IMG/VR virus record: IMGVR_UViG_3300021425_000008
Coordinates: 1-64,000 of that record
Strand: one strand, 5' to 3'
DNA length: 64,000 nt
Source: a virus
The first letter of the stretch is position 1. Every line of letters begins with the position of its first letter. This document shows positions 1 to 64,000 of the stretch, one piece after another. The position numbers and the translations under genes were made by a program. Under the pieces are notes generated by a model that saw only the letters and a program-made list of their open reading frames with translations, did no database searches and was not told where the DNA came from.

Positions 1-11
1 GAGTAAGACAA

Positions 12-176
12 ATGAACACCTTAAATCTCATCAAGAAGCAAATCGAGAAGGCATCTGCTCTTCACGATGCGCAAATTGCTAACACTGCATATCGTGGTGT
101 TGAGTATACCTGCAAGCAGGATGGTGAACAAGTACATGGTACTTTTTGCTATCGTGGTCGCTCGTATGTAAAGTGA
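12..176 (+). CDS. small YRG-repeat protein, DUF4278-like (54 aa)
   Basis: Starts at an ATG near the window edge. The second half carries two YRG units (YRGVEY and YRGRSY) separated by about 20 residues. This is the signature of the small cyanobacterial and cyanophage DUF4278 family, whose function is unknown. The N-terminal half is a short amphipathic helix rich in Lys and Ala. It is the first of two short genes ending at a terminator. The family assignment rests on the repeated YRG pattern alone; I infer no biochemical role. Confidence 0.65.
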   Translation: MNTLNLIKKQIEKASALHDAQIANTAYRGVEYTCKQDGEQVHGTFCYRGRSYVK

Positions 177-177
177 G

Positions 178-270
178 ATGGAAGCACTACAAATCGCTGG
201 GATCGTATCCCTAAGTTCTGTAGCATTTCTTTCACTGATATACGGAGAGATTAAAGTTCTTTCCAAATAA
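178..270 (+). CDS. single-pass membrane peptide (30 aa)
   Basis: Very short ORF starting one base after the upstream stop codon. Residues 5-23 form a continuous hydrophobic segment, followed by a charged tail (GEIKVLSK), so it should be a one-helix membrane peptide. The tight coupling to the preceding gene and the terminator immediately downstream support it as a real gene. I do not recognise it as a photosystem or cytochrome b6f small subunit. Confidence 0.45.
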   Translation: MEALQIAGIVSLSSVAFLSLIYGEIKVLSK

Positions 271-274
271 ACAC

Positions 275-299
275 AGGGGGGTTGATCCCCTCTTTTTTT
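275..299 (+). terminator. Rho-independent terminator
   Basis: AGGGG and CCCCT arms flank a short loop and are followed by a run of seven T. It closes the two-gene unit at the left edge of the window. Confidence 0.75.
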
Positions 300-309
300 A
301 TGGTATAAT
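282..309 (+). promoter_or_regulatory. sigma70-type promoter
   Basis: TTGATC at 282-287 and a perfect TATAAT at 304-309 are separated by 16 bp. The -35 box sits inside the terminator hairpin of the upstream unit. The first ORF downstream starts at 334. Host RNA polymerase would be expected to use it early or in the middle period. Confidence 0.6.
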
Positions 310-333
310 ATATGGACAACAACATCTATTGTT

Positions 334-507
334 ATGGAGAAAGACAATCTTAAAGCTATCATCAGAAACCTGAGACTCCTTCTTGACGCATTAGAGTCCG
401 AAGTGTATTCTGATCCTGCCGCATACATGGACAAGCGGGAGAACTTTGATGATGAGTACTATCCTCTTGCCGACTACGACGAGGTATTCGAAGATGACGA
501 CAACTGA
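334..507 (+). CDS. acidic conserved cyanophage protein (57 aa)
   Basis: Begins 25 bp after a TATAAT box. The N-terminal half is a leucine-rich amphipathic helix (IIRNLRLLLDALESEV). The C-terminal half is strongly acidic and tyrosine-rich, ending EDDDN. Similar short acidic ORFs occur near thyX/phoH in cyanomyoviruses as far as I recall. No catalytic motif is visible. The end overlaps the next gene by 14 bp. Function unknown. Confidence 0.6.
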   Translation: MEKDNLKAIIRNLRLLLDALESEVYSDPAAYMDKRENFDDEYYPLADYDEVFEDDDN

Positions 508-748
508 TGATTGGAGGTACACGGAGGAGAGGATGAAACTCCGTGAACAATGTCTTAAAGTTTTGTTAAATAGGTATGGTAGCGGTCGTATAAACGAAAC
601 ATCATATTCTACAAAAGACATTTATGAGTGTGTTGATACTTGGATCTCTCAGGGGAACAAGTTAAGTAATGGAATCGTTGCATATTTCAACGCATACTTC
701 AACCATGAAAACAAAGAAAGCAATCAAGTACATCCTAAAACATCCTGA
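494..748 (+). CDS. hypothetical protein (84 aa)
   Basis: ATG at 494 is preferred over upstream in-frame starts because it gives a short overlap with the preceding gene, typical of this phage. The product is a mixed-charge, mostly helical protein with the pattern DDWRYTEERMKLREQCLKVL near its N-terminus. No known domain, signal peptide or membrane segment. The C-terminal end overlaps the next ORF by 44 bp in another frame. Confidence 0.55.
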   Translation: MTTTDDWRYTEERMKLREQCLKVLLNRYGSGRINETSYSTKDIYECVDTWISQGNKLSNGIVAYFNAYFNHENKESNQVHPKTS

Positions 749-854
749 ACTCTTTACTCAAGGTGAGAGAGAGTATGTTAAACTGATGAAAAAAGAACGA
801 AACGTTTTAAAAAAGAAACATGAATCAAGCAAAACTGATCTCAGTAACTCCTGA
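705..854 (+). CDS. small basic protein (49 aa)
   Basis: Starts at ATG 705 (MKTKKAIKYILKHPELFT). It is lysine-rich and helical, with the segment EREYVKLMKKERNVLKKK. The pattern of a helix, HPELFT and a Lys-rich helix is shared by a small family in cyanophages. It overlaps the preceding gene by 44 bp and thyX by 35 bp, so translation is probably coupled. Function unknown. Confidence 0.6.
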   Translation: MKTKKAIKYILKHPELFTQGEREYVKLMKKERNVLKKKHESSKTDLSNS

Positions 855-1455
855 TGCTGAGCAACACATTGCGTATTGTGCGCGTGTGTCTAACCCAAAC
901 AATCAGGACAATGAGAACTTTGCTGGTCTCTTAAAGTATTGTATTAAACATCAACACTGGAGTATCTTTGAACAAGCGTTCATGACTCTGGAGATGGAGA
1001 CGACTCGTGGTCTTGCAGCTCAAGTCCTACGGCACCGTTCGTTCACCTTCCAGGAGTTCTCACAACGGTATGCAAGTACCAACCTTCTGTCTTCCGACAT
1101 TGAACTCCCTGAACTGAGACGACAGGACACCAAGAACCGTCAGAATAGTATTGATGATCTTGATCCTGAAATTGTTGAACGTCTGGAACGTCAGATGGTA
1201 ACTCTGTTTAGTTCTGCATCGAATCTTTACAATCAGATGTTGGATGCAGGTGTCGCGAAAGAGTGTGCTCGTTTTGTACTGCCTCTTGCAACACCAACCA
1301 AGATGTACATGACTGGTTCAATCCGCAGTTGGATTCATTACATCGACCTGAGGTCAGCAAACGGAACTCAGAAAGAACATATGGATCTTGCCAACTCTTG
1401 TAAGGAGATTTTCAAGGAACAGTTCCCTGTCATTTCAGAGGCTCTGGATTGGTAA
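820..1455 (+). CDS. thyX: flavin-dependent thymidylate synthase ThyX
   Basis: 211 aa, the normal size for ThyX. This enzyme makes dTMP from dUMP using methylene-tetrahydrofolate, FAD and NADPH, supplying thymidylate for phage DNA synthesis. The diagnostic ThyX motif RHR-x7-S-x-R is intact: RHR at residues 71-73, then SFTFQEF, S, Q, R. The C-terminal region has the folate and nucleotide-binding pattern with the Arg-Ser substrate loop (GSIRSWIHYIDLR). It overlaps the small upstream ORF by 35 bp. Its stop codon abuts a late-promoter-like ATAAATA. The gene is common in cyanophages; assignment is secure. Confidence 0.97.
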   Translation: MNQAKLISVTPDAEQHIAYCARVSNPNNQDNENFAGLLKYCIKHQHWSIFEQAFMTLEMETTRGLAAQVLRHRSFTFQEFSQRYASTNLLSSDIELPELRRQDTKNRQNSIDDLDPEIVERLERQMVTLFSSASNLYNQMLDAGVAKECARFVLPLATPTKMYMTGSIRSWIHYIDLRSANGTQKEHMDLANSCKEIFKEQFPVISEALDW

Positions 1456-1461
1456 TAAATA
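1455..1461 (+). promoter_or_regulatory. late promoter (ATAAATA)
   Basis: ATAAATA directly at the thyX stop codon, 26 bp before the TTG start at 1488. It matches the T4-type late -10 element used with gp33 and a gp55-like sigma factor. Confidence 0.5.
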
Positions 1462-1487
1462 TACACACACATAATGGAGGTGAAATT

Positions 1488-1739
1488 TTGGCAACGTATC
1501 CTGTAAGAAACAAGGAGACTGGTGAAACGAAAGATGTTGTAATGAGCATTCATGACTGGGATCAGTGGAGAGAAGACAATCCCGAATGGGAAAGATACTA
1601 TACACCTGACAATGCTCCCTGCCTGGGGGTAGAGATGGGTGACCCATTCAATAAGATCTACACCAAACATCCAGGTTGGAAAGACGTTATTAGTAAGGCC
1701 AAAAAACAACCAGGATCAAACCTCAAACACTACGATTAA
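1488..1739 (+). CDS. conserved cyanophage protein with TTG start (83 aa)
   Basis: I place the start at TTG 1488 because a strong ribosome binding site (GGAGGTG, 1476-1482) lies 5 bp upstream, and no ATG occurs before the conserved-looking N-terminus (ATYPVRNKETGETKDV). The protein has the motif MSIHDWDQWREDNPEWER and a C-terminal HPGWKDVISKAKK. It resembles the small FmdB-like or zinc-ribbon-like ORFs that sit next to phoH in cyanophages, but it lacks paired cysteines, so I do not assign metal binding. Function unknown. Confidence 0.7.
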   Translation: MATYPVRNKETGETKDVVMSIHDWDQWREDNPEWERYYTPDNAPCLGVEMGDPFNKIYTKHPGWKDVISKAKKQPGSNLKHYD

Positions 1740-1743
1740 TTTT

Positions 1744-2508
1744 ATGCCAGCAAAGAAGAAAGCAGGTATTGGTAGTACCAATCCAGTTCCATTTGGGATG
1801 TCGAATAAGATGATGAAGAGAAAGAAACCGATCAATCTCGATTTCATTAAAAAGATTGAACCTATCACTGATAACCAACAGGTTTTCTTTGATAAGTATA
1901 AACAAGAACAGAACTTGGTTGCATACGGATGTGCTGGAACTGGTAAGACCTTTATCACTCTCTACAATGCATTGATGGATGTCTTAGATCCAAAGACACC
2001 ATACGAAAAGATCTACATCGTCAGGTCCCTTGTACCTACCAGAGAAATTGGATTCCTCCCTGGTGACCATGAAGATAAGTCATCTCTGTATCAGATTCCT
2101 TACAAGAACATGGTCAAGTACATGTTCGAGATGCCAGACGATGCATCGTTTGAGATGTTGTATAACAACCTCAAAGCACAGGGTACAATCTCCTTCTGGT
2201 CCACCTCATTCATCCGTGGTACCACACTGGATAATGTCATCGTAATTGTTGACGAGTTCCAGAACCTCAACTTCCATGAACTTGACTCGATGATCACTCG
2301 TATCGGTGAACATTCAAAGATCATGTTCTGTGGTGACGCATCTCAGTCCGACTTGACTAAACAGAATGAAAGGAATGGTATCGCAGACTTTATGCGTATC
2401 TTGACTAACATGCCATCCTTTGATACAATTGAATTTGAAGCAGAAGACATCTGCAGAAGTGGACTTGTCAAAGAGTACATCATTGCTAAACTTGAATTAG
2501 GTATGTAA
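1744..2508 (+). CDS. phoH: PhoH-like P-loop ATPase
   Basis: 254 aa from ATG 1744; longer in-frame versions run into the preceding gene. Walker A is GCAGTGKT at residues 62-69, and Walker B is VIVDEFQN with Asp170-Glu171. The family motifs FLPGDHEDK and FCGDASQSDL are present. PhoH proteins are ATPases related to the SF1 helicase core. The gene is one of the commonest cyanophage auxiliary genes, but the link to phosphate starvation is unproven in phages. Its TAA overlaps the next ATG by one base, so it forms an operon with the nuclease and gp33/gp59/gp32 genes. Confidence 0.95.
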   Translation: MPAKKKAGIGSTNPVPFGMSNKMMKRKKPINLDFIKKIEPITDNQQVFFDKYKQEQNLVAYGCAGTGKTFITLYNALMDVLDPKTPYEKIYIVRSLVPTREIGFLPGDHEDKSSLYQIPYKNMVKYMFEMPDDASFEMLYNNLKAQGTISFWSTSFIRGTTLDNVIVIVDEFQNLNFHELDSMITRIGEHSKIMFCGDASQSDLTKQNERNGIADFMRILTNMPSFDTIEFEAEDICRSGLVKEYIIAKLELGM

Positions 2509-3179
2509 TGTTCAATCATATTGAAATAGATTATCCGTCTCTCGAAAGGGAGACGATTGATGGTGTTAGATATTATGATACCCCTCAAGGTAAAAAATTA
2601 GTATCAATCACGTCTGTTATCAGTCATTACAACAGAGAGATCTTCACTAAGTGGAGAAAACGTGTTGGTGTGGATGAAGCAAACAAGATCACCAAGGCAG
2701 CAACTAGTCGTGGTACTGACATGCACACACTGGTTGAACATTACATGAAGAATGAGAAACTTCCGAGTGTACAACCGTTGTCTGAATACTTGTTCAAACA
2801 ATCGAAACCGACTCTTGACAAGATCGATAACATTCACGCAATCGAACAGTCATTGTTCTCTAACCAGTTAGGAGTTGCTGGGACTGTTGATTGTATCGCA
2901 GAGTACGAAGGTGAACTTGCAATCATTGATTTCAAGACGAGCAAGAAACCAAAACCTGAAAAGTGGATTGAACATTATTATGTACAGTGTGCAGCTTATG
3001 CTTGTATGCTCTATGAAATGACTGGTATTGCAGTCAAAAAATTTGTGATTATTATGTCCTGTGAGGATGGAGAATGTGTCGTTTATGAACAGTATGACAA
3101 GAGTAAGTACATCAAACTTCTCACCGAATATATTAGAGAGTTTGTTCAATTCAAATTACAGGAATATGGCAAAACCTGA
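2508..3179 (+). CDS. PD-(D/E)XK (RecB/Cas4-like) exonuclease
   Basis: 223 aa. The centre shows the PD-(D/E)XK nuclease signature: a conserved Asp in VAGTVDCIAEYEGELAIID, followed by IDFKTSKKPK, which supplies the D-x-K catalytic pair. A Gln-x3-Tyr element follows (YVQCAAYACML), as in RecB/Cas4 nucleases. The N-terminal part has VTSVISHYN and GTDMHTLVEHYM, also seen in this family. It probably acts in DNA degradation or recombination and is commonly annotated as an exonuclease in cyanophages. Overlaps phoH by one base and gp33 by 14 bp. Confidence 0.85.
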   Translation: MFNHIEIDYPSLERETIDGVRYYDTPQGKKLVSITSVISHYNREIFTKWRKRVGVDEANKITKAATSRGTDMHTLVEHYMKNEKLPSVQPLSEYLFKQSKPTLDKIDNIHAIEQSLFSNQLGVAGTVDCIAEYEGELAIIDFKTSKKPKPEKWIEHYYVQCAAYACMLYEMTGIAVKKFVIIMSCEDGECVVYEQYDKSKYIKLLTEYIREFVQFKLQEYGKT

Positions 3180-3432
3180 ACTCAGTGTGGAACAACTCAT
3201 CGAGAATAAGTTCTACAATAGTAGGACGTTTTCTGAAGAGATTGAAAAGATTGCAAAAGAAAACAAGGACATGAAATACATGGACTCGATTGTTTTCTTC
3301 TGTGAGAAAAACAATATTGACATTGAGTCTATTCCTAAGTTAATATCTAAACCATTGAAGGAGAAACTCAAAGCCGAAGCAATGGAATTGAATCTCCTCA
3401 AGAGAACATCTCATGCGAAACTCCCTTTATGA
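3166..3432 (+). CDS. 33: gp33 late-transcription coactivator
   Basis: 88 aa from ATG 3166 (MAKPELSVEQLIENKFYNS). In T4, gp33 bridges RNA polymerase and the sliding clamp to activate late promoters. The assignment rests on position (directly before gp59 and gp32, as in cyanophages), size, and the pattern of two helices followed by a hydrophobic C-terminal tail (LNLLKRTSHAKLPL). T4 gp33 (112 aa) is somewhat longer. The many ATAAATA late promoters in this window imply that such a coactivator is needed. It overlaps gp59 by four bases (ATGA). Confidence 0.75.
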   Translation: MAKPELSVEQLIENKFYNSRTFSEEIEKIAKENKDMKYMDSIVFFCEKNNIDIESIPKLISKPLKEKLKAEAMELNLLKRTSHAKLPL

Positions 3433-4040
3433 TTCCTAAAGTGAAACCCTTCGATTGTTACAAGAGTTATCTTGGATTGAAAAATCACTTCACTAAACAA
3501 AATTATGACTATCATAGGTACGGAGGAAAATCTCGTGCGTCTTTAGAATCTTTCTACAAACGTAAGGATAGATTTTTCTTTGAAAAATTGAGTCGTCAGA
3601 AAGATGATAGTGAAGTTATTGAATTCTTTGTCTCTAATTTTGTGTCTTGTGATGATCCTCAGTCTCTGTGGATTGGCGAGATCGTTAGAAACGGGGAAAC
3701 AAACTATACCAACTGGAAGAAACGTCTTCAGAGTTTATCTTACACGTTTCGAACAGAAATAGAAAATGTCTTTTCAGATAAAAAGTTTGACGAGATGTTC
3801 TACATTGATGGGACAAGACACCCACATATTGTAAGAGAACATCTTGGAAAAAACTTATCACTCGAATCCCTGGTCATCTTGAACAAGATTCTGGGATTCA
3901 AAACCGAGTTTGATAGGAGACTTAATGATCCTATCTGGAAGTTCTTGTCAATGAGAATTGATAAGTACGATTCCTTTATACATATTGATGTATTTAAGTT
4001 TAAATCGATCCTTAAGGAGGTTATTGTCCATGGCACTTGA
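3429..4040 (+). CDS. 59: gp59 helicase loader
   Basis: 203 aa, close to T4 gp59 (217 aa). gp59 binds fork DNA and gp32 and loads the gp41 helicase. The N-terminus has the family-like pattern PFDCYKSYLGLKNHFTKQNY followed by DYHRYGGKSRAS. The central region is Phe/Lys-rich (RKDRFFFEKLSRQKDD) and an all-helical C-terminal half follows, as in gp59. Context fits exactly: between gp33 and gp32. Starts at the ATGA overlap with gp33; the end overlaps the next small gene by 11 bp. Confidence 0.85.
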   Translation: MIPKVKPFDCYKSYLGLKNHFTKQNYDYHRYGGKSRASLESFYKRKDRFFFEKLSRQKDDSEVIEFFVSNFVSCDDPQSLWIGEIVRNGETNYTNWKKRLQSLSYTFRTEIENVFSDKKFDEMFYIDGTRHPHIVREHLGKNLSLESLVILNKILGFKTEFDRRLNDPIWKFLSMRIDKYDSFIHIDVFKFKSILKEVIVHGT

Positions 4041-4209
4041 TAATGCTACTGTGCTTGAAAACTTGAGAAAACAAAAGGCTGAACTCGAACAACAATTCGA
4101 TGTTGGTCGTGAGATGTATCTAAAAATTCAAGGTGCTATCGATGTCCTTGAACAGATTGAAGGGATTGAGCAACAAGAAACTGTCGCAGAATCAGAAGAG
4201 GAAGAATGA
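4030..4209 (+). CDS. small coiled-coil protein (59 aa)
   Basis: ATG 4030 is preceded by AAGGAGG about 12 bp upstream and lies inside the gp59 end. The sequence has heptad-like leucines and Gln/Glu (ENLRKQKAELEQQFDVGREM) and an acidic tail (ESEEEE), typical of a short coiled coil. Comparable ORFs lie between gp59 and gp32 in cyanophages. No function is known. ATGA overlap with the next gene. Confidence 0.7.
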   Translation: MALDNATVLENLRKQKAELEQQFDVGREMYLKIQGAIDVLEQIEGIEQQETVAESEEEE

Positions 4210-4541
4210 GTTTCTTTCAGTCAGAAATAGTCCAAACAGAAATGAAAGAGATTGCAGAACTCCAAGAGGAGATCTATAAGAATGTCTTTTCATTTCCATC
4301 CATGTCTAACAAAGATAAGTTAGAACATGTAGAAATGTTGGAAGACCTGTTGAAGAAACAACAGGTTCTATACACTCGTCTGAGTCTTTCTGACGATCCT
4401 GAAGCTCAGTTGATGAAGGACAGTATCATGTCCTCTGCTCGTCAACTAGGATTCCCTGCTGACGTGGATCTGTCTTACGTTTTTGCCAACATGACAAACG
4501 TTATAGATAATATGAGGAAACACCTTGACGAGTCCCTCTGA
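4206..4541 (+). CDS. conserved helical protein upstream of gp32 (111 aa)
   Basis: Predicted all-helical and acidic, with the segment MKEIAELQEEIYKNVFSF near the start and LEDLLKKQQVLYTRLSLSDD in the middle. It sits in the replication operon immediately before gp32, a position held by a conserved ORF in cyanomyoviruses. No catalytic motif. It starts with an ATGA overlap, and the end is followed by the structured gp32 leader. Confidence 0.7.
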   Translation: MSFFQSEIVQTEMKEIAELQEEIYKNVFSFPSMSNKDKLEHVEMLEDLLKKQQVLYTRLSLSDDPEAQLMKDSIMSSARQLGFPADVDLSYVFANMTNVIDNMRKHLDESL

Positions 4542-4555
4542 GGGGTGTAGTATAC

Positions 4556-4589
4556 GGGGGTGGTCAGGTCCCCCACCCAAACTTGACCA
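4556..4589 (+). promoter_or_regulatory. candidate gp32 leader pseudoknot (autoregulation)
   Basis: GGGGG (4556-4560) can pair with CCCCC (4570-4574). TGGTCA (4561-4566), inside that loop, can pair with TGACCA (4584-4589), extendable by a G-U and a G-C pair. This is H-type pseudoknot topology. It is followed by about 32 nt of A-rich unpaired leader up to the gp32 ATG. The layout resembles the T4 gene 32 mRNA leader, where gp32 nucleates at a pseudoknot and represses its own translation. Function here is inferred. Confidence 0.5.
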
Positions 4590-4621
4590 ACAAGCCAAAT
4601 ACAAACTACAGGTAAATACGA

Positions 4622-5587
4622 ATGTCTTTTTCAGATCTAAAGAAACAATCCTCTCTTGGTTCTCTGACACAGAAACTGGTCAAAGAAGTAGAGAAGCAAA
4701 ACGGTGGTGTCGGCGGTGGTGCCGATGACCGTCTGTGGAAACCAGAGATGGATAAAAGTGGTAACGGATATGCTGTTATTCGTTTCCTTCCTGCTCCCGA
4801 AGGAGAAGATCTCCCTTGGGTGAAACTGTTCTCCCATGCCTTCCAAGGTCCTGGTGGTTGGTACATCGAAAACTCCCTGACTACCATTGGTGGTAAGGAT
4901 CCTATCGGTGAACTGAACCGTGAACTGTGGAACAGTGGTAACGAAGCAGATAAGGAAACCGTTCGCAAACAAAAGCGTAAACTTTCTTTCTACGCAAACA
5001 TCTACGTGGTCAAGGACCCTGCCAATCCTCAGAATGAAGGTAAGGTATTCCTGTACAAGTTTGGTAAGAAGATCTTCGACAAGATCATGGAAGCAATGCA
5101 ACCTGAATTCGAAGATGAAACTCCTATCAACCCCTTTGACTTCTGGCAAGGTGCCAACTTCAAACTCAAACTGAAGAAGGTTGCTGGTTACTGGAACTAT
5201 GATAGTTCCGAGTTCGATCGTGTGTCTCCTCTCCTGGATGACGATGAAGCGATGGAAGCAATCTGGAAGAAGCAGTATTCACTCACTGCCTTCACTGCAC
5301 CCGATCAGTTCAAATCCTATGATGAACTGAAGAAGCGTCTTGATTATGTACTGGGCAACAAGTCCACCCGTCGATCAACCGTAGAGGAAGAAACTGAGTA
5401 TGATAACTACGCAGCAACAGAACGAAAGACTGTCTCCGAAGAAGAGGTCATGCGAAAGCTGGAAGACTCCTACCAGTCTTCAAAGACAACTTCTGACTTC
5501 AACTCTCCTGATATTACTGTCAGTAAGGGAGACGATGAGGACGACGACGATCCGATGAAATACTTCTCGCGTCTGGCAAACGATTGA
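4622..5587 (+). CDS. 32: gp32 single-stranded DNA-binding protein
   Basis: 321 aa (T4 gp32 is 301). It coats single-stranded DNA in replication, recombination and repair. The N-terminal stretch (SFSDLKKQSSLGSLTQKLVK) is the cooperativity domain, with its basic cluster. The core has the OB-fold pattern around YAVIRFLPAPEGEDLPWVKL and the aromatic GPGGWYIENSLTTIGG. The acidic C-terminal tail (SKGDDEDDDDPMKYFSRL, about residues 301-318) matches the protein-interaction tail of gp32. The zinc-binding Cys/His cluster of T4 gp32 is not evident. A strong bidirectional terminator follows, and a possible pseudoknot precedes it. Confidence 0.95.
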   Translation: MSFSDLKKQSSLGSLTQKLVKEVEKQNGGVGGGADDRLWKPEMDKSGNGYAVIRFLPAPEGEDLPWVKLFSHAFQGPGGWYIENSLTTIGGKDPIGELNRELWNSGNEADKETVRKQKRKLSFYANIYVVKDPANPQNEGKVFLYKFGKKIFDKIMEAMQPEFEDETPINPFDFWQGANFKLKLKKVAGYWNYDSSEFDRVSPLLDDDEAMEAIWKKQYSLTAFTAPDQFKSYDELKKRLDYVLGNKSTRRSTVEEETEYDNYAATERKTVSEEEVMRKLEDSYQSSKTTSDFNSPDITVSKGDDEDDDDPMKYFSRLAND

Positions 5588-5610
5588 TACCAAAATCGGC
5601 CTTTGCTTTC

Positions 5611-5645
5611 AAAAAAGCCCCGAAAAAAATTCGGGGTATTTTTTT
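5611..5645. terminator. bidirectional terminator between gp32 and gp53
   Basis: CCCCGAA (5618-5624) pairs with TTCGGGG (5630-5636) around a five-A loop. Six A precede the stem and a T-run follows, so it can end the gp32 operon on the plus strand and the gp53 operon on the minus strand. Confidence 0.9.
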
Positions 5646-5662
5646 GCCCTATTACTTTTTTT

Positions 5663-6331
5663 CTAGATATAAAGTCTGATGTTTTCACCCCTTACAACAC
5701 GGTCTGAGACGTATTGTGTCGAACCAGGAGTGTAAGGCATAATCGTATTGATATCGTCTATAACGAGTGCAAGGTAAGTACCCTTCAGAATGAAGATACT
5801 CCTTTTATCTTCTTCAAGTCTATTCTCATAGATCAAATTAGAGACAGGGAATGTACTTGATCTCGTAACCATCTGTTTCAGGGTAGGATCAAAGAAAGTG
5901 ATTGAAAAGTCCTGTGGTACCTCTAACCCTTCAGGGACGATTTGTCTACCTGCTTTATCAGTAATCAGATTTGTCTCATAATGATGAACCTCATTCAACT
6001 TTTCATATGTACCATACTTATTCAAAAGGTACTTATCGTATGAAGCTTGATCTTTTGGCCATTCTGTTTCAAAGTTCAATATATTGTTGCACAACATAAT
6101 CAACCAATCAAGGTTAGGATCGTTATAGACCTTTTTCGCAACATTATCAGGTCTTTCATTACCCTTGACTTGATACTTGGTGAAGAAGTTGAGATCCTGG
6201 AAGATATCCTCTGAGATCTGTGCTCTCTTGAAGATATTCTTTACCCGAGTATAGTCAGATATACTTTGACCATCTTTCGTTCTATCAACATAGTCGAAAT
6301 CGGGTATATTTCTAAAATACTTTTTTGCCAT
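5663..6331 (-). CDS. 53: gp53 baseplate wedge protein
   Basis: 222 aa; T4 gp53 is 196. gp53 clamps neighbouring wedges in the T4 baseplate. The N-terminus has the family pattern of an aromatic-rich start (KKYFRNIPDFDYVDR) followed by RPDNVAKKVYNDPNLDWLIM, which corresponds to the LysM-like region of gp53 proteins. It is the last gene of a minus-strand baseplate operon and ends just before the shared terminator. Starts 2 bp after the gp48 stop. Confidence 0.85.
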   Translation of the reverse strand: MAKKYFRNIPDFDYVDRTKDGQSISDYTRVKNIFKRAQISEDIFQDLNFFTKYQVKGNERPDNVAKKVYNDPNLDWLIMLCNNILNFETEWPKDQASYDKYLLNKYGTYEKLNEVHHYETNLITDKAGRQIVPEGLEVPQDFSITFFDPTLKQMVTRSSTFPVSNLIYENRLEEDKRSIFILKGTYLALVIDDINTIMPYTPGSTQYVSDRVVRGENIRLYI

Positions 6332-6333
6332 GT

Positions 6334-7785
6334 TTAGAATCCCATGTTTTGTTCTTCAAGATTACTATATTCATCGGCAAAGTTTGGAACTACTTCCTTG
6401 AAAGTCAAATCGATGGTGTATCGAGTCATCGATCCATCTCTCAAAGTCATATAAGAATTGTCTGGAGTGTAGTTGACATTGAAATTGGTCAACATACAAG
6501 GTTTAAATTTATTTAGAAATGGATGTGTGGCCTCTGTAGTTGAATTACTACTGAAGATATATTTTAACAAGAATATTCTTGGTGTCATCAGGAAAGCAGA
6601 TGATTCTGATCTTTGTGGTAATGAGTTTCTCTTAAATGCTCTAATAATTTTTCTGATATTTACTGCCTCTTCACTTGACCTCGGAGTCATTGGAAAACTA
6701 AACTGGAATGACCTTAAAGTCGGACCACTGAACAATACGGTCATGTTTGGATTAACCACCATTCCTGTTGATCTTGCGACAAGATTTGTACCAACTGCTT
6801 GACCCGCAAAATATGCTGTAATATATTTTCTGGTAGCATTATCTGATGCAAGACCTTTTAAACTACTCATCGTGTTTGCTGCAGTCTGTTTCAGAGACTC
6901 TATAAAATTATCCTGTCCAAATGCACCGATTGCACCCATAGCTGCCTTACCACCAAGCAATTGAAGGAAGTCGGCACTTGAGTCTTCATAACTTACAGCA
7001 TTTGATTCTGACAAGTTCGGTTGCATCGGGAGAATGACAGTTTCGAATGTCTCCCCTCCCACGTTTGATTGACTTAAGTCACCTGTCTGTTCAGTCAATC
7101 CAGTCGGTGAATATTCCTTTGCCTGAATACTGATGAAGTCGTATTCAAATGCGTCTGGCATCTCTGTAGGATACCTTAAGATCTCCGAACTTCCACCAAC
7201 TTGGACTGAACCACTACCTGCAGAACCTGATCCAACTGACGTATCCGAATCTACACTATCTGCACCACCAGTTGTATCAGATGTTGTGAGAGTTGAACCC
7301 TCCGAGTCTGTACCAGTATTATTCAGACTAGGGTTTTGAGTTCCTGTATTTGCATTTGTTGCAGAAACTGTACTGTTAGGTGAATTACTGAATGGATCAC
7401 CATCAGTAATAGTTCCGTCATTGTTTACGTATTGACCAGTGGTTGGATTTTGTGTTCCTGGTATCCCATTTTCATAAAGTGTCTGTTTAACAGAAACATT
7501 ACCCTCATTTGCAGTATTTAAAACTTCCGTTCTTGCCTCATTAAATGTTGATGTTCTGTTTTGAAAGGTGCTTTCAAATGTTAACGATGTTGCACTATTT
7601 CCAGGAACTGCATTATATGCACTTCTGAAGGCTGATTCGTTTAATATTGTCCAATCACTACCTTGACCCACTGCTAGTTGCGTGTTCCCATCAGCAGTAT
7701 AAAGATAAGTTTCTCCAGTGACTGTATTAACTTGTTGTTCGACAATCATTCCGTCAAATACAACTTGAGACTTATCTACAGCCAT
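6334..7785 (-). CDS. 48: gp48 baseplate tail-tube cap
   Basis: 483 aa, longer than T4 gp48 (364). The C-terminal half has the recognisable part: NPNMTVLFSGPTLRSFQFSF, then PRSSEEAVNIRKIIRAFKRN and YTPDNSYMTLRDGSMTRYTI, a tail-tube-like beta structure ending in TIDLTFKEVVPNF. gp48 caps the baseplate hub and starts tube polymerisation. Residues about 90-200 are a Ser/Thr/Gly-rich insertion (TNTGTQNPSLNNTGTDSEGS), probably an unstructured linker, which accounts for the extra length. A late promoter lies 20 bp upstream. The partner gp53 follows directly. Confidence 0.8.
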   Translation of the reverse strand: MAVDKSQVVFDGMIVEQQVNTVTGETYLYTADGNTQLAVGQGSDWTILNESAFRSAYNAVPGNSATSLTFESTFQNRTSTFNEARTEVLNTANEGNVSVKQTLYENGIPGTQNPTTGQYVNNDGTITDGDPFSNSPNSTVSATNANTGTQNPSLNNTGTDSEGSTLTTSDTTGGADSVDSDTSVGSGSAGSGSVQVGGSSEILRYPTEMPDAFEYDFISIQAKEYSPTGLTEQTGDLSQSNVGGETFETVILPMQPNLSESNAVSYEDSSADFLQLLGGKAAMGAIGAFGQDNFIESLKQTAANTMSSLKGLASDNATRKYITAYFAGQAVGTNLVARSTGMVVNPNMTVLFSGPTLRSFQFSFPMTPRSSEEAVNIRKIIRAFKRNSLPQRSESSAFLMTPRIFLLKYIFSSNSTTEATHPFLNKFKPCMLTNFNVNYTPDNSYMTLRDGSMTRYTIDLTFKEVVPNFADEYSNLEEQNMGF

Positions 7786-7799
7786 TATACTAAGGAATT

Positions 7800-8189
7800 T
7801 TAATTATTTATTGTAAAACTTTGATATGGAATTGCTCTTAAAGTCTTCAATTCCATAGGATATACCTTATATAGATTGCTTTGTAATTCTTCCCAGGTGT
7901 AATTTCTCATTTCTCCCCAGTGATAGTTCAAACCTCTAAATCCCCATCTAAAAAGGCCAGTTACCGCGACTAAAGGAAATCTGTCGTATTCAACTCTTGG
8001 TGTTTTTGCAGAGTATATAAAGGTAAAATATTTACCAACGTCAGGAACAACTTCTACTTCAGTTTGTAGTTTCTCGATGATTTCCAACATCATATCATCT
8101 TCAACCCTCATCGCTTTGATACGATTTACTTCTTCTTCAGTAAATCGATTTACATCACTGTCGAGATATTTCTGTTGTTCCTCATCCAT
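7800..8189 (-). CDS. conserved baseplate-operon protein (129 aa)
   Basis: The N-terminal third is a charged helix (FTEEEVNRIKAMRVEDD). The rest is a compact domain with conserved-looking elements: YSAKTPRVEYDRFPLVAV, then GLFRWGFRGLNYHWGEMRNY and TWEELQ. Small phage structural proteins with a YD-x-PL and GxNxHW pattern occur in many marine myoviruses. I cannot name its T4 counterpart. It sits between gp48 and a candidate internal protein, overlapping the latter by one base, which suggests virion morphogenesis. Confidence 0.7.
   Translation of the reverse strand: MDEEQQKYLDSDVNRFTEEEVNRIKAMRVEDDMMLEIIEKLQTEVEVVPDVGKYFTFIYSAKTPRVEYDRFPLVAVTGLFRWGFRGLNYHWGEMRNYTWEELQSNLYKVYPMELKTLRAIPYQSFTINN
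7805..7811 (-). promoter_or_regulatory. late promoter (ATAAATA, minus strand)
   Basis: TATTTAT on the plus strand reads ATAAATA on the minus strand, 20 bp before the gp48 start. It lies inside the last codons of the preceding minus-strand gene. Confidence 0.6.
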
Positions 8190-8812
8190 TATCTACCAGG
8201 TGGTAATTGTCTCTGAGTGTTTTTTGCAGGTGGTAATTGTCTGTTACTTTTGGCAGGATTTAGTCTCTTCTGAGTGGTTGGTCCAAGGTCTTGTACATTG
8301 ACCTTTTGAACACCCATGTTGTCTCTCGACAGATTAGACTTGGCAGGTCTGATTGCAGGTCTCTGTCTACTGCCAGCCATGGCAGTTGATGCTGGTCTTG
8401 CGGAGATCTGTTTGTGTTGTGGTGGTTGTTTAGCAGCAGCTGTTCTTCTTGCAACCATTGAGTCTTTACCTGCTGGAAGTGATTTACGTTCCTTTCCAGC
8501 TGGTAATGCTCTTTTTGATGATGGAACTGTACCAGGTTTTGGTCTTCCTACAGTGTCTTTTCTTCCTACACCTGATCCTCTATATCTTGTATCTCTACCA
8601 CTGTCGGACTTTTGAGATTGTTGATCCGAATCTTGGTCTCCACCTTTATCACTTCCACCACCTCTTCTCTTCAAAAGGTCAGCAACAGAAAATTGTTTTC
8701 CTCGTGGCATTTCAGATGGTGTTAAACCACCCCGACCCCTTTTATCACGACTAATTGTACCTGCAGTATCTGACGCAGCATCTTCAGATAGGAACTCTCT
8801 TAAAGTCTTCAT
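8189..8812 (-). CDS. candidate internal capsid protein with capsid-targeting-like N-terminus (207 aa)
   Basis: The N-terminus MKTLREFLSE matches the T4 internal protein capsid-targeting sequence MKTYQEFIAE at six of ten positions. LSE fits the prohead protease (gp21) cleavage pattern [L/I]-x-E. The rest is low-complexity, basic and disordered, with short LPAGK and QLPPGR/QLPPAK repeats (ALPAGKERKSLPAGKDS). T4 internal proteins are similarly small, basic and packaged with the DNA. Packaging is inferred. The alternative is a tail-associated disordered protein, since it lies in the baseplate operon. It overlaps the upstream gene by four bases. Confidence 0.6.
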   Translation of the reverse strand: MKTLREFLSEDAASDTAGTISRDKRGRGGLTPSEMPRGKQFSVADLLKRRGGGSDKGGDQDSDQQSQKSDSGRDTRYRGSGVGRKDTVGRPKPGTVPSSKRALPAGKERKSLPAGKDSMVARRTAAAKQPPQHKQISARPASTAMAGSRQRPAIRPAKSNLSRDNMGVQKVNVQDLGPTTQKRLNPAKSNRQLPPAKNTQRQLPPGR

Positions 8813-9450
8813 CTTCTTACTCTAACGTAACGGGTATAACCAAAAGTCACATCCAATGTGAGAAGGGAATCTTTTTGAGCATATCCCAATTCCATACTAT
8901 TTATAGCTTTTGGATATGCTTGAATCATCTCATATTCCATGTATTTCTGAACACCCGCTTTTAATGGACTGACATAACTTCTTTCAAATTTAGTCAGAAA
9001 CAGACTACTTGATGCATAGTCATTATAATAGTTCTGTCTGTAGAATGCCTGGGGTGATCTATATTCTTCTCTTGTAAGAGTAGATCCAAGACCACTCATA
9101 TAATCCACCCAACCCTCAAAGAATTCTACGATTTCATAATTGTAATCAACGTAGAATGTCAATCCAATCTCATTCTGATATGCTCTACGATATGGAATCT
9201 CTTGTGTCACACCATGATAGTCTGCACTGACTGCGTGTGTAAGAAATGAAGTGGATGGAGTCTTGATGACACTACAAGCTAACTCAAAGTCTTCACCCCG
9301 AGATGTATAACTGACACCACGTTCTGCCATGAAGGATTGAACCGCTGAAGGCGGTGTAAACTTCACCATGTATGTTGTAGGACGAGCGACATTAAGAAGT
9401 CTCGACTTTATTTCAGAAGTTTTATATGATCTCGGCGTTGGACCTGCCAT
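8809..9450 (-). CDS. tail-tube-fold baseplate protein (gp54/gp19-like)
   Basis: 213 aa. The pattern FELACSVIKTPSTSFLTHAV followed by YRRAYQNEIGLTFYVDYNYE, with a final LLTLDVTFGYTRYV, is the tail-tube fold shared by T4 gp19, gp48 and gp54. Its place in the gp53-gp48 operon favours the tube initiator (gp54 role) over the major tube protein. It is the first gene of the minus-strand operon, divergent from gp4. I saw no ATAAATA directly upstream on this strand. Confidence 0.65.
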   Translation of the reverse strand: MAGPTPRSYKTSEIKSRLLNVARPTTYMVKFTPPSAVQSFMAERGVSYTSRGEDFELACSVIKTPSTSFLTHAVSADYHGVTQEIPYRRAYQNEIGLTFYVDYNYEIVEFFEGWVDYMSGLGSTLTREEYRSPQAFYRQNYYNDYASSSLFLTKFERSYVSPLKAGVQKYMEYEMIQAYPKAINSMELGYAQKDSLLTLDVTFGYTRYVRVRR

Positions 9451-9457
9451 CTAAATA
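9451..9457 (+). promoter_or_regulatory. late promoter (CTAAATA)
   Basis: CTAAATA lies 31 bp upstream of the gp4 ATG, in the divergent gap after the minus-strand tube gene. CTAAATA is a cyanophage variant of the T4 late -10 element. Confidence 0.55.
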
Positions 9458-9488
9458 CTGATACTACTTCTATTACTATGTATAACTG

Positions 9489-9968
9489 ATGCCAAGGGGT
9501 TCGAAGTATCATCAAGGTAGATTTCACCCTCAGCATCCTGAAAAATATATGGGGGATGCGAGAAATATAGTCTACCGTAGTAGTTGGGAATTACACTTTT
9601 TAAAATGGTGTGATAGAAACGATGCTGTATTGAAATATGCGTCGGAGGAGTTTTCGATACCATATGTGTCACCTGTTGACAAAAGAGTCCATAGATATTA
9701 TCCTGATGGGATTGTACAAATAAGACATCAGGATGGTAGAGTGTGTCGATACATTATTGAGATCAAACCTCAGAAACAATGTGTTGAACCAAAGAAACCA
9801 TCCAGAGTCACAAGGTCATATATCAATGAATGTACAACTTATGCAGTCAATCAAGCCAAATGGAATGCTGCAGCGGAGTTTGCCAAAGATAATGGTGTTC
9901 AGTTCAAAGTTTTGACCGAACATGATCTTGGAATTCCTCAACCAAAAAAGCGTAAAAAACGCAAATAA
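9489..9968 (+). CDS. 4: gp4 head-completion protein
   Basis: 159 aa; T4 gp4 (gp50) is 150. gp4 acts late in head completion before tail joining. Shared landmarks are the N-terminal GRFHPQHPEKYMGDARNIVY, then RSSWELHFLKWCDRND, RVHRYYPDGI and the strand IIEIKP. The E...D...ExK arrangement resembles a TnsA/PD-(D/E)XK nuclease fold, as noted for this family. The C-terminus is strongly basic (PKKRKKRK). Flanked by late promoters on both sides. Confidence 0.92.
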   Translation: MPRGSKYHQGRFHPQHPEKYMGDARNIVYRSSWELHFLKWCDRNDAVLKYASEEFSIPYVSPVDKRVHRYYPDGIVQIRHQDGRVCRYIIEIKPQKQCVEPKKPSRVTRSYINECTTYAVNQAKWNAAAEFAKDNGVQFKVLTEHDLGIPQPKKRKKRK

Positions 9969-9971
9969 ATA
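9965..9971 (+). promoter_or_regulatory. late promoter (ATAAATA) over the gp4 stop codon
   Basis: ATAAATA contains the gp4 TAA stop and lies 29 bp before the gp26 ATG. Confidence 0.6.
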
Positions 9972-10000
9972 ATCATATCTGAAATCTTTATTAGATTGTC

Positions 10001-10717
10001 ATGCCTTTACCAAAAATTGCTACCCCAACATATGAGTTGGAATTGCCCTCGACTAAACAAACTATTAAGTTTAGACCTTTCCTAGTCAAAGAAGAGAAGT
10101 TACTTGTTCTTGCATTGGAGAGTGAGGATACAAAAAATATTACTACAGCAATCAAAACAGTCATCAAAAACTGTATTAGTACAAGAGGAATCAAGGTAGA
10201 AAATCTTCCTACTTTTGATATCGAATATCTCTTCTTGAACATTAGGGGTAAGTCTGTTGGTGAGGAAGTTGAAGTAAATCTGGTTGCCCCTGATGATGGT
10301 GAAACAACTGTCACTGTTAAGATTGACCTTGAAGATATCAAGGTTGTCGAAACTGAAGGACACGATAAACAGATCAGGCTTGACGATAATCTTATGATGG
10401 AGATGAAGTACCCATCTCTTGATCAGTTCATCAAAAACAACTTTGACTTCAACGACACAAGTGTTGATAGATCATTTGAATTGATTGCAACTTGTATTGA
10501 TAAAATCTATAACGAAGAAGAGGTTTGGTCTACTGAGGATGTGAGTAAGAAGGAAATTATCGAATTCCTTGAACAAATGAGTTCTGCTCAATTCAAGAAA
10601 ATTGAGAAGTTCTTTGATACAATGCCTAAACTTTCCCACTCAATAGAACTTAAAAACCCAGTCACCAAAGTTAAGAGTACAGTAGTACTGGAGGGTCTCT
10701 CAAGTTTTTTCGGATAG
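10001..10717 (+). CDS. 26: gp26 baseplate hub assembly protein
   Basis: 238 aa; T4 gp26 is 208. The N-terminus (PTYELELPSTKQTIKFRPFL) and the following VKEEKLLVLALESED are typical of this family, as is FLNIRGKSVGEEVEVNL in the middle. In T4, gp26 with gp51 is required for hub assembly but is not clearly a virion component. Position before a gp51-like ORF, the large tail proteins and a gp27-like protein matches the T4 order 26-51-27. Confidence 0.9.
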   Translation: MPLPKIATPTYELELPSTKQTIKFRPFLVKEEKLLVLALESEDTKNITTAIKTVIKNCISTRGIKVENLPTFDIEYLFLNIRGKSVGEEVEVNLVAPDDGETTVTVKIDLEDIKVVETEGHDKQIRLDDNLMMEMKYPSLDQFIKNNFDFNDTSVDRSFELIATCIDKIYNEEEVWSTEDVSKKEIIEFLEQMSSAQFKKIEKFFDTMPKLSHSIELKNPVTKVKSTVVLEGLSSFFG

Positions 10718-10728
10718 GTTTGGTACAC

Positions 10729-10896
10729 ATGGACTTGGAGAACTACTTCAAGTTGAATTTTTCCTTAATGCAGTACCATAAATATTCATTAACAGAGATC
10801 GAAAACATGATGCCTTGGGAAAGGGACATCTATGTTGCATTACTTCAAAATCACTTAGAGGAAGAAGAGCAAAAGATGAAGTCACGCAATGGCTAA
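10729..10896 (+). CDS. 51: gp51-like hub assembly catalyst / tail chaperone (55 aa)
   Basis: Short ORF starting 11 bp after gp26 and overlapping the next gene by 8 bp. The pattern NFSLMQYHKYSLTEIENM, then PWERDIYVALL and a Glu-rich helix, resembles tail assembly chaperones. Such short proteins are annotated as gp51 in cyanophages. T4 gp51 (249 aa) is far longer, so homology is argued from gene order and the WERDIY motif. If it is a chaperone, the next large ORFs would be its tail substrates. Confidence 0.6.
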   Translation: MDLENYFKLNFSLMQYHKYSLTEIENMMPWERDIYVALLQNHLEEEEQKMKSRNG

Positions 10897-13075
10897 AAAA
10901 ATCCAAAGGAAGTCATCAGATAAAAAGGCAGCTGCTGAGAAAATTCTCAGAGAACTTCAGGATGCCAAAAAATCTGATGATGCACCCGAGGGTTTAGACG
11001 ATCTCATTAAAAGTATTCAAAACGAAGCGAAGAGAGAAGAGAAAAGAAAGAAAGAAGTAACTGCAATAGTTAAGACTATCGGTAAGTCTGACAAGGATAA
11101 ATCAAAACCTGCAGGACAAGATGATATAGATCCAAGAATTCTTGAGTTGCTTGGTATTGAAGATTATGAAGCTGAATTAGATTACGAAGATTACCTTGTC
11201 TTGCTCAAGGAGGCAATGGTCAAGGGTTCGTTTGGTGATAGTAAATTAGCTGATGAAGATTTAGCAAAAATTGCAAACGAAAGGAGGAGAGTTAGAGGTA
11301 AATCTGGTAAATTCAAACCAAAGAAGAAGACGGTAAAGGCTTCGAACTTTGTTGGTAAAACCGAAACGACAGGTCAATCGACACAACAGACTTCTGGTAA
11401 AATTTCAACACTTAGTCCAAGCACAGAACAAGCAAGGACTGAGATAAAGCAAGATCGACAAGAAGAACTTGTTCCTCTTGCAACAACATTATCAAAGATT
11501 GATGATAACCTCAAACAGGTTCTTGAACTTGATAAAGAAAAGAATGACAAAGAAAAGAGAGCTGCAAATAAACTGAGACAAGAAAAGGCGACAGCAAGTA
11601 GAAGAGCACGTGAACAAAAAATGGAGAGCGGATCAGGATCTGATCCAAAGAAACTTGAGAAGGTAACTAAACCATTCACAAGTGCATTTGATGTAATAAT
11701 GAAATTCTTCACTAATATTGCACTTGGAGGACTTGTCAATTTCTTATTGGAGATAATTAAAGATCCTGGAATGATCGTCAGACCATTCTACGACTTTGCT
11801 AATTTTATAATCGATTTTATCAATGACAACATAATCGGTTTTATAAATGAATTTTTATTAGCACCTGTTAATCTACTGATCGGTGGATTGAATAATTCAC
11901 TTAGTGCGATAAATGATGCTGTTAATAGTCTTAAAAAATTAAATCCGTTTGACAATTCACCACCAAATCAATTTGAACCTATTGAAGAGGTTAAATTGGA
12001 TCCAATTCCTAAACTTGATTATCCACAATGGGCACAGAAACAAGAAGACGGTGGTGAAGTTGTAGATGCAAAACAAATATCGATGGAGAAGGGTGGAGCA
12101 ATAACTCCGAACACTGGTGTGAAAGTAGAAGGTATGGGTAAAGACACCCAACTTGTTGCTGCACAACCAGGTGAAGTTATGATGAGTAAGAAGGCAGTTG
12201 ATACATATGGTGCGTCCAACCTTCTGAAAGCAAATGCTGCTGCTGGTGGTAGTAACATTCCAACCTTTGCAAAAATTCAGGGACTTGAGGGAGGAGGTAA
12301 AGTCACTGATAATTTCCCTGACTTTGGAAGCATCCTCGGTATGTCAGGTGGTGGCATGGTCGGTGGTGAAAATGATAACTTCGCAAAAGAGATGATCAAG
12401 GTCCATGAAGGACTACGACTTGACAAATACCTTGATAGTCGTGGATTGCCCCATATTGGTTATGGTCACTTGATTGAGAAAGGTGAGTCTATGCCTGACC
12501 GTATCACCAAACAGAAGGCAGATGAATTGTTTGATATGGATTATGAACATCATAAGGCAGCTGCCAAGAAAATTCCTGGATACGATAAGGCAAGTGGGTT
12601 ACAGAAAGCAGCTCTGATTGACTTGACATTTAATATGGGTCCTGCATGGGCAAGTGGATTCCCATCATTTAAGAAGGCATTTGCTGCTGGTGATTATGAT
12701 CGAGCAGGAAAAGAATTAGTTGATAGTGCATGGTATGGTCAAGTTGGTCGAAGAGCACCAACGATTGTGAATCTGATCAAGGGTAAGAGTGCTAATGCAG
12801 CATATCTGAAAGACGTACCTAAACCAACATCAGGGTCTGGTGGGTCGAGTCAAATGCAGATGTCTTCCTCATCAACTTCTTCCTCATCTAACATTCAACC
12901 ATACAGTAGTGATAGTGGTGGAGGAGCACAGGTAGCTATACCTTTACCACAAAAACAACAAGGAACAAATAGTACATCATCTGCTGGTCAAAAAACAGTA
13001 CCAGGATTCTCTGCTGAAGACTTGAATAATTTTGATTTGATTGTGGTTAAATCAATCTATAACATAGTGGGGTAA
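10889..13075 (+). CDS. tail protein with GH24 (T4-type) lysozyme domain
   Basis: 728 aa. Residues 1-250 are charged and coiled-coil-like. About 270-330 are hydrophobic (LVNFLLEIIKDPG and IIGFINEFLLAPVNLL). About 390-470 are Gly-rich linkers. About 495-645 form a lysozyme domain close to that of T4 gp5 (HEGLRLDKYLDS, HIGYGHLI, DSAWYGQVGRRAP). Catalytic Glu507 and Asp516 are present, but the position of T4 lysozyme Thr26 is His522. A Ser-rich tail follows. It presumably cuts peptidoglycan during injection. In T4 this domain is fused into gp5, whereas here the gp5-like protein lacks it. It could also act as a tape measure or hub extension. Confidence 0.85.
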   Translation: MAKKIQRKSSDKKAAAEKILRELQDAKKSDDAPEGLDDLIKSIQNEAKREEKRKKEVTAIVKTIGKSDKDKSKPAGQDDIDPRILELLGIEDYEAELDYEDYLVLLKEAMVKGSFGDSKLADEDLAKIANERRRVRGKSGKFKPKKKTVKASNFVGKTETTGQSTQQTSGKISTLSPSTEQARTEIKQDRQEELVPLATTLSKIDDNLKQVLELDKEKNDKEKRAANKLRQEKATASRRAREQKMESGSGSDPKKLEKVTKPFTSAFDVIMKFFTNIALGGLVNFLLEIIKDPGMIVRPFYDFANFIIDFINDNIIGFINEFLLAPVNLLIGGLNNSLSAINDAVNSLKKLNPFDNSPPNQFEPIEEVKLDPIPKLDYPQWAQKQEDGGEVVDAKQISMEKGGAITPNTGVKVEGMGKDTQLVAAQPGEVMMSKKAVDTYGASNLLKANAAAGGSNIPTFAKIQGLEGGGKVTDNFPDFGSILGMSGGGMVGGENDNFAKEMIKVHEGLRLDKYLDSRGLPHIGYGHLIEKGESMPDRITKQKADELFDMDYEHHKAAAKKIPGYDKASGLQKAALIDLTFNMGPAWASGFPSFKKAFAAGDYDRAGKELVDSAWYGQVGRRAPTIVNLIKGKSANAAYLKDVPKPTSGSGGSSQMQMSSSSTSSSSNIQPYSSDSGGGAQVAIPLPQKQQGTNSTSSAGQKTVPGFSAEDLNNFDLIVVKSIYNIVG

Positions 13076-13078
13076 GAT

Positions 13079-15775
13079 ATGGCTTTACCTATGTTACTGG
13101 TAGGGGTTACAAAAGGTCTACTTGATGTTACTGCCAAGAAGGTAGTTGGTGGAGGGGATAAAAAAACAAAAGGGGCAAAAAAGTTTGTCTCTGGTAAGGA
13201 AGCATCTGCTATTGTAAAAAAGGAAAAGGGTGATATTGTAAAGAAATCGGATGTCATCCCAAGAAGACAGACAAAGTTTATAAGTCTTCCGTCTTCAGTT
13301 TACAAGGTTCCAGATACAAAGACCGATAAAGACGCATCCGTTGATAGTCTGAAGAAGCAACTTGAAAATATTGATAAGACCACTCAATCATTGATATTGA
13401 TTGGTAAGACTGAGAATGAAAACCTTCAGGCAATGGCTCGAAGTGTTGAAGAAGAATCTGACAAAAGACAAAGAGAAAGACTTGAAAATAATTTAGAAAA
13501 AGGAAAGAAGAAAGGTAAGAAAGGTGCATCCTTTATTACACCACAAGGTGGTTTTGATCCTCTCGGTTTTCTAACAAATATTTTATTAGGAGGAGCTGCA
13601 TTAGGTCTCCTAAATCTTATCAATAAAACATTTCCGAAGGGAGGTTCTGGAAAGAAGACTGAATTAGGTGCCCTTAAGAATTTTCTTGTAGCTGGTGCAG
13701 TATTACTCGAACCTGCTAAACAAGCTCTAAAGGCAATTGGTTCTAAATTAGGTGCAATAGGAAGTCGAATAAAATCTAAATTTACTGGAGTTATTGGACG
13801 TTTTAAGGGAGGAGTCAAAAATCTCGTACAAACATTTAAAGATGGAATGAAACGTCTGTTGGGTGTAAAGAAATTTACTCCAACTTCGGCAGCACAATAT
13901 TATACTAAAAGAGGTGGTCCAGGAGGAGGACCATTAAAACCTGGTATGTCAGGTCCAACTGGACCTCGTGCTGCAGCAAAGTCAATACAAAAGATGCATG
14001 GGCATGCTGCCAGAGGTATCTACGAAAATGCGATTGAAAATGGGAAGAGTCCTGTACAAGCAAAGGCTGCGGTTGATAGAGCACTGAAGAAAGGACAGAT
14101 TACATCAAAACCACAGACAGGTTCTCTTGCTGGAACTGATAAAGGAAGTAATATTTTCAAACAGGGTTTAAGAAAATCACCTAGTAGAGCTGTTACCAAG
14201 GTTCTTGGAAAGAGTGGTGTCAAGGCAATGAAGTCCTTTGGTAAATTATTTAAGAAGATCCCTATTGTCGGATCTTTGTTGGTAGGTGTTTTCTCTTACA
14301 TTGAAACTGGAAAATTAGATCAAGCATTGTTTCGTGCAGGTGGTTCGGCAATTGGTGGTGCATTAGGTACATTGCTCCCACTTCCAGGTCTTGGTACATT
14401 ACTTGGTACATTTATTGGTGAGTATATTGGAGATCTTTTCTACACTGGAATAAAGGGAGGCGGTATTGAAGGTGTTGGTAAGAAGTTAAAGCAAGACTTC
14501 TTGGCTGCATTAGAATTTGGTAAGATTGGATTAGATTGGATAGGTGGTGTATTAGTAAAGGCAAAGGATGCTGCATTAGAGTGGATGAAGGGTGTCTTCA
14601 CCAGATTTTATGAGGCACTTCCAAAGTTGAAGTTCCCTGAGAAGATTGGTATCGGTTGGGCATCGATAGACTTCCCGTTCGGTCTTGGTGGTAAAGAAAT
14701 CCCTCATCCAAGAATGTTCACTACTGGAATCGTCGAACTTCCTGCTGCAATGATGAAGGCCATTACAAATCCAGATAATTCATCAAAGGGACCTGTTGAT
14801 GCACCTAATGCAGATGTCAATAATCCAGAGGAAGGATCTGGAAGTTCCCCTCATGTGACCTCTACATCGGGTTCTTCATCTCCGTCCACAATTACACCCG
14901 TTACATCTGGTGGTTCTCTTAAGGACACCGTAGATGTCGTAAACTTCCAGAGTATCGGTGCAGGGAAGGGTCCTGTTGGAATGACAAGTGGAAGAGGTAG
15001 AAGATGGGGTAGGATGCATCGTGGTGTTGATATTGGTACCTCTGGTCAGAAAGGTTGGTATGTTGCACTTAAACTCAAGGGTAAAGTGACTGACGTGGGA
15101 TATTTCTCAGGTTATGGGGAGACTGTTATCATCACATCAGGTGGTAAGGATTATCTGTTCGCACACCTGGCAGCAGGTAGTATTATGGTCAAGAAAGGTC
15201 AGAACTATAATGGTGAAGTCATCGGTGAGATTGGTAACACTGGTGCTGGAACTGGTGAACACCTTCACTTCGAAGTCAGTCCTGAAGGGACGGGTGGTTA
15301 TAAACAGGATGAAGATCCAATGCCTTATGTTCAATATCTACAGATCGGTAGATATGATGGTACTGCAAACAGTGATCAAGGACAGAATGATACATCCTCT
15401 CAAGGTGAACTAAGTGTAGAGCAACCACCTAAGAGAAGTGACTTTAGTTCTGGAAGAAGTGGTGGTAAGGCATTTGCACAAGCACAAAAAGAATATAAAG
15501 AACGACAGGCTCAGGCACAATTAAGTTCATCACAACCATCCACACAAAGTCAAGCATCAAGTACGAGTAGTATTTCACAACGAACTTTATATACACCAGG
15601 ACCAGGATCATCAGGCACAGGTACAGTGATTGCTCCTATGCCAGCACAGGCACCTGCAGGTGGAGGGGGTGGTGGTGGAGGAGCACCTGTTGGTGGTATT
15701 GGTCCGACTACAAAAGACGTAGTAAATAGTTATTATATGTCACAGCTTCTTGGCTTCTTATATAAACAGGGATAA
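13079..15775 (+). CDS. tail protein with M23 peptidase domain
   Basis: 898 aa. The N-terminus is basic and coiled (about 1-155), followed by hydrophobic Gly-rich segments (LGFLTNILLGGAALGLLNL; IPIVGSLLVGVFSYIETG). An M23 endopeptidase domain spans about 630-760, with zinc ligands His647 and Asp651 (HRGVD) and the HLH motif at His728/His730. The C-terminus is Ser/Gln-rich, with a nine-Gly run. It should cleave peptide cross-links and complement the lysozyme of the preceding gene. Size, hydrophobic helices and position after the chaperone-like ORF also fit a tape measure; I cannot decide. Overlaps the next gene by one base. Confidence 0.85.
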   Translation: MALPMLLVGVTKGLLDVTAKKVVGGGDKKTKGAKKFVSGKEASAIVKKEKGDIVKKSDVIPRRQTKFISLPSSVYKVPDTKTDKDASVDSLKKQLENIDKTTQSLILIGKTENENLQAMARSVEEESDKRQRERLENNLEKGKKKGKKGASFITPQGGFDPLGFLTNILLGGAALGLLNLINKTFPKGGSGKKTELGALKNFLVAGAVLLEPAKQALKAIGSKLGAIGSRIKSKFTGVIGRFKGGVKNLVQTFKDGMKRLLGVKKFTPTSAAQYYTKRGGPGGGPLKPGMSGPTGPRAAAKSIQKMHGHAARGIYENAIENGKSPVQAKAAVDRALKKGQITSKPQTGSLAGTDKGSNIFKQGLRKSPSRAVTKVLGKSGVKAMKSFGKLFKKIPIVGSLLVGVFSYIETGKLDQALFRAGGSAIGGALGTLLPLPGLGTLLGTFIGEYIGDLFYTGIKGGGIEGVGKKLKQDFLAALEFGKIGLDWIGGVLVKAKDAALEWMKGVFTRFYEALPKLKFPEKIGIGWASIDFPFGLGGKEIPHPRMFTTGIVELPAAMMKAITNPDNSSKGPVDAPNADVNNPEEGSGSSPHVTSTSGSSSPSTITPVTSGGSLKDTVDVVNFQSIGAGKGPVGMTSGRGRRWGRMHRGVDIGTSGQKGWYVALKLKGKVTDVGYFSGYGETVIITSGGKDYLFAHLAAGSIMVKKGQNYNGEVIGEIGNTGAGTGEHLHFEVSPEGTGGYKQDEDPMPYVQYLQIGRYDGTANSDQGQNDTSSQGELSVEQPPKRSDFSSGRSGGKAFAQAQKEYKERQAQAQLSSSQPSTQSQASSTSSISQRTLYTPGPGSSGTGTVIAPMPAQAPAGGGGGGGGAPVGGIGPTTKDVVNSYYMSQLLGFLYKQG

Positions 15776-17073
15776 TGTCAGATTCACTTACAGGACCATC
15801 TAATATTCAAAAGTTCAAAATCTCTTCAAACCAGGGAGGTGATTCAGCAGATCTTACTGGTGGTATTGTTGATTTTAGATATTATGAGAGTGTACTGTCT
15901 AATAATGTCACAGCAACAGCAGTGATTACTGATAGTGGTTTCAAGGGTGAAGGTGACACACTTAAGGAAGATAAAGGTGTGTTAGACAGTCTTCCTATCA
16001 GAGGTGGTGAGAGAACTGATATTGTTATCGAAGATAATTATGGTAATCAACTTACATTTAAAGATGGATTGTATGTGAATAGAGTGAGGGGTGCGGATCC
16101 TGGATCTCAGAAAGAAGTATTTTCCATTGACTTTGCATCGAAAGAATTTTTTGCAAATGAACAGTCAAGGGTACTGGGAAGATATGAAGGAAAAATATCT
16201 GAACATGTCAATAAAATTATCACTGCAATGAAGGGTACTCTTGTAAAGGTTGATAACACATCATTGAACTACAACTTCATTGGTAATGATAGAAAACCAT
16301 TTTACACTTGTACCTGGTTAGCATCGAAGGCTGTTCCTGATAAAGATGTTGGTAAGAGAGCAGGATATCTTTTCTTTCAAACAAGAGATGGATTCTTCTT
16401 TAGATCAATTGATAGTATCTTTGATGAGGATGCTGGTAAGAAATATATCCTAAACAACACTGGTCAATTACCTCAGGGGTATGATGCAAATATTCTTGAC
16501 TATAGTATTGATAGTGACATTGATTTAAAATCCAATCTTACATTAGGTACATACAATAGTAGAGCTATCTACTTCAATCCATTTGCAATGGATTATTATG
16601 TCAAAGAATTTAAATATCAATCAGATAGTCTTGGAAAGGCAGGTAAATATTTTGGTGGAGATCAAGTTGCAGAAGAGTTCACCCAAACTCCAACCAGATT
16701 GATGAGTCATATATTTGATGTTGGTGCAATGCCTAACGGATCTGGTAATGATCAATTGGCCCAATGGAAAGCAAATTCTACAGCACCAAATTACGATGCT
16801 GAGAACACCATGGCACAATCAGTCATGAGATATAATCAGATCTTCTCTGTCAAGACTAATATCACTATTCCTCTCGATTATAGTATCAAGGCAGGTACTC
16901 TTGTTCAATGTGACTTCCCAGAAGTCAGTGGTGAACATAACATGGAAAAGAACGAACAGACAGGCGGGATATATATGGTAGCAAGTGTGTGCCATAGAAA
17001 CACACAACGTGAAAGTTTCACGAGATTGGCTCTGGTTAGAGACTCATTCGGAAGTAAAACAGGATTCAAATGA
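15775..17073 (+). CDS. 27: gp27-like baseplate hub protein
   Basis: 432 aa; T4 gp27 is 391. The N-terminus (SDSLTGPSNIQKFKISSNQG) leads into GIVDFRYYESVLSNNVTATA, the strand pattern of hub proteins of the gp27/VgrG-N type. Later elements such as YNFIGNDRKPFYTCTWLASK and the final GGIYMVASVCHRNTQRESFT also fit. It overlaps the gp5-like gene by four bases, matching the T4 pairing in which gp27 forms the torus holding gp5. Confidence 0.8.
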   Translation: MSDSLTGPSNIQKFKISSNQGGDSADLTGGIVDFRYYESVLSNNVTATAVITDSGFKGEGDTLKEDKGVLDSLPIRGGERTDIVIEDNYGNQLTFKDGLYVNRVRGADPGSQKEVFSIDFASKEFFANEQSRVLGRYEGKISEHVNKIITAMKGTLVKVDNTSLNYNFIGNDRKPFYTCTWLASKAVPDKDVGKRAGYLFFQTRDGFFFRSIDSIFDEDAGKKYILNNTGQLPQGYDANILDYSIDSDIDLKSNLTLGTYNSRAIYFNPFAMDYYVKEFKYQSDSLGKAGKYFGGDQVAEEFTQTPTRLMSHIFDVGAMPNGSGNDQLAQWKANSTAPNYDAENTMAQSVMRYNQIFSVKTNITIPLDYSIKAGTLVQCDFPEVSGEHNMEKNEQTGGIYMVASVCHRNTQRESFTRLALVRDSFGSKTGFK

Positions 17074-19520
17074 TCGAACAAGGACTCTTTAAAAGATATT
17101 TTGTAGGTAGAGACGGATTCATCTGGTGGATTGGTCAGATTGCTCCTGAGTCTTCATGGAAAGATAATAAACCCTCTGGTCCTGTCGGATCCAATGGAGA
17201 CATACAGGGTTTTGGTGAGAGATATCGTGTCCGTATTATGGGTTATCATACGGCAGATGTCGATAGTCTTCCTGATGAAGAACTACCATGGGCGTATATC
17301 ATGTATCCAGTCACGGCTGGTACAGGTAGTAGAGGAAGTTCTGCATCAGCAAATATTACTCAAGGTGATTTTGTCTTTGGTTTCTTCATGGATGGTGAAG
17401 ATGCTCAGATGCCAGTCATCATGGGTCTTCTTGGTAATAATGAATATGCTGCAGTTCAGAAAAATATTACACCAGCAAGATTCATTCCTTTCAGTGGATT
17501 TACAGAATCGGATCAGCTTCCCAGATATTCGATCAAGACCAATCAAGGTGACGAAGTAGTTCAACAGACTGGTGCTCAAACTACAGACGGCAATACACAA
17601 GCACAGGGTGATCAGGCAGAAGCACCTAACAATGCAGTTGCCGATGAATCTGCAACCCAATCTACCACAACAATAGATGCTGCGTCCACTGCTGCTGCAC
17701 AAGAACAGACACAACCTCTAGCCCAACCCTCAGACTGTGAACCCATTCCCATGGGTAAAATTCAACAGGACATTCAAAATGCAATCACTGAAATCCAGAA
17801 GTTACAAAAATCAATTACTGATTATGAACTGGTAGTTACAATTTCTGGCAGAGAATATAGTATATCTGACATAGAACAGTTAATTCAAGAGAAATTAGCA
17901 TGGGTGACTGAAAAGGTTTCTGAGGGCATCAAATGGGTGATGAAACAATCTCAGAAGTTTGTGACTAGAAAAATCAATGATATTATGAATAAGACATATT
18001 TTCTCATATTCCCCAGTGATAGACCTGCACTCCATACTGCAATTCAAACAGTCATGGATCTTATTGCATGTCTGTTTAGAAAATTTGTCGGTAGTTTGAT
18101 TAAAGATGTTGGTGAAATGATGAAGAAGGTTGCATCTAATGTGATCAACGCAGCTGCATGTGTAGTTGAAAATCTAGTTGCAAATACTCTTGGACAAATC
18201 ATCGGTGAAATTTCTTCAGCAGTGAATGATGTATTAGGTGGTATCACTGCACTTACAGGTCAGGCAACTGCACTGGCAGGTGAAGTACTTGGAATCGTCA
18301 CTGACCTTCTTTCATTCTTGAGTTGTGAAGAATCACCAAATTGTAGTGATGTCAATAATTGGAATATCTTGAGCGGTGCTGCCCCACTTGCTTCAGGTGA
18401 CATTGATTCGTTGATTAGTAAGGCAACTGCAATTGCAGACACTGCTGCTGGTATTGTTGATGGTGCTACAAGTGTTGGTGAGGGTCTTGATTTCTCTAAT
18501 GTTCTTGAACTCGATTCTTGTAATCTTGGTCCTATTCTATGTGGAGCACCTTTAGCACAATTCTGGGGTGGATCAGGTGCAGGAGCTGCAGCTAACCTTG
18601 TGATTTCAAATGTAGGTGAAGTTATTGGTGTTGATTTATTAAGTTTTGGTGCTGGATATTCAAATGCAAAAGCCAATGTAAATGATCCATGTGGTAATGG
18701 AAGTGGTGCATATTTACAACCAGTCGTTGGTAATTATTTCACCGATGCTACTGATGATGATGGTAATGTCATATTGGATTCACAAGGTAATCCGTTACAA
18801 GTAGAAGTCGAGAATGGAATTATTGATGTTATTATAATTGAACCTGGTGCTGGTTACCTTGCAGGTCCTAACGGAAGTAAAGGTGCTAATGGTTATACTT
18901 GGGCAGATCCTGAGGACACAACTGTCAAACATCCTGATGGTTCATATGATACACCTAAACCACCAGGTATTCCTATCACTGTCAATCCTGGTGATGAGGT
19001 TGAAACACCATCAGGAACTATCGTGGTTACAGAACCACAACCAGGTGGAACAGATGATGAGATTGGACAAGGTGGTGGTGAAGAAATTATAGGTGGTGGT
19101 CCTACTATCATCACCTCTCCAGGTGTATTCACATCTCCGAAACCCGACTTTGAGAGGACTGCTGGACAATACCCAGTTGTTTCAAGTGGTTCTTACCCAG
19201 TTCTTCTCTATCTTTGTGATGTTTTGATTCTTAACTCTGGATTCAACTATTCAGAGGGTGATCAGGTAATAATCGAACCTGATATTGGTGCAAAAGCTGA
19301 AGCTAAGTTTGATGCTCAAGGTAGAGTTACATCTATCAAGGTAACTGAGGGAGCAGAAGGATTTACTGAGTTCCCAAGACTTTACATTAGATCAAATTCA
19401 GGTTATAATGCTGACTTACGTCCTAGACTCTGTATAGATAGAGTTGGTTCAGATGAACTCAAAGAACCTATGGTACAAGACAAGATCGTCAGTGTAATTG
19501 ATTGTGTAGGTAAATTTTAA
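17070..19520 (+). CDS. 5: gp5-like hub/needle protein without lysozyme
   Basis: 816 aa. Residues about 1-135 are the OB-fold domain of gp5 (GFGERYRVRIMGYHTADVD and GDFVFGFFMDGEDAQMPVIM). About 140-230 is a Gln/Ala/Thr linker. A helical region with many small residues runs to about 480. The C-terminal third is beta-rich and Gly-rich, with repeated GAGY/GFNY-type turns. No GH24 motif is present; the lysozyme sits in a separate gene (10889-13075). It would bind the gp27-like ring and lead to the beta-helical spike encoded next. Confidence 0.8.
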   Translation: MIEQGLFKRYFVGRDGFIWWIGQIAPESSWKDNKPSGPVGSNGDIQGFGERYRVRIMGYHTADVDSLPDEELPWAYIMYPVTAGTGSRGSSASANITQGDFVFGFFMDGEDAQMPVIMGLLGNNEYAAVQKNITPARFIPFSGFTESDQLPRYSIKTNQGDEVVQQTGAQTTDGNTQAQGDQAEAPNNAVADESATQSTTTIDAASTAAAQEQTQPLAQPSDCEPIPMGKIQQDIQNAITEIQKLQKSITDYELVVTISGREYSISDIEQLIQEKLAWVTEKVSEGIKWVMKQSQKFVTRKINDIMNKTYFLIFPSDRPALHTAIQTVMDLIACLFRKFVGSLIKDVGEMMKKVASNVINAAACVVENLVANTLGQIIGEISSAVNDVLGGITALTGQATALAGEVLGIVTDLLSFLSCEESPNCSDVNNWNILSGAAPLASGDIDSLISKATAIADTAAGIVDGATSVGEGLDFSNVLELDSCNLGPILCGAPLAQFWGGSGAGAAANLVISNVGEVIGVDLLSFGAGYSNAKANVNDPCGNGSGAYLQPVVGNYFTDATDDDGNVILDSQGNPLQVEVENGIIDVIIIEPGAGYLAGPNGSKGANGYTWADPEDTTVKHPDGSYDTPKPPGIPITVNPGDEVETPSGTIVVTEPQPGGTDDEIGQGGGEEIIGGGPTIITSPGVFTSPKPDFERTAGQYPVVSSGSYPVLLYLCDVLILNSGFNYSEGDQVIIEPDIGAKAEAKFDAQGRVTSIKVTEGAEGFTEFPRLYIRSNSGYNADLRPRLCIDRVGSDELKEPMVQDKIVSVIDCVGKF

Positions 19521-20104
19521 TGGCAACTCAACAAAACTATCATACAATTAGGTACGGTACTGCTGAGGGTGAGCTTAAATTTGGTCACATCACTCAAGAC
19601 AATCAAACGTCTGCAGTGATGTTGAGAAATGGTCATCATCCAACTCACTATATTACTCTAGATCAAACTGGTGCACCACATAGAAAACATGGAACAATCT
19701 GTCGTTCTCCTGGATCATTCCAGGTAACGGCGGGTGATAATATACCTCTGGGTTCCGATATACCTGGTGTATATGTTGAAGCAAGAAGTGGAGACATGAT
19801 TTTTAATTGTCCAAGTGGTAAGATAAAAATCATGGCTAAAAGTATTGATCTAATTGCTAGTGGTCATGATGGTAAAACAGGTATCATTCAAATTGATGCC
19901 AATGATAAAATCACCATGAAGGCACAAACCATTGATGCATCAGCTTCAGCAAGTCTTAAATTGTTCTCAGACAACACTGTAAATATGATTGCGAAAGGAA
20001 TCTTAGAAGTTTATGGTGGTTTGATTGACTTTGCTGATGGAGCTTGTAGTATCAAAGGATCGAAAGGTGGATCTTTAAACGAAATTAGAAATACGGCATT
20101 ATGA
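19520..20104 (+). CDS. beta-helical spike protein (gp5 C-terminal-like)
   Basis: 194 aa. Residues about 85-180 show regular short strands alternating with turns (GKIKIMAKSIDLIASGHDGK, then IIQIDANDKITMKAQTIDAS). This is the triple-stranded beta-helix pattern of the gp5 needle and VgrG tips. The N-terminal part (HTIRYGTAEGELKFGHITQD) looks like an OB or attachment element. It overlaps the gp5-like gene by one base and the next gene by four. A role as the membrane-puncturing needle is inferred from this pattern and context. Confidence 0.7.
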   Translation: MATQQNYHTIRYGTAEGELKFGHITQDNQTSAVMLRNGHHPTHYITLDQTGAPHRKHGTICRSPGSFQVTAGDNIPLGSDIPGVYVEARSGDMIFNCPSGKIKIMAKSIDLIASGHDGKTGIIQIDANDKITMKAQTIDASASASLKLFSDNTVNMIAKGILEVYGGLIDFADGACSIKGSKGGSLNEIRNTAL

Positions 20105-20967
20105 AGGTACCAGATTTAAAAGTAGGTAAAAGACTCTTTGTCGGAGAAGGACAACCCATTTCTTTGGGAATAGGTCCAACTGAAATACGTGGATCTGCAT
20201 ATATTGAAGGACCAGTAGTCACAGGAACTCCTCCATTCCCCTTTGTTTATGCAACACATATGGTTGGTCCATGTGCCAACTCCGATATGTTAGTACCACC
20301 AATTGTTCCTGGTGCTCTTGCAATCTTCCCAGGTGGTGGAGGGGGAAATAGTTCTCCTTATTCTGCTGCTGTAAGTGGTGGACAGGCTACATTTGGTAAT
20401 TTAGATACCAGTGGACATGTCGTTGCAGGTATTGACCTTAATGCTCAAGGTGATGTCCATTGTTATAATGCATTTGTAGCACCAAGACTTCATCAACTAT
20501 CGCTGAAGAAGGATCTTCCATTCGATATGCCACACCCCAACAAAAAGGGTTGGAGACTTCGCCATGTTTGTATTGAAGGTCCAGAGATTGCTGTTTACTG
20601 TAGAGGAAGAGTCCCTGCAGATGGAATCATCAATCTTCCAACTTTCTGGGATGGACTGGTTAATCCTGAGGACATGACAATCAGTCTCACTCCAATTGGA
20701 TGTTGGCAAGAATTGTTCGTCAAGGAGAAACGCTGGGGTAAACAAATTGTTGTTGCAAACAATGCTGGTGGTCCTATCAATGCAGACTATTATATTGTTG
20801 CACGTAGACTTGATGATGATCTTGTGGTAGAATATGAGGGTGAATCATATGAGGATTATCCTGGTGGAAACGAAGGATATTCATTCAACTTTGAAGCCAA
20901 TTATGTTGAAGGTTTAATTCGAGATATGGTCAATGAAAAAGTAGAAAAAATTGAGGAAGAAAAGTAA
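20101..20967 (+). CDS. spike-tip/baseplate protein with PHP...EGPE C-terminal domain
   Basis: 288 aa. Residues 1-80 are Gly/Pro-rich (YATHMVGPCANSDMLVPPIV) and may be a tip domain. From about residue 138 there is a domain of about 110 residues with landmarks FDMPHPNKKGWRLRHVCIEG, CRGRVPADG, LPTFWDGLV and LTPIGCWQELFVK. The same domain ends the next gene product. This domain recurs at the ends of cyanophage fibre and baseplate proteins in my recollection. Its function is unknown; an acidic tail follows. Confidence 0.65.
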   Translation: MKVPDLKVGKRLFVGEGQPISLGIGPTEIRGSAYIEGPVVTGTPPFPFVYATHMVGPCANSDMLVPPIVPGALAIFPGGGGGNSSPYSAAVSGGQATFGNLDTSGHVVAGIDLNAQGDVHCYNAFVAPRLHQLSLKKDLPFDMPHPNKKGWRLRHVCIEGPEIAVYCRGRVPADGIINLPTFWDGLVNPEDMTISLTPIGCWQELFVKEKRWGKQIVVANNAGGPINADYYIVARRLDDDLVVEYEGESYEDYPGGNEGYSFNFEANYVEGLIRDMVNEKVEKIEEEK

Positions 20968-21584
20968 TGACAGAATTCGTTCCAGGTGCAATAGGACCAG
21001 GACCTGATTGTACAGATAATGCAGCATGGGGAACTCCCTCTACAATTATTCCTCAGTATATTGCAAAAGTTAAAGTTGAACCCGAAGAAAGTTACCCAGC
21101 GGGTGCTTGTCCACCATATTATTATTCCAACGCACAAATTGATAATTTGTTGGTCACAGGATCATGTGGGACAGCTAGTGTAACTAATTTCTTAGGGTTA
21201 TCGGTAACTGTTAGTGGCACAGTTACTGGTGCGGTTGGATCATTTGCATCAAAGACATTTAATATTCCACACCCATCACCAAATAAGAAAAAAACGCGTT
21301 TGGTGCATGGATGTCTTGAGGGTCCAGAGCATGGAGTATATGTCAGAGGTCGAGTCAGAAATACGACAGAGATTGAACTCCCAGATTATTGGAAGGATCT
21401 TGTGGATATTGATTCCATTACTGTAACTCTAACTCCTATTGGAGCACATCAAAACGTGATTGTAAAACGTTGGGATGATAAAAAGGTTTATCTACAGTCT
21501 GATGGTCTTCCGATTGATTGTTTCTATCAAGTTCATGCAACACGGAAGGACATTGATCCGTTGGTCATTGAGCAGCCAGAATAA
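20967..21584 (+). CDS. second protein with the PHP...EGPE domain (205 aa)
   Basis: Overlaps the previous gene by one base. The N-terminal 90 residues are unique (Pro/Cys-rich start, then a Thr/Val/Gly beta stretch). The C-terminal about 115 residues repeat the domain of the preceding protein: FNIPHPSPNKKKTRLVHGCL, EGPEHGVYVRGRV, LPDYWKDLV and LTPIGAHQNVIVKRW. The pair probably arose by domain duplication and may form heteromeric tips. It ends the long hub/spike operon. Confidence 0.65.
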   Translation: MTEFVPGAIGPGPDCTDNAAWGTPSTIIPQYIAKVKVEPEESYPAGACPPYYYSNAQIDNLLVTGSCGTASVTNFLGLSVTVSGTVTGAVGSFASKTFNIPHPSPNKKKTRLVHGCLEGPEHGVYVRGRVRNTTEIELPDYWKDLVDIDSITVTLTPIGAHQNVIVKRWDDKKVYLQSDGLPIDCFYQVHATRKDIDPLVIEQPE

Positions 21585-21598
21585 CTGGCACACCGTAC

Positions 21599-21628
21599 TT
21601 GACAGGGGGTAGGGAGATCGTATATATT
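21599..21628 (+). promoter_or_regulatory. sigma70-type promoter
   Basis: A perfect TTGACA at 21599-21604 is followed, after 16-18 bp, by TATATA/TATATT at 21621-21628. It heads the small early-type island and lies 24 bp before the ATG at 21652. Confidence 0.65.
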
Positions 21629-21651
21629 AGTATGGTAATCGATATTGATCC

Positions 21652-21882
21652 ATGTCTCGACCCCTACCCGATAGCTTCTACGCCAAAAATGACGAAGAAG
21701 AGTATCTGACCCGTATCGTCGTCGATGAGGCTCTGCTAAAGTTTTATTTGTACTCCAGTTATGGTGAAAAACAAGTCGTTGATTGCGACAACTTTGACGA
21801 ATATCTTACAGTGCTTGAGTTGATTCAACATGTTGTCGATGAAAATATCGTTGTTTATGCTGAACCCCCTGCTGAACTGTGA
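21652..21882 (+). CDS. hypothetical acidic protein (76 aa)
   Basis: Acidic protein with FYAKNDEEEYLTRIVVDEAL and a repeated alternation of beta strands and acidic turns. No known motif, membrane segment or signal peptide. It follows a sigma70-type promoter and is the first gene of a plus-strand island separating two late structural operons. This suggests early expression. Function unknown. Confidence 0.6.
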   Translation: MSRPLPDSFYAKNDEEEYLTRIVVDEALLKFYLYSSYGEKQVVDCDNFDEYLTVLELIQHVVDENIVVYAEPPAEL

Positions 21883-21930
21883 TCAATCATTCGTATAATC
21901 TGTATAAAGAAATTGTAGACTGTTACGACT

Positions 21931-22086
21931 ATGAGACCAGAAACCCGTCAATCTATGGAAATGTTATTCGAGGCGAAGTGGAATTTACCGAAAGCAGCGA
22001 GGAACTGCAATCTGACGGACAAGGAAATGAAGATCACGTTCAATGAATATTGTCGTCTAAACCCTGCCACTTGGGAAACTGAGTGA
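21931..22086 (+). CDS. small helical protein (51 aa)
   Basis: ATG 21931 lies 32 bp after a TATAAT box (21894-21899) that has only a weak -35 partner. The sequence reads as two or three helices with LFEAKWNLPKAARNCNLTDK in the middle and ends EYCRLNPATW. The spacing of small residues (PKAARNCNLT) recalls a helix-turn-helix. I consider DNA binding possible but unproven. Similar short ORFs occur near tRNA genes in cyanophages. Confidence 0.55.
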   Translation: MRPETRQSMEMLFEAKWNLPKAARNCNLTDKEMKITFNEYCRLNPATWETE

Positions 22087-22143
22087 TTTTGGGCAGTCAA
22101 TGCTGCAGGGGTGTATTATTGAAGTAAGTCCCATGTTCAAAAT

Positions 22144-22229
22144 GGGCGTGTGCCGGAATTGGTCTACGGAACTGACTTAAAATCAGTCGGACTGTAAAGT
22201 CCTTGCGGGTTCAAGTCCCGCCATGCCCA
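22144..22229 (+). tRNA. tRNA-Leu(UAA)
   Basis: 86 nt, type II with a long variable arm. The acceptor arms GGGCGTG (22144-22150) and CATGCCC (22222-22228) pair over seven positions with one G-T. The anticodon arm is ACTGA-CTTAAAA-TCAGT, giving anticodon TAA. The T arm is GCGGG-TTCAAGT-CCCGC. The CCA end is not encoded. It probably supplements UUA decoding for the AT-rich phage genome in its host. Confidence 0.95.
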
Positions 22230-22239
22230 CTGACTTGAA

Positions 22240-22268
22240 TTGTATATGATTCTATATCAATCTATACT
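22240..22268 (+). promoter_or_regulatory. sigma70-type promoter
   Basis: TTGTAT (22240-22245), 17 bp spacer, TATACT (22263-22268). The next ORF starts 18 bp further on. Confidence 0.5.
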
Positions 22269-22286
22269 TACTAATACGAAACATAC

Positions 22287-22601
22287 ATGCCACTTACACC
22301 AACCAAATATGACAAAATATACGTCAAATCAAGAAACCCATACAAGACACCTGAACCTCAGATATATAATGATGAAAAGGAAATACAACTAAGATTGTAT
22401 TTTCGTTGCGAAAGCAGTCACTACACAAAACACATGAAAGTCAACTTCTGGTATTCCAATGATATGGAAGAATGGAGATGGACACTCACCTCCGACGAAG
22501 ATGTAACACTTCAAGAGAGTGGAAATCGTGAAAAACTTCGTGATGCTATGAATGATGTTGCCAATACAGTAGAGTATCTACTTGACAACGATATGATCTA
22601 A
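22287..22601 (+). CDS. hypothetical protein (104 aa)
   Basis: Polar, beta-rich N-terminal half with YDKIYVKSRNPYKTPEPQIY and a C-terminal acidic helix (EKLRDAMNDVANTVEYLLDN). No recognised domain. The last codons contain the -35 box of a perfect sigma70 promoter pointing the same way. It lies between tRNA-Leu and a candidate small RNA. Function unknown. Confidence 0.6.
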   Translation: MPLTPTKYDKIYVKSRNPYKTPEPQIYNDEKEIQLRLYFRCESSHYTKHMKVNFWYSNDMEEWRWTLTSDEDVTLQESGNREKLRDAMNDVANTVEYLLDNDMI

Positions 22602-22610
22602 TGTTATAAT
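22582..22610 (+). promoter_or_regulatory. perfect consensus sigma70 promoter
   Basis: TTGACA (22582-22587), exactly 17 bp, TATAAT (22605-22610). The expected start of transcription is near 22616-22618. The only thing between it and a strong terminator is about 57 nt without an ORF. Confidence 0.8.
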
Positions 22611-22616
22611 GTAAGA

Positions 22617-22673
22617 GCCGTGTGAAGGACGCCCATTGTGGTAATCAACCTCCCTATAAGGGGAGGTTTTTTT
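22617..22673 (+). ncRNA. candidate phage small RNA (about 57 nt)
   Basis: Defined by a perfect consensus promoter upstream and the terminator at 22649-22673. The first about 32 nt are single-stranded and purine-rich (GAGCCGTGTGAAGGACGCCC) and could act by base pairing. The only start-like codon there (GTG) is followed at once by TGA, so it is not coding. The coordinates of the 5' end are estimated from the -10 box. An alternative is an attenuated leader for the structural gene downstream. Confidence 0.5.
22649..22673 (+). terminator. Rho-independent terminator
   Basis: CCTCCC (22649-22654), six-base loop, GGGAGG (22661-22666), then seven T. Confidence 0.9.
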
Positions 22674-22678
22674 ATGTA

Positions 22679-22685
22679 ATAAATA
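22679..22685 (+). promoter_or_regulatory. late promoter (ATAAATA)
   Basis: ATAAATA lies 29 bp upstream of the large structural gene at 22715, immediately after a terminator. Confidence 0.65.
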
Positions 22686-22714
22686 TCTAATAATAGATAT
22701 CGTGTGCAAGACAG

Positions 22715-25700
22715 ATGCCATTATCTCGCTTAGATAATTTTCTGAAGAATGTAAAAGGTAATATTCTTTATGTCGATCCTAACAACCTGGACGCGACAGA
22801 TGGTATTGAGAACCAAGGAAACTCAATGGCTCGTCCTTTCAAGACGATTCAAAGAGCTCTGATTGAAGCTGCTAGATTCTCATATCAGAAGGGAAAAGAT
22901 AACGATAGATTTGAAAAGACAACGATCTACTTAGCACCTGGTCCTCACCACATTGATAACAGACCAGGATGGATTCCTAATGGTGGTGCTTTTACTCTTA
23001 GGAGTGGTGTAACTTCAAGTGATTTTACAGCGTATAGTAATACAACTAATTTCGATATCTTTGATACAAATAATGACCTGTATAAGGTCAATAGTATTCA
23101 TGGTGGTGTAATCATTCCAAGGGGTGTATCGATTGTTGGTCAGGATCTGAGAAAGTGTGTCATCAGACCAATCTATGTTCCAAACCCAGAAAACAATCTG
23201 ATTGAAAGATCTGCGATTTTTAGAGTCACGGGTGGTTGTTATCTATATTCCTTCACCGTTAAGGACGCAGATACCAATAAGGTTTCTTATAAAGATTATA
23301 CAAATAATCCATTTAAACCCACGTTTTCACACCATAAACTGACTGCATTTGAATATGCTGATGGTAGAAATAATGTTAATATCAATGACGACTTCTTGAC
23401 ATATACAACTGATCGTACTGATCTCGACATGTATTATGAGAAGATCGGTATTGCTTATGGACCTGGTAGTGGACGTGAGATCACACCAGATTATCCGAAT
23501 GCAAATGTAGATATTAATCCTAAGATTGATGAATTTAGAATTGTTGGTCCAGTAGAAGGTTCAGTTGGTATCAACAGTATCAAGGCTGGAGATGGTGTGA
23601 CCGCATCTACAGTTATTGATGTTCAACTCACTGAAGGTATTTTTGGTCTTAACACCGATACTAATGTCATCATCAACAATGTAACTGATCCAAGATATAA
23701 TGGTACATTCCTTGTTACTGAGATTGTAAGTACAGATGTAAACGGTACCACAGGATTTAAGTACGAAGTTCCTAATGCTCCTGTTGATGCATTACCTAAT
23801 CCAACAGGATCAAGTATTGAACTTTCTACAGATACCGTAACATCTGCATCACCATATATCTTTAACGTATCCTTGAGATCAATCTTCGGTATGTGTGGTA
23901 TGCATGCTGATGGTAGTAAGGCTGATGGATTCAAATCCATGGTTGTTGCACAATACACTGGTGTTGGTCTTCAGGTAGATGACAAAGCTTTTGTAAAATA
24001 TAATTCAACTAGTGGAACCTTTGACGATTTCACAACTGTTCCAAATCTTCATACTGATATTGATGCAGTTTACAGACCAGATTATGCCAACTTCCACATC
24101 AAGGCATCGAACAACTCACTGATTCAGTTGGTTTCGATCTTTGCTATCGGTTATGCAAATCAATTTGTAGTTGAATCTGGTGGTGACTTCTCTGTCACAA
24201 ACTCAAACTCTAACTTCGGTCAGACTGCTCTGATATCCAGAGGATATAAAGATAATGTATTTGCACAGGACGATGTAGGTTATGTCACACAGATCATTCC
24301 TCCAAGAACACTGAAACCTGAAACTACAACGATTGAATTCTCATCTATTGACATTTCAAAAACCACCTCAGTAGCTAATACATCAAGACTTTATCTCTAC
24401 GAGGAGACAAATATTGATGAACCACCAGTCACCACAATTCAAGGTTATAGAGTTGGTGCAAAGAAAGATGATGAATTGAATGTCATCATTCCAGAGTCTG
24501 GTGTTCCTACGAACTTCCGTGCCAGAATTGTGATGGATGACACGGCCTATGCTACGAAGAAAATTTCTTCTAAGAAAATAGGAAGAGTTGGTAGAAACGT
24601 TTCTGCTGGTAATAGTATAACGAATAGCATTTTTACTCTGACTGAAGCACACCAGTTTATTCAAGGTGAATCTGTTCGAATCATTTCAAACGATGGTAGA
24701 TTACCAGATGGTCTTGAACACAATAAGGTTTACTTCTCGATTGTAGATGGACTTGGTAATGATCAGATTCAATTGGCTCAAACATTAAATGACTCTCTGA
24801 CGGGTAATAATATAAGTATTAACAATCTTGGCGATACCTTGATTATTGAAAGTAGAGTAAGTGATAAAATTGCTGGTGATATTGGTCACCCTGTTCAGTA
24901 TGATACTACCGAAAATCAGTGGTATGTCAATGTATCAGGTGCTTCAACAGAGAACAACATTTATTCTAAGGTAACTGCTGGTGGTTTAGGTGAAGCTTCA
25001 CCAAGAACATTCTTAGAGAGACAAGTTGATACGCGACAGTCATCCGATAGAATTCACCAGGTTAGATTTGTTATTCCATCAACAACTGGATCTGATTCCG
25101 CAAGACCACCACTCGATAGTTATGTTCTTCAAGAATCTGGTGATGTAAATGGTGCAACCAATACTGAGGTAGCACTTGAGTTTAACCCAGGCTCTGTTAC
25201 CATGAGCAATGATGCTCAACTAAGAAACTTTAGATTTATTGCTGGTGTTGATTATAGAGGAGGTATTGCATACTTTGATACAGAGAAACCTCACGGTCTT
25301 TCGATCGGTTCAACCATAGAAATCAACAATGTTACTAGTACCAACTTCCCAACTGTTGGTGTAGGCAACTCTGGTTATAACGGTATATATGAAGTCACGG
25401 GTATTTCGAGTGCAAAGACATTCTCTGTAAATCAGATCTATACTGACCCTGGTACATTTACTAACAATACATCACAGAGAACAACATCTCTCCCAACATT
25501 TAAGAAGAAAAATCTTCCTGGTAATTATCAGTGTTATGATGTTACAACCATCAATGAATACAAAAATGGTGAGCAAGACGGTATTTACTATCTGAGTCTT
25601 GTTAATTCTGATGTAAAACCATCAGTCTCACCATTTAACACTAAAGACTTTAGTTTCCAACAACCAGTTAGAAATCTTTATCCACAGTTAGATAGAGATA

Positions 25701-27613
25701 ATCCTACATCTCAGGCGGATTCGTCAACATGTTATGCTATCCCAGATAATATTGGCGAAGTAAAAATTAATGATCCTCAAAAGAGTATCACTGGAGAAAC
25801 TCTTGAGCAACTTTTGGATGAAACGGGTATTGGTGTCGGTGTTACTGGTATCATTTCCAATAATGTTGGTACGGCATATACGATCTTCACTGAACATGAT
25901 CACGGTTTGAATAGAATCACGAGACCTGTTATCGATAACCCAGGTGCAGGTTATGGTGATGGTTCTACTACCATCCAGTATTACTATAATGCAAAACTTG
26001 AGAACATTAGTGCTGGTTCGATCGGTAGAAACGCAACTGCATTGGTTACTGTAGATGGTACTTCATCAGGTGAAATCATTGACATCGCTATCATGGATGG
26101 TGGTAGTGCTTATGTTGAAGGTGGTACGTTCAGAGTTGTTGGTATTGCAACGACCACTGGATTTACTGTTGCTACTGGTTCAGTCAATAGAATCTTAGAT
26201 AACAGAAACGATACCATTAATATTAGTGGCATCAATGACTACGACGGAAAGAGATATAATGGTCAATATAGAATTACATCAATATCAGGAATCAAAGAAT
26301 TTGAGGTTGAGTTTCTTGGTGCGGAATCTCCAGGCATTTCAACCACTGGACTTGGACCTGGTATTGTCGGAGGTGGTTCATTCTCTATCAATGGTCCTTC
26401 TTACGATACCGCAAGTTTTGTTTACAACAGAAATGTTGGTCTTGCAACAATCACCACGGACTATGCGAATAGTTTCCGTGTAAACAATGGCGTAAGAATC
26501 AGTGGTGCAGCATCAACATTCTTCAATGGAGTGTTTGCTTGTGTCGATAAGATTGGTTTAACCACTGTTGTGTTGAATGTTGGTGTCAATACTGTCACTC
26601 CATCCACATCTGGTACCATCAGAATTCATCCTGCAGGTATCTACACCAATGATGGTGATCTTGTAATAAGAAATGGTAGACTTCATGGTCGAGAAACTTC
26701 AATCTATGCTGGTATTTCTACAAATATCACAGGAGCAATCACCAGTAAGACCACCGACACGATCAATGTTGTTAACATGGCGAATTATGCATTCCAGATC
26801 GGTGACTTCATTCAAATTGATGATGAGATCATGAGAATCAAGACGACACCAAGTAGAACCGCAACTGATACTGAACTGAAAGTCTTTAGGGGTGTATTTG
26901 GTACGATTGCAGACACTCATGTTGATGGTGCTACTATCAATAGAGTAAGATTCTACCCTCTTGAGTTTAGAAGAAATTCTATCATTCGTGCATCTGCTCA
27001 TACGTTTGAATATATTGGTTATGGTCCAGGTAATTATTCCACTGCATTCCCAAGTAAACAGACAAAACAATTGACACTTGAGGAACAGATTAATGTACAG
27101 TCACAAGCGATTGGTGGTGGTGTTGTAAACTACACTGGCATGAATGACAGAGGTGACTTCTACATTGGTAACAAGAGAATTGCATCGAACACTGGTAGAG
27201 AACAAGTTTATGACACACCAGTTCAAACGATTACAGGTGAAGACCCCTATACAATTGGTTCTAAGAATGAGACATCTGAGTTTAATTATGTTGAAGGTTC
27301 TGTTCTGAAAGTTGCAAGAAACTTCGTTGTTGATGGTGGGGACTCCCGTGATATCCTGTCACAATTTAATGGTCCCGTACAATTCTCACAGAAGGTAACG
27401 AATACATCAGATGAAGGATTTGAAGCAAATAGCATGTTCCTTCAAGGTAATGCATCTGTTTCTAGAAAAATTACTGTTGGTATCTCAACACCATCAAATG
27501 CTGGTAACCCTGGTGACGTTGTATTCAATGCGAACCCAGCAAATGGTGGTTATGTTGGTTGGGTCTATACAACTAATAATGAATGGAAGACATTCGGAGA
27601 TATCAGTAGTTGA
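22715..27613 (+). CDS. giant virion structural protein (1632 aa), tail/baseplate fibre
   Basis: N-terminus PLSRLDNFLKNVKGNILYVD, then a right-handed beta-helix-like opening (NSMARPFKTIQRALIEAARF; TTIYLAPGPHHI) that recalls pectin-lyase-fold proteins. The middle consists of many Gly/Asn/Thr-rich beta segments with repeated SGYNGIYEVTGISS/NGVFAC-type units. The module VSIFAIGYANQFVVESGGDF ... VTNSNSNFGQ and the C-terminal FEYIGYGPGNYSTAFPSKQ are shared with the 1053 aa protein at 32220. It is a virion structural protein of the cyanophage type; host-binding or baseplate role is inferred. Driven by its own late promoter. Confidence 0.75.
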   Translation: MPLSRLDNFLKNVKGNILYVDPNNLDATDGIENQGNSMARPFKTIQRALIEAARFSYQKGKDNDRFEKTTIYLAPGPHHIDNRPGWIPNGGAFTLRSGVTSSDFTAYSNTTNFDIFDTNNDLYKVNSIHGGVIIPRGVSIVGQDLRKCVIRPIYVPNPENNLIERSAIFRVTGGCYLYSFTVKDADTNKVSYKDYTNNPFKPTFSHHKLTAFEYADGRNNVNINDDFLTYTTDRTDLDMYYEKIGIAYGPGSGREITPDYPNANVDINPKIDEFRIVGPVEGSVGINSIKAGDGVTASTVIDVQLTEGIFGLNTDTNVIINNVTDPRYNGTFLVTEIVSTDVNGTTGFKYEVPNAPVDALPNPTGSSIELSTDTVTSASPYIFNVSLRSIFGMCGMHADGSKADGFKSMVVAQYTGVGLQVDDKAFVKYNSTSGTFDDFTTVPNLHTDIDAVYRPDYANFHIKASNNSLIQLVSIFAIGYANQFVVESGGDFSVTNSNSNFGQTALISRGYKDNVFAQDDVGYVTQIIPPRTLKPETTTIEFSSIDISKTTSVANTSRLYLYEETNIDEPPVTTIQGYRVGAKKDDELNVIIPESGVPTNFRARIVMDDTAYATKKISSKKIGRVGRNVSAGNSITNSIFTLTEAHQFIQGESVRIISNDGRLPDGLEHNKVYFSIVDGLGNDQIQLAQTLNDSLTGNNISINNLGDTLIIESRVSDKIAGDIGHPVQYDTTENQWYVNVSGASTENNIYSKVTAGGLGEASPRTFLERQVDTRQSSDRIHQVRFVIPSTTGSDSARPPLDSYVLQESGDVNGATNTEVALEFNPGSVTMSNDAQLRNFRFIAGVDYRGGIAYFDTEKPHGLSIGSTIEINNVTSTNFPTVGVGNSGYNGIYEVTGISSAKTFSVNQIYTDPGTFTNNTSQRTTSLPTFKKKNLPGNYQCYDVTTINEYKNGEQDGIYYLSLVNSDVKPSVSPFNTKDFSFQQPVRNLYPQLDRDNPTSQADSSTCYAIPDNIGEVKINDPQKSITGETLEQLLDETGIGVGVTGIISNNVGTAYTIFTEHDHGLNRITRPVIDNPGAGYGDGSTTIQYYYNAKLENISAGSIGRNATALVTVDGTSSGEIIDIAIMDGGSAYVEGGTFRVVGIATTTGFTVATGSVNRILDNRNDTINISGINDYDGKRYNGQYRITSISGIKEFEVEFLGAESPGISTTGLGPGIVGGGSFSINGPSYDTASFVYNRNVGLATITTDYANSFRVNNGVRISGAASTFFNGVFACVDKIGLTTVVLNVGVNTVTPSTSGTIRIHPAGIYTNDGDLVIRNGRLHGRETSIYAGISTNITGAITSKTTDTINVVNMANYAFQIGDFIQIDDEIMRIKTTPSRTATDTELKVFRGVFGTIADTHVDGATINRVRFYPLEFRRNSIIRASAHTFEYIGYGPGNYSTAFPSKQTKQLTLEEQINVQSQAIGGGVVNYTGMNDRGDFYIGNKRIASNTGREQVYDTPVQTITGEDPYTIGSKNETSEFNYVEGSVLKVARNFVVDGGDSRDILSQFNGPVQFSQKVTNTSDEGFEANSMFLQGNASVSRKITVGISTPSNAGNPGDVVFNANPANGGYVGWVYTTNNEWKTFGDISS

Positions 27614-27659
27614 TTTATTCTGAAATTTGATCTATAATTTTGGTATGTGATATCTGAAT

Positions 27660-28289
27660 ATGAGTAATATTGAATACATTCCTTTATTTCCTCAACTCGT
27701 TACCAGGACTGACACTAACCCTGAGTTCCTAGAATTCAGGGATCAGTTCATTGACTATGCGTATGAACTTAAGTCAAAATCTCCTGGTATTTCGAGATCA
27801 AATAAAAGGGGATGGCACTCATCTACAAGTATCATTAATGACGACGATTTTTCAGAGTGTGTTGGTTTTCTAGAAAAATATATTGCACAAACTGTTAACA
27901 CATTATTCAAAAATACCACCAAGGTCAAGATTGATAGTTGTTGGTTGAATATAAACAATGAAGAAAGTGAGAATGTTGTACATACTCATCCTGGATGTCA
28001 TTTATCTGGATGTTTATGGATTAAAAGCACGAAGGATAGTGGTCAATTAAAGATATACAGTGAACATGAATTTAATCATCACTTTTTACATGAATCATAT
28101 ACTGACAATATATTTCACGAGTTCTATACCTCCCCACGTTATTTTTTCAAACCAACCGAGGGACATATGGTCATGTTCCCATCAGATTTAAGACACTCTG
28201 TTTTTCAAAATAACGATCCATATGATAGAATTTCATTAGCATTTAATATTACTGTTCGACCACCTATAACTGAAGATGACAAATCTTGA
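27660..28289 (+). CDS. 2OG-Fe(II) oxygenase-like protein (209 aa)
   Basis: Matches the putative 2OG-Fe(II) oxygenase family with the landmarks WLNINNEES, HTHPGCHLSGCLWI (metal-binding His108 and His110), then MVMFPSDLRHSVFQNNDPYD with the distal His and an Arg (RISLAFN) expected to bind 2-oxoglutarate. Such enzymes hydroxylate proteins or small molecules; the substrate here is unknown. It is the first of three consecutive oxygenase-like genes between fibre genes. It overlaps the next by 14 bp. Confidence 0.8.
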   Translation: MSNIEYIPLFPQLVTRTDTNPEFLEFRDQFIDYAYELKSKSPGISRSNKRGWHSSTSIINDDDFSECVGFLEKYIAQTVNTLFKNTTKVKIDSCWLNINNEESENVVHTHPGCHLSGCLWIKSTKDSGQLKIYSEHEFNHHFLHESYTDNIFHEFYTSPRYFFKPTEGHMVMFPSDLRHSVFQNNDPYDRISLAFNITVRPPITEDDKS

Positions 28290-28881
28290 ATATCCAATAG
28301 TTATTGATAATATTCTACCTCTGAAAAATTTCTTTGCGATAAGGGACGAGTTTAAGTATAGTGGGTGGACACTGACAAACAAATCTTTGCCCACGGATGA
28401 TTATCATTCATGGGGTTGGACAAAAACAATTAACAGAGCGAATTTGTTGTGTATGTATGATGCTGCTGGTATCATCAAACTCAAGATACAAAAATATATC
28501 AAACAAAATTTGACATATATCAGATCACATGTGAACGGACAAACAAGTGGTCAAGTGTCTAAATTTCATGTTGATTATGAAAGTTCAGGTACATACACAG
28601 TCGTTGTATTTACTGAGAAAAATTGGGATACGCAGTGGGGTGGAGAGTTTGTCTTCCACAATAAAGACAAAAATGAATACAATTACACCACATATATACC
28701 AAATAGAGGTGTTTTAGTACCAGCAAACTATGAACATTATGGTACTTCCCCAAATCCATCAACACAAAATTTGAGAACCTCAGTGGCATTCTCATATTGT
28801 ACAGATGACAGTTTTGAAGCTGTCTATGATTTTAGTAAAGAAGTTCGTTATTTTATTGGACCATCACATCGTGGATATTAA
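28276..28881 (+). CDS. 2OG-Fe(II) oxygenase, prolyl-hydroxylase-like (201 aa)
   Basis: The HxD metal motif is FHVDYE (His98, Asp100). The WGGEFVFHNK strand, the distal His in ANYEHYGTSPNP and the 2-oxoglutarate-binding Arg in LRTSVAFSY complete the double-stranded beta-helix signature. GQTSGQ precedes the HxD, as in the following gene product, so the two are paralogues. Substrate unknown; context suggests modification of fibre proteins or surface glycans. Confidence 0.85.
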   Translation: MTNLEYPIVIDNILPLKNFFAIRDEFKYSGWTLTNKSLPTDDYHSWGWTKTINRANLLCMYDAAGIIKLKIQKYIKQNLTYIRSHVNGQTSGQVSKFHVDYESSGTYTVVVFTEKNWDTQWGGEFVFHNKDKNEYNYTTYIPNRGVLVPANYEHYGTSPNPSTQNLRTSVAFSYCTDDSFEAVYDFSKEVRYFIGPSHRGY

Positions 28882-29416
28882 AATTATTGATGATTTTTTC
28901 TCAGATACTATTCATAAGCAAGTTTGGGAATATCTTCATCCTACAAAACCAATATGGTCATTAACGGGAGGGTCAAGTCAACCAAATTCTTATACATTCT
29001 GGCATGTAGATGATCTTGAAAATGAAGAATACTTTTCTGGATTCTTGTTCAAAAAAATTATTGAAAATCTTGGTGAAAAATACAGTGATTATAATTTTCT
29101 AAGAATATATGCTAATGGTCAAACCGCAGGTCAATCGGGAAACGTTCATCCCGATGATGGTGATGTAACTTTTTTATATTATCCAATGCCCACATGGATC
29201 TATCAATGGGGTGGAGAACTAATTTTTTGTGACTCTTTGAAGGAAATGAATTACGAACTCGACGAACGAGCTGTTGAGTCACAAAGAGTAGTTAGAGTAA
29301 GACCAAACAGGGCAGTTCTATTCCCAGCAAAAATTTTACATCATGCAACTTCTCCAAATAGATATTTCAATAACTTGAGAGTGTCTTTGGCTTATAAACT
29401 GATTGCTCCCTCTTAA
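28871..29416 (+). CDS. 2OG-Fe(II) oxygenase paralogue, probable GTG start (181 aa)
   Basis: I choose GTG 28871 because the upstream part of the frame lies inside the preceding gene and no ATG follows before the conserved IKIIDDFFSD. The catalytic set is complete: GNVHPDDGD (HxD), YQWGGELIFCD, KILHHATSPNR (distal His) and NLRVSLAYK (Arg). GQTAGQ before the HxD parallels GQTSGQ of the preceding paralogue. A longer start at ATG 28805 is possible. The stop is followed directly by a late promoter. Confidence 0.75.
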   Translation: MDIKIIDDFFSDTIHKQVWEYLHPTKPIWSLTGGSSQPNSYTFWHVDDLENEEYFSGFLFKKIIENLGEKYSDYNFLRIYANGQTAGQSGNVHPDDGDVTFLYYPMPTWIYQWGGELIFCDSLKEMNYELDERAVESQRVVRVRPNRAVLFPAKILHHATSPNRYFNNLRVSLAYKLIAPS

Positions 29417-29422
29417 TAAATA
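29416..29422 (+). promoter_or_regulatory. late promoter (ATAAATA)
   Basis: ATAAATA at the stop codon of the oxygenase gene, 34 bp before the gp12-like fibre gene. Confidence 0.6.
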
Positions 29423-29456
29423 ATAATAAAAATTACGTGGGGGAGAGTGAACCCAA

Positions 29457-31820
29457 ATGGCGATCGATAAGGATTTTGTCGTAAAGAATGGTTTAGAGGT
29501 AAACGAAAACCTTCTGTATGCGGACGATAGTACGGAAAAAGTTGGTATCGGTACAACACAGGCTGACAAGAAACTTGTCGTTATTGGTGATGCCGAAATA
29601 AGTTCAAACCTTTCTGTAGGTACAACAATCACTGCACAACGTGGTGTGTTTTCTGGTGTCGTGACTGTCACCGATGGTATTGACATTGGTATTGGTGGCA
29701 CTTTTGTATCTTTTGACAAGCACGATAAAAAGATTGGTGTCAATACAATCTCCCCACAATATACACTCGATGTTATTGGACCAGTATCGATTGGTTATAC
29801 TGCGGAGTATATTTACGGTGACCTCACAGTTACAGGTAATATCAAAGGTACAAATCTAGAGGGTCAGATTAGTGCTGGTGGTACTGTTACATATCAAGAT
29901 GTAAATGTAACCGAGACCCTTAATGCTAATGGTGCAGAAATATTCACAAAATTCAGGGTTGAAGAAGTAAATTCAGATACCTTTAGATATCTGGTAGCGG
30001 GTGATCCTGATCCAACTGGTATTGGTTTCACTCAAAATACTGACAATCCAACAATTTATCTTAACAGAGCTCAGAAATATGAGTTCCATGTAAGTTCTGC
30101 TGGTTTCCCTTTCTATATTAAATCCACACCTAACGCTGACCTGAACAACATCTACAACGATGGTGTTGAACAGAATGGTTCTGAAGTTGGTATTGTGACA
30201 TTCAAGGTGCCAATGAATGCACCTAACATTCTGTACTACCAGGCATCCAATACTGCTGGTATGGGTGGTACGATTTATATTGATAATGATTATCAGACAT
30301 ATCAAGTCGGTGTTTTGACAGTTACTGAATTACTTGACAGCAATAATCAGGCTGATTTTGAGAATATCTACGTCTCTGGTATCGGTACGATTAACAACCT
30401 GAAGGGTCCTCAGAACTTCAGTGTCAGTGCTGGTATTCTGACTGTCAGACAAGATCAGACTGCTCTGATTGGTGTATCCACTGGTTCAGAAAGATTAAGA
30501 TTTAACGAAAGATCTAATAATGAAAATTATAGCGTTACATTTACTACCTCCACAGGTGTTAATAGTAATTATCAGTTATCATTTGTTGATAGTGAGACAA
30601 GTCAGTTCACATATAATCCAGGTACAAACACTCTAGTACTTGACACTGTGGTTGCCAGCTTGACTGGTATTGCAACTGGCGCCCAACGTGTTAATATTGA
30701 TAGAAAGAGTGATAATACAGACTATCAGGTAGCATTCACCGAACCTGGTACTGATGAGTATCAAGCCCTTTATCTTGATACTGAATCTACACAGTTTACT
30801 TACAATCCAAGTACAAATACGTTAACCGCTGCAAATTTTGTTGGTGATCTGACTGGAGATGTAGCTGGTACTGCAACTAATGCAAACTTCATTAATGTAG
30901 ATGAGAAGAATGATGATGTAACATATCAGGTTCTCTTTAGTGATCAAAACAGTGCAGGATATCAAAGACCTTATATTGACAATAATAACGGACAATTTAC
31001 ATACAATCCCTCTACCAGTACTCTCTCTGTAGGAAATTTTATTGGTGATGGTTCTAATGTAACATCCATCCATGGTCCTAACATCACCACAGGTGTTATC
31101 GATGAAGCTAGACTTCCTAATGCATCAACCTCCGCTCAGGGTGTCGTTCAATTAAATAATACCTTCCCACCTACAAGTACATCAACCACTACAACTATAA
31201 CGACAAACGTTGCAAGACGACTTTATAATGCATCAGTTGGTGTCATACCATCTGGTACTGTTATGTTATTCTATCAGTCAAATGCACCGAGTGGATGGAC
31301 TCAGATTACCAGTAGCGTTAATGACCGTGCATTGAGAGTTGTAAGCAGTGAGGGTGCCAATAGTGGTGGTAATATGAACTTTTCTGGCGCATTTCGCAGT
31401 AGCAGACCTGTTCCACTTTTACAACATAATCATAATGCTAATGCTGGTAACCAGAGTGCTAATCACTCACATAATGTTTCTATTGGAGATGCTGGGGATC
31501 ACAAGCACTCAATCAGTGATCCAGAACATAACCATACCTATGAAGATAGTCAGGCACAATTAAGTGGTTCTAAATTTGGTGCAGAAGGCGAACAGTTGAT
31601 GGCCAGTAATGAGGACGAGAGCAGAACAACAGAATCCGCTAACACAGGTATCAACGAAACTGAAGAAGCTGGTGTACATAACCACAATGCCAACGCAAGC
31701 AACCAAACTGCCAACCACAATCACACAATCACCGTTACAAATGCGGGAACTTCTGGTGCATCAATGAACTTCGCAGTTAGATATCTTGATGTGATTATTT
31801 GCAGTAAGAACTCTTATTGA
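29457..31820 (+). CDS. short tail fibre, gp12-like with His-rich tip (787 aa)
   Basis: The N-terminus (AIDKDFVVKNGLEVNENLLY) and following GIGTTQADKKLVVIGDAEIS are of the phage fibre type. The middle has three copies of a beta unit with QFTYNPGTNTLVL / QFTYNPSTNTLTA / QFTYNPSTSTLSV. The end is a collar domain: VMLFYQSNAPSGWTQI, then a histidine-rich tip with six HxH motifs (HNHN, HSHN, HKHS and others). In T4 gp12, such histidines coordinate metal at the trimer tip. A receptor-binding role is likely. The end converges on a minus-strand gene with a 7 bp overlap. Confidence 0.75.
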   Translation: MAIDKDFVVKNGLEVNENLLYADDSTEKVGIGTTQADKKLVVIGDAEISSNLSVGTTITAQRGVFSGVVTVTDGIDIGIGGTFVSFDKHDKKIGVNTISPQYTLDVIGPVSIGYTAEYIYGDLTVTGNIKGTNLEGQISAGGTVTYQDVNVTETLNANGAEIFTKFRVEEVNSDTFRYLVAGDPDPTGIGFTQNTDNPTIYLNRAQKYEFHVSSAGFPFYIKSTPNADLNNIYNDGVEQNGSEVGIVTFKVPMNAPNILYYQASNTAGMGGTIYIDNDYQTYQVGVLTVTELLDSNNQADFENIYVSGIGTINNLKGPQNFSVSAGILTVRQDQTALIGVSTGSERLRFNERSNNENYSVTFTTSTGVNSNYQLSFVDSETSQFTYNPGTNTLVLDTVVASLTGIATGAQRVNIDRKSDNTDYQVAFTEPGTDEYQALYLDTESTQFTYNPSTNTLTAANFVGDLTGDVAGTATNANFINVDEKNDDVTYQVLFSDQNSAGYQRPYIDNNNGQFTYNPSTSTLSVGNFIGDGSNVTSIHGPNITTGVIDEARLPNASTSAQGVVQLNNTFPPTSTSTTTTITTNVARRLYNASVGVIPSGTVMLFYQSNAPSGWTQITSSVNDRALRVVSSEGANSGGNMNFSGAFRSSRPVPLLQHNHNANAGNQSANHSHNVSIGDAGDHKHSISDPEHNHTYEDSQAQLSGSKFGAEGEQLMASNEDESRTTESANTGINETEEAGVHNHNANASNQTANHNHTITVTNAGTSGASMNFAVRYLDVIICSKNSY

Positions 31821-32140
31821 TTAGGTGGCAATGTATTAATTGGGGGATGGGGTGTAATTTGAGCCTGGACAATCCCCTGATTTATTGCATGTGCATATAA
31901 TTGATTGTTTCTGTCATTCGCTGCTACCGTCTCATTTCTAAAATCTTCTACTGCAGCAGTTGTCTGTCTAGACATTTGAGAGTTTTCAACAGCCATCATT
32001 GGCATCCAAGCCACAGCACATTTATAATTGTTTATCTCTTGTCCAGTCTGAGGATTATACCCCTGCACTTGTGTATACCACGCACACTTATGTCCAACAC
32101 ACTTCTTCTTAATTAACGGACAAAATTCACCATCTTTCAT
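31814..32140 (-). CDS. four-cysteine protein (108 aa), lone minus-strand gene
   Basis: The N-terminal half has Cys7, Cys14, Cys19 and Cys41 (FCPLIKKKCVGHKCAWYTQV), a spacing suitable for a zinc or iron-sulfur site. The rest is polar and helical (ENSQMSRQTTAAVEDFRNET) with a Pro-rich end. Similar ORFs exist in marine myoviruses, function unknown. It is the only minus-strand gene among the fibre genes and has its own late promoter. It converges on the gp12-like gene. Confidence 0.7.
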   Translation of the reverse strand: MKDGEFCPLIKKKCVGHKCAWYTQVQGYNPQTGQEINNYKCAVAWMPMMAVENSQMSRQTTAAVEDFRNETVAANDRNNQLYAHAINQGIVQAQITPHPPINTLPPNQ

Positions 32141-32167
32141 CGTGTTAAATACTGAATGATTTGAAAA

Positions 32168-32174
32168 TATTTAT
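32168..32174 (-). promoter_or_regulatory. late promoter (ATAAATA, minus strand)
   Basis: TATTTAT on the plus strand, 27 bp before the start of the minus-strand four-cysteine gene. Confidence 0.6.
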
Positions 32175-32185
32175 CTGGTTATATT

Positions 32186-32192
32186 ATAAATA
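32186..32192 (+). promoter_or_regulatory. late promoter (TATAAATA)
   Basis: A full T4-type TATAAATA ending at 32192, 27 bp before the 1053 aa fibre gene. It diverges from the minus-strand copy only 11 bp away. Confidence 0.65.
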
Positions 32193-32219
32193 CAACTAAC
32201 GGAAGGAAAATCATAGGTA

Positions 32220-35200
32220 ATGTCATTACTTAGGGCCGACAAGATTGCCAATAGGTTTAATAATACGGGTCCTATTATTGTAGGTCCGTCTACTGTAAGT
32301 GGAAATTTCACAGTAACAGGGATCGCAACAGTTCTTGGTCTTGGTGTTACGCAGAGCATTTTAGTAGGTCAGGCAGTCACTACAAACTATCTGACCGTCA
32401 ATAATGGTGCAGATGTATTCAATGCAAACCTGACAGGTATTACCACTGCAGGTATTGTCACTGGTGCTACATATTACGGTAACGGTGTCAATCTGACTGG
32501 TGTTGTCACATCAGTCACCGCTGGTACAGGTATTCAAATCAGTCCTGTATCTGGTCAAGGTAGAGTTACAATTTCTGCGACTGGTGTTGCGGTTGCTGGA
32601 TATGCCACAAACGCTGGTCTTGCAACTGATGTAAAAGGTGGAGCAGCTGGTGCAGTTCTGTATCAGGCGGGTGCTAACGATACTGCATTCACTGCAGTAG
32701 GTTCTGGTGGAGAAATTCTTCAGTCAAACGGAACTGCGGCTCCCACCTGGGTCAGTCTTGCTGCAATTAATGTATCATATGCAGATAGTGCAGGTATTTC
32801 TACTAACCTAAAGGGTGGTTCTGCTGGAAGAATTCCTGTTCAAAGTGGTATTGATCAGACATCATTCATCCCTGTTGGTGTATCTGGTAACATTCTTCTT
32901 GCTCAGGGTTCATCTACCCCGATCTTTATTGATCCAAAGGCACAACTTGATGTAAGAAGAGCAAGATTTGCTGGTATTGCAACCAATTTACAGAGTGGTT
33001 ACATCTCATCCGCAACTTCATTGGAAGTTATTGGTGTCACCACACTGGGTGTTGCTACTGCAAAAACATTAGATGTCACTGGTATCACAACTACCGATCT
33101 TCTAAATGTTGGTACTGCAGGAACTATTCCTAACCTTACATTATCTAATTCAGGTATTGCAGTCACAGCGATTCTTGACGAAGATGATATGGTGTCAAAC
33201 AGAGCTGATGCTCTGGCAACACAACAATCTATTCGTGCATATGTAGATGCAACCAGAACTGGTATCGGACTGACATTCGATGCGGATACTGGTACAGGAA
33301 CAATTGACCTTGAAGAAGAGACCTTCACCATCGAAGGTACAGCGAATGAGATCTATACCATTGGTCTTGGTAATACAGTCACAGTTGGTCTGGATACTAA
33401 CGTCACTGTTCCAAACAACTTAGTTGTTTCTGGTGTCTCAACACTCTCTGGTTATGTAACTGCTGGAACTGGACTGACGGTTGCTGGTACTGGCATTACT
33501 GCAACCACACTGAATGTCACTGGATTCTCTACACAGACAGGATTTGCAACATTCGGAAGTTCGGTTAATGTTGCTAATGAATTCTATGCAGGTGGTATTT
33601 CATCTGTCGGTGCAGCAATCACGATGTTCCCTTCTTCGGGTATCGTCAGTGCTACAGCATTCTATGGTGATGGTTCAAACCTGACTGGTGTTGTTGGTCT
33701 GGTATCTGTCACCAACATCCTGTTCGTCACACCTGATGGAAACGATGATAACGATGGTTATCTTTTATCAACCGCAAAGAGAACTGTTGGTTCTGCTCTG
33801 ACAGTTGCAGAAGCATCCACAGTTATCAAGATTTCTGCTGGTAATTATACAGAAAATAACCCAATTGTTCTTCCAGAACAGGTCACACTCCTCGGTGACA
33901 GTTTGAGAGAGGTATCTCTCATCCCACAAAACGCAGATCAGGATATGATCTACGTTGCAAATGGTAGTTATGTAGAAAATATATCCTTCACAGGATCACT
34001 GGATGCGGGTAAAGCAATTATTGCGTTTAATCCTGATAAACCATCTTACGTTACTCAGGGTCCTTACATCCGTAACTGTACTAACTTCATCTCCAATAGT
34101 ATTGGTATGAAGATTGATGGCAAACATGTCATCGGTGCAACCAAGGCGATGAACGTTGATAGCTACACCCAACTCAATCAAGGTGGAATTGGTGTTTCAA
34201 TCTCCAATGATGGTTATGCTCAGTTAGTTTCTATCTTCACGATCTATAACGATCAAAGTATTGTTTGTATCAATGGTGGTCAGTGTGACCTCACAAACTC
34301 CAACTCTTCCTTCGGTAGATTAGGTTTAGTTGCTGACGGTATTGGTTCAAGACAATTCTTAGGCACTGTCACTACTGCAACTGCTGCTAACACCCAAACA
34401 TTTACACTGAATGTAGGTGTTGGAACTCTGGGTATCACCACCGCTGACTATACGGCAAGCACAGGTATTATCACGATTACAACTGATGCTAACCACGGTT
34501 TCAATGAAGGTCAATCTGTAGAGATCAGAGATCTCGAATTCCAGTGTTCAAGTGGTCCTGGTATTGTCACATTCCCGTCTGGAAACTACGGATATATCTT
34601 TACCGTAGATGCAGTCGGTGCAGCCAATAGTTTCTCAGCTTATGTTGGTGTCTCAACTCTTACACACGATTATGTAAGAGCAGGTGTCACCTCAACATTT
34701 GTCACAAGACCTTATGATGGACAAGTGGTATATATAGATGAATTATATAATTCTATTGAAGGTGTCACCATCACTAATGGTGGTTCAGGTTATACTACAC
34801 CACCAGTAGTTACGTTCTCCTCACCTTCTGAGACCTGGGGTATTACAGCAACAGGTACAGCTGTCCTTACAAATGGTGCTGTATCTTCTATTCAAATGAT
34901 TTCAAATGGTAGAGGTTACACAGGAACTCCTACAGTCACCATAGATGGTGCTGCTACTGGCACCTGTAATATCTTACCTACATACTATGTGGTTAGTAGT
35001 AGTACCCCTATTGTCGGGGGTATATCTACAGTCACGTTTACTGAAAGAGTACCTTACGCGGTTGGTGTAGGATCGACAGTTCCATTCTTCAAACAGAGTA
35101 GAGTACTTGCTTCAAGCCACGCTTTTGAATATATTGGTTCTGGAAACACTGCACTTTCTGCACTCCCACAAAGAGGTGGTGTAGTAATCCCAGAAAACGA

Positions 35201-35381
35201 AGTTACGAGTAAGAATAGTGGTCTGGTCATTTACACATCAACTGACCAAGCAGGAAACTTTAAGATTGGTGATGGTGTTATTATTAATCAATTGGAAGGT
35301 TCTATCTCAGGTGACGCATATCAAAGATCTCTGTTTGCAAACATTACACCTTATATTCTCGCATTAGGAGGAGGAGACTAA
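32220..35381 (+). CDS. large tail fibre-like structural protein (1053 aa)
   Basis: The first about 480 residues are Gly/Thr-rich beta repeats with fibre motifs (TGATYYGNGVNLTGV; FYGDGSNLTGV). About 495-620 is a beta-helix region (LFVTPDGNDDNDGYLLSTAK; IKISAGNYTENNPIVLPEQV). Then comes the module LVSIFTIYNDQSIVCINGGQ ... LTNSNSSFGR, and the end FEYIGSGNTALSALPQRGGV, both shared with the 1632 aa protein. A structural fibre or baseplate role is inferred. The next gene starts 3 bp downstream with a strong Shine-Dalgarno (GGAGGAGGAG). Confidence 0.7.
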   Translation: MSLLRADKIANRFNNTGPIIVGPSTVSGNFTVTGIATVLGLGVTQSILVGQAVTTNYLTVNNGADVFNANLTGITTAGIVTGATYYGNGVNLTGVVTSVTAGTGIQISPVSGQGRVTISATGVAVAGYATNAGLATDVKGGAAGAVLYQAGANDTAFTAVGSGGEILQSNGTAAPTWVSLAAINVSYADSAGISTNLKGGSAGRIPVQSGIDQTSFIPVGVSGNILLAQGSSTPIFIDPKAQLDVRRARFAGIATNLQSGYISSATSLEVIGVTTLGVATAKTLDVTGITTTDLLNVGTAGTIPNLTLSNSGIAVTAILDEDDMVSNRADALATQQSIRAYVDATRTGIGLTFDADTGTGTIDLEEETFTIEGTANEIYTIGLGNTVTVGLDTNVTVPNNLVVSGVSTLSGYVTAGTGLTVAGTGITATTLNVTGFSTQTGFATFGSSVNVANEFYAGGISSVGAAITMFPSSGIVSATAFYGDGSNLTGVVGLVSVTNILFVTPDGNDDNDGYLLSTAKRTVGSALTVAEASTVIKISAGNYTENNPIVLPEQVTLLGDSLREVSLIPQNADQDMIYVANGSYVENISFTGSLDAGKAIIAFNPDKPSYVTQGPYIRNCTNFISNSIGMKIDGKHVIGATKAMNVDSYTQLNQGGIGVSISNDGYAQLVSIFTIYNDQSIVCINGGQCDLTNSNSSFGRLGLVADGIGSRQFLGTVTTATAANTQTFTLNVGVGTLGITTADYTASTGIITITTDANHGFNEGQSVEIRDLEFQCSSGPGIVTFPSGNYGYIFTVDAVGAANSFSAYVGVSTLTHDYVRAGVTSTFVTRPYDGQVVYIDELYNSIEGVTITNGGSGYTTPPVVTFSSPSETWGITATGTAVLTNGAVSSIQMISNGRGYTGTPTVTIDGAATGTCNILPTYYVVSSSTPIVGGISTVTFTERVPYAVGVGSTVPFFKQSRVLASSHAFEYIGSGNTALSALPQRGGVVIPENEVTSKNSGLVIYTSTDQAGNFKIGDGVIINQLEGSISGDAYQRSLFANITPYILALGGGD

Positions 35382-35384
35382 AAG

Positions 35385-35729
35385 ATGGCATTAGCCCTTA
35401 ACAATTATCAGACAATCACAGGTATTGTCACAACAGGTTCAGTTGGTATCTATACTGCACCAACTGGTTATAGTGCTATTGTCCTTTTAGCACAAACTAC
35501 TAATGTTGGTAGTAATACACAGACTATTAATTTTTCTCATGAGAGGACAACTGCAGGTATTGCTGTGACAACTGAAATCCTTCAGGGATTTCCAGTTCCA
35601 GCAAATGATGCTGCAAATCTTTTGGCTGGTAAACTCGTTTTGGAAACTGGTGACTCTCTTGTTATTTCATCAAGTAGCGATACTGATGTAAAATTCATCT
35701 CATCAATCCTAGAGACACTTAATCAGTAA
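35385..35729 (+). CDS. small fibre-associated protein (114 aa)
   Basis: Beta-rich, with ITGIVTTGSVGIYTAPTGYS and a C-terminal GDSLVISSSSDTDVKFISSI. It resembles small virion proteins that cap or attach fibres, and its pattern (a nonpolar strand followed by GY/SAIVLLAQTTN) is similar to the C-terminal domain of the next gene product. Starts 3 bp after the preceding stop behind GGAGGAGGAG. Function unknown. Confidence 0.6.
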   Translation: MALALNNYQTITGIVTTGSVGIYTAPTGYSAIVLLAQTTNVGSNTQTINFSHERTTAGIAVTTEILQGFPVPANDAANLLAGKLVLETGDSLVISSSSDTDVKFISSILETLNQ

Positions 35730-35734
35730 AAACA

Positions 35735-37501
35735 ATGGCAAGATACGGAAGTAACGACCGTCTTAATTTAAAAGTTGGTGTAAGTTCGTTTAGTGAAAAC
35801 CTCACTTCACTTGCGGTTGTTGGTCGTACTGGAATTGGTTCCACAAGTTTTGATGCGGATTATGATTTAGATGTTAGAGGAAATGCTAATTTCACTGGTA
35901 TTGTAAGTGCAGTTTCCTTTTATGGAAGTGGACAAAATTTAACAGATCTGATTGAAGGAAAAATAGCTGGATTAACAGTTCAAGAAGAGGGTGGGACTGT
36001 AGGAACTGCTGGAAGTGTCGGATTAATAAATTTTGTAGGACCAAATGTTACTGCAACTGCATCTGGAATAGCAGCAACAATCACTATATCAAGTGCTGTA
36101 TCTTATGTTGATAACGCTGGTATAGCAACAAATGTTATAGGTGGTATTGCTTCAGTTACACAACTTTCAGTTTCTGGTGTTTCGACTTTAGGTATTGTAA
36201 CATCAGGAAACATTTATTCGACAGGAATTATCACTGCTATAAACTTCGTAGGTGATCTTACTGGTAATGCCACAAGTGCAACTTATTCTACTAGTGCTGG
36301 TATTGCATCTTATTCAACTTTAAGTGGTTTAGCAACTTATGCTGATAATGCTGGTATAGCAACAAATATAAAAGGTGGTGATACAGGAGATATTCCATAT
36401 CAGTCATCAACAAATACAACTACATTTGTAGACGGATCATTAGCATCAACTGGTCAAGTTCTTATTTGGAATGGTTCCATTCCTTCTTGGGGTAATGTAA
36501 GTGCTGCTTCTGGTGCCTTTGGTGGTATTAGTGTTCAAGATGAAGGAACTCCAGTTGGAACTGCTGGAAGTATTGTAACTGTTAATTTTGTTGGTGATAA
36601 TGTAAATGTAACTGCAACATCTGGAGCAAATGGAATTGCAACAATCACTGTTTCCAATTCATTTACACAATTATCAGTCTCTGGTATCAGTACTCTTGGA
36701 TCGGTCCAAATCTCATCAGGTATTGTAACTGCAACTTCTGGTGTAGTCACTTATTATGGTGATGGTTCTAATCTATCAGGAATTGTATCACCCGCAAGTA
36801 ATGGTGAGTTTTACACTGGAGTATCAAGTTCTCTACAACTTACTCCATTATCTTATGAGACCTCAATCTATACTTTCCCATCCACAGCAGGAAAGCAATA
36901 TGTGATTGAGTCTATTAATGTTGCGAATGTTGATACTTCTGTTGGTGTCGGCACCACTGTTAATATCATTGCATCAATTCAAGATGCTACTGCTGGAGAA
37001 CAAACTTACATTGCATATAATGTCCCAATCGTCAATGGTGGTTTGATTGAGTTACTGAAGAATCCAATCGTAGCAGGACCAAGTGATGTCATTAAGATGT
37101 GGGTCACGAATGATGCTTATACTGGTGTGAATAATGCTGCAGAAGTTTATATGAATTATAGTGAATATACAAGCACAGAATACACCAGTGAGTATGCATC
37201 TACAGTATCCATTGCGACTACTGATGTAACGACTGTTTATACCTCAAGCACTTATCCATCAACGATTGAAGCAATTCACCTTGCAAATCGCACTGATACT
37301 GGTGATTATCCAGTTTCTGTGAGTATCACAAATGGAGTGACGACTACATATCTTGCAAAGAATCTAATTATACCAAGATATGCAACGGTCGATATATTAG
37401 ATAGACCAAAGAGAATTGAAACAAATGGAGTAATTAAGGTAGAAGTCGGTCAAACATCAACGATTGATGTCATTATTGCTGGTAAACAAATCACTTCGTA
37501 G
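35735..37501 (+). CDS. tail fibre-like protein (588 aa)
   Basis: N-terminal attachment region with NLTSLAVVGRTGIGSTSFDA, followed by fibre repeats FYGSGQNLTDL and YYGDGSNLSGIV and two copies of the unit VQEEGGTVGTAGSVGLINFV / VQDEGTPVGTAGSIVTVNFV. The last about 215 residues form two similar beta domains (YVIESINVANVDTSVGVGTT; STIEAIHLANRTDTGDYPVS). It ends 12 bp before the first giant repeat adhesin and probably belongs to the same fibre assembly. Confidence 0.65.
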   Translation: MARYGSNDRLNLKVGVSSFSENLTSLAVVGRTGIGSTSFDADYDLDVRGNANFTGIVSAVSFYGSGQNLTDLIEGKIAGLTVQEEGGTVGTAGSVGLINFVGPNVTATASGIAATITISSAVSYVDNAGIATNVIGGIASVTQLSVSGVSTLGIVTSGNIYSTGIITAINFVGDLTGNATSATYSTSAGIASYSTLSGLATYADNAGIATNIKGGDTGDIPYQSSTNTTTFVDGSLASTGQVLIWNGSIPSWGNVSAASGAFGGISVQDEGTPVGTAGSIVTVNFVGDNVNVTATSGANGIATITVSNSFTQLSVSGISTLGSVQISSGIVTATSGVVTYYGDGSNLSGIVSPASNGEFYTGVSSSLQLTPLSYETSIYTFPSTAGKQYVIESINVANVDTSVGVGTTVNIIASIQDATAGEQTYIAYNVPIVNGGLIELLKNPIVAGPSDVIKMWVTNDAYTGVNNAAEVYMNYSEYTSTEYTSEYASTVSIATTDVTTVYTSSTYPSTIEAIHLANRTDTGDYPVSVSITNGVTTTYLAKNLIIPRYATVDILDRPKRIETNGVIKVEVGQTSTIDVIIAGKQITS

Positions 37502-37513
37502 GGGTAATATAAA

Positions 37514-40500
37514 ATGAGTATTCGTCAGGATGTCTTTGGATTAGAGACAGTTTATAGTCTTCAGATAGAAGGATTATGGAGTGTTAAACCTGATGTGTGG
37601 TTAAGTCCAAGTCCATTTTTTGGATCTTGGGAGTATGGTTACTTTGGTGGTTCTCCTTCATCATCAACAATAGACCGCATAGATTACTCTAACGATACAG
37701 CAACAGCATCAGTAAGAGGACCATTAAGTATTGATAGATATCAATTATCGGCAACAGGCAATGCTTCTTATGGTTATTTTGGTGGTGGTGGTAGTCCTGG
37801 ATTATCAATAGTAGACCGTATAGATTACTCCAATGACACTGCAACAGCATCAGTAAGAGGTTCATTAAGTATTGGTAGAAGACTTTCATCTGCAACAGGT
37901 AATGCTTCTTTTGGTTACTTTTCAGGTGCTATTCCTGCAAAATCAACAGTAGACCGTATAGATTACTCTAATGATACCGCAACAGCATCAGTAAGAGGAC
38001 CATTAAGTTCTACTAGATATGGTGCAGCAGGAACAGGAAATCAATCATTTGGTTACTTTGGTGGTGGTGGTCCTGGTCCAAAGTCAACAGTAGACCGTAT
38101 AGATTACTCTAATGATACAGCAACAGCATCACCAAAAGGACCACTAAGTCTTGCTAGAATTGGTTTAGCAGCAACAGGTAATAGTTCCTTTGGTTACTTT
38201 GGTGGTGGTGGTCCTAGTCCAGAATACTCAACAGTAGACCGTATTGATTACTCTAATGATACGGCAACAGCATCACCAAAAGGACCATTAAGTATTATTA
38301 GAGATTTATTAGCAGCAACAGGTAATGCTTCTTATGGTTATTTTGGTGGAGGAAGTTTTCCCCCATTAACAACAGTAGACCGTATAGATTACTCTAATGA
38401 TACTGCAACAGCATCACCAAAAGGTCCATTGAGTCTTGGTAGAGAGGGTCCAGCAGCATCAAGTGCCAAAGCAAACGCAATTACTGATTTAACAGTAATT
38501 CCAGCATCAACACCAAGACCAACAGAAAGTCCCATTGGTTATGATACTGGGTATTTTGGTGCTGGTCGTCCAGCAGGACCTGGAACATCAACAGTAGATC
38601 GTATTGATTACTCTAACGATACAGCAACAGCATCACCTAAAGGACCATTAAGTGTTGCCAGGGCAATGTTAGCAGCAACAGGTAATAGTTCTTTTGGTTA
38701 TTTTGGTGGTGGTTTTCCTGCTACATCATCAATAGTAGATCGGATTGATTATTCTAATGATACTGCCACTGCAGCACCAAAAGGACCATTAAGTGTGACT
38801 AGACATAATTTAGCAGCAACAGGTAATCAATCATTCGGTTACTTTGGTGGTGGTCGTGCTCCATCAGCATCATCATCAATAGACCGTGTTGATTATTCTA
38901 ATGATACTGCCACTGCAGCATCAAAAGGACCATTAACTTCTGTTAGATATTCTTTCGCAGCAACAGGTAATCAATCATTCGGTTACTTTGTTGGTGGTCG
39001 TCCTTCTCCCAATAAATCATCAGTAGACCGTGTTGATTATTCTAATGACACAGCAACAGCATCACCTAAGGGTCCATTGAGTGATGTTAGGTATGATATG
39101 GCAGCAACGGGTAATGCTGACTTTGGTTACTTTGGTGGTGGTGAAGTCGTAAACACAACTTCAACAGTAGATCGAGTTGATTATTCTAATGATACTGCAA
39201 CGGCAGTAGCAAAAGGTCCATTATCTGATGGTAGATATTCTTTAACAGCAACAGGTAATCAATCATTCGGTTACTTTGGTGGTGGTGTTGCTGCTCCAGG
39301 TCATAGATCAAATATAGACCGTATTGATTACTCTAATGATACTGTTACTGCATCACCTAAGGGTCCATTAACTGCTACAAAATATAAGTTTGCAGCATCA
39401 AGTTCAAGAGCAAATGCACTTCCAACAACAGAAACTGTATTAGTAGCACCTCCAGGACCCACAAACTTTGCAACTGGTGCAGTAGAAACCTTCCAAACTG
39501 GATACTTTGGTGGAGGTCAAGGTCCATACACATCAACAGTAGACCGTGTTGATTACTCTAATGACACGGCAACAGCATCAGTAAAAGGTCCATTGAGTCT
39601 TGCTAGAGCAGCACTAGCAGCAACAGGTAATGCTTCTTATGGTTACTTTGGTGGTGGTCAACCTGGTACAGTATCAACAGTAGACCGTATTGATTACTCT
39701 AATGATACAGCAACAGCATCACCTAAAGGACCATTAAGTTCTAACAGACAATATATGGGAGCAACAGGTAATGCTTCTTATGGTTACTTTGGTGGTGGTC
39801 TTGTAACATCAGTAGTAGACCGTATAGATTACTCTAATGACACTGCAACAGCATCACCAAAAGGTCCATTGAGTGTTGCTAGACAACAATTAGCAGCAAC
39901 AGGTAACCAAAACTTTGGTTACTTTGGTGGTGGTCAAAATCCTGGTGGTAATCTATCAACTGTAGACCGTATTGATTATAGTAATGACACTGCAACAGCA
40001 TCACCTAAAGGACCATTAAGTCTTGCTAGAAGATATCTAGCAGCAACAGGTAGCAGTTCATTTGGTTACTTTGGTGGTGGTTTTCCTGGTCCCATATCAA
40101 CAATAGACCGTATTGATTACTCTAATGACACTGCAACAGCATCACCTAAGGGTCCATTAAGTCTTGCTAGATATGGTTTAGGAGCAACTGGTAGTGCTTC
40201 TTTCGGTTATTTTGGTGGTAGTGCTCCATCAGCATCATCAACAGTAGACCGTATAGACTACTCTAATGATACCGCAACAGCAGCACCAAAAGGACCATTG
40301 AGTTCTGTTAGACAAGATATGGGAGCATCAAGCGCAAGAGCCAACGGATTTGCCGCAATTGATACTACATTACCACCAGCAAACTCACCAGTCCAAAACT
40401 TCCCAGTAACACTCTTTGGTTACTTTGGTGGTGGTGCTCCAGGTCCAGTATCAACAGTAGACCGTATCAATTATGCAAATGACACAGCAACAGCATCACC

Positions 40501-41293
40501 TAAAGGTCCATTAAGTGGTACTAAACAGGGTACAATGGCAACAGGTAATAGTTCTTATGGTTACTTTGGTGGCGGTAATCCATATGTATCAACAGTAGAC
40601 CGAATAGATTACTCTAATGATACGGCAACAGCATCTCCTAAAGGTCCATTGACTGCTGTTAAGGGATTTGGATCTGCAACAGGTAATAGTTCCTTTGGTT
40701 ACTTTGGTGGTGGAGTTAGTCCTGCTTTTAGTCCATCTACCATATCTTCAGTAGACCGCATAGATTATTCTAATGATACAGCAACAGCATCACCTAAGGG
40801 ACCATTAAGTCTTGCCAGACATTACTTAGCAGCAACAGGAAATCAATCTTATGGTTACTTTGGTGGTGGTAATGGTCCATTCTCAACAGTAGACCGTATT
40901 GATTACTCTAATGACACCGCAACAGCATCACCTAAAGGACCATTAAGTGTGGCTAGATATAATGTAGCAGCAACAGGTAATGCTTCTTATGGGTGGTTTG
41001 GTGGTGGTTTTACTCCCAGCCATAGATCAATAGTAGACCGTATTGATTACTCTAACGACACTGCTACAGCATCACCAAGAGGTCCATTAAGTTTTGATAA
41101 AAGTGCTTCAGGAGCAACAGGAAATTCTTTCTTTGGTTACTGGGGTGGTGGAGGTCAAGGAATTCCTCTATCATTAGTAGACCGTATTGATTATTCTAAC
41201 GATACAGCAACAGCATCACCTAAAGGAGCATTGAGTCTTGCTAGAGTATACTTAGCAGCAACCTCAGCAGCAGCAAACGGATTGCCACAATAA
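37514..41293 (+). CDS. giant kelch-like repeat adhesin A (1259 aa, 24 repeats)
   Basis: N-terminal anchor of about 40 residues (GLWSVKPDVWLSPSPFFGSW), then 24 repeats of 45-50 residues with consensus GYFGGG-variable loop-STVDRIDYSNDTATASPKGPLS, then AATGN. Three longer linkers (beginning ASSAKAN, ASSSRAN and ASSARAN) divide them into four blocks of exactly six. The C-terminus is LAATSAAANGLPQ. The repeat length and GG turns suggest four six-bladed beta-propellers. Only the loop after GGG and the segment after LS vary, as expected for a binding surface. It is probably a distal fibre or adhesin. Paralogues lie at 44904 and 51161. Confidence 0.75.
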   Translation: MSIRQDVFGLETVYSLQIEGLWSVKPDVWLSPSPFFGSWEYGYFGGSPSSSTIDRIDYSNDTATASVRGPLSIDRYQLSATGNASYGYFGGGGSPGLSIVDRIDYSNDTATASVRGSLSIGRRLSSATGNASFGYFSGAIPAKSTVDRIDYSNDTATASVRGPLSSTRYGAAGTGNQSFGYFGGGGPGPKSTVDRIDYSNDTATASPKGPLSLARIGLAATGNSSFGYFGGGGPSPEYSTVDRIDYSNDTATASPKGPLSIIRDLLAATGNASYGYFGGGSFPPLTTVDRIDYSNDTATASPKGPLSLGREGPAASSAKANAITDLTVIPASTPRPTESPIGYDTGYFGAGRPAGPGTSTVDRIDYSNDTATASPKGPLSVARAMLAATGNSSFGYFGGGFPATSSIVDRIDYSNDTATAAPKGPLSVTRHNLAATGNQSFGYFGGGRAPSASSSIDRVDYSNDTATAASKGPLTSVRYSFAATGNQSFGYFVGGRPSPNKSSVDRVDYSNDTATASPKGPLSDVRYDMAATGNADFGYFGGGEVVNTTSTVDRVDYSNDTATAVAKGPLSDGRYSLTATGNQSFGYFGGGVAAPGHRSNIDRIDYSNDTVTASPKGPLTATKYKFAASSSRANALPTTETVLVAPPGPTNFATGAVETFQTGYFGGGQGPYTSTVDRVDYSNDTATASVKGPLSLARAALAATGNASYGYFGGGQPGTVSTVDRIDYSNDTATASPKGPLSSNRQYMGATGNASYGYFGGGLVTSVVDRIDYSNDTATASPKGPLSVARQQLAATGNQNFGYFGGGQNPGGNLSTVDRIDYSNDTATASPKGPLSLARRYLAATGSSSFGYFGGGFPGPISTIDRIDYSNDTATASPKGPLSLARYGLGATGSASFGYFGGSAPSASSTVDRIDYSNDTATAAPKGPLSSVRQDMGASSARANGFAAIDTTLPPANSPVQNFPVTLFGYFGGGAPGPVSTVDRINYANDTATASPKGPLSGTKQGTMATGNSSYGYFGGGNPYVSTVDRIDYSNDTATASPKGPLTAVKGFGSATGNSSFGYFGGGVSPAFSPSTISSVDRIDYSNDTATASPKGPLSLARHYLAATGNQSYGYFGGGNGPFSTVDRIDYSNDTATASPKGPLSVARYNVAATGNASYGWFGGGFTPSHRSIVDRIDYSNDTATASPRGPLSFDKSASGATGNSFFGYWGGGGQGIPLSLVDRIDYSNDTATASPKGALSLARVYLAATSAAANGLPQ
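37634..41255 (+). repeat. 24 tandem coding repeats (about 140 bp) in adhesin A
   Basis: Near-identical DNA units built on tcaacagtagaccgtattga and gcaacagcatcacctaaagg, with hypervariable stretches between. Block limits are about 37634-38455, 38550-39394, 39500-40325 and 40415-41255. Confidence 0.9.
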
Positions 41294-41296
41294 ATA
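41290..41296 (+). promoter_or_regulatory. late promoter (ATAAATA) over the adhesin A stop codon
   Basis: Contains the TAA of adhesin A and lies 23 bp before the glycosyltransferase ATG at 41320. Confidence 0.6.
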
Positions 41297-41319
41297 GTCA
41301 AAACAACTAAAACTACACT

Positions 41320-41973
41320 ATGAGTCTAATGATTGCTCTCCCCTGTCATGGGGGAATTGTGAGTGAAAAAACAACAATGAGTTTATTCAATCTGGGTAAA
41401 CTCTTAGTAAGAAATAATATTCCTCACGGTCTTCTCACACAGGCAAACTCTTCTCTAATCACACAAGGAAGATCCAAGTGTGCTAATTTCTTCCTCAACA
41501 ACACAGAGCACGAATATCTTTTCTTCTTAGACAGTGATATTGGTTTTAATCCAGAAGATGTATTAAAACTACTCTCACATCAGGTGGATATTGTTTCTGG
41601 TGCATATCCAATGAAAACAATACCAATTCGTTATTGTTACGATACAATTCAACCAGAGCAACGCAAAGGAGATTTGGTTAAAATAGAAGGAAATGGAATG
41701 GGATTTGTTCTCATTCATCGTAATGTATTCTTGAATATGGCACAAAACTTTCCAGACCTCAAATACATTCCACCAACAAATGACAGTAATCATCCACCAT
41801 CACAGGCAGAGATGAATAATTCATATCACTACTTTATGGAGCACAAGGAAAATCAGTCCTTTATGAGTGAGGACAAAAGTTTCTTTTTTCGTGCTAGAAT
41901 GTTAGGATATGATGTCTGGTTAGATACATCAATCAAATTACAACACGTTGGTTCACATATTTTTGCTGAGTAA
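41320..41973 (+). CDS. GT-A glycosyltransferase-like protein (217 aa)
   Basis: The fold signature is a nucleotide-sugar-binding start (LMIALPCHGGIVSEKTTMSL), the metal-binding DxD motif FFLDSDIGF (Asp71, Asp73), then VDIVSGAYPMK and the acceptor-side EDKSFFFRARMLGYDVWLDT ending in QHVGSHIF. It should transfer a sugar from a nucleotide-activated donor; the acceptor is unknown. Its place directly after adhesin A suggests it glycosylates the fibre or another surface component. Confidence 0.85.
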   Translation: MSLMIALPCHGGIVSEKTTMSLFNLGKLLVRNNIPHGLLTQANSSLITQGRSKCANFFLNNTEHEYLFFLDSDIGFNPEDVLKLLSHQVDIVSGAYPMKTIPIRYCYDTIQPEQRKGDLVKIEGNGMGFVLIHRNVFLNMAQNFPDLKYIPPTNDSNHPPSQAEMNNSYHYFMEHKENQSFMSEDKSFFFRARMLGYDVWLDTSIKLQHVGSHIFAE

Positions 41974-41975
41974 TT

Positions 41976-44378
41976 ATGAAGTCTGGAGCAACTGAAAGTT
42001 CATTTCATTATCTTTCACAATATTATGAGTTTCCTGAAGAGGTAGAAGTCTCACATCTACCAGAGGAACTTAAAAAGTCTAGTAAACCATACAAAGTCTT
42101 ATGGGCACATCATGCTTATGATCAACCTGCATTTCTAAATTTCAATCATGAGACGGTAACTCACATTGTGACACCATCTCACTGGGCAAAGGAACAATTG
42201 ATCAAGTTTCATAATGTTCCTAAGAATAAAATTACTGTAATTTCAAATGGTGTGAATGATATCTTCACCTATTCTGAAAACAAAACAAAGACTTTTATTC
42301 ATACTTCTATTCCTTACAAAGGTTTAGAACTGATGCCTTCTATTATACAGAGAATTCAACAGAAGCATCCTGATGCAAAGTTTAAAATCTTTTCATCAAT
42401 GTCACTGTATGGTCCTCTGAATGATCCTTATCTTGAATTGTATGAGGATCTGAAGAAACTTCCTAATGTAGAATACTCTGCGGCAGTAGACCAAGAAGAA
42501 CTTGTTTCTGCCTATCAAGAATCTGCTTTCTTCATTCATCCAAACATTTGGGAAGAGACCTTCTGTGTATCAATGGCAGAGGCAATGAAGTCTGGTGCCT
42601 ATCCAATCATTACAAACATTGGAGCACTACAAGAAGTTGCAGGAGAAAACTTTGCATCCGTTGTACCGATTGAGGGCAACCGCACAGCAAAAGGATATCA
42701 GGTTACAGAGAACTTCCTAAATACATTTGCAGAGGTTTGTTGTACTGCTCTAGATTATTTTGACAGGGACATAACATATTATAATCAAATCTCAAAATCA
42801 CTTTCCAATCATATTTCACAGAAGTGTGACTGGAAGAAAGTTGCAAACCAGTGGGAAAAACTCATCAATACTGTTTGTAATCCTAATGTATTTTTTAGGG
42901 AAAATAGTGTTGATAAGTCAATTTATGATGAAGTTTATATTCAAAATGTTTATGAAATTGAAAACCTGAATGAAGATGATGTCATTATTGATATTGGTGC
43001 TCACTGTGGATATTTTTCCAAACTTTGTTTAGATAAGGGAAGTAAAAATGTAATTTCCTATGAGGCAGATGAAAGTAATTACCAATGTTATTTGAAAAAT
43101 CTATCCAAATATCAAGGATGGAAATGTCATAATATTGCCGTTTGGAAAAAATCTTGTGATGAAGTTCCCTTTTATACCTATCCTCACAGTGAAAATACAG
43201 GATTAAATTCTTTCTACAAGAATCCTTATATGAATTCTTATGAGGAAACAAAGGTAAAAACAATTTCTTTGGATGATATTTTATCTTCATATGATAAAAT
43301 CAAAATTTTGAAGATTGATGCAGAAGGAAGTGAGTATGATATTCTTATGAATTCAACATCAATTCAAAAAATTGAAAGTATTGTTGGAGAATATCATAAT
43401 GATATGACTGACAAAACTATGAGTGATTTGAAAACATATTTGGAAACTCAAAACTTTGTCATATACAAAACAGTTAAATACAATGAAACAAGTGGTTTAT
43501 TTTTTGCAAAACACAAGTCTAAAATGAATGGAGAAACTATGACTATTGAAAATACTGCACTGACTTATCAACCCGTTTCGGCAGAACAAGCAGTAATGGA
43601 TGATGATTATCTTCGTAAGGCATTTGATAATGTCATGAAATGGGAAGAAAGTGATAAAGAACTCGCACAAGGCAGAACTAATTTCCAGTTGGAAAAGTTT
43701 GCTCTGCTTGAAACTCATACACTTCCTGTTGCCTTTGAGAACACTCTGAAGTCCCGTCGTCAGATGGCAGAAGGTTATATGTATAAACTCATTGAGATGA
43801 AAGAAAAAGTCCGTGAGTTTGAGTACAAGTGGAAAGACCAAGATCGCACACAACCAATCTTCTGGGAAGAATCTGGTCCTGGTGGCGGATCAAAGAAACT
43901 TTGTTGGTTTGACCTGGATGAACTGGCACTGACTCATTACCTGAAGTCTTGTGAGTTAGAAATTCGTGACCGTCTTTTCCAAATGGAGCATCTGGATAAG
44001 ATTCTTGCCAAACTTGTAGAAGAAAATGGTGGTAAACCAGTCAGTAGAGAGCAGTTCCTGGAAGGTGACGCTCTGTATTGGGAGCGTCGTTTTGCTGATC
44101 AGGCAATGGATGAAATGGTTGCTGCACAGACTGGTATTTCCATTGGCAATCTTCACAGTATGCGTCGTGCTTCTGCACCTTCCATTGTTGATAAGAGAAA
44201 TGAATTACCAGAAGGATATCTGCCATTGAATAAGATGCTTGAAAGTCCTCAAGGTAAGATGGAATTCTTGAATGATCTGCAGAAAAAAGTTCTCACTGGT
44301 ATTCAAGAAGTCACTGGTGAAAATCTGGGTATGATTACTGGAAGTACAGAGGAGCAAAAGAAACTGGAAGGTAACTGA
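41976..44378 (+). CDS. GT-B glycosyltransferase - FkbM methyltransferase fusion (800 aa)
   Basis: Three parts. Residues about 30-300 are a GT4-type glycosyltransferase (ITVISNGVNDIFT; ESAFFIHPNIWEETFCVSMA; EAMKSGAYPIITN). Residues about 315-510 are an FkbM methyltransferase with the SAM-binding VIIDIGAHCGYFSKLCLDKG and the later KILKIDAEGSEYDIL. Residues about 515-800 are a helical charged region with no recognised fold. An O-methylated glycan is a reasonable product. The C-terminal domain could tether the enzyme to its substrate or the virion. Starts 2 bp after the preceding stop. Confidence 0.85.
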   Translation: MKSGATESSFHYLSQYYEFPEEVEVSHLPEELKKSSKPYKVLWAHHAYDQPAFLNFNHETVTHIVTPSHWAKEQLIKFHNVPKNKITVISNGVNDIFTYSENKTKTFIHTSIPYKGLELMPSIIQRIQQKHPDAKFKIFSSMSLYGPLNDPYLELYEDLKKLPNVEYSAAVDQEELVSAYQESAFFIHPNIWEETFCVSMAEAMKSGAYPIITNIGALQEVAGENFASVVPIEGNRTAKGYQVTENFLNTFAEVCCTALDYFDRDITYYNQISKSLSNHISQKCDWKKVANQWEKLINTVCNPNVFFRENSVDKSIYDEVYIQNVYEIENLNEDDVIIDIGAHCGYFSKLCLDKGSKNVISYEADESNYQCYLKNLSKYQGWKCHNIAVWKKSCDEVPFYTYPHSENTGLNSFYKNPYMNSYEETKVKTISLDDILSSYDKIKILKIDAEGSEYDILMNSTSIQKIESIVGEYHNDMTDKTMSDLKTYLETQNFVIYKTVKYNETSGLFFAKHKSKMNGETMTIENTALTYQPVSAEQAVMDDDYLRKAFDNVMKWEESDKELAQGRTNFQLEKFALLETHTLPVAFENTLKSRRQMAEGYMYKLIEMKEKVREFEYKWKDQDRTQPIFWEESGPGGGSKKLCWFDLDELALTHYLKSCELEIRDRLFQMEHLDKILAKLVEENGGKPVSREQFLEGDALYWERRFADQAMDEMVAAQTGISIGNLHSMRRASAPSIVDKRNELPEGYLPLNKMLESPQGKMEFLNDLQKKVLTGIQEVTGENLGMITGSTEEQKKLEGN

Positions 44379-44911
44379 TGAACCAAAAGTTTATGATTAT
44401 TGATGACTTTTATGATATTGCACATCAGTATCATCAAAGTTTCTTTAGTAAACAGTGTATGATAACTGAAGAGACTACTCAAAAACTTTCTTATATTTTG
44501 AGTAGTCCTGTGGAAATTGTAGAAGCATTCAATGAAGTTACATTTGAGAATACTGCAAATCCAATTACTGCGAATACTGCTTGTGATTGGATTGCTGTGA
44601 TTTATCTTACAATGCCACCTGATTGTGTATCAAAGAAAGGACTGAGTTTTTACAGTCATAAGAAAACAGGACTTGATAGTTTTCCAAATGAATATGCCTG
44701 TCAAATCAATGGTTGGCAGAATATGGATGATATTGTCAAGTCCTTTGATGTAAGTGATAAGAATGAATGGGAAGAATATGCAAATGTGTTTGTAAAATAT
44801 AATCGTTGTGTGATTTTTCGTGCTGATTATTGGCATTCTTATGGTAATGGTTTTGGTAGTGAAATAAATAACTCAATGCTATACCAGAAGTTGCTGATAA
44901 AAAATGCCTAG
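44378..44911 (+). CDS. degenerate 2OG-oxygenase-like protein (177 aa)
   Basis: It aligns by eye with the protein at 48701: IIDDFYDIAHQ / VVDDFYSNPQE, CDWIAVIYLTMPPDCV / WEWGAVIYMSSPEDCV and YNRCVIFRADYWHSYG / YNRLVLFRTHLWHSHN. Where the paralogue has the metal ligands HVD, this one has TAN, so iron binding is probably lost, though the distal His remains. It may be an inactive partner or bind something else. It overlaps the methyltransferase gene by one base and adhesin B by 8 bp. Confidence 0.65.
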   Translation: MNQKFMIIDDFYDIAHQYHQSFFSKQCMITEETTQKLSYILSSPVEIVEAFNEVTFENTANPITANTACDWIAVIYLTMPPDCVSKKGLSFYSHKKTGLDSFPNEYACQINGWQNMDDIVKSFDVSDKNEWEEYANVFVKYNRCVIFRADYWHSYGNGFGSEINNSMLYQKLLIKNA

Positions 44912-47900
44912 TCCAAGAGGGATATTTCGACTTAAGCAAGTCTATGAGGATCAGTTAAGTGATAACTGGTCTGTTAAAACTGATGTATGGTTAAGTCCAA
45001 GTCCATTTTTTGGATCTTGGGATTATGGTTACTTTTTTGGTGGTGGTCCAGCATTTTATGGACAAACTTCTGCTGATCGTATTGATTTTTCTAATGATAC
45101 TGCTACTGCTACCCTAAAATCTGGAATTTTTGATACAAATAGTGGAACAAAGCAATGGGGTGCTGCAAGTAGTTCTACTGCATCTTATCTTGCCGGTGGT
45201 TATTTTCCAGCAAATACCGACATAAGAAAATTTAACTTTGCTAATGAAACTTCTTCAGTATTGACAACTGCATCACTAGCAACACCAGTTCCAGGATCTT
45301 ATTATGTTACTGGAACTGGAAACCAAAATTTTGGGTATTTTTCTAGTGGAGAAACTGCGACAACAATAGTAACTCGTGTTGATTATTCTAATGATACTTC
45401 AACAAGTGTAGGCAATCTTTCTTTTAGCAGCAGGAGGTCTACTGCAACTGGCAATCAGTCTTATGGATACTTTGGTGGTGGTCTTACAGTATCAACAGTA
45501 GACCGTATTGATTACTCCAATGACACTGCAACTGCATCACCAAAAGGACCATTAAGTGCTGCTAGAGGACAATTAGCAGCAACAGGTAATGCTTTTTATG
45601 GTTACTTTGGTGGTGGTGGTCCTACGTTATCAACAGTAGACCGTATAGATTATTCTAATGATACTGCTACGGCATCACCTAAGGGACCATTGAGTGTTGC
45701 CAGACGTAGTTTAGCAGCAACAGGTAATTCTTCTTATGGATACTTTGGTGGTGGCATTCCATCATCAATAGTAGACCGTATTGACTATTCTAATGACACT
45801 GCAACTGCATCTCCAAAAGGACCATTAAGTGTTGTTAGAGAAGACCCAGGTGCTGGAAGTGCTAAGGCAAACGGAATCACAGATCTGACATTATTGCCAG
45901 CATCAAGCGAGAGACCTAATGCAACACCACAAGGATATGATACTGGTTATTTTGGTGGTGGTGTTTCTCCTGGTGCATCATCAAGAGTAGACCGTATTGA
46001 TTATTCTAATGATACCGCAACAGCATCACCAAAAGGACCGTTAAGTGTTGCTAGATATAATTTAGCAGCAACAGGTAACCAAAACTTTGGTTACTTTGGT
46101 GGTGGTGATCTTTCAAAATCAACAGTAGACCGTATTGATTACTCCAACGATACTGCAACAGCATCACCAAAAGGACCATTGAGTGAAGCTAGACCCGACG
46201 TAGAAGCAACAGGTAATAGTAATTTTGGTTACTTTGGTGGTGGTTCTGGGTATCCTGCTCCTGCATATGCTACTTCTTTAATAGATCGTGTAGATTATTC
46301 TAATGATACTGCCACTGCATCACCAAAAGGTAATTTGAGTGTAATAAGACAAGGTGCTGGAGCAACAGGTACTCAATCTTTTGGTTACTTTGCGGGTGGA
46401 TTTAGTGGTCCTAGTGCAACATCAACAACAGATCGTGTTGATTATTCTAATGACACCGCAACAGCAGTGCTGAAAGGTAATTTAAGTAGTGCTAAAAATT
46501 CAACTGGAGCAACAGGAAACTCTTCTTTCGGTTACTTTGCTGGTGCTTCTTCTTATATTACAACAGTTGATCGTCTTGATTACTCTAGTGATACAACAGC
46601 AATGTCACCTAAGGGTTCACTAAGTACTGCTAGAGGAAGTATGGGAGCAACAGGAAGTGCTTCCTTTGGTTACTTTGCTGGTGGACAAACTACTGGTGGT
46701 CCCAGAATTTCAACAATAGATCGTGTAGACTATTCCAACGATACTGCAACAGCATCACCTAAGGGTTTACTTAATGCTAATGTGTCTGGTATGGGAGCAT
46801 CAAGTTCCAGAGCAAATGCAATACCACTCAAAGGACCTGGTGTTCTGTCCCAACCATTTAACCTTGCAACTGGTGCTGTAGAAACCTTTAATACTGGTTA
46901 CTTTGGTGGTGGTCAACCTTCTCCAAACTCAACAGTAGACCGTATTGATTACTCTAATGATACTGCTACTGCATCACCTAAAGGTCCATTAAGTTTTACT
47001 AGCAGAGACTTGTCAGCAACAGGTAATGCTAATTTTGGTTACTTTGGTGGTGGTTATACTCCTGCTCCATTCTCAACAGTGAGTCGTATAGATTACTTGA
47101 ATGATACAGCAACAGCAGTAGCAAAAGGACCATTGAGCACAACAAAACTTAGAACTGGAGCAACAGGTAATGCTTCATTTGGTTACTTTGGTGGTGGTCA
47201 AAATCCTGGTGGTAATCTATCAACTGTAGACCGTATTGATTATAGTAATGACACTGCAACAGCATCACCTAAAGGACCATTAAGTGATGCCAGGACAGCA
47301 CTGTCAGCAACGGGTAATCAGGATTTTGGTTACTTTGGTGGTGGGGAAAGTCCTGGTGATGTTTCAACAGTAGATCGTGTTGATTATTCTAATGATACTG
47401 CAACGGCAGTAGCAAAAGGACCACTGAGTGTTGCCTCATTAAGATTCGGAGCAACAGGTAATAGTTCTTTTGGTTACTTTGCCGGTGGATTTAGTCCTAC
47501 TATATCAACAGTAAGTAGAATTGACTATAGTAATGATACTGCAACAGCATCACCAAAAGGTCCATTAAGTGCTGCTAAAGGATATGCTGCTGCTACAGGA
47601 GATAGTTCTTTTGGATACTTTGCTGGTGGAGTTACACCTGCTATAATATCAACAATAGACCGTATTGATTATTCGAATGATACAGCAACGGCATCTCCTA
47701 AAGGGTCATTAAGTTCTACTAGGGGAAATCATGCAGCATCATCCGCAAGAGCAAACGGATTTGCCGCAGTCGGTCCAGCAGTAACAGCAAACTCACCAGT
47801 CCAAAACTTCCCAGTAACATTCTTTGGTTATTTTGGTGGTGGTTTTTCTCCTGCTACTGTATCAATAATAGACCGTATTAATTATACTAATGATACTGTA

Positions 47901-48680
47901 ACAGCCTCAGTAAGAGGATCATTAAGTGTTGGTAAGTATGGTGTAGCAGCAACAGGTAACAGTTCTTATGGTTACTTTGGTGGTGGTTTTCCTGGACCAT
48001 TATCAACAGTAGACCGTATAGATTACTCTAATGATACCGCAACAGCATCACCAAAAGGACCATTAAGTCTTGCTAGAAATTACTTAGCAGCAACAGGTAA
48101 TGGTTCTTTTGGTTACTTTGGTGGTGGTAGTCCAACATTATCAACAGTAGACCGTATTGATTACTCTAATGATACCGCAACAGCATCACCTAAGGGACCA
48201 TTGAGTTCTGCTAGAGAGTTTTTAGCAGCAACAGGTAATGCTTCTTTTGGTTACTTTGGTGGTGGTAGTCCTACAACATCAGTAGTAGACCGCATTGATT
48301 ACTCCAATGATACTGCAACAGCATCACCTAAAGGACCATTGAGTGTTGCTAGGGGATATACTGGAGCAACAGGTAATGGTTCTTTTGGTTACTTTGGTGG
48401 TGGTCTTCCTTCGGGAGCAACAGTAGACCGTATAGATTATTCTAATGACACAGCAACAGCATCACCTAAGGGTCCATTGAGTCTTGCTAGAAATGGTTTA
48501 GCAGCAACAGGTAATAGTTCCTTTGGTTATTTTGGTGGTGGTGGTCCTGGTCCAAGATCAACAGTAGATCGTATTGATTACTCTAACGATACAACAACAG
48601 CATCAGTAAAAAGTCCATTGAGTCTTGCTAGACAATACTTAGCAGCAACCTCAGCAGCAGCAAACGGATTGCCACAATAA
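44904..48680 (+). CDS. giant kelch-like repeat adhesin B (1258 aa, 24 repeats)
   Basis: Same architecture as adhesin A: anchor (NWSVKTDVWLSPSPFFGSWD), four blocks of six repeats separated by linkers, and the identical C-terminus LAATSAAANGLPQ. The first three repeats of block 1 are the most diverged (for example TASYLAGGYFPANTDIRKFN). The others are close to the consensus STVDRIDYSNDTATASPKG. Length differs from A by one residue. One repeat shares 108 identical bases with A, including its variable loop, evidence of recombination between the genes. An alternative receptor-binding subunit is likely. Confidence 0.75.
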   Translation: MPSPRGIFRLKQVYEDQLSDNWSVKTDVWLSPSPFFGSWDYGYFFGGGPAFYGQTSADRIDFSNDTATATLKSGIFDTNSGTKQWGAASSSTASYLAGGYFPANTDIRKFNFANETSSVLTTASLATPVPGSYYVTGTGNQNFGYFSSGETATTIVTRVDYSNDTSTSVGNLSFSSRRSTATGNQSYGYFGGGLTVSTVDRIDYSNDTATASPKGPLSAARGQLAATGNAFYGYFGGGGPTLSTVDRIDYSNDTATASPKGPLSVARRSLAATGNSSYGYFGGGIPSSIVDRIDYSNDTATASPKGPLSVVREDPGAGSAKANGITDLTLLPASSERPNATPQGYDTGYFGGGVSPGASSRVDRIDYSNDTATASPKGPLSVARYNLAATGNQNFGYFGGGDLSKSTVDRIDYSNDTATASPKGPLSEARPDVEATGNSNFGYFGGGSGYPAPAYATSLIDRVDYSNDTATASPKGNLSVIRQGAGATGTQSFGYFAGGFSGPSATSTTDRVDYSNDTATAVLKGNLSSAKNSTGATGNSSFGYFAGASSYITTVDRLDYSSDTTAMSPKGSLSTARGSMGATGSASFGYFAGGQTTGGPRISTIDRVDYSNDTATASPKGLLNANVSGMGASSSRANAIPLKGPGVLSQPFNLATGAVETFNTGYFGGGQPSPNSTVDRIDYSNDTATASPKGPLSFTSRDLSATGNANFGYFGGGYTPAPFSTVSRIDYLNDTATAVAKGPLSTTKLRTGATGNASFGYFGGGQNPGGNLSTVDRIDYSNDTATASPKGPLSDARTALSATGNQDFGYFGGGESPGDVSTVDRVDYSNDTATAVAKGPLSVASLRFGATGNSSFGYFAGGFSPTISTVSRIDYSNDTATASPKGPLSAAKGYAAATGDSSFGYFAGGVTPAIISTIDRIDYSNDTATASPKGSLSSTRGNHAASSARANGFAAVGPAVTANSPVQNFPVTFFGYFGGGFSPATVSIIDRINYTNDTVTASVRGSLSVGKYGVAATGNSSYGYFGGGFPGPLSTVDRIDYSNDTATASPKGPLSLARNYLAATGNGSFGYFGGGSPTLSTVDRIDYSNDTATASPKGPLSSAREFLAATGNASFGYFGGGSPTTSVVDRIDYSNDTATASPKGPLSVARGYTGATGNGSFGYFGGGLPSGATVDRIDYSNDTATASPKGPLSLARNGLAATGNSSFGYFGGGGPGPRSTVDRIDYSNDTTTASVKSPLSLARQYLAATSAAANGLPQ
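45020..48645 (+). repeat. 24 tandem coding repeats (about 140 bp) in adhesin B
   Basis: Block limits about 45020-45850, 45945-46795, 46895-47735 and 47825-48645. Units are built on the same DNA core as adhesin A. Confidence 0.9.
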
Positions 48681-48683
48681 ATA
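48677..48683 (+). promoter_or_regulatory. late promoter (ATAAATA) over the adhesin B stop codon
   Basis: Contains the TAA of adhesin B. A second ATAAATA lies at 48690-48696, too close to the ATG at 48701 to leave a usual leader. Confidence 0.55.
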
Positions 48684-48700
48684 CTTCAAATAAATATATT

Positions 48701-49318
48701 ATGAGACAAAACATCATTGTTGTGGATGACTTCTACTCAAATCCACAAGAAGTTAGAGAGTTTGCACTCAAGGCAGAATATCCAGAACCAACAGACGACT
48801 ATACATATCCAGGAAGAAACTCAGAAGATTCTTATTATTCTCAAGACATTCATAAGTCCTTTGAGAATATCATCAAAGAACCACTCATACCAGCAGATAA
48901 GAATGGATATTTTCGCATCTCATTAGAAACTGATACTCATAAACAGGATGTTCATGTAGATCCATCTTGGGAATGGGGTGCCGTAATTTATATGTCATCA
49001 CCAGAAGATTGTGTTGATGAAGGTGGCACATCATTCTGGAAACATAATACTCTTCAGTCAGAAAACATTCCAAAGACTGATGAAGAAGCACAGTTTTATG
49101 GATATCCAACTTATAAAGAATGTTGGTGGACGACAGTATATGGTGATGGACTTGACAGAAATAAATGGACTCGTTACTTTCTGTGCCCGATGAGGTATAA
49201 TAGACTAGTATTATTTCGCACTCATTTGTGGCACTCTCATAATTTTAACTTTGGAAATACATTAGAAAACGGTAGATTGGTTCAGTTATTTTTCTTCAAT
49301 CCAGTCAAGGAGTGGTAA
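48701..49318 (+). CDS. 2OG-Fe(II) oxygenase-like protein (DUF6445 type, 205 aa)
   Basis: The metal-binding motif DVHVDPSWEWGAVIYMSS keeps His and Asp. The distal part has MRYNRLVLFRTHLWHSHNFN, with the expected His, and ends in QLFFFNP. The N-terminal IIVVDDFYSNPQEVREFALK is characteristic of this family. It appears to be the catalytically intact relative of the protein at 44378. Substrate unknown; hydroxylation of adhesin B or a sugar is inferred from position. Confidence 0.7.
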   Translation: MRQNIIVVDDFYSNPQEVREFALKAEYPEPTDDYTYPGRNSEDSYYSQDIHKSFENIIKEPLIPADKNGYFRISLETDTHKQDVHVDPSWEWGAVIYMSSPEDCVDEGGTSFWKHNTLQSENIPKTDEEAQFYGYPTYKECWWTTVYGDGLDRNKWTRYFLCPMRYNRLVLFRTHLWHSHNFNFGNTLENGRLVQLFFFNPVKEW

Positions 49319-49869
49319 TGAAACATAAGGTTTATATTTCTGGCACTGGACGATGTGGAACAACATTTCTTGTGATTATTCTTTCCTATCTTGGTCTTGA
49401 TACTGGATACACAAAAGAAACATTCACCAATCACATCTATGAAAACTGCAATTCTGGATTGGATAAACAATGGGATGATACACCATATATTCTAAAGTCC
49501 CCAGCATTTCTTAATCAAATGGATAGACTTCTGAATTCATTCATTATTGATTATATGATTATTCCAGTAAGAAAGTTTGAGGATTCGGCAAAGTCCAGAG
49601 CATTTCATAATCAACAACCAGGAGGATTGTGGGAGGCAAAAAATTATGAAGAACAACTTTCATTTTTTTATAAAATATTTGAGAACTATAAGAAACTAGA
49701 AAAAGAACATCATATACCAACAATCTATCTGGATTTTGATACAATGATATCATCACCAGAGTATCTTTATGAAAATCTAAAACCAATTCTCAAAGAAACT
49801 ACACTAGAACAATTCACAGGAGCATTTGAGTTTGCAACAAATCATCAAAGGAGAAAGAAAAATGTATAG
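49318..49869 (+). CDS. sulfotransferase-like P-loop protein (183 aa)
   Basis: ATG 49318 (overlapping the previous TAA, with AAGGAG just upstream) gives the start KHKVYISGTGRCGTTFL, whose P-loop-like GTGRCGTTF matches the 5'-phosphosulfate loop of PAPS-dependent sulfotransferases. IIPVRKFEDSAKSRAFH fits the 3'-phosphate-binding Arg/Ser region, and IYLDFDTMISSPEYLYENLK fits the later conserved segment. At 183 residues it is short for the family. It might instead be a kinase-like P-loop protein. It overlaps the next gene by 8 bp. Confidence 0.65.
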   Translation: MKHKVYISGTGRCGTTFLVIILSYLGLDTGYTKETFTNHIYENCNSGLDKQWDDTPYILKSPAFLNQMDRLLNSFIIDYMIIPVRKFEDSAKSRAFHNQQPGGLWEAKNYEEQLSFFYKIFENYKKLEKEHHIPTIYLDFDTMISSPEYLYENLKPILKETTLEQFTGAFEFATNHQRRKKNV

Positions 49870-50344
49870 TGCATATTATGTTCCAAAGTTTCCAGTTTCT
49901 TATATCACACAAGATGGAAGAGACCTGTGGATCAATAATCCAAATCATATAAAACATCAGTGTGGATTATTGCAAGCGATATTAGAGCACATAGATAATA
50001 CAAATCATATTGATCCAGTTCGTATTGTTATTCCAGTAGAAGGTCAGGTTCAGGCAGGACCAGCAGGAGTGCAGAGATTATATGCACTGACATATTTAAA
50101 AGGTCATACGCATGTCCCTGCAATTGTATCAACTCAAAAATTGTATGATTGGTTTGGTGAAGGTGTAGTAGAAATTAAAGATAAAGATCAACTTAGGTCA
50201 TATCTTTCAATAGAACCTGTTGATTATGGTATTGACCCTGATGGAAAAGCACACTGGCATAATCAAAATCCAAATGAAAAACAAATGAGAGAAACCCTTA
50301 AAGTATCTGAGAAAACATTAAATAAAATTTTGAAGTGTATATGA
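49862..50344 (+). CDS. ParB/sulfiredoxin-fold-like protein (160 aa)
   Basis: ATG 49862 follows AAAGGAGAAAG. The core VRIVIPVEGQVQAGPAGVQR leads into LYALTYLKGHTHVPAIV, a pattern like the ParB N-terminal (Srx-like) fold, which binds or hydrolyses nucleotides. No DNA-binding helix-turn-helix is clear, though a helical C-terminus exists (SEKTLNKILK). Its place between two sulfotransferase-like genes suggests it serves the modification pathway, but I cannot say how. Confidence 0.5.
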   Translation: MYSAYYVPKFPVSYITQDGRDLWINNPNHIKHQCGLLQAILEHIDNTNHIDPVRIVIPVEGQVQAGPAGVQRLYALTYLKGHTHVPAIVSTQKLYDWFGEGVVEIKDKDQLRSYLSIEPVDYGIDPDGKAHWHNQNPNEKQMRETLKVSEKTLNKILKCI

Positions 50345-51159
50345 AAAAATATCATTTTATGGCAGGACTTCCACGATCAGGAAGCACCTTATTGAAAAGT
50401 TTGATTGACCAGAACCCAAACATTCATACAGAACCTGTGAGTTCTGTGATGGAACTGATGTATCATACTGAAGAATATTTTAAGCATTCAGAACAATACT
50501 TAGGATATCCAAAACCACAGAATGCTCATAAGATCATCAGTAGTTTTATAGAGAATTATTATTACGAAAGAGAAGAAGATATTATTATAGATCACTGCCG
50601 TGCTTGGCCCAATAATATTGAAAGAATCAAAACTTATATCACACCCAATCCAAAGATTATCTGTCCTGTAAGAGACATCGCAGAAATTCTCACATCTTTT
50701 ATTACAATGGTGCATCGTAATGACGACCAAGTTTCATTTATAGATCAACACCTGATTGAAAAAGGTGTCACTGTGGATGATGATAATCGTTGTCAGTATT
50801 TGATGAGTGATGATGGGATTATAGAGCAAGCACTGTGGGCACAAAGTCAGGCATTTATCAAGAATGATACAAGACACTTATTGATGGTTGAATATAATGA
50901 CTTAGTGAATACTCCTGATGAAACGATGAGAAGGATTTATGATTTCTTAGAGATGGATGATTACGATCATAACTTCAAGAATGTGGAAAATCATCATCGT
51001 GAAAATGATGACCAATGGTATCTCAAGGATATGCACTATGTGAGAAAAGAAGTGAAAAAGACTTCTAAGAAGCCAGAGGATGTTTTGTCTCCTTACATTC
51101 TAAATAAGTATAAGAAACTGGAATACTGGAAGTATCCCGATAGTCCTTATTTAATATAA
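50341..51159 (+). CDS. sulfotransferase (272 aa)
   Basis: ATG 50341 overlaps the upstream stop (ATGA). The PAPS-binding loop is MAGLPRSGSTLLKSLID (P-loop at about residues 8-16). PKIICPVRDIAEILTSFITM gives the 3'-phosphate-binding Arg...Ser element. The later LLMVEYNDLVNTPDETMRRI and FLEMDDYDHNF are also typical. It would move sulfate from PAPS to a hydroxyl or sugar. It immediately precedes the single-repeat adhesin. Confidence 0.85.
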   Translation: MKKYHFMAGLPRSGSTLLKSLIDQNPNIHTEPVSSVMELMYHTEEYFKHSEQYLGYPKPQNAHKIISSFIENYYYEREEDIIIDHCRAWPNNIERIKTYITPNPKIICPVRDIAEILTSFITMVHRNDDQVSFIDQHLIEKGVTVDDDNRCQYLMSDDGIIEQALWAQSQAFIKNDTRHLLMVEYNDLVNTPDETMRRIYDFLEMDDYDHNFKNVENHHRENDDQWYLKDMHYVRKEVKKTSKKPEDVLSPYILNKYKKLEYWKYPDSPYLI

Positions 51160-51160
51160 G

Positions 51161-51445
51161 ATGGCAGTAACTAATAAAAGAGGAATATTCGCACTTTTAG
51201 ATGTAAGAGAACGACAGGCAACTGGAAATTGGCCTGTTAAACCTGATGTATGGTTAAGTCCTAGTCCTTTTACTTCTCCTTCTCCAAATACTGGTTACTT
51301 TGGTGGTGGTGCTCCTACAATATCAAGAGTAGACCGTATAGATTACTCTAATGACACTGCAACAGCATCAGTAAGAGGACCATTAAGTGTTGGTAGATAT
51401 TACTTAGCAGCAACCTCAGCAGCAGCAAACGGACTGCCACAATAA
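51161..51445 (+). CDS. mini-adhesin: anchor plus one repeat (94 aa)
   Basis: It has the same three parts as the giant adhesins: anchor (NWPVKPDVWLSPSPF), a single repeat (TGYFGGGAPTISRVDRIDYS and NDTATASVRGPLS) and the end YLAATSAAANGLPQ. All are intact, with a late promoter over the stop codon as in A and B. It looks like a collapse of the array by recombination between repeats, or a minimal donor copy. One blade cannot close a propeller, so it may oligomerise or cap the fibre base. Confidence 0.75.
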   Translation: MAVTNKRGIFALLDVRERQATGNWPVKPDVWLSPSPFTSPSPNTGYFGGGAPTISRVDRIDYSNDTATASVRGPLSVGRYYLAATSAAANGLPQ

Positions 51446-51448
51446 ATA
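51442..51448 (+). promoter_or_regulatory. late promoter (ATAAATA) over the mini-adhesin stop codon
   Basis: Contains the TAA of the mini-adhesin. 18 bp to the oxygenase ATG at 51467. Confidence 0.55.
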
Positions 51449-51466
51449 GTCAAAATCACATATATT

Positions 51467-52129
51467 ATGATTGAAAATCCATTATCATATATTCTTATTC
51501 GTCCTAATGTCATCAACTCACAAGGTCTTCAAGAACTTGTATCACATATCAAGTCGTCTCCAGCAGAAGATTTATCAGTCTTTGATCCAGACAAAACAAA
51601 TGCAACTGGAAAAACATCTTGGATTGTAGATAAACAAACCAGAGATACTCAAATCGTTCCAATGGGTCCTTTGTATCCTAAGATTGAGGACTTATTTCGT
51701 AATACAGTAAAGAATATCATCAATCCTTTCTATCAGGTAGAAGTGGATAGTAGTGAAATACCACAAGTATTATCTTATGGTATTGGTGGTCATTATCGTC
51801 CTCACATTGATGGTGAAAGTATTTGGATGACACCAAGAGGTGAAAAGATATGGAAAAAAAGTACGAACAGAGATTTATCCATAATTTTTTATTTGAACAA
51901 TGACTTTGAGGGTGGTGATTTTATTTTCCCAGAACTTAAGATAAGAATAAGACCAGAACCAGGTATGTTGGTTTGTTTTCCTTCTAATCATCATTATTCT
52001 CATGGAGTTGAGTCCGTTACCAAAGGTAAGAGGTATTCAATTGTCTCATGGGCAACTGTCAAAGGATTTCCATCTATGGATGATGTCAATCAACAACTCT
52101 CACAAGAGTATGGAGTTCCAGTCATATAA
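51467..52129 (+). CDS. 2OG-Fe(II) oxygenase, prolyl 4-hydroxylase-like (220 aa)
   Basis: The HxD motif is GGHYRPHIDGES (His113, Asp115). DLSIIFYLNNDFEGGDFIFP gives the beta-helix strand with the usual EGGxF signature. MLVCFPSNHHYSHGVESVTK gives the distal His, and GKRYSIVSWATV contains the 2-oxoglutarate-binding Arg. Prolyl hydroxylation is the commonest role for this subfamily. The adhesin loops contain prolines (GPGPKS, GPSPEY), which makes them plausible but unproven targets. Last gene of the cassette. Confidence 0.85.
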   Translation: MIENPLSYILIRPNVINSQGLQELVSHIKSSPAEDLSVFDPDKTNATGKTSWIVDKQTRDTQIVPMGPLYPKIEDLFRNTVKNIINPFYQVEVDSSEIPQVLSYGIGGHYRPHIDGESIWMTPRGEKIWKKSTNRDLSIIFYLNNDFEGGDFIFPELKIRIRPEPGMLVCFPSNHHYSHGVESVTKGKRYSIVSWATVKGFPSMDDVNQQLSQEYGVPVI

Positions 52130-52132
52130 ATA
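52126..52132 (+). promoter_or_regulatory. late promoter (TATAAATA) over the oxygenase stop codon
   Basis: Contains the TAA of the oxygenase gene. 21 bp before the ATG at 52154. Confidence 0.6.
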
Positions 52133-52153
52133 CTCACAAACAGTTATAGAACT

Positions 52154-52540
52154 ATGAAATATCTCAAGCACTACTGGATTTGTGTTCATTCTGGCAATTA
52201 TATGTGTGGAAATAATCCAGTTGAAAAGAGACATCCAGAAGCAGAGTTTCCTGGTCTTGATGTAAGAATCTGGATGAACGATGAAGATGGAATTGATGTA
52301 TGTCTTTCCAGAGTTCCTGATACAACAACGATTACTGATATTGTAAATCCTGATAATGGTAAGAAGGTCGTTCAGGAATTGACCGAAGCAGAATTCAATT
52401 CAGTTCAAACTCCACTTACTGAGTCACAAACACTTCGTCAGCAAGCACAACAAGAGACTGATGAGGTTCTTAAGGCAGACCTAGAGGCACAAGCAGATGC
52501 TAAGTTTGAGGAAGCAAGACAGGCACTTTTTGCTCTTTGA
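52154..52540 (+). CDS. hypothetical protein (128 aa)
   Basis: The N-terminal part has KHYWICVHSGNYMCGNNPVE with two Cys. The C-terminal third is a Gln/Glu/Ala-rich helix (QTLRQQAQQETDEVLKADLE), probably a coiled coil. No named domain recognised. It could be a fibre chaperone, since small helical proteins often follow fibre genes, but this is inference only. A terminator follows. Confidence 0.6.
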   Translation: MKYLKHYWICVHSGNYMCGNNPVEKRHPEAEFPGLDVRIWMNDEDGIDVCLSRVPDTTTITDIVNPDNGKKVVQELTEAEFNSVQTPLTESQTLRQQAQQETDEVLKADLEAQADAKFEEARQALFAL

Positions 52541-52555
52541 TTTTTATAAAAATAG

Positions 52556-52578
52556 AACCTCCAAAAATGAAGGTTTTT
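52556..52578 (+). terminator. weak Rho-independent terminator
   Basis: AACCT (52556-52560) and AGGTT (52571-52575), loop of ten bases, then a T-run. The stem is short. Confidence 0.6.
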
Positions 52579-52586
52579 TTGTGAGA

Positions 52587-52593
52587 ATAAATA
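52587..52593 (+). promoter_or_regulatory. late promoter (ATAAATA)
   Basis: ATAAATA lies 17 bp before the ATG at 52611, just after a terminator. Confidence 0.55.
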
Positions 52594-52610
52594 ATTAAAA
52601 ACATTCTAAA

Positions 52611-52946
52611 ATGGCAGTCCCAGTAGTAAATTTAACTATTGATAAAGGCACTGATTTTGAAGCAACTTTTACTGTCACTAATTCTGATGGTTCTATTTTT
52701 TCTTTGACAAATTATAGTGCAACATCAAAAGTAAGAAAACATCCAACTGCAGCAGAATTTAAATCATTTTCAACAACAGTTACTGTTGCAACTGGACAAA
52801 TTAAAATATCAATGGGATCTACAGTGACTGCTGAGTTAGATGAAGGTAGAAATTATTATGATATAATAATTACTCAATCAGGTACAGGAAAAATTGTAAA
52901 AGTATTTGAAGGTATGGCTATTGTATCTAATACGGTATCTTTATGA
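52611..52946 (+). CDS. beta-rich structural protein (111 aa)
   Basis: It reads as an Ig-like or BppU-like beta domain: NLTIDKGTDFEATFTVTNSD, SATSKVRKHPTAAEFKSFST, then GRNYYDIIITQSGTGKIVKV. Small proteins of this type are virion or baseplate components in many phages. It has its own late promoter, which supports a structural role. The end overlaps a 20-residue ORF by four bases. Confidence 0.6.
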   Translation: MAVPVVNLTIDKGTDFEATFTVTNSDGSIFSLTNYSATSKVRKHPTAAEFKSFSTTVTVATGQIKISMGSTVTAELDEGRNYYDIIITQSGTGKIVKVFEGMAIVSNTVSL

Positions 52947-53005
52947 CAATTAAAGAACAACAAAAACAAATTGAAGAACTTAAAGAAATAATTCAAAATA
53001 TGTAA
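52943..53005 (+). CDS. tiny coiled-coil peptide (20 aa)
   Basis: ATGA overlap with the upstream stop. The sequence (TIKEQQKQIEELKEIIQNM) is a perfect short heptad helix. It may be an oligomerisation peptide for the preceding protein. It is too short to judge by sequence alone, so confidence is low. Confidence 0.35.
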   Translation: MTIKEQQKQIEELKEIIQNM

Positions 53006-53035
53006 AGATCTTTTGTGACACTTTTAAAACTGTCC

Positions 53036-53070
53036 TATAAGACCTTCAGAACGCCACTGAAGGTCTTATA
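53036..53070. repeat. perfect 14-bp inverted repeat
   Basis: TATAAGACCTTCAG (53036-53049) and CTGAAGGTCTTATA (53057-53070) with a 7-base spacer. No T-run follows, so it is not a standard terminator. A -35-like TTGTGA lies 17 bp before the TATAAG of the left arm, and TATACT (53067-53072) lies in the right arm. It might be an operator or a processing site for the gene at 53098. Confidence 0.7.
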
Positions 53071-53097
53071 CTATATCAGTAAGACATTTCATTTACT

Positions 53098-53301
53098 ATG
53101 GATCATCAAGTTAAACAAGTTCTTCTATCTTACCAAAATTGGTTAAAGAATCAACCAAAAAATCATTATGAAATAAATGGAATTATCATTGATGGTATTG
53201 AATTGAATATTCCAAATGATCAAGATACGATTTTATCATTTGAAGAAGATGCTTCAAAGTTAAATGTGACTATTGATTACTATATGGATGAATTTCTATG
53301 A
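53098..53301 (+). CDS. hypothetical protein (67 aa)
   Basis: Helical start (HQVKQVLLSYQNWLKNQPKN), then a beta-type stretch and an acidic end (LSFEEDASKLNVTIDYYMDE). No known motif. First gene of a chain of tightly overlapping small ORFs running to about 57.2 kb. The next ORF starts within its stop codon. Confidence 0.55.
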   Translation: MDHQVKQVLLSYQNWLKNQPKNHYEINGIIIDGIELNIPNDQDTILSFEEDASKLNVTIDYYMDEFL

Positions 53302-53399
53302 CAATAAAAGAAAAACTGATCTTCATTGGATCCTTCATGTGGATGATGCAATGGGGTACCAGAGTTGTCTATCAAGGACTGTCACATGCATTCTATTGA
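53298..53399 (+). CDS. small membrane peptide (33 aa)
   Basis: ATGA overlap with the preceding gene. A hydrophobic, Met-rich segment (LIFIGSFMWMMQWG) covers residues 7-20, so it is probably a single-pass membrane peptide. The end overlaps the next gene by 14 bp. Function unknown. Confidence 0.45.
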   Translation: MTIKEKLIFIGSFMWMMQWGTRVVYQGLSHAFY

Positions 53400-53724
53400 A
53401 GTTGTTCCGTCATTCACTTTTGTCCCTTCCTGTAAACCCCTTCTACATTGGTTTATGGGTGAATATCTATCTGACCATGGTATTGACCTAACTGTGGTCT
53501 ATATGGACCTGTCTGATGAGGGTGTGACTGGGTGGTGTATGAGAGAGGAGGACAATGAGTTTATCATTCAAATAGATGAAAGTCTAAGAGGTGATGAACA
53601 TGATCGAACTCTGATACACGAGATGGTACATATGAAACAACATTTGATGGGTATTCCACGATGTGAGATATGTGCTAATCTATCAGAAAACTTGTTACTT
53701 GACAAGTACAACAATCAGGACTAG
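53386..53724 (+). CDS. zinc metalloprotease-like protein, HEMVH (112 aa)
   Basis: ATG 53386 is chosen over an upstream TTG. The zincin motif is LIHEMVHMKQH (HExxH), followed by a short helix and a Cys pair (RCEICANL). It resembles the SprT-like or short zincin proteins of phages. No signal peptide, so it would act in the cytoplasm. It is one of three HExxH proteins in this window, the other two being secreted types. Substrate unknown. Confidence 0.7.
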   Translation: MHSIEVVPSFTFVPSCKPLLHWFMGEYLSDHGIDLTVVYMDLSDEGVTGWCMREEDNEFIIQIDESLRGDEHDRTLIHEMVHMKQHLMGIPRCEICANLSENLLLDKYNNQD

Positions 53725-53770
53725 AATAGGCTTGTCCTGGAAGATGAGGAACCTTTAAGTTATTAAGACC

Positions 53771-53965
53771 ATGAAAACCAAGTTCATTTGCGTACAACCG
53801 AAGACCAACAAGGCAGTGAATCGTTTCCATAATATGATGGACGAACTTCATAGTTGCCGTGTGGAACAAGAGACTGAAGATAAAATGTTTCTTGCATCTA
53901 TCTCAGGTCGGTACCACTTCTGGATGAATAAGATGAACGACAATGATTGGGAAGTCATTAAGTAA
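53771..53965 (+). CDS. small conserved-looking protein (64 aa)
   Basis: Basic start (KTKFICVQPKTNKAVNRFHN), then MMDELHSCRVEQETEDKMFL and an aromatic end (YHFWMNKMNDNDWEVIK). The alternation of strand, helix and strands could give a small compact fold. No known family. No promoter clearly in front of it. Confidence 0.6.
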   Translation: MKTKFICVQPKTNKAVNRFHNMMDELHSCRVEQETEDKMFLASISGRYHFWMNKMNDNDWEVIK

Positions 53966-54026
53966 TCTTAACATCGTTTGACTACCTGTTTGTAAATACT
54001 AACATGGTGACACATTCGGAGGCTCT

Positions 54027-54254
54027 ATGACCCATAGTCCAAAAGAAAAGAAACTTTCGAGTCAAGAGATAGAATCCATGGAAATTGCAGTCGAACAAAC
54101 TGACATCCGTGCCATTCATCCTGATAAAATGGAAGCATTTGCAGATTACCTAGTTCAAAAACTACAGAATGAAGAAAATTCAGGACCAAAATTTAAAGCT
54201 TGTGATTGCACTTGCTCAAGTGGACAATCTATTTGCTCTGACGGAGGGAAATGA
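54027..54254 (+). CDS. hypothetical protein with Cys-rich tail (75 aa)
   Basis: A good Shine-Dalgarno (GGAGG) precedes the ATG. The body is a charged helix (LSSQEIESMEIAVEQTDIRA). The end has four Cys in a short stretch (ACDCTCSSGQSICSDGG), possibly a metal site. The last 86 bp also encode, in another frame, the start of the next ORF. Confidence 0.6.
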   Translation: MTHSPKEKKLSSQEIESMEIAVEQTDIRAIHPDKMEAFADYLVQKLQNEENSGPKFKACDCTCSSGQSICSDGGK

Positions 54255-54351
54255 GTATGAAACTTATCTGCAGATGAGTTTATGGAAGATCAAATCTGAA
54301 CTCGAAAGACAGATGAAAAAGTGTCCACCATCACTTGACAAAGTATCTTAA
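54169..54351 (+). CDS. small helical protein overlapping the previous gene (60 aa)
   Basis: The pattern LVIALAQVDNLFALTEGNEY, then ETYLQMSLWKIKSELERQ, matches a small cyanophage family as I recall it. The first 86 bp lie inside the preceding ORF in a different frame, so either the start is correct and the region is dual-coding, or translation begins further downstream. ATG 54169 is the only one giving the conserved-looking N-terminus. Confidence 0.6.
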   Translation: MKKIQDQNLKLVIALAQVDNLFALTEGNEYETYLQMSLWKIKSELERQMKKCPPSLDKVS

Positions 54352-54363
54352 TTCTTATATACT
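54335..54363 (+). promoter_or_regulatory. sigma70-type promoter
   Basis: TTGACA (54335-54340), 17 bp, TATACT (54358-54363). The -35 is inside the end of the upstream gene. The next ATG is at 54386, preceded by CAGGAG. Confidence 0.75.
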
Positions 54364-54385
54364 TAAAGTGTAATTTCAGGAGTCA

Positions 54386-54616
54386 ATGAAGTATCTCTAT
54401 GTTGTCCAACATTATGTACCATTCCCTCAGTCAGAGTATGGTGGTATTTGGGTCGTCAGAGCAGAATCTGATGAAGAGTGTTTTGATTTGATTTCAACAC
54501 ACGATGATCTATACCCACAATTTTATGGTAAATTGAGAGAGAACATCATGAATTCAAATAAATACGAATTGACTGATGATTCAGCTTCTGAAGTTATCGA
54601 GAGTTTTCTAACATGA
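54386..54616 (+). CDS. hypothetical protein (76 aa)
   Basis: Starts as a beta strand with aromatic residues (KYLYVVQHYVPFPQSEYGGI) followed by WVVRAESDEECFDLIST, typical of a small alpha/beta domain. It ends in an acidic helix. First gene after a sigma70-type promoter, so probably early. The next ORF starts in an ATGA overlap. Confidence 0.65.
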   Translation: MKYLYVVQHYVPFPQSEYGGIWVVRAESDEECFDLISTHDDLYPQFYGKLRENIMNSNKYELTDDSASEVIESFLT

Positions 54617-54822
54617 CTCAAAAACCAGAAAAAGATCCGAACGACAAGTACGCCAAATATGATTTTGGCGTAAGATGTAATGAACATCATGATGAGGATG
54701 AATTTGATCCAGAAAAAGATGCCAATATCGATGATTGGCACAATCGTCACAGAGATAAACTGTTAGACGAATTTTGTGATACACACCCAGGTGCTCCACA
54801 ATGTAAAGTTTTCGATGAATGA
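54613..54822 (+). CDS. acidic hydrophilic protein (69 aa)
   Basis: Highly charged, with KPEKDPNDKYAKYDFGVRCN, EHHDEDEFDPEKDANIDDWH and a C-terminal Cys. Probably largely unstructured or metal-dependent. No known family. ATGA overlap with the preceding gene and an 8 bp overlap with the next. Confidence 0.6.
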   Translation: MTQKPEKDPNDKYAKYDFGVRCNEHHDEDEFDPEKDANIDDWHNRHRDKLLDEFCDTHPGAPQCKVFDE

Positions 54823-55006
54823 ATCCGAAAAACGTGCTCTTGGTCTTATGATCGAGAGTGTCCTCAAACCAGACAGTAAACTCCGCGAATGTGCACACAA
54901 TCAAGGATGTTTCGATGAATTGATGGAATGGCGTCAGGTGATGCTTGACCTACTATATGATTACAACCGACATGGAATTCCCGCACAAACCGCCGACAGG
55001 GTATGA
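54815..55006 (+). CDS. small helical protein (63 aa)
   Basis: ATG 54815 gives NESEKRALGLMIESVLKPDS, then HNQGCFDELMEWRQVMLDLL. Longer in-frame versions would extend into the previous gene. All-helical, two Cys, no named motif. The end overlaps the next ORF by 35 bp. Confidence 0.55.
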   Translation: MNESEKRALGLMIESVLKPDSKLRECAHNQGCFDELMEWRQVMLDLLYDYNRHGIPAQTADRV

Positions 55007-55250
55007 GTATTGGACTGACCAATATTCTAAGACTGTTATTCGTATCTGGATTCGTAACATAGGGACAACATTTGTCTACACAGATGCACCTCCAAGTTCA
55101 GTCTGGGGGTTTTTCTGTCAAAAGACTAAACAATTCAAGGCTCCTGTGAACCACAAGAAACCAGGTAAAGTTGTAAAACCAGAAGACACGACTCCATATT
55201 CTGCAATGCAATTGAATCTAAATCCACTCATGGCTGCATTCTACCAATGA
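54972..55250 (+). CDS. hypothetical protein (92 aa)
   Basis: ATG 54972 starts EFPHKPPTGYEYWTDQYSKT, followed by a strand (VIRIWIRNIG) and aromatic VYTDAPPSSVWGFFCQK. It has the look of a small beta-rich protein, with a proline and lysine linker (NHKKPGKVVKPEDTTPYSA). No known family. It overlaps the previous gene by 35 bp and the next by four. Confidence 0.6.
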   Translation: MEFPHKPPTGYEYWTDQYSKTVIRIWIRNIGTTFVYTDAPPSSVWGFFCQKTKQFKAPVNHKKPGKVVKPEDTTPYSAMQLNLNPLMAAFYQ

Positions 55251-55450
55251 AAGACCTAGATCCTTCTTCAATTACATTATCATCACCATCTAAATCATTT
55301 GCATATGAGAAGATGTCTCGTGATATTGACGAGTGTGATGACATTGTGGTCCTGAAGGACGCTCTACGTTGTTATGTCAAGTTGTATTTTAAACAACAAG
55401 AAACTATTTCACTGATTGGAGTTCCGAACATTAACGATGAAAACATTTGA
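55247..55450 (+). CDS. hypothetical protein (67 aa)
   Basis: Ser-rich start (DPSSITLSSPSKSFAYEKMS), then an acidic helix (RDIDECDDIVVLKDALRCYV). No recognised domain. ATGA overlap upstream; the end overlaps the next gene by 14 bp. Function unknown. Confidence 0.55.
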   Translation: MKDLDPSSITLSSPSKSFAYEKMSRDIDECDDIVVLKDALRCYVKLYFKQQETISLIGVPNINDENI

Positions 55451-55736
55451 TGTTCAACTTAATGATTATGTCAAATGGCATCATCATCAATGGATAGACG
55501 AGGGATGGGTATATTTCAAATGTGATGACTATATCACCATTGAAGTTGGTGTGAAACCTAAACCGATTTGTAATCTAGTCAGAAATAGGTTACACTGTAA
55601 TGAACACATTCTAGTAGTCTGTCATAAAAAATTTTGGGACGAACTAGAATATATTAAAACAAGGGAAACAAATGATGAAAATTCGCAATGTTTTGTTAGG
55701 ACTATCTCTATTGATCGTCCCTCCAGCAATGGCTGA
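55437..55736 (+). CDS. hypothetical protein (99 aa)
   Basis: ATG 55437 starts KTFDVQLNDYVKWHHHQWID. It contains three consecutive His and several Cys (FKCDDYITIEVGVKPKPICN; LHCNEHILVVCHKKFWDELE), so it may bind metal. No known family. The last 65 bp overlap the signal-peptide region of the next gene in another frame. Confidence 0.55.
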   Translation: MKTFDVQLNDYVKWHHHQWIDEGWVYFKCDDYITIEVGVKPKPICNLVRNRLHCNEHILVVCHKKFWDELEYIKTRETNDENSQCFVRTISIDRPSSNG

Positions 55737-56349
55737 TGAGACAAAGATTACCAAAGGATATAATTCCATGGATGCCATGGGTTGTATGTTGGTGAGAGAT
55801 TGTAAAGAAGATGTAGAAGAAGTTCATAGTCTTTTGGATATTTCCTCACAGTATCCTAATACTGCGGAGTTTACATCATCTGCATACGAATTCAACACAA
55901 TGTTGATGACACTCAAACGTATGGGTGTCAAAGTATATCTTGCAGATCAAAGATATTTCCCGATCATGCATCGTGGCGTATATCACACGGTAAGTAACAA
56001 CATCTATCTCAATCGTAGATACATGGGTGAACCAAATGTATTGATGCAATTGATGAGACATGAAGGGTGGCATGCTGCTCAGGATTGTATGGCTGGTACT
56101 ATTAAAAATAGTATGATCGCTATTATCAAACCAGAAGATGAAGTTCCCATGATTTGGCGTGTCATGGCTGAACGAACTTATCCTGCCTCAGCTGTACCCT
56201 GGGAGGCAGAAGCACAATGGGCTGGACGTACTGAAGGTATGACACAAAATGCTCTTAATGCGTGCGCAAATGGTAAAATGTGGGAGGTATTCGAGCCAAC
56301 GCCAATGACCCGTGAATGGTTAGAAAAAAACAATTACATCAAGAACTAA
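55672..56349 (+). CDS. secreted zinc metalloprotease-like protein (225 aa)
   Basis: Residues 1-21 are a cleavable signal peptide (basic start, hydrophobic LLGLSLLIVPP, cut after AMA). The zincin site is MRHEGWHAAQDC (HExxH), and about 50 residues later a Glu in VPWEAEAQWAGR can be the third zinc ligand, as in gluzincins. Four or five Cys suit an oxidising compartment. It should act in the periplasm or outside the cell. It resembles the protein at 62144 in layout (signal peptide, HExxH, QDC). It may loosen the envelope or help exclude other phages; unproven. Confidence 0.75.
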   Translation: MMKIRNVLLGLSLLIVPPAMADETKITKGYNSMDAMGCMLVRDCKEDVEEVHSLLDISSQYPNTAEFTSSAYEFNTMLMTLKRMGVKVYLADQRYFPIMHRGVYHTVSNNIYLNRRYMGEPNVLMQLMRHEGWHAAQDCMAGTIKNSMIAIIKPEDEVPMIWRVMAERTYPASAVPWEAEAQWAGRTEGMTQNALNACANGKMWEVFEPTPMTREWLEKNNYIKN

Positions 56350-57005
56350 TGAAAATCTTTTTAGACACAGCAGACACAGAAATCATCAAAAAGTATTGGT
56401 CTACTGGACTGATTGATGGTATCACTACAAATCCATCTCTGATTATGAAGAGTGGTCGTAATCCTGAGGATGTATATCAAGAACTCGTGGATCTTGGTGT
56501 ACCTGACATCAGTATGGAAGTTGTTGGATCTGACCTTGAAATGTATGACGAAGGTATTCGTCTGTACGAAAAGTTTGGTCCTGTATGTACTGTCAAGGTT
56601 CCATGTACCCGTGAGGGACTCATCGTATGTAAGCGATTGTCTGAACAAGGTATCAAAGTGAATGTCACCTTGATCTTCTGTGCAGCACAGGCAGTTCTTG
56701 CGGCGAAGGCTGGTGCAACTTATGTGTCACCATTCGTAGGACGATTGGACGATCAATCTGTCGCTGGTCTTGAAGTTGTACGTTCAATCTTTGAACTGTA
56801 TCGTATTCACGGTATTCGTACTCAGGTATTATCTGCATCGATTCGTAGTGTTCAACGTGCAATTCGTTCTTGGTACAATGGTGCTGAAATCTGTACGATG
56901 CCACCTAAAGTTTTTGATCAAATGTATGATCACATTCTTACCGATAAAGGTCTAGAAATCTTTGATAAGGATTGGAAAGAAGTATGTGGAGAATCTGGAG
57001 TCTAG
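56349..57005 (+). CDS. talC: transaldolase TalC
   Basis: 218 aa from ATG 56349, the short TalC/fructose-6-phosphate aldolase-like form. The landmarks are KIFLDTADTEIIKKY, GITTNPSLIMKSGR and TVKVPCTREGL, with the Schiff-base Lys83, then NVTLIFCAAQAVLAAKAGAT and SPFVGRLDD. In cyanophages it shifts host carbon from the Calvin cycle to the pentose phosphate pathway, supplying NADPH and ribose for phage DNA. It overlaps the previous stop by one base and the next gene by 22 bp. Confidence 0.95.
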   Translation: MKIFLDTADTEIIKKYWSTGLIDGITTNPSLIMKSGRNPEDVYQELVDLGVPDISMEVVGSDLEMYDEGIRLYEKFGPVCTVKVPCTREGLIVCKRLSEQGIKVNVTLIFCAAQAVLAAKAGATYVSPFVGRLDDQSVAGLEVVRSIFELYRIHGIRTQVLSASIRSVQRAIRSWYNGAEICTMPPKVFDQMYDHILTDKGLEIFDKDWKEVCGESGV

Positions 57006-57193
57006 CTCTAGGCAGAAAAGATGGACGAGATGATAGAGAAGCAGATATTATTGCTGGCATACGTACCTTTATTCTTGTGTTTTACATGGTTACCAATGTG
57101 GCTATCGTTGCCAACGCAGTAAGACATTGGAATGACGGTCAATGTGACAACACTATATCTGGCACAACTTCCTTGACAACCGACCCTAAATAA
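56984..57193 (+). CDS. membrane protein downstream of talC (69 aa)
   Basis: ATG 56984 gives WRIWSLALGRKDGRDDREAD, then a transmembrane helix TFILVFYMVTNVAIVANAVR and a polar tail (HWNDGQCDN). The same layout of a short WRIW start, DGRDDREAD and one helix is widespread in cyanophages as I recall. Topology would place the acidic N-terminus inside. Function unknown. It overlaps talC by 22 bp, so expression is coupled. Confidence 0.7.
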   Translation: MWRIWSLALGRKDGRDDREADIIAGIRTFILVFYMVTNVAIVANAVRHWNDGQCDNTISGTTSLTTDPK

Positions 57194-57201
57194 CATATGA
57201 T
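57173..57201 (+). promoter_or_regulatory. sigma70-type promoter with embedded CTAAATA late motif
   Basis: TTGACA (57173-57178), 17 bp, TATGAT (57196-57201). The spacer carries CTAAATA (57186-57192). The ATG at 57227 may be served by both early and late transcription. Confidence 0.65.
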
Positions 57202-57226
57202 TTATAGGTAGTCAACAGGAGTCACC

Positions 57227-57403
57227 ATGTCTGCCACTTATCTCCCTCAGCGTCAAAAGTATCGTATCACTCTTGAACTCGATGTAATGGACGATTTCAA
57301 TCCACATAATATCGATTGGGAAAAGGTTCTTGATGTTCAAGGTGGCGAAAGTGTTGATTCCTATGTGGAAGATCTGTCTGTACCAGACTGTTTCTTCTCC
57401 TGA
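57227..57403 (+). CDS. small acidic protein (58 aa)
   Basis: Follows CAGGAG. It starts SATYLPQRQKYRITLELDVM, then an acidic stretch ending VEDLSVPDCFFS. It reads as a small beta hairpin with an acidic tail. No known family. Directly downstream of a strong sigma70-type promoter. Confidence 0.6.
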   Translation: MSATYLPQRQKYRITLELDVMDDFNPHNIDWEKVLDVQGGESVDSYVEDLSVPDCFFS

Positions 57404-57417
57404 TAATATCGGGGGTG

Positions 57418-57424
57418 ATAAATA
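57418..57424 (+). promoter_or_regulatory. late promoter (ATAAATA)
   Basis: 21 bp before the ATG at 57446. It heads a two- or three-gene unit that includes a possible internal capsid protein. Confidence 0.6.
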
Positions 57425-57445
57425 AAATATATTATCATCCCCATC

Positions 57446-57637
57446 ATGGCTTTCTACACAACAAAACCATCATTGATTGATCCATCTATCACACTTTATT
57501 ATGCTGGTGGTAATAGATGGTGCGATGTGCCATCTGAAAAAGCGACTTACGCTACAAGAGAAGGTCTTGATCGTAAAGTTGCCAATGAAGATGGTAAGAC
57601 GGGATCATTCAAAACAGCTACAGTGGTAGAAGAATGA
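57446..57637 (+). CDS. hypothetical late protein (63 aa)
   Basis: Beta-rich start (AFYTTKPSLIDPSITLYYAG), then GNRWCDVPSEKATYATREGL. No recognised domain. The ATAAATA upstream points to late expression. ATGA overlap with the next gene, a candidate internal protein, so the two may be produced together. Confidence 0.6.
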   Translation: MAFYTTKPSLIDPSITLYYAGGNRWCDVPSEKATYATREGLDRKVANEDGKTGSFKTATVVEE

Positions 57638-58266
57638 AGACTTTAAGAGAGTTTTTAGAAGCATATGATCCTGAGATTCAAGGTAGATCTCAGATCAAAC
57701 AAACTGGCGACGAAGGTAGGAAAGAGCCTAAAAGAGACACCGCTAGTAGACGTAAGGCTGGTGTAAAACCCAGGGTTAAAGCCGTCGGTGGTGGTAAGAC
57801 TGCGCCAGTCGGAGAGTATAAAACTCGTTCAGACGTAGGATCTACCAAAGCAAGATCCGAGAGAGAACAACAACCTACCAAAGAGAGAGGTAGTAAAGAA
57901 GTCAAGCAATCTTACGCCGATAAAGTTAAGGCTGAGAGAAAGAAAGCCGCTCAAGCCAGAATCGCAGCCAAAAAGGCTGGTGGTGAAGTTAAGAAGACTG
58001 AAACGAAGAAGAATACAGATAAAGAAGCATCTCAACTCCTGAAGAAGAAAGAGACCAAGAAAGTCAATCCTAACTATAAACCTAAAGAAGCATCAGGTTA
58101 TACAAGACAAGAGCGCATGAAGATTACTCGTGCAGGTGAACGTGAACTGAAGAAAGACTTCAAACAACAAGAGACAGATCGCTACAAAAAAGAGACTGGG
58201 CGTAACCCAGATGCTAAAGGTAGAACTAAGATCGTTGCAAGAGTGCATAAGAGGATGTCAACATGA
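57634..58266 (+). CDS. candidate internal capsid protein with capsid-targeting-like N-terminus (210 aa)
   Basis: Begins MKTLREFLEAYDPEIQ, matching the start MKTLREFLSE of the protein at 8189 and the T4 internal-protein signal MKTYQEFIAE (MKT, EF). The rest is extremely basic and low in complexity (KAERKKAAQARIAAKKAGGE; KNTDKEASQLLKKKETKKVN), without hydrophobic core, as expected of a DNA-associated disordered protein. A late promoter precedes the unit. Packaging in the head and injection with DNA is inferred. Confidence 0.6.
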   Translation: MKTLREFLEAYDPEIQGRSQIKQTGDEGRKEPKRDTASRRKAGVKPRVKAVGGGKTAPVGEYKTRSDVGSTKARSEREQQPTKERGSKEVKQSYADKVKAERKKAAQARIAAKKAGGEVKKTETKKNTDKEASQLLKKKETKKVNPNYKPKEASGYTRQERMKITRAGERELKKDFKQQETDRYKKETGRNPDAKGRTKIVARVHKRMST

Positions 58267-58418
58267 CCCAAAAGATGATGAAACTGTTCTCCAATGTGAC
58301 GGAGGCAAGATCATATCTAAGGACAAACAATAGTATGACTGTGGTACAAGCCAAACAATATGTTGACAAACATACTACCATGACTAATGGTAACAAAGTC
58401 TGGGTAGTTCTCCCATAA
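58263..58418 (+). CDS. small protein (51 aa)
   Basis: ATGA overlap with the preceding gene. It reads TQKMMKLFSNVTEARSYLRT, then VVQAKQYVDKHTTMTNGNKV, ending WVVLP: helix, helix, strand. No known family. It ends just before the first copy of the repeated promoter element. Confidence 0.55.
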   Translation: MTQKMMKLFSNVTEARSYLRTNNSMTVVQAKQYVDKHTTMTNGNKVWVVLP

Positions 58419-58422
58419 TAAA

Positions 58423-58453
58423 GTTAGTAACCTTGAAATGTCCACTATAGTAT
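58423..58453 (+). promoter_or_regulatory. repeated early promoter element, copy 1
   Basis: GTTAGTAACC followed by TTGAAATGTCCAC and TATAGTAT (-10, 58446). The next ATG is at 58467. Confidence 0.8.
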
Positions 58454-58466
58454 AAGACTGAGAATT

Positions 58467-59363
58467 ATGGCAATCACACATCTGGACCATCCTGAAGATT
58501 CTGTCCTGACTGGTGATCTATCAGTCCTGGATGTATTGTATGATGAAGCAACCATCTCTATGAAGATGGACGGAATGTCGTTGGTCTGGGGTACCAATCC
58601 TGCCAATGGTAAGTTCTTTTGCTGTACAAAATCCGCATTTAATAAAAAGAAAATCAAACTTTGCTACACCACTGACGACATTTTCACTCACTTTGGTCAT
58701 CAAATTGAAGTTGTAGAGATTCTGTCATATTGTCTCAAGTATCTCCCTCGTACCGAGAACATTTACTGGGGTGATTGGCTTGGTTTCGGTCGTACTGATG
58801 TGATCACTCAGAACACTCTGACTTATGTGTTCCCTGAGGCAATCAGTCAGAAACTTGTCATCGCACCTCACACACAAGTTTTTGTCACTCAGGATGGACT
58901 ATTGTCGAATGCAGTGTGTAAACCACTGACTGAGACCTTTGTTGATACTTCTATCATCAAGTGGGTACAGCCTTGTGTTGATCGTCTGGGTCTAAAGTCT
59001 GATGTTCCTAACATCAACACTGACAAGATCAAGTTCCTGACTAAGAAGGAAGCAGAAAAGGCTAAGACTGCTATCAATGCACTGATCAAATCTGGCCAGA
59101 GTCTGACACCAGGTGATCAACCAAAGTTGATTGACATTCTGGGTTGTCCTTTTCTCACTAACTTGTATCTACTTGTGATTGACATCAAACATGAGATTAT
59201 GGACTCACTGATTGTAAACGACGCACCTGAAGCTTATCTTCCTAATGGTCAACGTTGTGAAGGTGAGGGTTATGTCCTTCACTCTATTGCTCATGGTTCA
59301 GTGAAACTGGTCGATCGTACCGAGTTTGCGTACGCTAACTTCCACAATGGGTACGGTGTTTGA
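58467..59363 (+). CDS. KxDG nucleotidyltransferase-like protein, RNA/DNA ligase superfamily (298 aa)
   Basis: ISMKMDGMSLVWG carries a KxDG motif I (Lys33, Asp35, Gly36). Near the end, EGEGYVLHS could be motif IV and GSVKLVDRTEFAYANF motif V, in the right order. The spacing is unusual, with a long middle part (YWGDWLGFGR; KKEAEKAKTAINALI). Members of this superfamily form a covalent nucleotidyl-lysine and join or cap nucleic acids. Cyanophages commonly carry it as an early gene of unknown role. The C-terminus ends within 10 bp of copy 2 of the promoter. Confidence 0.65.
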   Translation: MAITHLDHPEDSVLTGDLSVLDVLYDEATISMKMDGMSLVWGTNPANGKFFCCTKSAFNKKKIKLCYTTDDIFTHFGHQIEVVEILSYCLKYLPRTENIYWGDWLGFGRTDVITQNTLTYVFPEAISQKLVIAPHTQVFVTQDGLLSNAVCKPLTETFVDTSIIKWVQPCVDRLGLKSDVPNINTDKIKFLTKKEAEKAKTAINALIKSGQSLTPGDQPKLIDILGCPFLTNLYLLVIDIKHEIMDSLIVNDAPEAYLPNGQRCEGEGYVLHSIAHGSVKLVDRTEFAYANFHNGYGV

Positions 59364-59396
59364 GTTAGTAACCTCGAAAGGTCTTCATTATTAGAT
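59364..59396 (+). promoter_or_regulatory. repeated early promoter element, copy 2
   Basis: GTTAGTAACCTCGAAAGGTC then TATTAGAT near 59389. The next ATG is at 59407. Confidence 0.7.
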
Positions 59397-59406
59397 TCGT
59401 ACCGTT

Positions 59407-59997
59407 ATGACTGTTACCACTAAGAAGTTTTTGACTAATCAACTTAAGTTGATCATGTCACTGACTGATGAACAGGTCAATATCTACACTCGCGAGACAA
59501 TGTTCAAGGTTGTGGAAGATCTTTCGGGTGGTATTTGTTGGGCTAGTTCACACAAAATTGATGACACTGGTGCACTTCTGACACCACAAGCATTTCTTAA
59601 ATGGAGTGAACATCCTGAGAAAACTTTGTCTGGTGTGATTGACATGAAGGTCAAAGGTGGACACAGTTTGACTAAAGAACACTTTGGTGGTGTTCGTAGT
59701 GGTTCGAAGTTCATCTTTGCACACCATTATGATAAGTTTGTCGAAGATCGTTCGTATGATCTTATCAACAACTTCTTGACAGATATTGATAAACTGTCTA
59801 AAGTTGTTGTGTCCACTCGTGAAGAGAATGAGGCGTTTGCATTGATTCGTAAACGGTCTCCACAAGACTATAAAGATATTGATATTGATCACCTGATCTA
59901 CGTTGAGAATGTATCAAGGAAGAAGTTTGTTAAATGTGAACACCGTGTCGTAGATTCTGACCTTACTCCATACTTTCCTGAGGTATTGTTGGGGTAA
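59407..59997 (+). CDS. hypothetical early protein (196 aa)
   Basis: Starts TVTTKKFLTNQLKLIMSLTD. It contains VVEDLSGGICWASSHKIDDT and GVIDMKVKGGHSLTKEHFGG. Mixed alpha/beta; one Cys in the middle and one near the end. No recognised catalytic motif. It lies between two early promoter copies and upstream of the SF2 helicase, so it is probably expressed alone as an early gene. Function unknown. Confidence 0.65.
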   Translation: MTVTTKKFLTNQLKLIMSLTDEQVNIYTRETMFKVVEDLSGGICWASSHKIDDTGALLTPQAFLKWSEHPEKTLSGVIDMKVKGGHSLTKEHFGGVRSGSKFIFAHHYDKFVEDRSYDLINNFLTDIDKLSKVVVSTREENEAFALIRKRSPQDYKDIDIDHLIYVENVSRKKFVKCEHRVVDSDLTPYFPEVLLG

Positions 59998-60001
59998 TAC
60001 T

Positions 60002-60032
60002 GTTAGTAACCTCCAAAGATCCACTATATTAC
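60002..60032 (+). promoter_or_regulatory. repeated early promoter element, copy 3
   Basis: GTTAGTAACCTCCAAAGATC then TATATT at 60025. The next ATG, the helicase, is at 60046. Confidence 0.8.
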
Positions 60033-60045
60033 AGGCAACACTTAC

Positions 60046-61224
60046 ATGATCAAACTTCGCCCTCATCAACAGGACGCTGTTTACGCACTTCGTAATAATT
60101 CAATCGGACAAGTTATTGTTCCCACTGGAGGAGGCAAGACGTTGATTGCTATTATGGATGCAGTCAAACGTTTTGAAGTAAATGTTCCTCGGACTATTGT
60201 TGTTGTGGGTCCACGTATTCTGTTGATGGAACAGTTATCATCAGAGTATTTGGAACATATTACAAATGCAAACACTCTTCACGTTCACAGTGGAGAGACA
60301 CAGCATTTCAGTACCACTAAACCTGAACGTATCAAACTGTTTGTTGATATGTGTCAGACTATGCGTGAACATGTCATCATCTTCACCACTTATCATTCTC
60401 TCCATCGTATTCAAGAGAGTGGTATTGATGTAGATACGATTTACTTTGACGAGGCACATAATTCTGTTCAACGTAACTTCTACGGTCCCACTGAGTATTT
60501 CAGTAAGAAGGCAGATCGTTGTTTCTACTTCACCGCGACTCGTAAAACCAGTGTGACTGTGAAGAAACCAGGTATGAACTGGGTTGATACTTATGGTCAA
60601 GTGATTGCACGTGTGTCTGCACCTGACTTGGTACAGAATGGTTACATTCTTCCTCCTAAAGTCAAGGTGATTAAGATGGATAAGGTGGACAAAAAGTCTC
60701 TCACTCCTCACATGGAGGGGAACAATGTTCTCGCATCTATTGATGATATCAACATCAAAAAGATCCTTGTTTGTGTCAAGACCACACGACAGTTGCAGAA
60801 TCTGTTCATGACAGATTTTGCAAAACAACTCAGTGACCGTGGTTATTCTTACCTCTACATCACCTCAAAAACGGGTCCGATTGTTGACGGTCAGAAAGTA
60901 TCTCGTGAAGAGTTCTTCCAAACCCTCAACACTTGGGGCAAAGACAAATCTAAAAAGTTTGTCTGTCTCCACAGAAGTATCCTCAGTGAGGGTATTAACG
61001 TGAGTGAACTCGAAGCTGTTATCTTCCTTCGTAACATGGACAGTATTGAGCTTCTTCAAACTGTCGGACGTGTGATTCGTGTGGGTTCGTCTGCTAAAAC
61101 CTACGGTATGCTCTGCGTGCCAGTCTATAACAACGTTGGAGTTTCCACTGAGAAAGCCCTTCAACGTTGTGTAGATATTGTGTTTGAGAAGGGCGAAATC
61201 CTTGACAGTGTAACTCGGCGATGA
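60046..61224 (+). CDS. SF2 DEAH-box helicase (UvsW-like, 392 aa)
   Basis: Motif I is VPTGGGKTLIA (Gly-Lys-Thr at 30-32) and motif II is DEAH (135-138). Motif III is FTATRKT, and motif VI is LLQTVGRVIRVGSS with the arginine finger region. The N-terminus has the Q-like LRPHQQDAV. UvsW of T4 (about 500 aa) unwinds branched DNA at recombination intermediates. This shorter form is a standard cyanophage early gene. It overlaps the next ORF by four bases. Confidence 0.92.
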   Translation: MIKLRPHQQDAVYALRNNSIGQVIVPTGGGKTLIAIMDAVKRFEVNVPRTIVVVGPRILLMEQLSSEYLEHITNANTLHVHSGETQHFSTTKPERIKLFVDMCQTMREHVIIFTTYHSLHRIQESGIDVDTIYFDEAHNSVQRNFYGPTEYFSKKADRCFYFTATRKTSVTVKKPGMNWVDTYGQVIARVSAPDLVQNGYILPPKVKVIKMDKVDKKSLTPHMEGNNVLASIDDINIKKILVCVKTTRQLQNLFMTDFAKQLSDRGYSYLYITSKTGPIVDGQKVSREEFFQTLNTWGKDKSKKFVCLHRSILSEGINVSELEAVIFLRNMDSIELLQTVGRVIRVGSSAKTYGMLCVPVYNNVGVSTEKALQRCVDIVFEKGEILDSVTRR

Positions 61225-61421
61225 ACTTTACTAAAGCACAACTTATTAATGCACTTGTGGCAGAGTGGGAGTATCTCTGCCACGATGATTATGATCCAGA
61301 AGATCAAACACCCGAAGAATATCGTGAAGATTTGATTGAAATGAGTTTGGAGGAGTTAGTAGAAGAAACCAGTACAGGAGAAGGTTACACTTTGGAAGAA
61401 TATATGGAGAATTGGGGATGA
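61221..61421 (+). CDS. small acidic protein (66 aa)
   Basis: ATGA overlap with the helicase gene. Very acidic helical protein (DPEDQTPEEYREDLIEMSLE). No known family. It might associate with the helicase, since the genes are translationally coupled. The next ORF also overlaps by four bases. Confidence 0.6.
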   Translation: MNFTKAQLINALVAEWEYLCHDDYDPEDQTPEEYREDLIEMSLEELVEETSTGEGYTLEEYMENWG

Positions 61422-61621
61422 ATTACACAAACTCAGCCATTCTTGATTGTAAACCAGGTCCATTACCTATTGTTGTTGGTGATGGATACCTGGCTGCAAT
61501 TCCTATGGGAGGATCACAAACTCAAATGTGTGTGATACACAATGGTGTCCCTGTCAAAGTATGTCGTAACCACAAATCTGCGATGACTTTGATTAACAAA
61601 CTTAAAAAAAGAAAGAGTTAG
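61418..61621 (+). CDS. hypothetical protein (67 aa)
   Basis: ATG 61418 (ATGA overlap) is chosen over an upstream TTG. The body is hydrophobic and Gly-rich (CKPGPLPIVVGDGYLAAIPM), ending in a basic helix (NKLKKRKS). No recognised domain. The repeated promoter copy 4 begins within its last codons. Confidence 0.55.
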   Translation: MNYTNSAILDCKPGPLPIVVGDGYLAAIPMGGSQTQMCVIHNGVPVKVCRNHKSAMTLINKLKKRKS

Positions 61622-61647
61622 TAACCTCGGAATGTCCCCTATAGTGT
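61617..61647 (+). promoter_or_regulatory. repeated early promoter element, copy 4
   Basis: GTTAGTAACCTCGGAATGTC, then TATAGTGT at 61640. The next ATG is at 61702, so the leader is longer than at other copies, about 50 nt. Confidence 0.8.
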
Positions 61648-61701
61648 AGACACCTCTCAGAGCCACCTTAAAGACCCTAGAGCACCACTTTTCTCCTTAT
61701 C

Positions 61702-61902
61702 ATGAACATCGACACCCAACTTCAAACAATTATCGAAAATCTGGAAGATGGCGTAAAAGTGTCATACGAATCACTGAATGATCCTGATCAGGGTTATCCT
61801 TACGCCACTGGCTATTCACGGTCTACGATGCGTCATTGTATCGAAGATCTTCGATATGTTATCGAACAGTACCGTACTATTACTCTGGAGGAAGGAAAAT
61901 GA
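61702..61902 (+). CDS. small early protein (66 aa)
   Basis: NIDTQLQTIIENLEDGVKVS, then YESLNDPDQGYPYATGYSRS and MRHCIEDLRYVIEQY. Two amphipathic helices around an aromatic turn. No known family. It overlaps the next ORF by four bases. Function unknown. Confidence 0.6.
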   Translation: MNIDTQLQTIIENLEDGVKVSYESLNDPDQGYPYATGYSRSTMRHCIEDLRYVIEQYRTITLEEGK

Positions 61903-62147
61903 TTACGGCTCAAACTATTACCGTCAAATACGATTTTGATTGTGATTATATTTGGTCTGATATTTCTGGTCTCATCAATGAGTCTGGTGTCGAGCCTTTG
62001 ACTGTCATTGTTCATAATGATCGGACGATTGACAATGTGGAGATGATATTCTCTAATGTAGATGACGCAGTTCGTGTCACTGAAACTTATCTTGACAGTG
62101 ATGATCCTGCTGACATAATGACGTACGTTGATCCATCTCTTCTATGA
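61899..62147 (+). CDS. hypothetical protein (82 aa)
   Basis: ATG 61899 follows GGAGGAAGG and overlaps the preceding stop. The sequence (ITAQTITVKYDFDCDYIWSD; EPLTVIVHNDRTIDNVEMIF) looks beta-alpha-beta. No known motif. It overlaps the secreted metalloprotease gene by four bases, so the two are probably co-translated. Confidence 0.6.
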   Translation: MITAQTITVKYDFDCDYIWSDISGLINESGVEPLTVIVHNDRTIDNVEMIFSNVDDAVRVTETYLDSDDPADIMTYVDPSLL

Positions 62148-62689
62148 AAAAGATCATTCTTGCCACACTATCAGCACTCAGTCTGATTCCGTTTAATTCA
62201 GTTCATGCCTCAACATTCAAAGATCATGTTAAACTCTGGAAAGTATTGGACCAGATCGGTGTCACAACCGTCGTCAATAATCCCGTCCATTGTTATGATG
62301 CTAAGCCTCAGCTTGATGGTATTTACTTCCCTTATTCTGGATTACTCGTTGTCTGTCAAGACAATAGAAAACCTGGAGAGGGTCAAGTTGAGTGGACAGA
62401 AAACGATCTAGACACACTCAGACATGAAGCACAACATGTAGTCCAAGATTGTGCTAATGGTCCACTATTTGATGGTAAATCTCGGTCAATGTTCGATCAA
62501 GATGAACTCTTAGCATTCATTGGAGCATCAACATGGACCAAGGAAAAGGTCAACGGTTTGTATAAACGACTCGATGATTTAGGCCTGACTGAGAAAGAGA
62601 TCATCATGGAAATTGAGGCCTATGTAGTTGCATCTGGTATTTCTGCCGATGCTATTGCAGACAAACTACTTGAATTCTGTAAGAATTAA
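62144..62689 (+). CDS. secreted zinc metalloprotease-like protein (181 aa)
   Basis: Signal peptide: KKIILATLSALSLIPFNSVHA. The zinc site is LRHEAQHVVQDC (HExxH), and EKEIIMEIEAYVV supplies a candidate third-ligand Glu about 70 residues later. Cysteines occur in pairs. It resembles the protein at 55672 in order of elements, but the two are clearly diverged. It probably acts in the periplasm. Expressed in the early gene region, under promoter copy 4. Confidence 0.75.
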   Translation: MKKIILATLSALSLIPFNSVHASTFKDHVKLWKVLDQIGVTTVVNNPVHCYDAKPQLDGIYFPYSGLLVVCQDNRKPGEGQVEWTENDLDTLRHEAQHVVQDCANGPLFDGKSRSMFDQDELLAFIGASTWTKEKVNGLYKRLDDLGLTEKEIIMEIEAYVVASGISADAIADKLLEFCKN

Positions 62690-62690
62690 A

Positions 62691-62722
62691 GTTAGTAACC
62701 ACCAAACGTCACTATTATTGTA
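62691..62722 (+). promoter_or_regulatory. repeated early promoter element, copy 5
   Basis: GTTAGTAACCACCAAACGTC, then TATTAT near 62713. The next ATG is at 62734. Confidence 0.75.
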
Positions 62723-62733
62723 AGACACACATT

Positions 62734-62943
62734 ATGAACAATTCTTCTCAAATTCTGCGTGAACTTCAGGAACTCCGTAAATCGTGGAGGGCACAAAACT
62801 TCAACTACACTGTCAATCAACAGTCACGATATGATGAGTTGATGATGCTCCGTCGCGCATTTATTGCTAAGTGGCAAGAAGATGGCCTGGTCTGGAAAGG
62901 CCCATCTAACGTTGGCAAAGCTTCTACCGTGACTGCAGAATGA
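62734..62943 (+). CDS. small helical early protein (69 aa)
   Basis: NNSSQILRELQELRKSWRAQ, then a second helix RYDELMMLRRAFIAKWQEDG. It looks like a basic two-helix protein with a possible nucleic-acid-binding face. No named family. It overlaps the next ORF by four bases. Confidence 0.6.
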   Translation: MNNSSQILRELQELRKSWRAQNFNYTVNQQSRYDELMMLRRAFIAKWQEDGLVWKGPSNVGKASTVTAE

Positions 62944-63263
62944 TGAAATTTGATTCTTCTAACACCGAAACATTCACTGTTGATGGTACTGAATTCCAGT
63001 TCAATACTGATCGAGTTCAGTACATCGCTGAAGAACAAATTGATCATTATGAAACACGAGTCAAGCAACTTGCCAAGAGTCTGAAGAAGAAAAAGAACAA
63101 AGAACAGCTGTCAAATGATATTGTTGCTCTCTATCAAGAGTGGAATGTGAAAGATAACGATGAGATTCTTTATCTGTTGTTCTCTAAAGACAATGAAGAC
63201 ATCTTCACCGATGTAACTACAGAGAATGATCTTTATGCCAATCCTGAGGAACCAATTGCATGA
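62940..63263 (+). CDS. hypothetical early protein (107 aa)
   Basis: Beta start (SSNTETFTVDGTEFQFNTDR), then a coiled-coil-like Lys-rich helix (VKQLAKSLKKKKNKEQLSND) and an acidic end. No recognised domain. It overlaps the next tiny ORF by four bases. Confidence 0.6.
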   Translation: MMKFDSSNTETFTVDGTEFQFNTDRVQYIAEEQIDHYETRVKQLAKSLKKKKNKEQLSNDIVALYQEWNVKDNDEILYLLFSKDNEDIFTDVTTENDLYANPEEPIA

Positions 63264-63340
63264 TTGCACTTTTCAAATACTTCTATTATGTTTTTCTTGG
63301 TTGTATTGTGATGATGATCGTCAAACTATTGGCGAATTAA
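63260..63340 (+). CDS. small membrane peptide (26 aa)
   Basis: ATGA overlap with the preceding gene. The sequence is a single hydrophobic helix (ALFKYFYYVFLGCIVMMIVK). It ends one base before promoter copy 6. Too short for sequence-based assignment; a membrane-active early peptide is possible. Confidence 0.4.
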   Translation: MIALFKYFYYVFLGCIVMMIVKLLAN

Positions 63341-63341
63341 A

Positions 63342-63372
63342 GTTAGTAACCTCCAAATGTCCACTTTAGTAT
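63342..63372 (+). promoter_or_regulatory. repeated early promoter element, copy 6
   Basis: GTTAGTAACCTCCAAATGTC, then TTTAGT at 63365. It directly abuts an in-frame ATG at 63371 that therefore cannot be transcribed from it. Confidence 0.8.
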
Positions 63373-63388
63373 GAACAACACTTCCGCT

Positions 63389-63727
63389 ATGAAAACTCAA
63401 ACTAAAGGTGAGTTTCTCTCTGATTGTCTGATTGAAACTCTCAACGACATGTGGAAAGTTAATTCTCTTGAAAACAGTCGTAATTCATATCAACAACTTG
63501 AATGTGAAGTTGGACGCAAATATGTAAAGATCTGGGATTATCTTGTGAGTGATGGTGAGAGAGTCCGTGGACGTTCTTGCTGGATGTTTGTAGATAAGGA
63601 AACTGGTTCCTGCTATAAACCTGCCTCACACAAAGCACCAGCAGTTGGTATCAGGTATCAGATCGAAGATCTTATCGAATCTCCTATGATTTGCGACCCA
63701 TATGGGTCATTCTTGTACCTGAAATAG
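63389..63727 (+). CDS. conserved phage protein with RGRSCWMFVDK motif (112 aa)
   Basis: I place the start at ATG 63389 because ATG 63371 follows the -10 box with no room for a transcript. The sequence has GRKYVKIWDYLVSDGERVRG, then RSCWMFVDKETGSCYKPASH and KAPAVGIRYQIEDL. This pattern is shared by a small protein family in cyanophages and other phages. Beta-rich; function unknown. The next copy of the promoter follows 12 bp after its stop. Confidence 0.65.
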   Translation: MKTQTKGEFLSDCLIETLNDMWKVNSLENSRNSYQQLECEVGRKYVKIWDYLVSDGERVRGRSCWMFVDKETGSCYKPASHKAPAVGIRYQIEDLIESPMICDPYGSFLYLK

Positions 63728-63739
63728 GTTGGAATTAAA

Positions 63740-63770
63740 GTTAGTAACCTCCAAATGTCTCCTATAGTAT
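63740..63770 (+). promoter_or_regulatory. repeated early promoter element, copy 7
   Basis: GTTAGTAACCTCCAAATGTC, then TATAGTAT at 63763. An ATG at 63769 overlaps the -10 box. Confidence 0.8.
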
Positions 63771-63783
63771 GAACAACACTCCA

Positions 63784-64000
63784 ATGACTCTCACCGAACG
63801 AAACCAAAAGCTTTACGACTTGCGTCAGAAACTCGACAAAGCTCGTGCAGAAGTTGCATGGATCGAACAAGAGATCTGGCTTGTTAAGGATCAATACGAT
63901 CGTCAAGATCTTGATCTCTTCCAGGAAATGTTTGGCGAGAAAAACACACTGTGGGATCATCTTGATCGCATGAGTGACACTCCCATGGCCGAAGAAGTCT
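63784..64000 (+). CDS. helical early protein, cut by the window end
   Basis: ATG 63784 is preferred to ATG 63769, which overlaps the -10 box. The visible 72 residues are one long coiled coil (ERNQKLYDLRQKLDKARAEV; LFQEMFGEKNTLWDHLDR). Family not recognised. The reading frame is open to the last base, so the C-terminus is outside the window. Confidence 0.6.
   Translation, partial: MTLTERNQKLYDLRQKLDKARAEVAWIEQEIWLVKDQYDRQDLDLFQEMFGEKNTLWDHLDRMSDTPMAEEV

Follow-up and report, generated by a model that had tools for sequence, protein, structure and literature searches.

The cassette at 37514–52129, in which three paralogous repeat proteins alternate with predicted glycosyltransferases, oxygenases and a sulfotransferase, raises the question of what these enzymes act on: the repeat proteins encoded beside them, or other targets such as the surface glycans of the host. 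The window, i.e., the whole stretch of DNA analysed here, covers the first 64 kb of an IMG/VR virus record of 141,061 bp. All genes of the cassette lie on its + strand, and the open reading frames of the cassette and their order agree with those listed in an earlier note on this DNA.

Genomic context of the cassette

The backbone of the window matches the Synechococcus myoviruses S-B05, RN05-S, RB11-B and S-B43 at approximately 76–78%, counting the matching pieces only. Tail-fibre genes lie directly upstream of the cassette, the PHROG matches flanking it comprise a baseplate wedge tail fiber protein connector and tail fiber proteins, and a homologue of the L-shaped tail fiber assembly protein was found downstream at 52611. 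We consider it probable that the source is a T4-like cyanophage and that the locus unites receptor-binding fibres and their own modification enzymes in one cassette.

The content of the same slot differs among these phages. It is almost empty in S-B05, contains many other fibre genes in RN05-S and holds a sugar-biosynthesis cluster without kelch genes in S-B43; thus, the slot is a hot spot. As S-B43 and RN05-S carry other genes in this position, not all related phages have the cassette. The S-B43 cluster speaks for one alternative to self-modification, namely that the enzymes target host surface glycans or a glycan off the kelch chains (e.g., in a superinfection block), the kelch proteins being ordinary receptor-binding fibres that share a late-gene module with them. 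The receptor-region hot spot was seen by comparing the slot at 37514–52129 with the loci L004, L005 and L006.

The repeat proteins are chains of kelch-like propellers

The three chains were previously described as adhesins (an inferred name) with 24, 24 and 1 repeats and with shared anchors and C-termini. These features were all recovered; the anchor is N-terminal, and the common C-terminus has the final residues AATSAAANGLPQ. Although the count of 24 was correct, the repeats of the two long chains are not an undifferentiated series; they are kelch-like blades of ~47 aa, arranged in four groups of six with a longer linker after each sixth blade. Chain A (37514–41293; 1259 aa) begins with an anchor of class D (37514–37636; ~41 aa), containing two short predicted helices, followed by propellers 1 to 3 at 37637–38470, 38549–39424 and 39500–40357 (ends approximate) and by propeller 4 with the shared C-terminus at 40418–41290. 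Chain B (44904–48680; 1258 aa) combines a class R anchor with four six-bladed propellers starting near 45027, 45945, 46896 and 47826. Chain C (51161–51445) consists of a class L anchor, one blade and the shared C-terminus.

Our analyses showed that in both chain A and chain B, four six-bladed kelch-like propellers are strung together on a common anchor of ~41 aa. In phmmer, the designed six-bladed kelch propellers SAKe6 matched at 8.7e-11, and an hmmsearch with the profile of the chain family also found KLHL12 (6e-8). The AlphaFold2 model of the anchor and propeller 1 of chain A, with 39 sequences in the alignment, had a pLDDT of 87.3 and a pTM of 0.84, and Foldseek gave TM(target) values of 0.77–0.91 to Keap1, KLHL12 and SAKe6 among the best 50 matches. 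Exactly 6, 12, 18, 24, 30 or 36 blades were counted in 94 of 102 unique complete anchored relatives; those off the multiples include several with 16–17 blades and wide gaps, in which a diverged blade was probably missed, a frame-broken ORF of phage S-SKS1, and the single-blade chains of the window (chain C) and L073. The model, the structural matches and the multiples of six agree in indicating six four-stranded blades that close into a propeller.

The phage chains have the fold, the six blades, the GG doublet and the D-x-x-T turn in common with Keap1, KLHL12 and the SAKe designs, but they differ from them in carrying a phage anchor and up to six propellers per chain. As neither chain A nor chain B matches Pfam Kelch, and the usual Trp after the D-x-x-T turn is absent (the turn reads NDTATAS), kelch-like is the accurate term. 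An N-glycosylation sequon was considered for the repeated N-[DE]-T and rejected, as this motif falls on the kelch D-x-x-T turn and the fold would explain it.

Chain C has one blade and therefore cannot close a propeller; it may be the remnant of a deletion or have collapsed in the assembly. One-blade or remnant copies were also found in L073, L008 and L044. Long repeats are prone to assembly error, which could account for chain C; according to one long-read study, kelch repeats were nine times more abundant than in assembled data (PMC9238414).

Anchors are short and differ in sequence between classes, and the anchor used alone had no tblastn match in named phages; slot and genome were not separated by comparing the best hits of anchors and of propellers. 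Paralogues within a genome had equal numbers of propellers in 136 of 162 pairs, compared with 36 in shuffles, relatedness being ignored. When the comparison was restricted to anchor classes in 8 genomes, equal numbers were found in 8 of 16 pairs versus 4.7 (p 0.06); as this class-controlled test is non-significant, co-assembly of paralogous chains is left as a hint. In L154, L156, L159 and L223 (one contig of 348 kb), several single-propeller (six-blade) kelch genes occur around the same enzymes.

Two variable loops, probably on one face of the propellers

Across 48 blades of chains A, B and C and those of 44 genomes, variation is concentrated after the GYFGGG motif (the A-B loop, which varies in length too) and around the Arg of LSxxRxxL (the C-D loop). 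Per-position entropy within the 44 genomes is high at profile positions 7–12 and 35–40, whereas the two opposite loops have low values. The topology of a four-stranded antiparallel blade would place the A-B and C-D loops on one face. Framework residues are kept although synonymous codons differ, which is expected of purifying selection and not of very recent copying. Diversification of the chains by a diversity-generating retroelement (DGR) was rejected, as the 141-kb record, possibly incomplete, contained no reverse transcriptase (RVT_1).

Proline accounts for 17.5% of the residues in the A-B loops, and Pro-Gly occurs 272 times compared with 120 expected in shuffles. Judged from the sequences, the Pro-Gly richness of these loops fits a prolyl-hydroxylase substrate; it may also be a plain turn preference of the fold.

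Enzymes encoded in the cassette

The first enzyme, a GT-A-like glycosyltransferase (41320–41973), has a Pfam score under the cut-off (E 0.03), but its DSD motif (D71, D73) is invariant among relatives. The adjacent gene (41976–44378) had been taken for a two-domain fusion. Its GT-B (PF00534, 1.7e-12) and FkbM methyltransferase domains (42990–43457; PF05050, 2.5e-12; also TIGR01444, E 8e-23) are both present, but the protein has a third, C-terminal domain of ~285 aa (43521–44375) that is all-helical and for which S-SKS1 (SWZG_00290) and other relatives have a gene of its own. Among named phages, tblastn with the helical domain matched S-SKS1 and AG-345-L05 only, and its distant profile, phrog_1409, was found in S-SKS1 only, of seven records searched. 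The FkbM domain is a rare insertion: of 59 unique relatives, only a handful carry it; thus, O-methylation has a candidate enzyme here, but it is not a core part of the cassette.

Both DUF6445-type proteins had been recognized correctly. The second (DUF6445-2, 48701–49318) matches Pfam DUF6445 at 7.5e-14 (52.6 bits, cut-off 24) and has an invariant HxD (H85, D87) as well as an invariant His further along, within an HSH motif, while the first (DUF6445-1, 44378–44911) scores just under the cut-off (22.5 bits, 1.2e-4). The view of DUF6445-1 as degenerate did not hold: its whole family (15 sequences) has no conserved HxD, yet the distal His is kept and other residues are invariant, so it represents a retained non-canonical or inactive paralogue and not a decaying copy.

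The prolyl-hydroxylase-like 2OG-Fe(II) oxygenase (51467–52129) was confirmed (PF13640, 1.6e-16). H113 and D115 of its HxD, the distal H179 and R189 are invariant in 19 sequences, giving the facial triad and the basic 2OG anchor. Among solved structures, prolyl 3- and 4-hydroxylases come closest (1.9e-12 and 2.9e-9), including enzymes of the collagen type; prolyl hydroxylation by the cassette enzyme is a prediction. The 2OG oxygenases of marine phages have been discussed in connection with 2-oxoglutarate metabolism and DNA repair (PMC3037559).

Of the two proteins called sulfotransferase-like, the one at 50335–51159 is a member of Sulfotransfer_3 (8e-18), whose PAPS-binding PRSGxT motif is conserved among relatives as GLPRSGST. 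The label of the other, a small ORF at 49312–49869, lacks profile support; this ORF had no meaningful match in Pfam, PHROG, NCBIfam or PDB, and its P-loop-like GTGRCGTTFL string is the sole feature in favour of the label. The ParB-like designation of the conserved ORF at 49862–50344 had to be dropped, as the same four databases gave no meaningful match; relatives of this ORF occur in 12 of the contig groups with kelch genes, where DUF6445-2 and the sulfotransferase typically flank it.

The nearest solved structures of the sulfotransferase are the protein-tyrosine sulfotransferases (TPST, 9e-9), but the cassette enzyme does not keep the GEETR segment of TPST, which we take to be the catalytic Glu region. 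The aligned segment reads HTEPVSPV, HSGPISPS and the like, with no conserved Glu; therefore, tyrosine is unsupported as the acceptor, and tyrosine sulfation was rejected.

Several of these results bear on the modification of host glycans. Glycan clusters commonly include GT-B and FkbM domains, the sulfotransferase weakly matches the nodulation protein NoeE, and a 31%-identical sulfotransferase of S-SRM01 is located within a sugar/glycosyltransferase cluster. Against this, the nearest solved relatives of two of the enzymes modify proteins, the cassette has no sugar-nucleotide synthesis genes, and close relatives of the enzymes keep company with propeller proteins, individual enzyme groups being tied to a specific kelch class (see below). 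Thus, modification of host or other glycans seems rather unlikely.

Linkage of the enzymes to kelch genes

The earlier note called for a search for the same alternation in other genomes and held that enzymes found without a repeat adhesin would speak against its proposal. Four enzymes were used as queries against IMG/VR, with 10-kb flanks inspected, and the enzymes accompany kelch chains across many viruses, the cassette being common to dozens of related ones. Kelch genes were found at 33 of 33 sulfotransferase loci, 64 of 69 loci of the GT-A subfamily (at least 58% identity), 54 of 58 DUF6445-2 loci and 57 of 62 loci of the prolyl-hydroxylase-like enzyme; these counts take in related contigs, several with more than one locus, and are therefore not independent. 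Kelch genes were missing only at contig ends, on a 4.5-kb contig, beside two matches of 25% identity and on one 88-kb contig (L160/L209); apart from this last contig, the association was upheld among close relatives on long-enough contigs. The six main enzymes and kelch genes occur together in nineteen contig groups.

At greater distance, none of eleven GT-A matches of at most 34% identity is accompanied by kelch genes, no kelch gene or anchor was found in 47 loci of bacterial sulfotransferase relatives (up to 43% identity), and distant relatives of the enzyme classes of the cassette occur in sugar clusters and in bacteria without kelch genes. In L299 and L302, bacterial sulfotransferase relatives lie beside ORFs that by eye resemble 2OG oxygenases and TonB receptors, possibly a parallel enzyme pairing in betaproteobacteria.

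The 88-kb contig L160 (6702–9356 and 13656–17057) carries most of the enzyme set without typical kelch genes. Three proteins with the same anchor are encoded in L160/L209, one with divergent kelch-like repeats and two that by eye are FG-GAP-like. It seems from L160 that the anchor carries interchangeable propeller types.

Among deduplicated relatives, the sulfotransferase precedes class L anchors in 13 of 13 cases and DUF6445-1 precedes class R anchors in 9 of 9, whichever gene comes next. Given this fixed upstream partner of classes L and R, two groups of genes behave as movable units: DUF6445-2, the sulfotransferase and kelch-L form one, and GT-A, GT-B, the helical domain, DUF6445-1 and kelch-R form the other. 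In the window, the gene before chain A (class D) is the fibre gene FIB3, that before chain B (class R) is DUF6445-1, and that before chain C (class L) is the sulfotransferase.

These observations also bear on hitchhiking, in which enzymes and kelch proteins would act separately and be co-exchanged as a block in a fibre-region recombination hot spot. The slot is indeed hypervariable between otherwise similar phages, and linked units can spread jointly without joint function, so the linkage could reflect a shared hot spot. However, the enzyme set persists although the order of the units is reshuffled and kelch numbers change, L160 keeps anchored propeller-like proteins of another type where kelch genes are lacking, and the cassette reaches divergent relatives, one of them on a 348-kb contig; hitchhiking is therefore very improbable.

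Probable modification of the phage's own fibres

The linkage among close relatives and the joint movement of enzyme and kelch genes both favour action on the phage's own fibres, while the distant relatives without kelch genes weigh against it. Of the explanations considered, decoration of the phage's own propeller fibres, as the earlier note proposed, is the likeliest and, on the genomic evidence, somewhat probable. The anchor would attach each kelch chain to the tail, the variable propeller faces would contact host receptors, and each enzyme group would modify its own kelch chain during assembly. DUF6445-2 and the sulfotransferase may act together, perhaps hydroxylating and then sulfating; the pairing of oxygenase and transferase suggests that conjugation follows a hydroxylation step. 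With help from the helical domain and the non-HxD DUF6445 paralogue, GT-A and GT-B would add a sugar, which in this genome might optionally be O-methylated by FkbM. The Pro-Gly-rich A-B loops would be the target of the prolyl-hydroxylase-like enzyme. The predicted result is a binding surface that is repeated along the chain and that owes its chemistry to the enzymes as well as to sequence.

The enzymes might instead modify the anchor or neighbouring fibre proteins (e.g., in cross-linking or fibre maturation). The anchor is the feature common to the kelch chains and the replacement proteins of L160, and FIB3 is often immediately upstream; however, the anchor is short and class-diverse, whereas Pro-Gly-rich loops and exposed loops rich in Tyr, Ser and Asn recur tens of times per chain. 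We regard this target as very unlikely.

A bolder extension of self-modification is that matched kelch-chain fibres are widespread, with paralogues of equal propeller number side by side and variable faces completed by hydroxylase, sulfotransferase and glycosyltransferase units; we put this forward tentatively, as a possibility that is on balance doubtful. If true, the fibres would carry a two-layer receptor-binding code of sequence and chemistry, and receptor binding would be tuned by enzymatic chemistry. Host recognition by cyanophages is poorly known, and a variable, modular scaffold for binding that is encoded with its own protein-modifying enzymes would help to explain the abundance of 2OG oxygenases in marine phages.

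Related systems and flanking genes

We found no report of this cassette in the open-licence literature. S-SKS1, whose recorded host is the laboratory strain WH7803, encodes the same type of chain (SWZG_00001, 00287, 00289 and 00291) beside a sulfotransferase, a prolyl-hydroxylase-like oxygenase and the helical domain; its kelch proteins differ in being annotated as hypothetical and in having broken reading frames, and no glycosyltransferase was found within the stretch NC_020851.1 188000–208007. In this stretch (L001), the kelch ORFs at 13817–17009 are frame-broken and partly unannotated (e.g., record positions ~201816–203180), and the prolyl-hydroxylase-like gene is split in two (SWZG_00285/00286); these breaks may be sequencing errors.

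The whole cassette is present in marine virus AG-345-L05 (Kyanoviridae, MH319754), a public single-cell record, with the units swapped; it differs in being unannotated, in having 12–18 detected blades per chain and in an extra sulfotransferase. Kelch propellers likewise occur in CBB, a jumbo enterobacterial phage; the kelch protein CBB_552 is present in its virion, but the portion of the paper seen reports no modification cassette (PMC5259590).

PADLOC gave no anti-phage defence match. Downstream of the oxygenase, a small ORF (52154–52540) was found in 61 of 96 kelch-bearing contig groups, and further downstream a gene at 56316–57005 appears by eye to be transaldolase-like (talC-type), which is typical of cyanophages.
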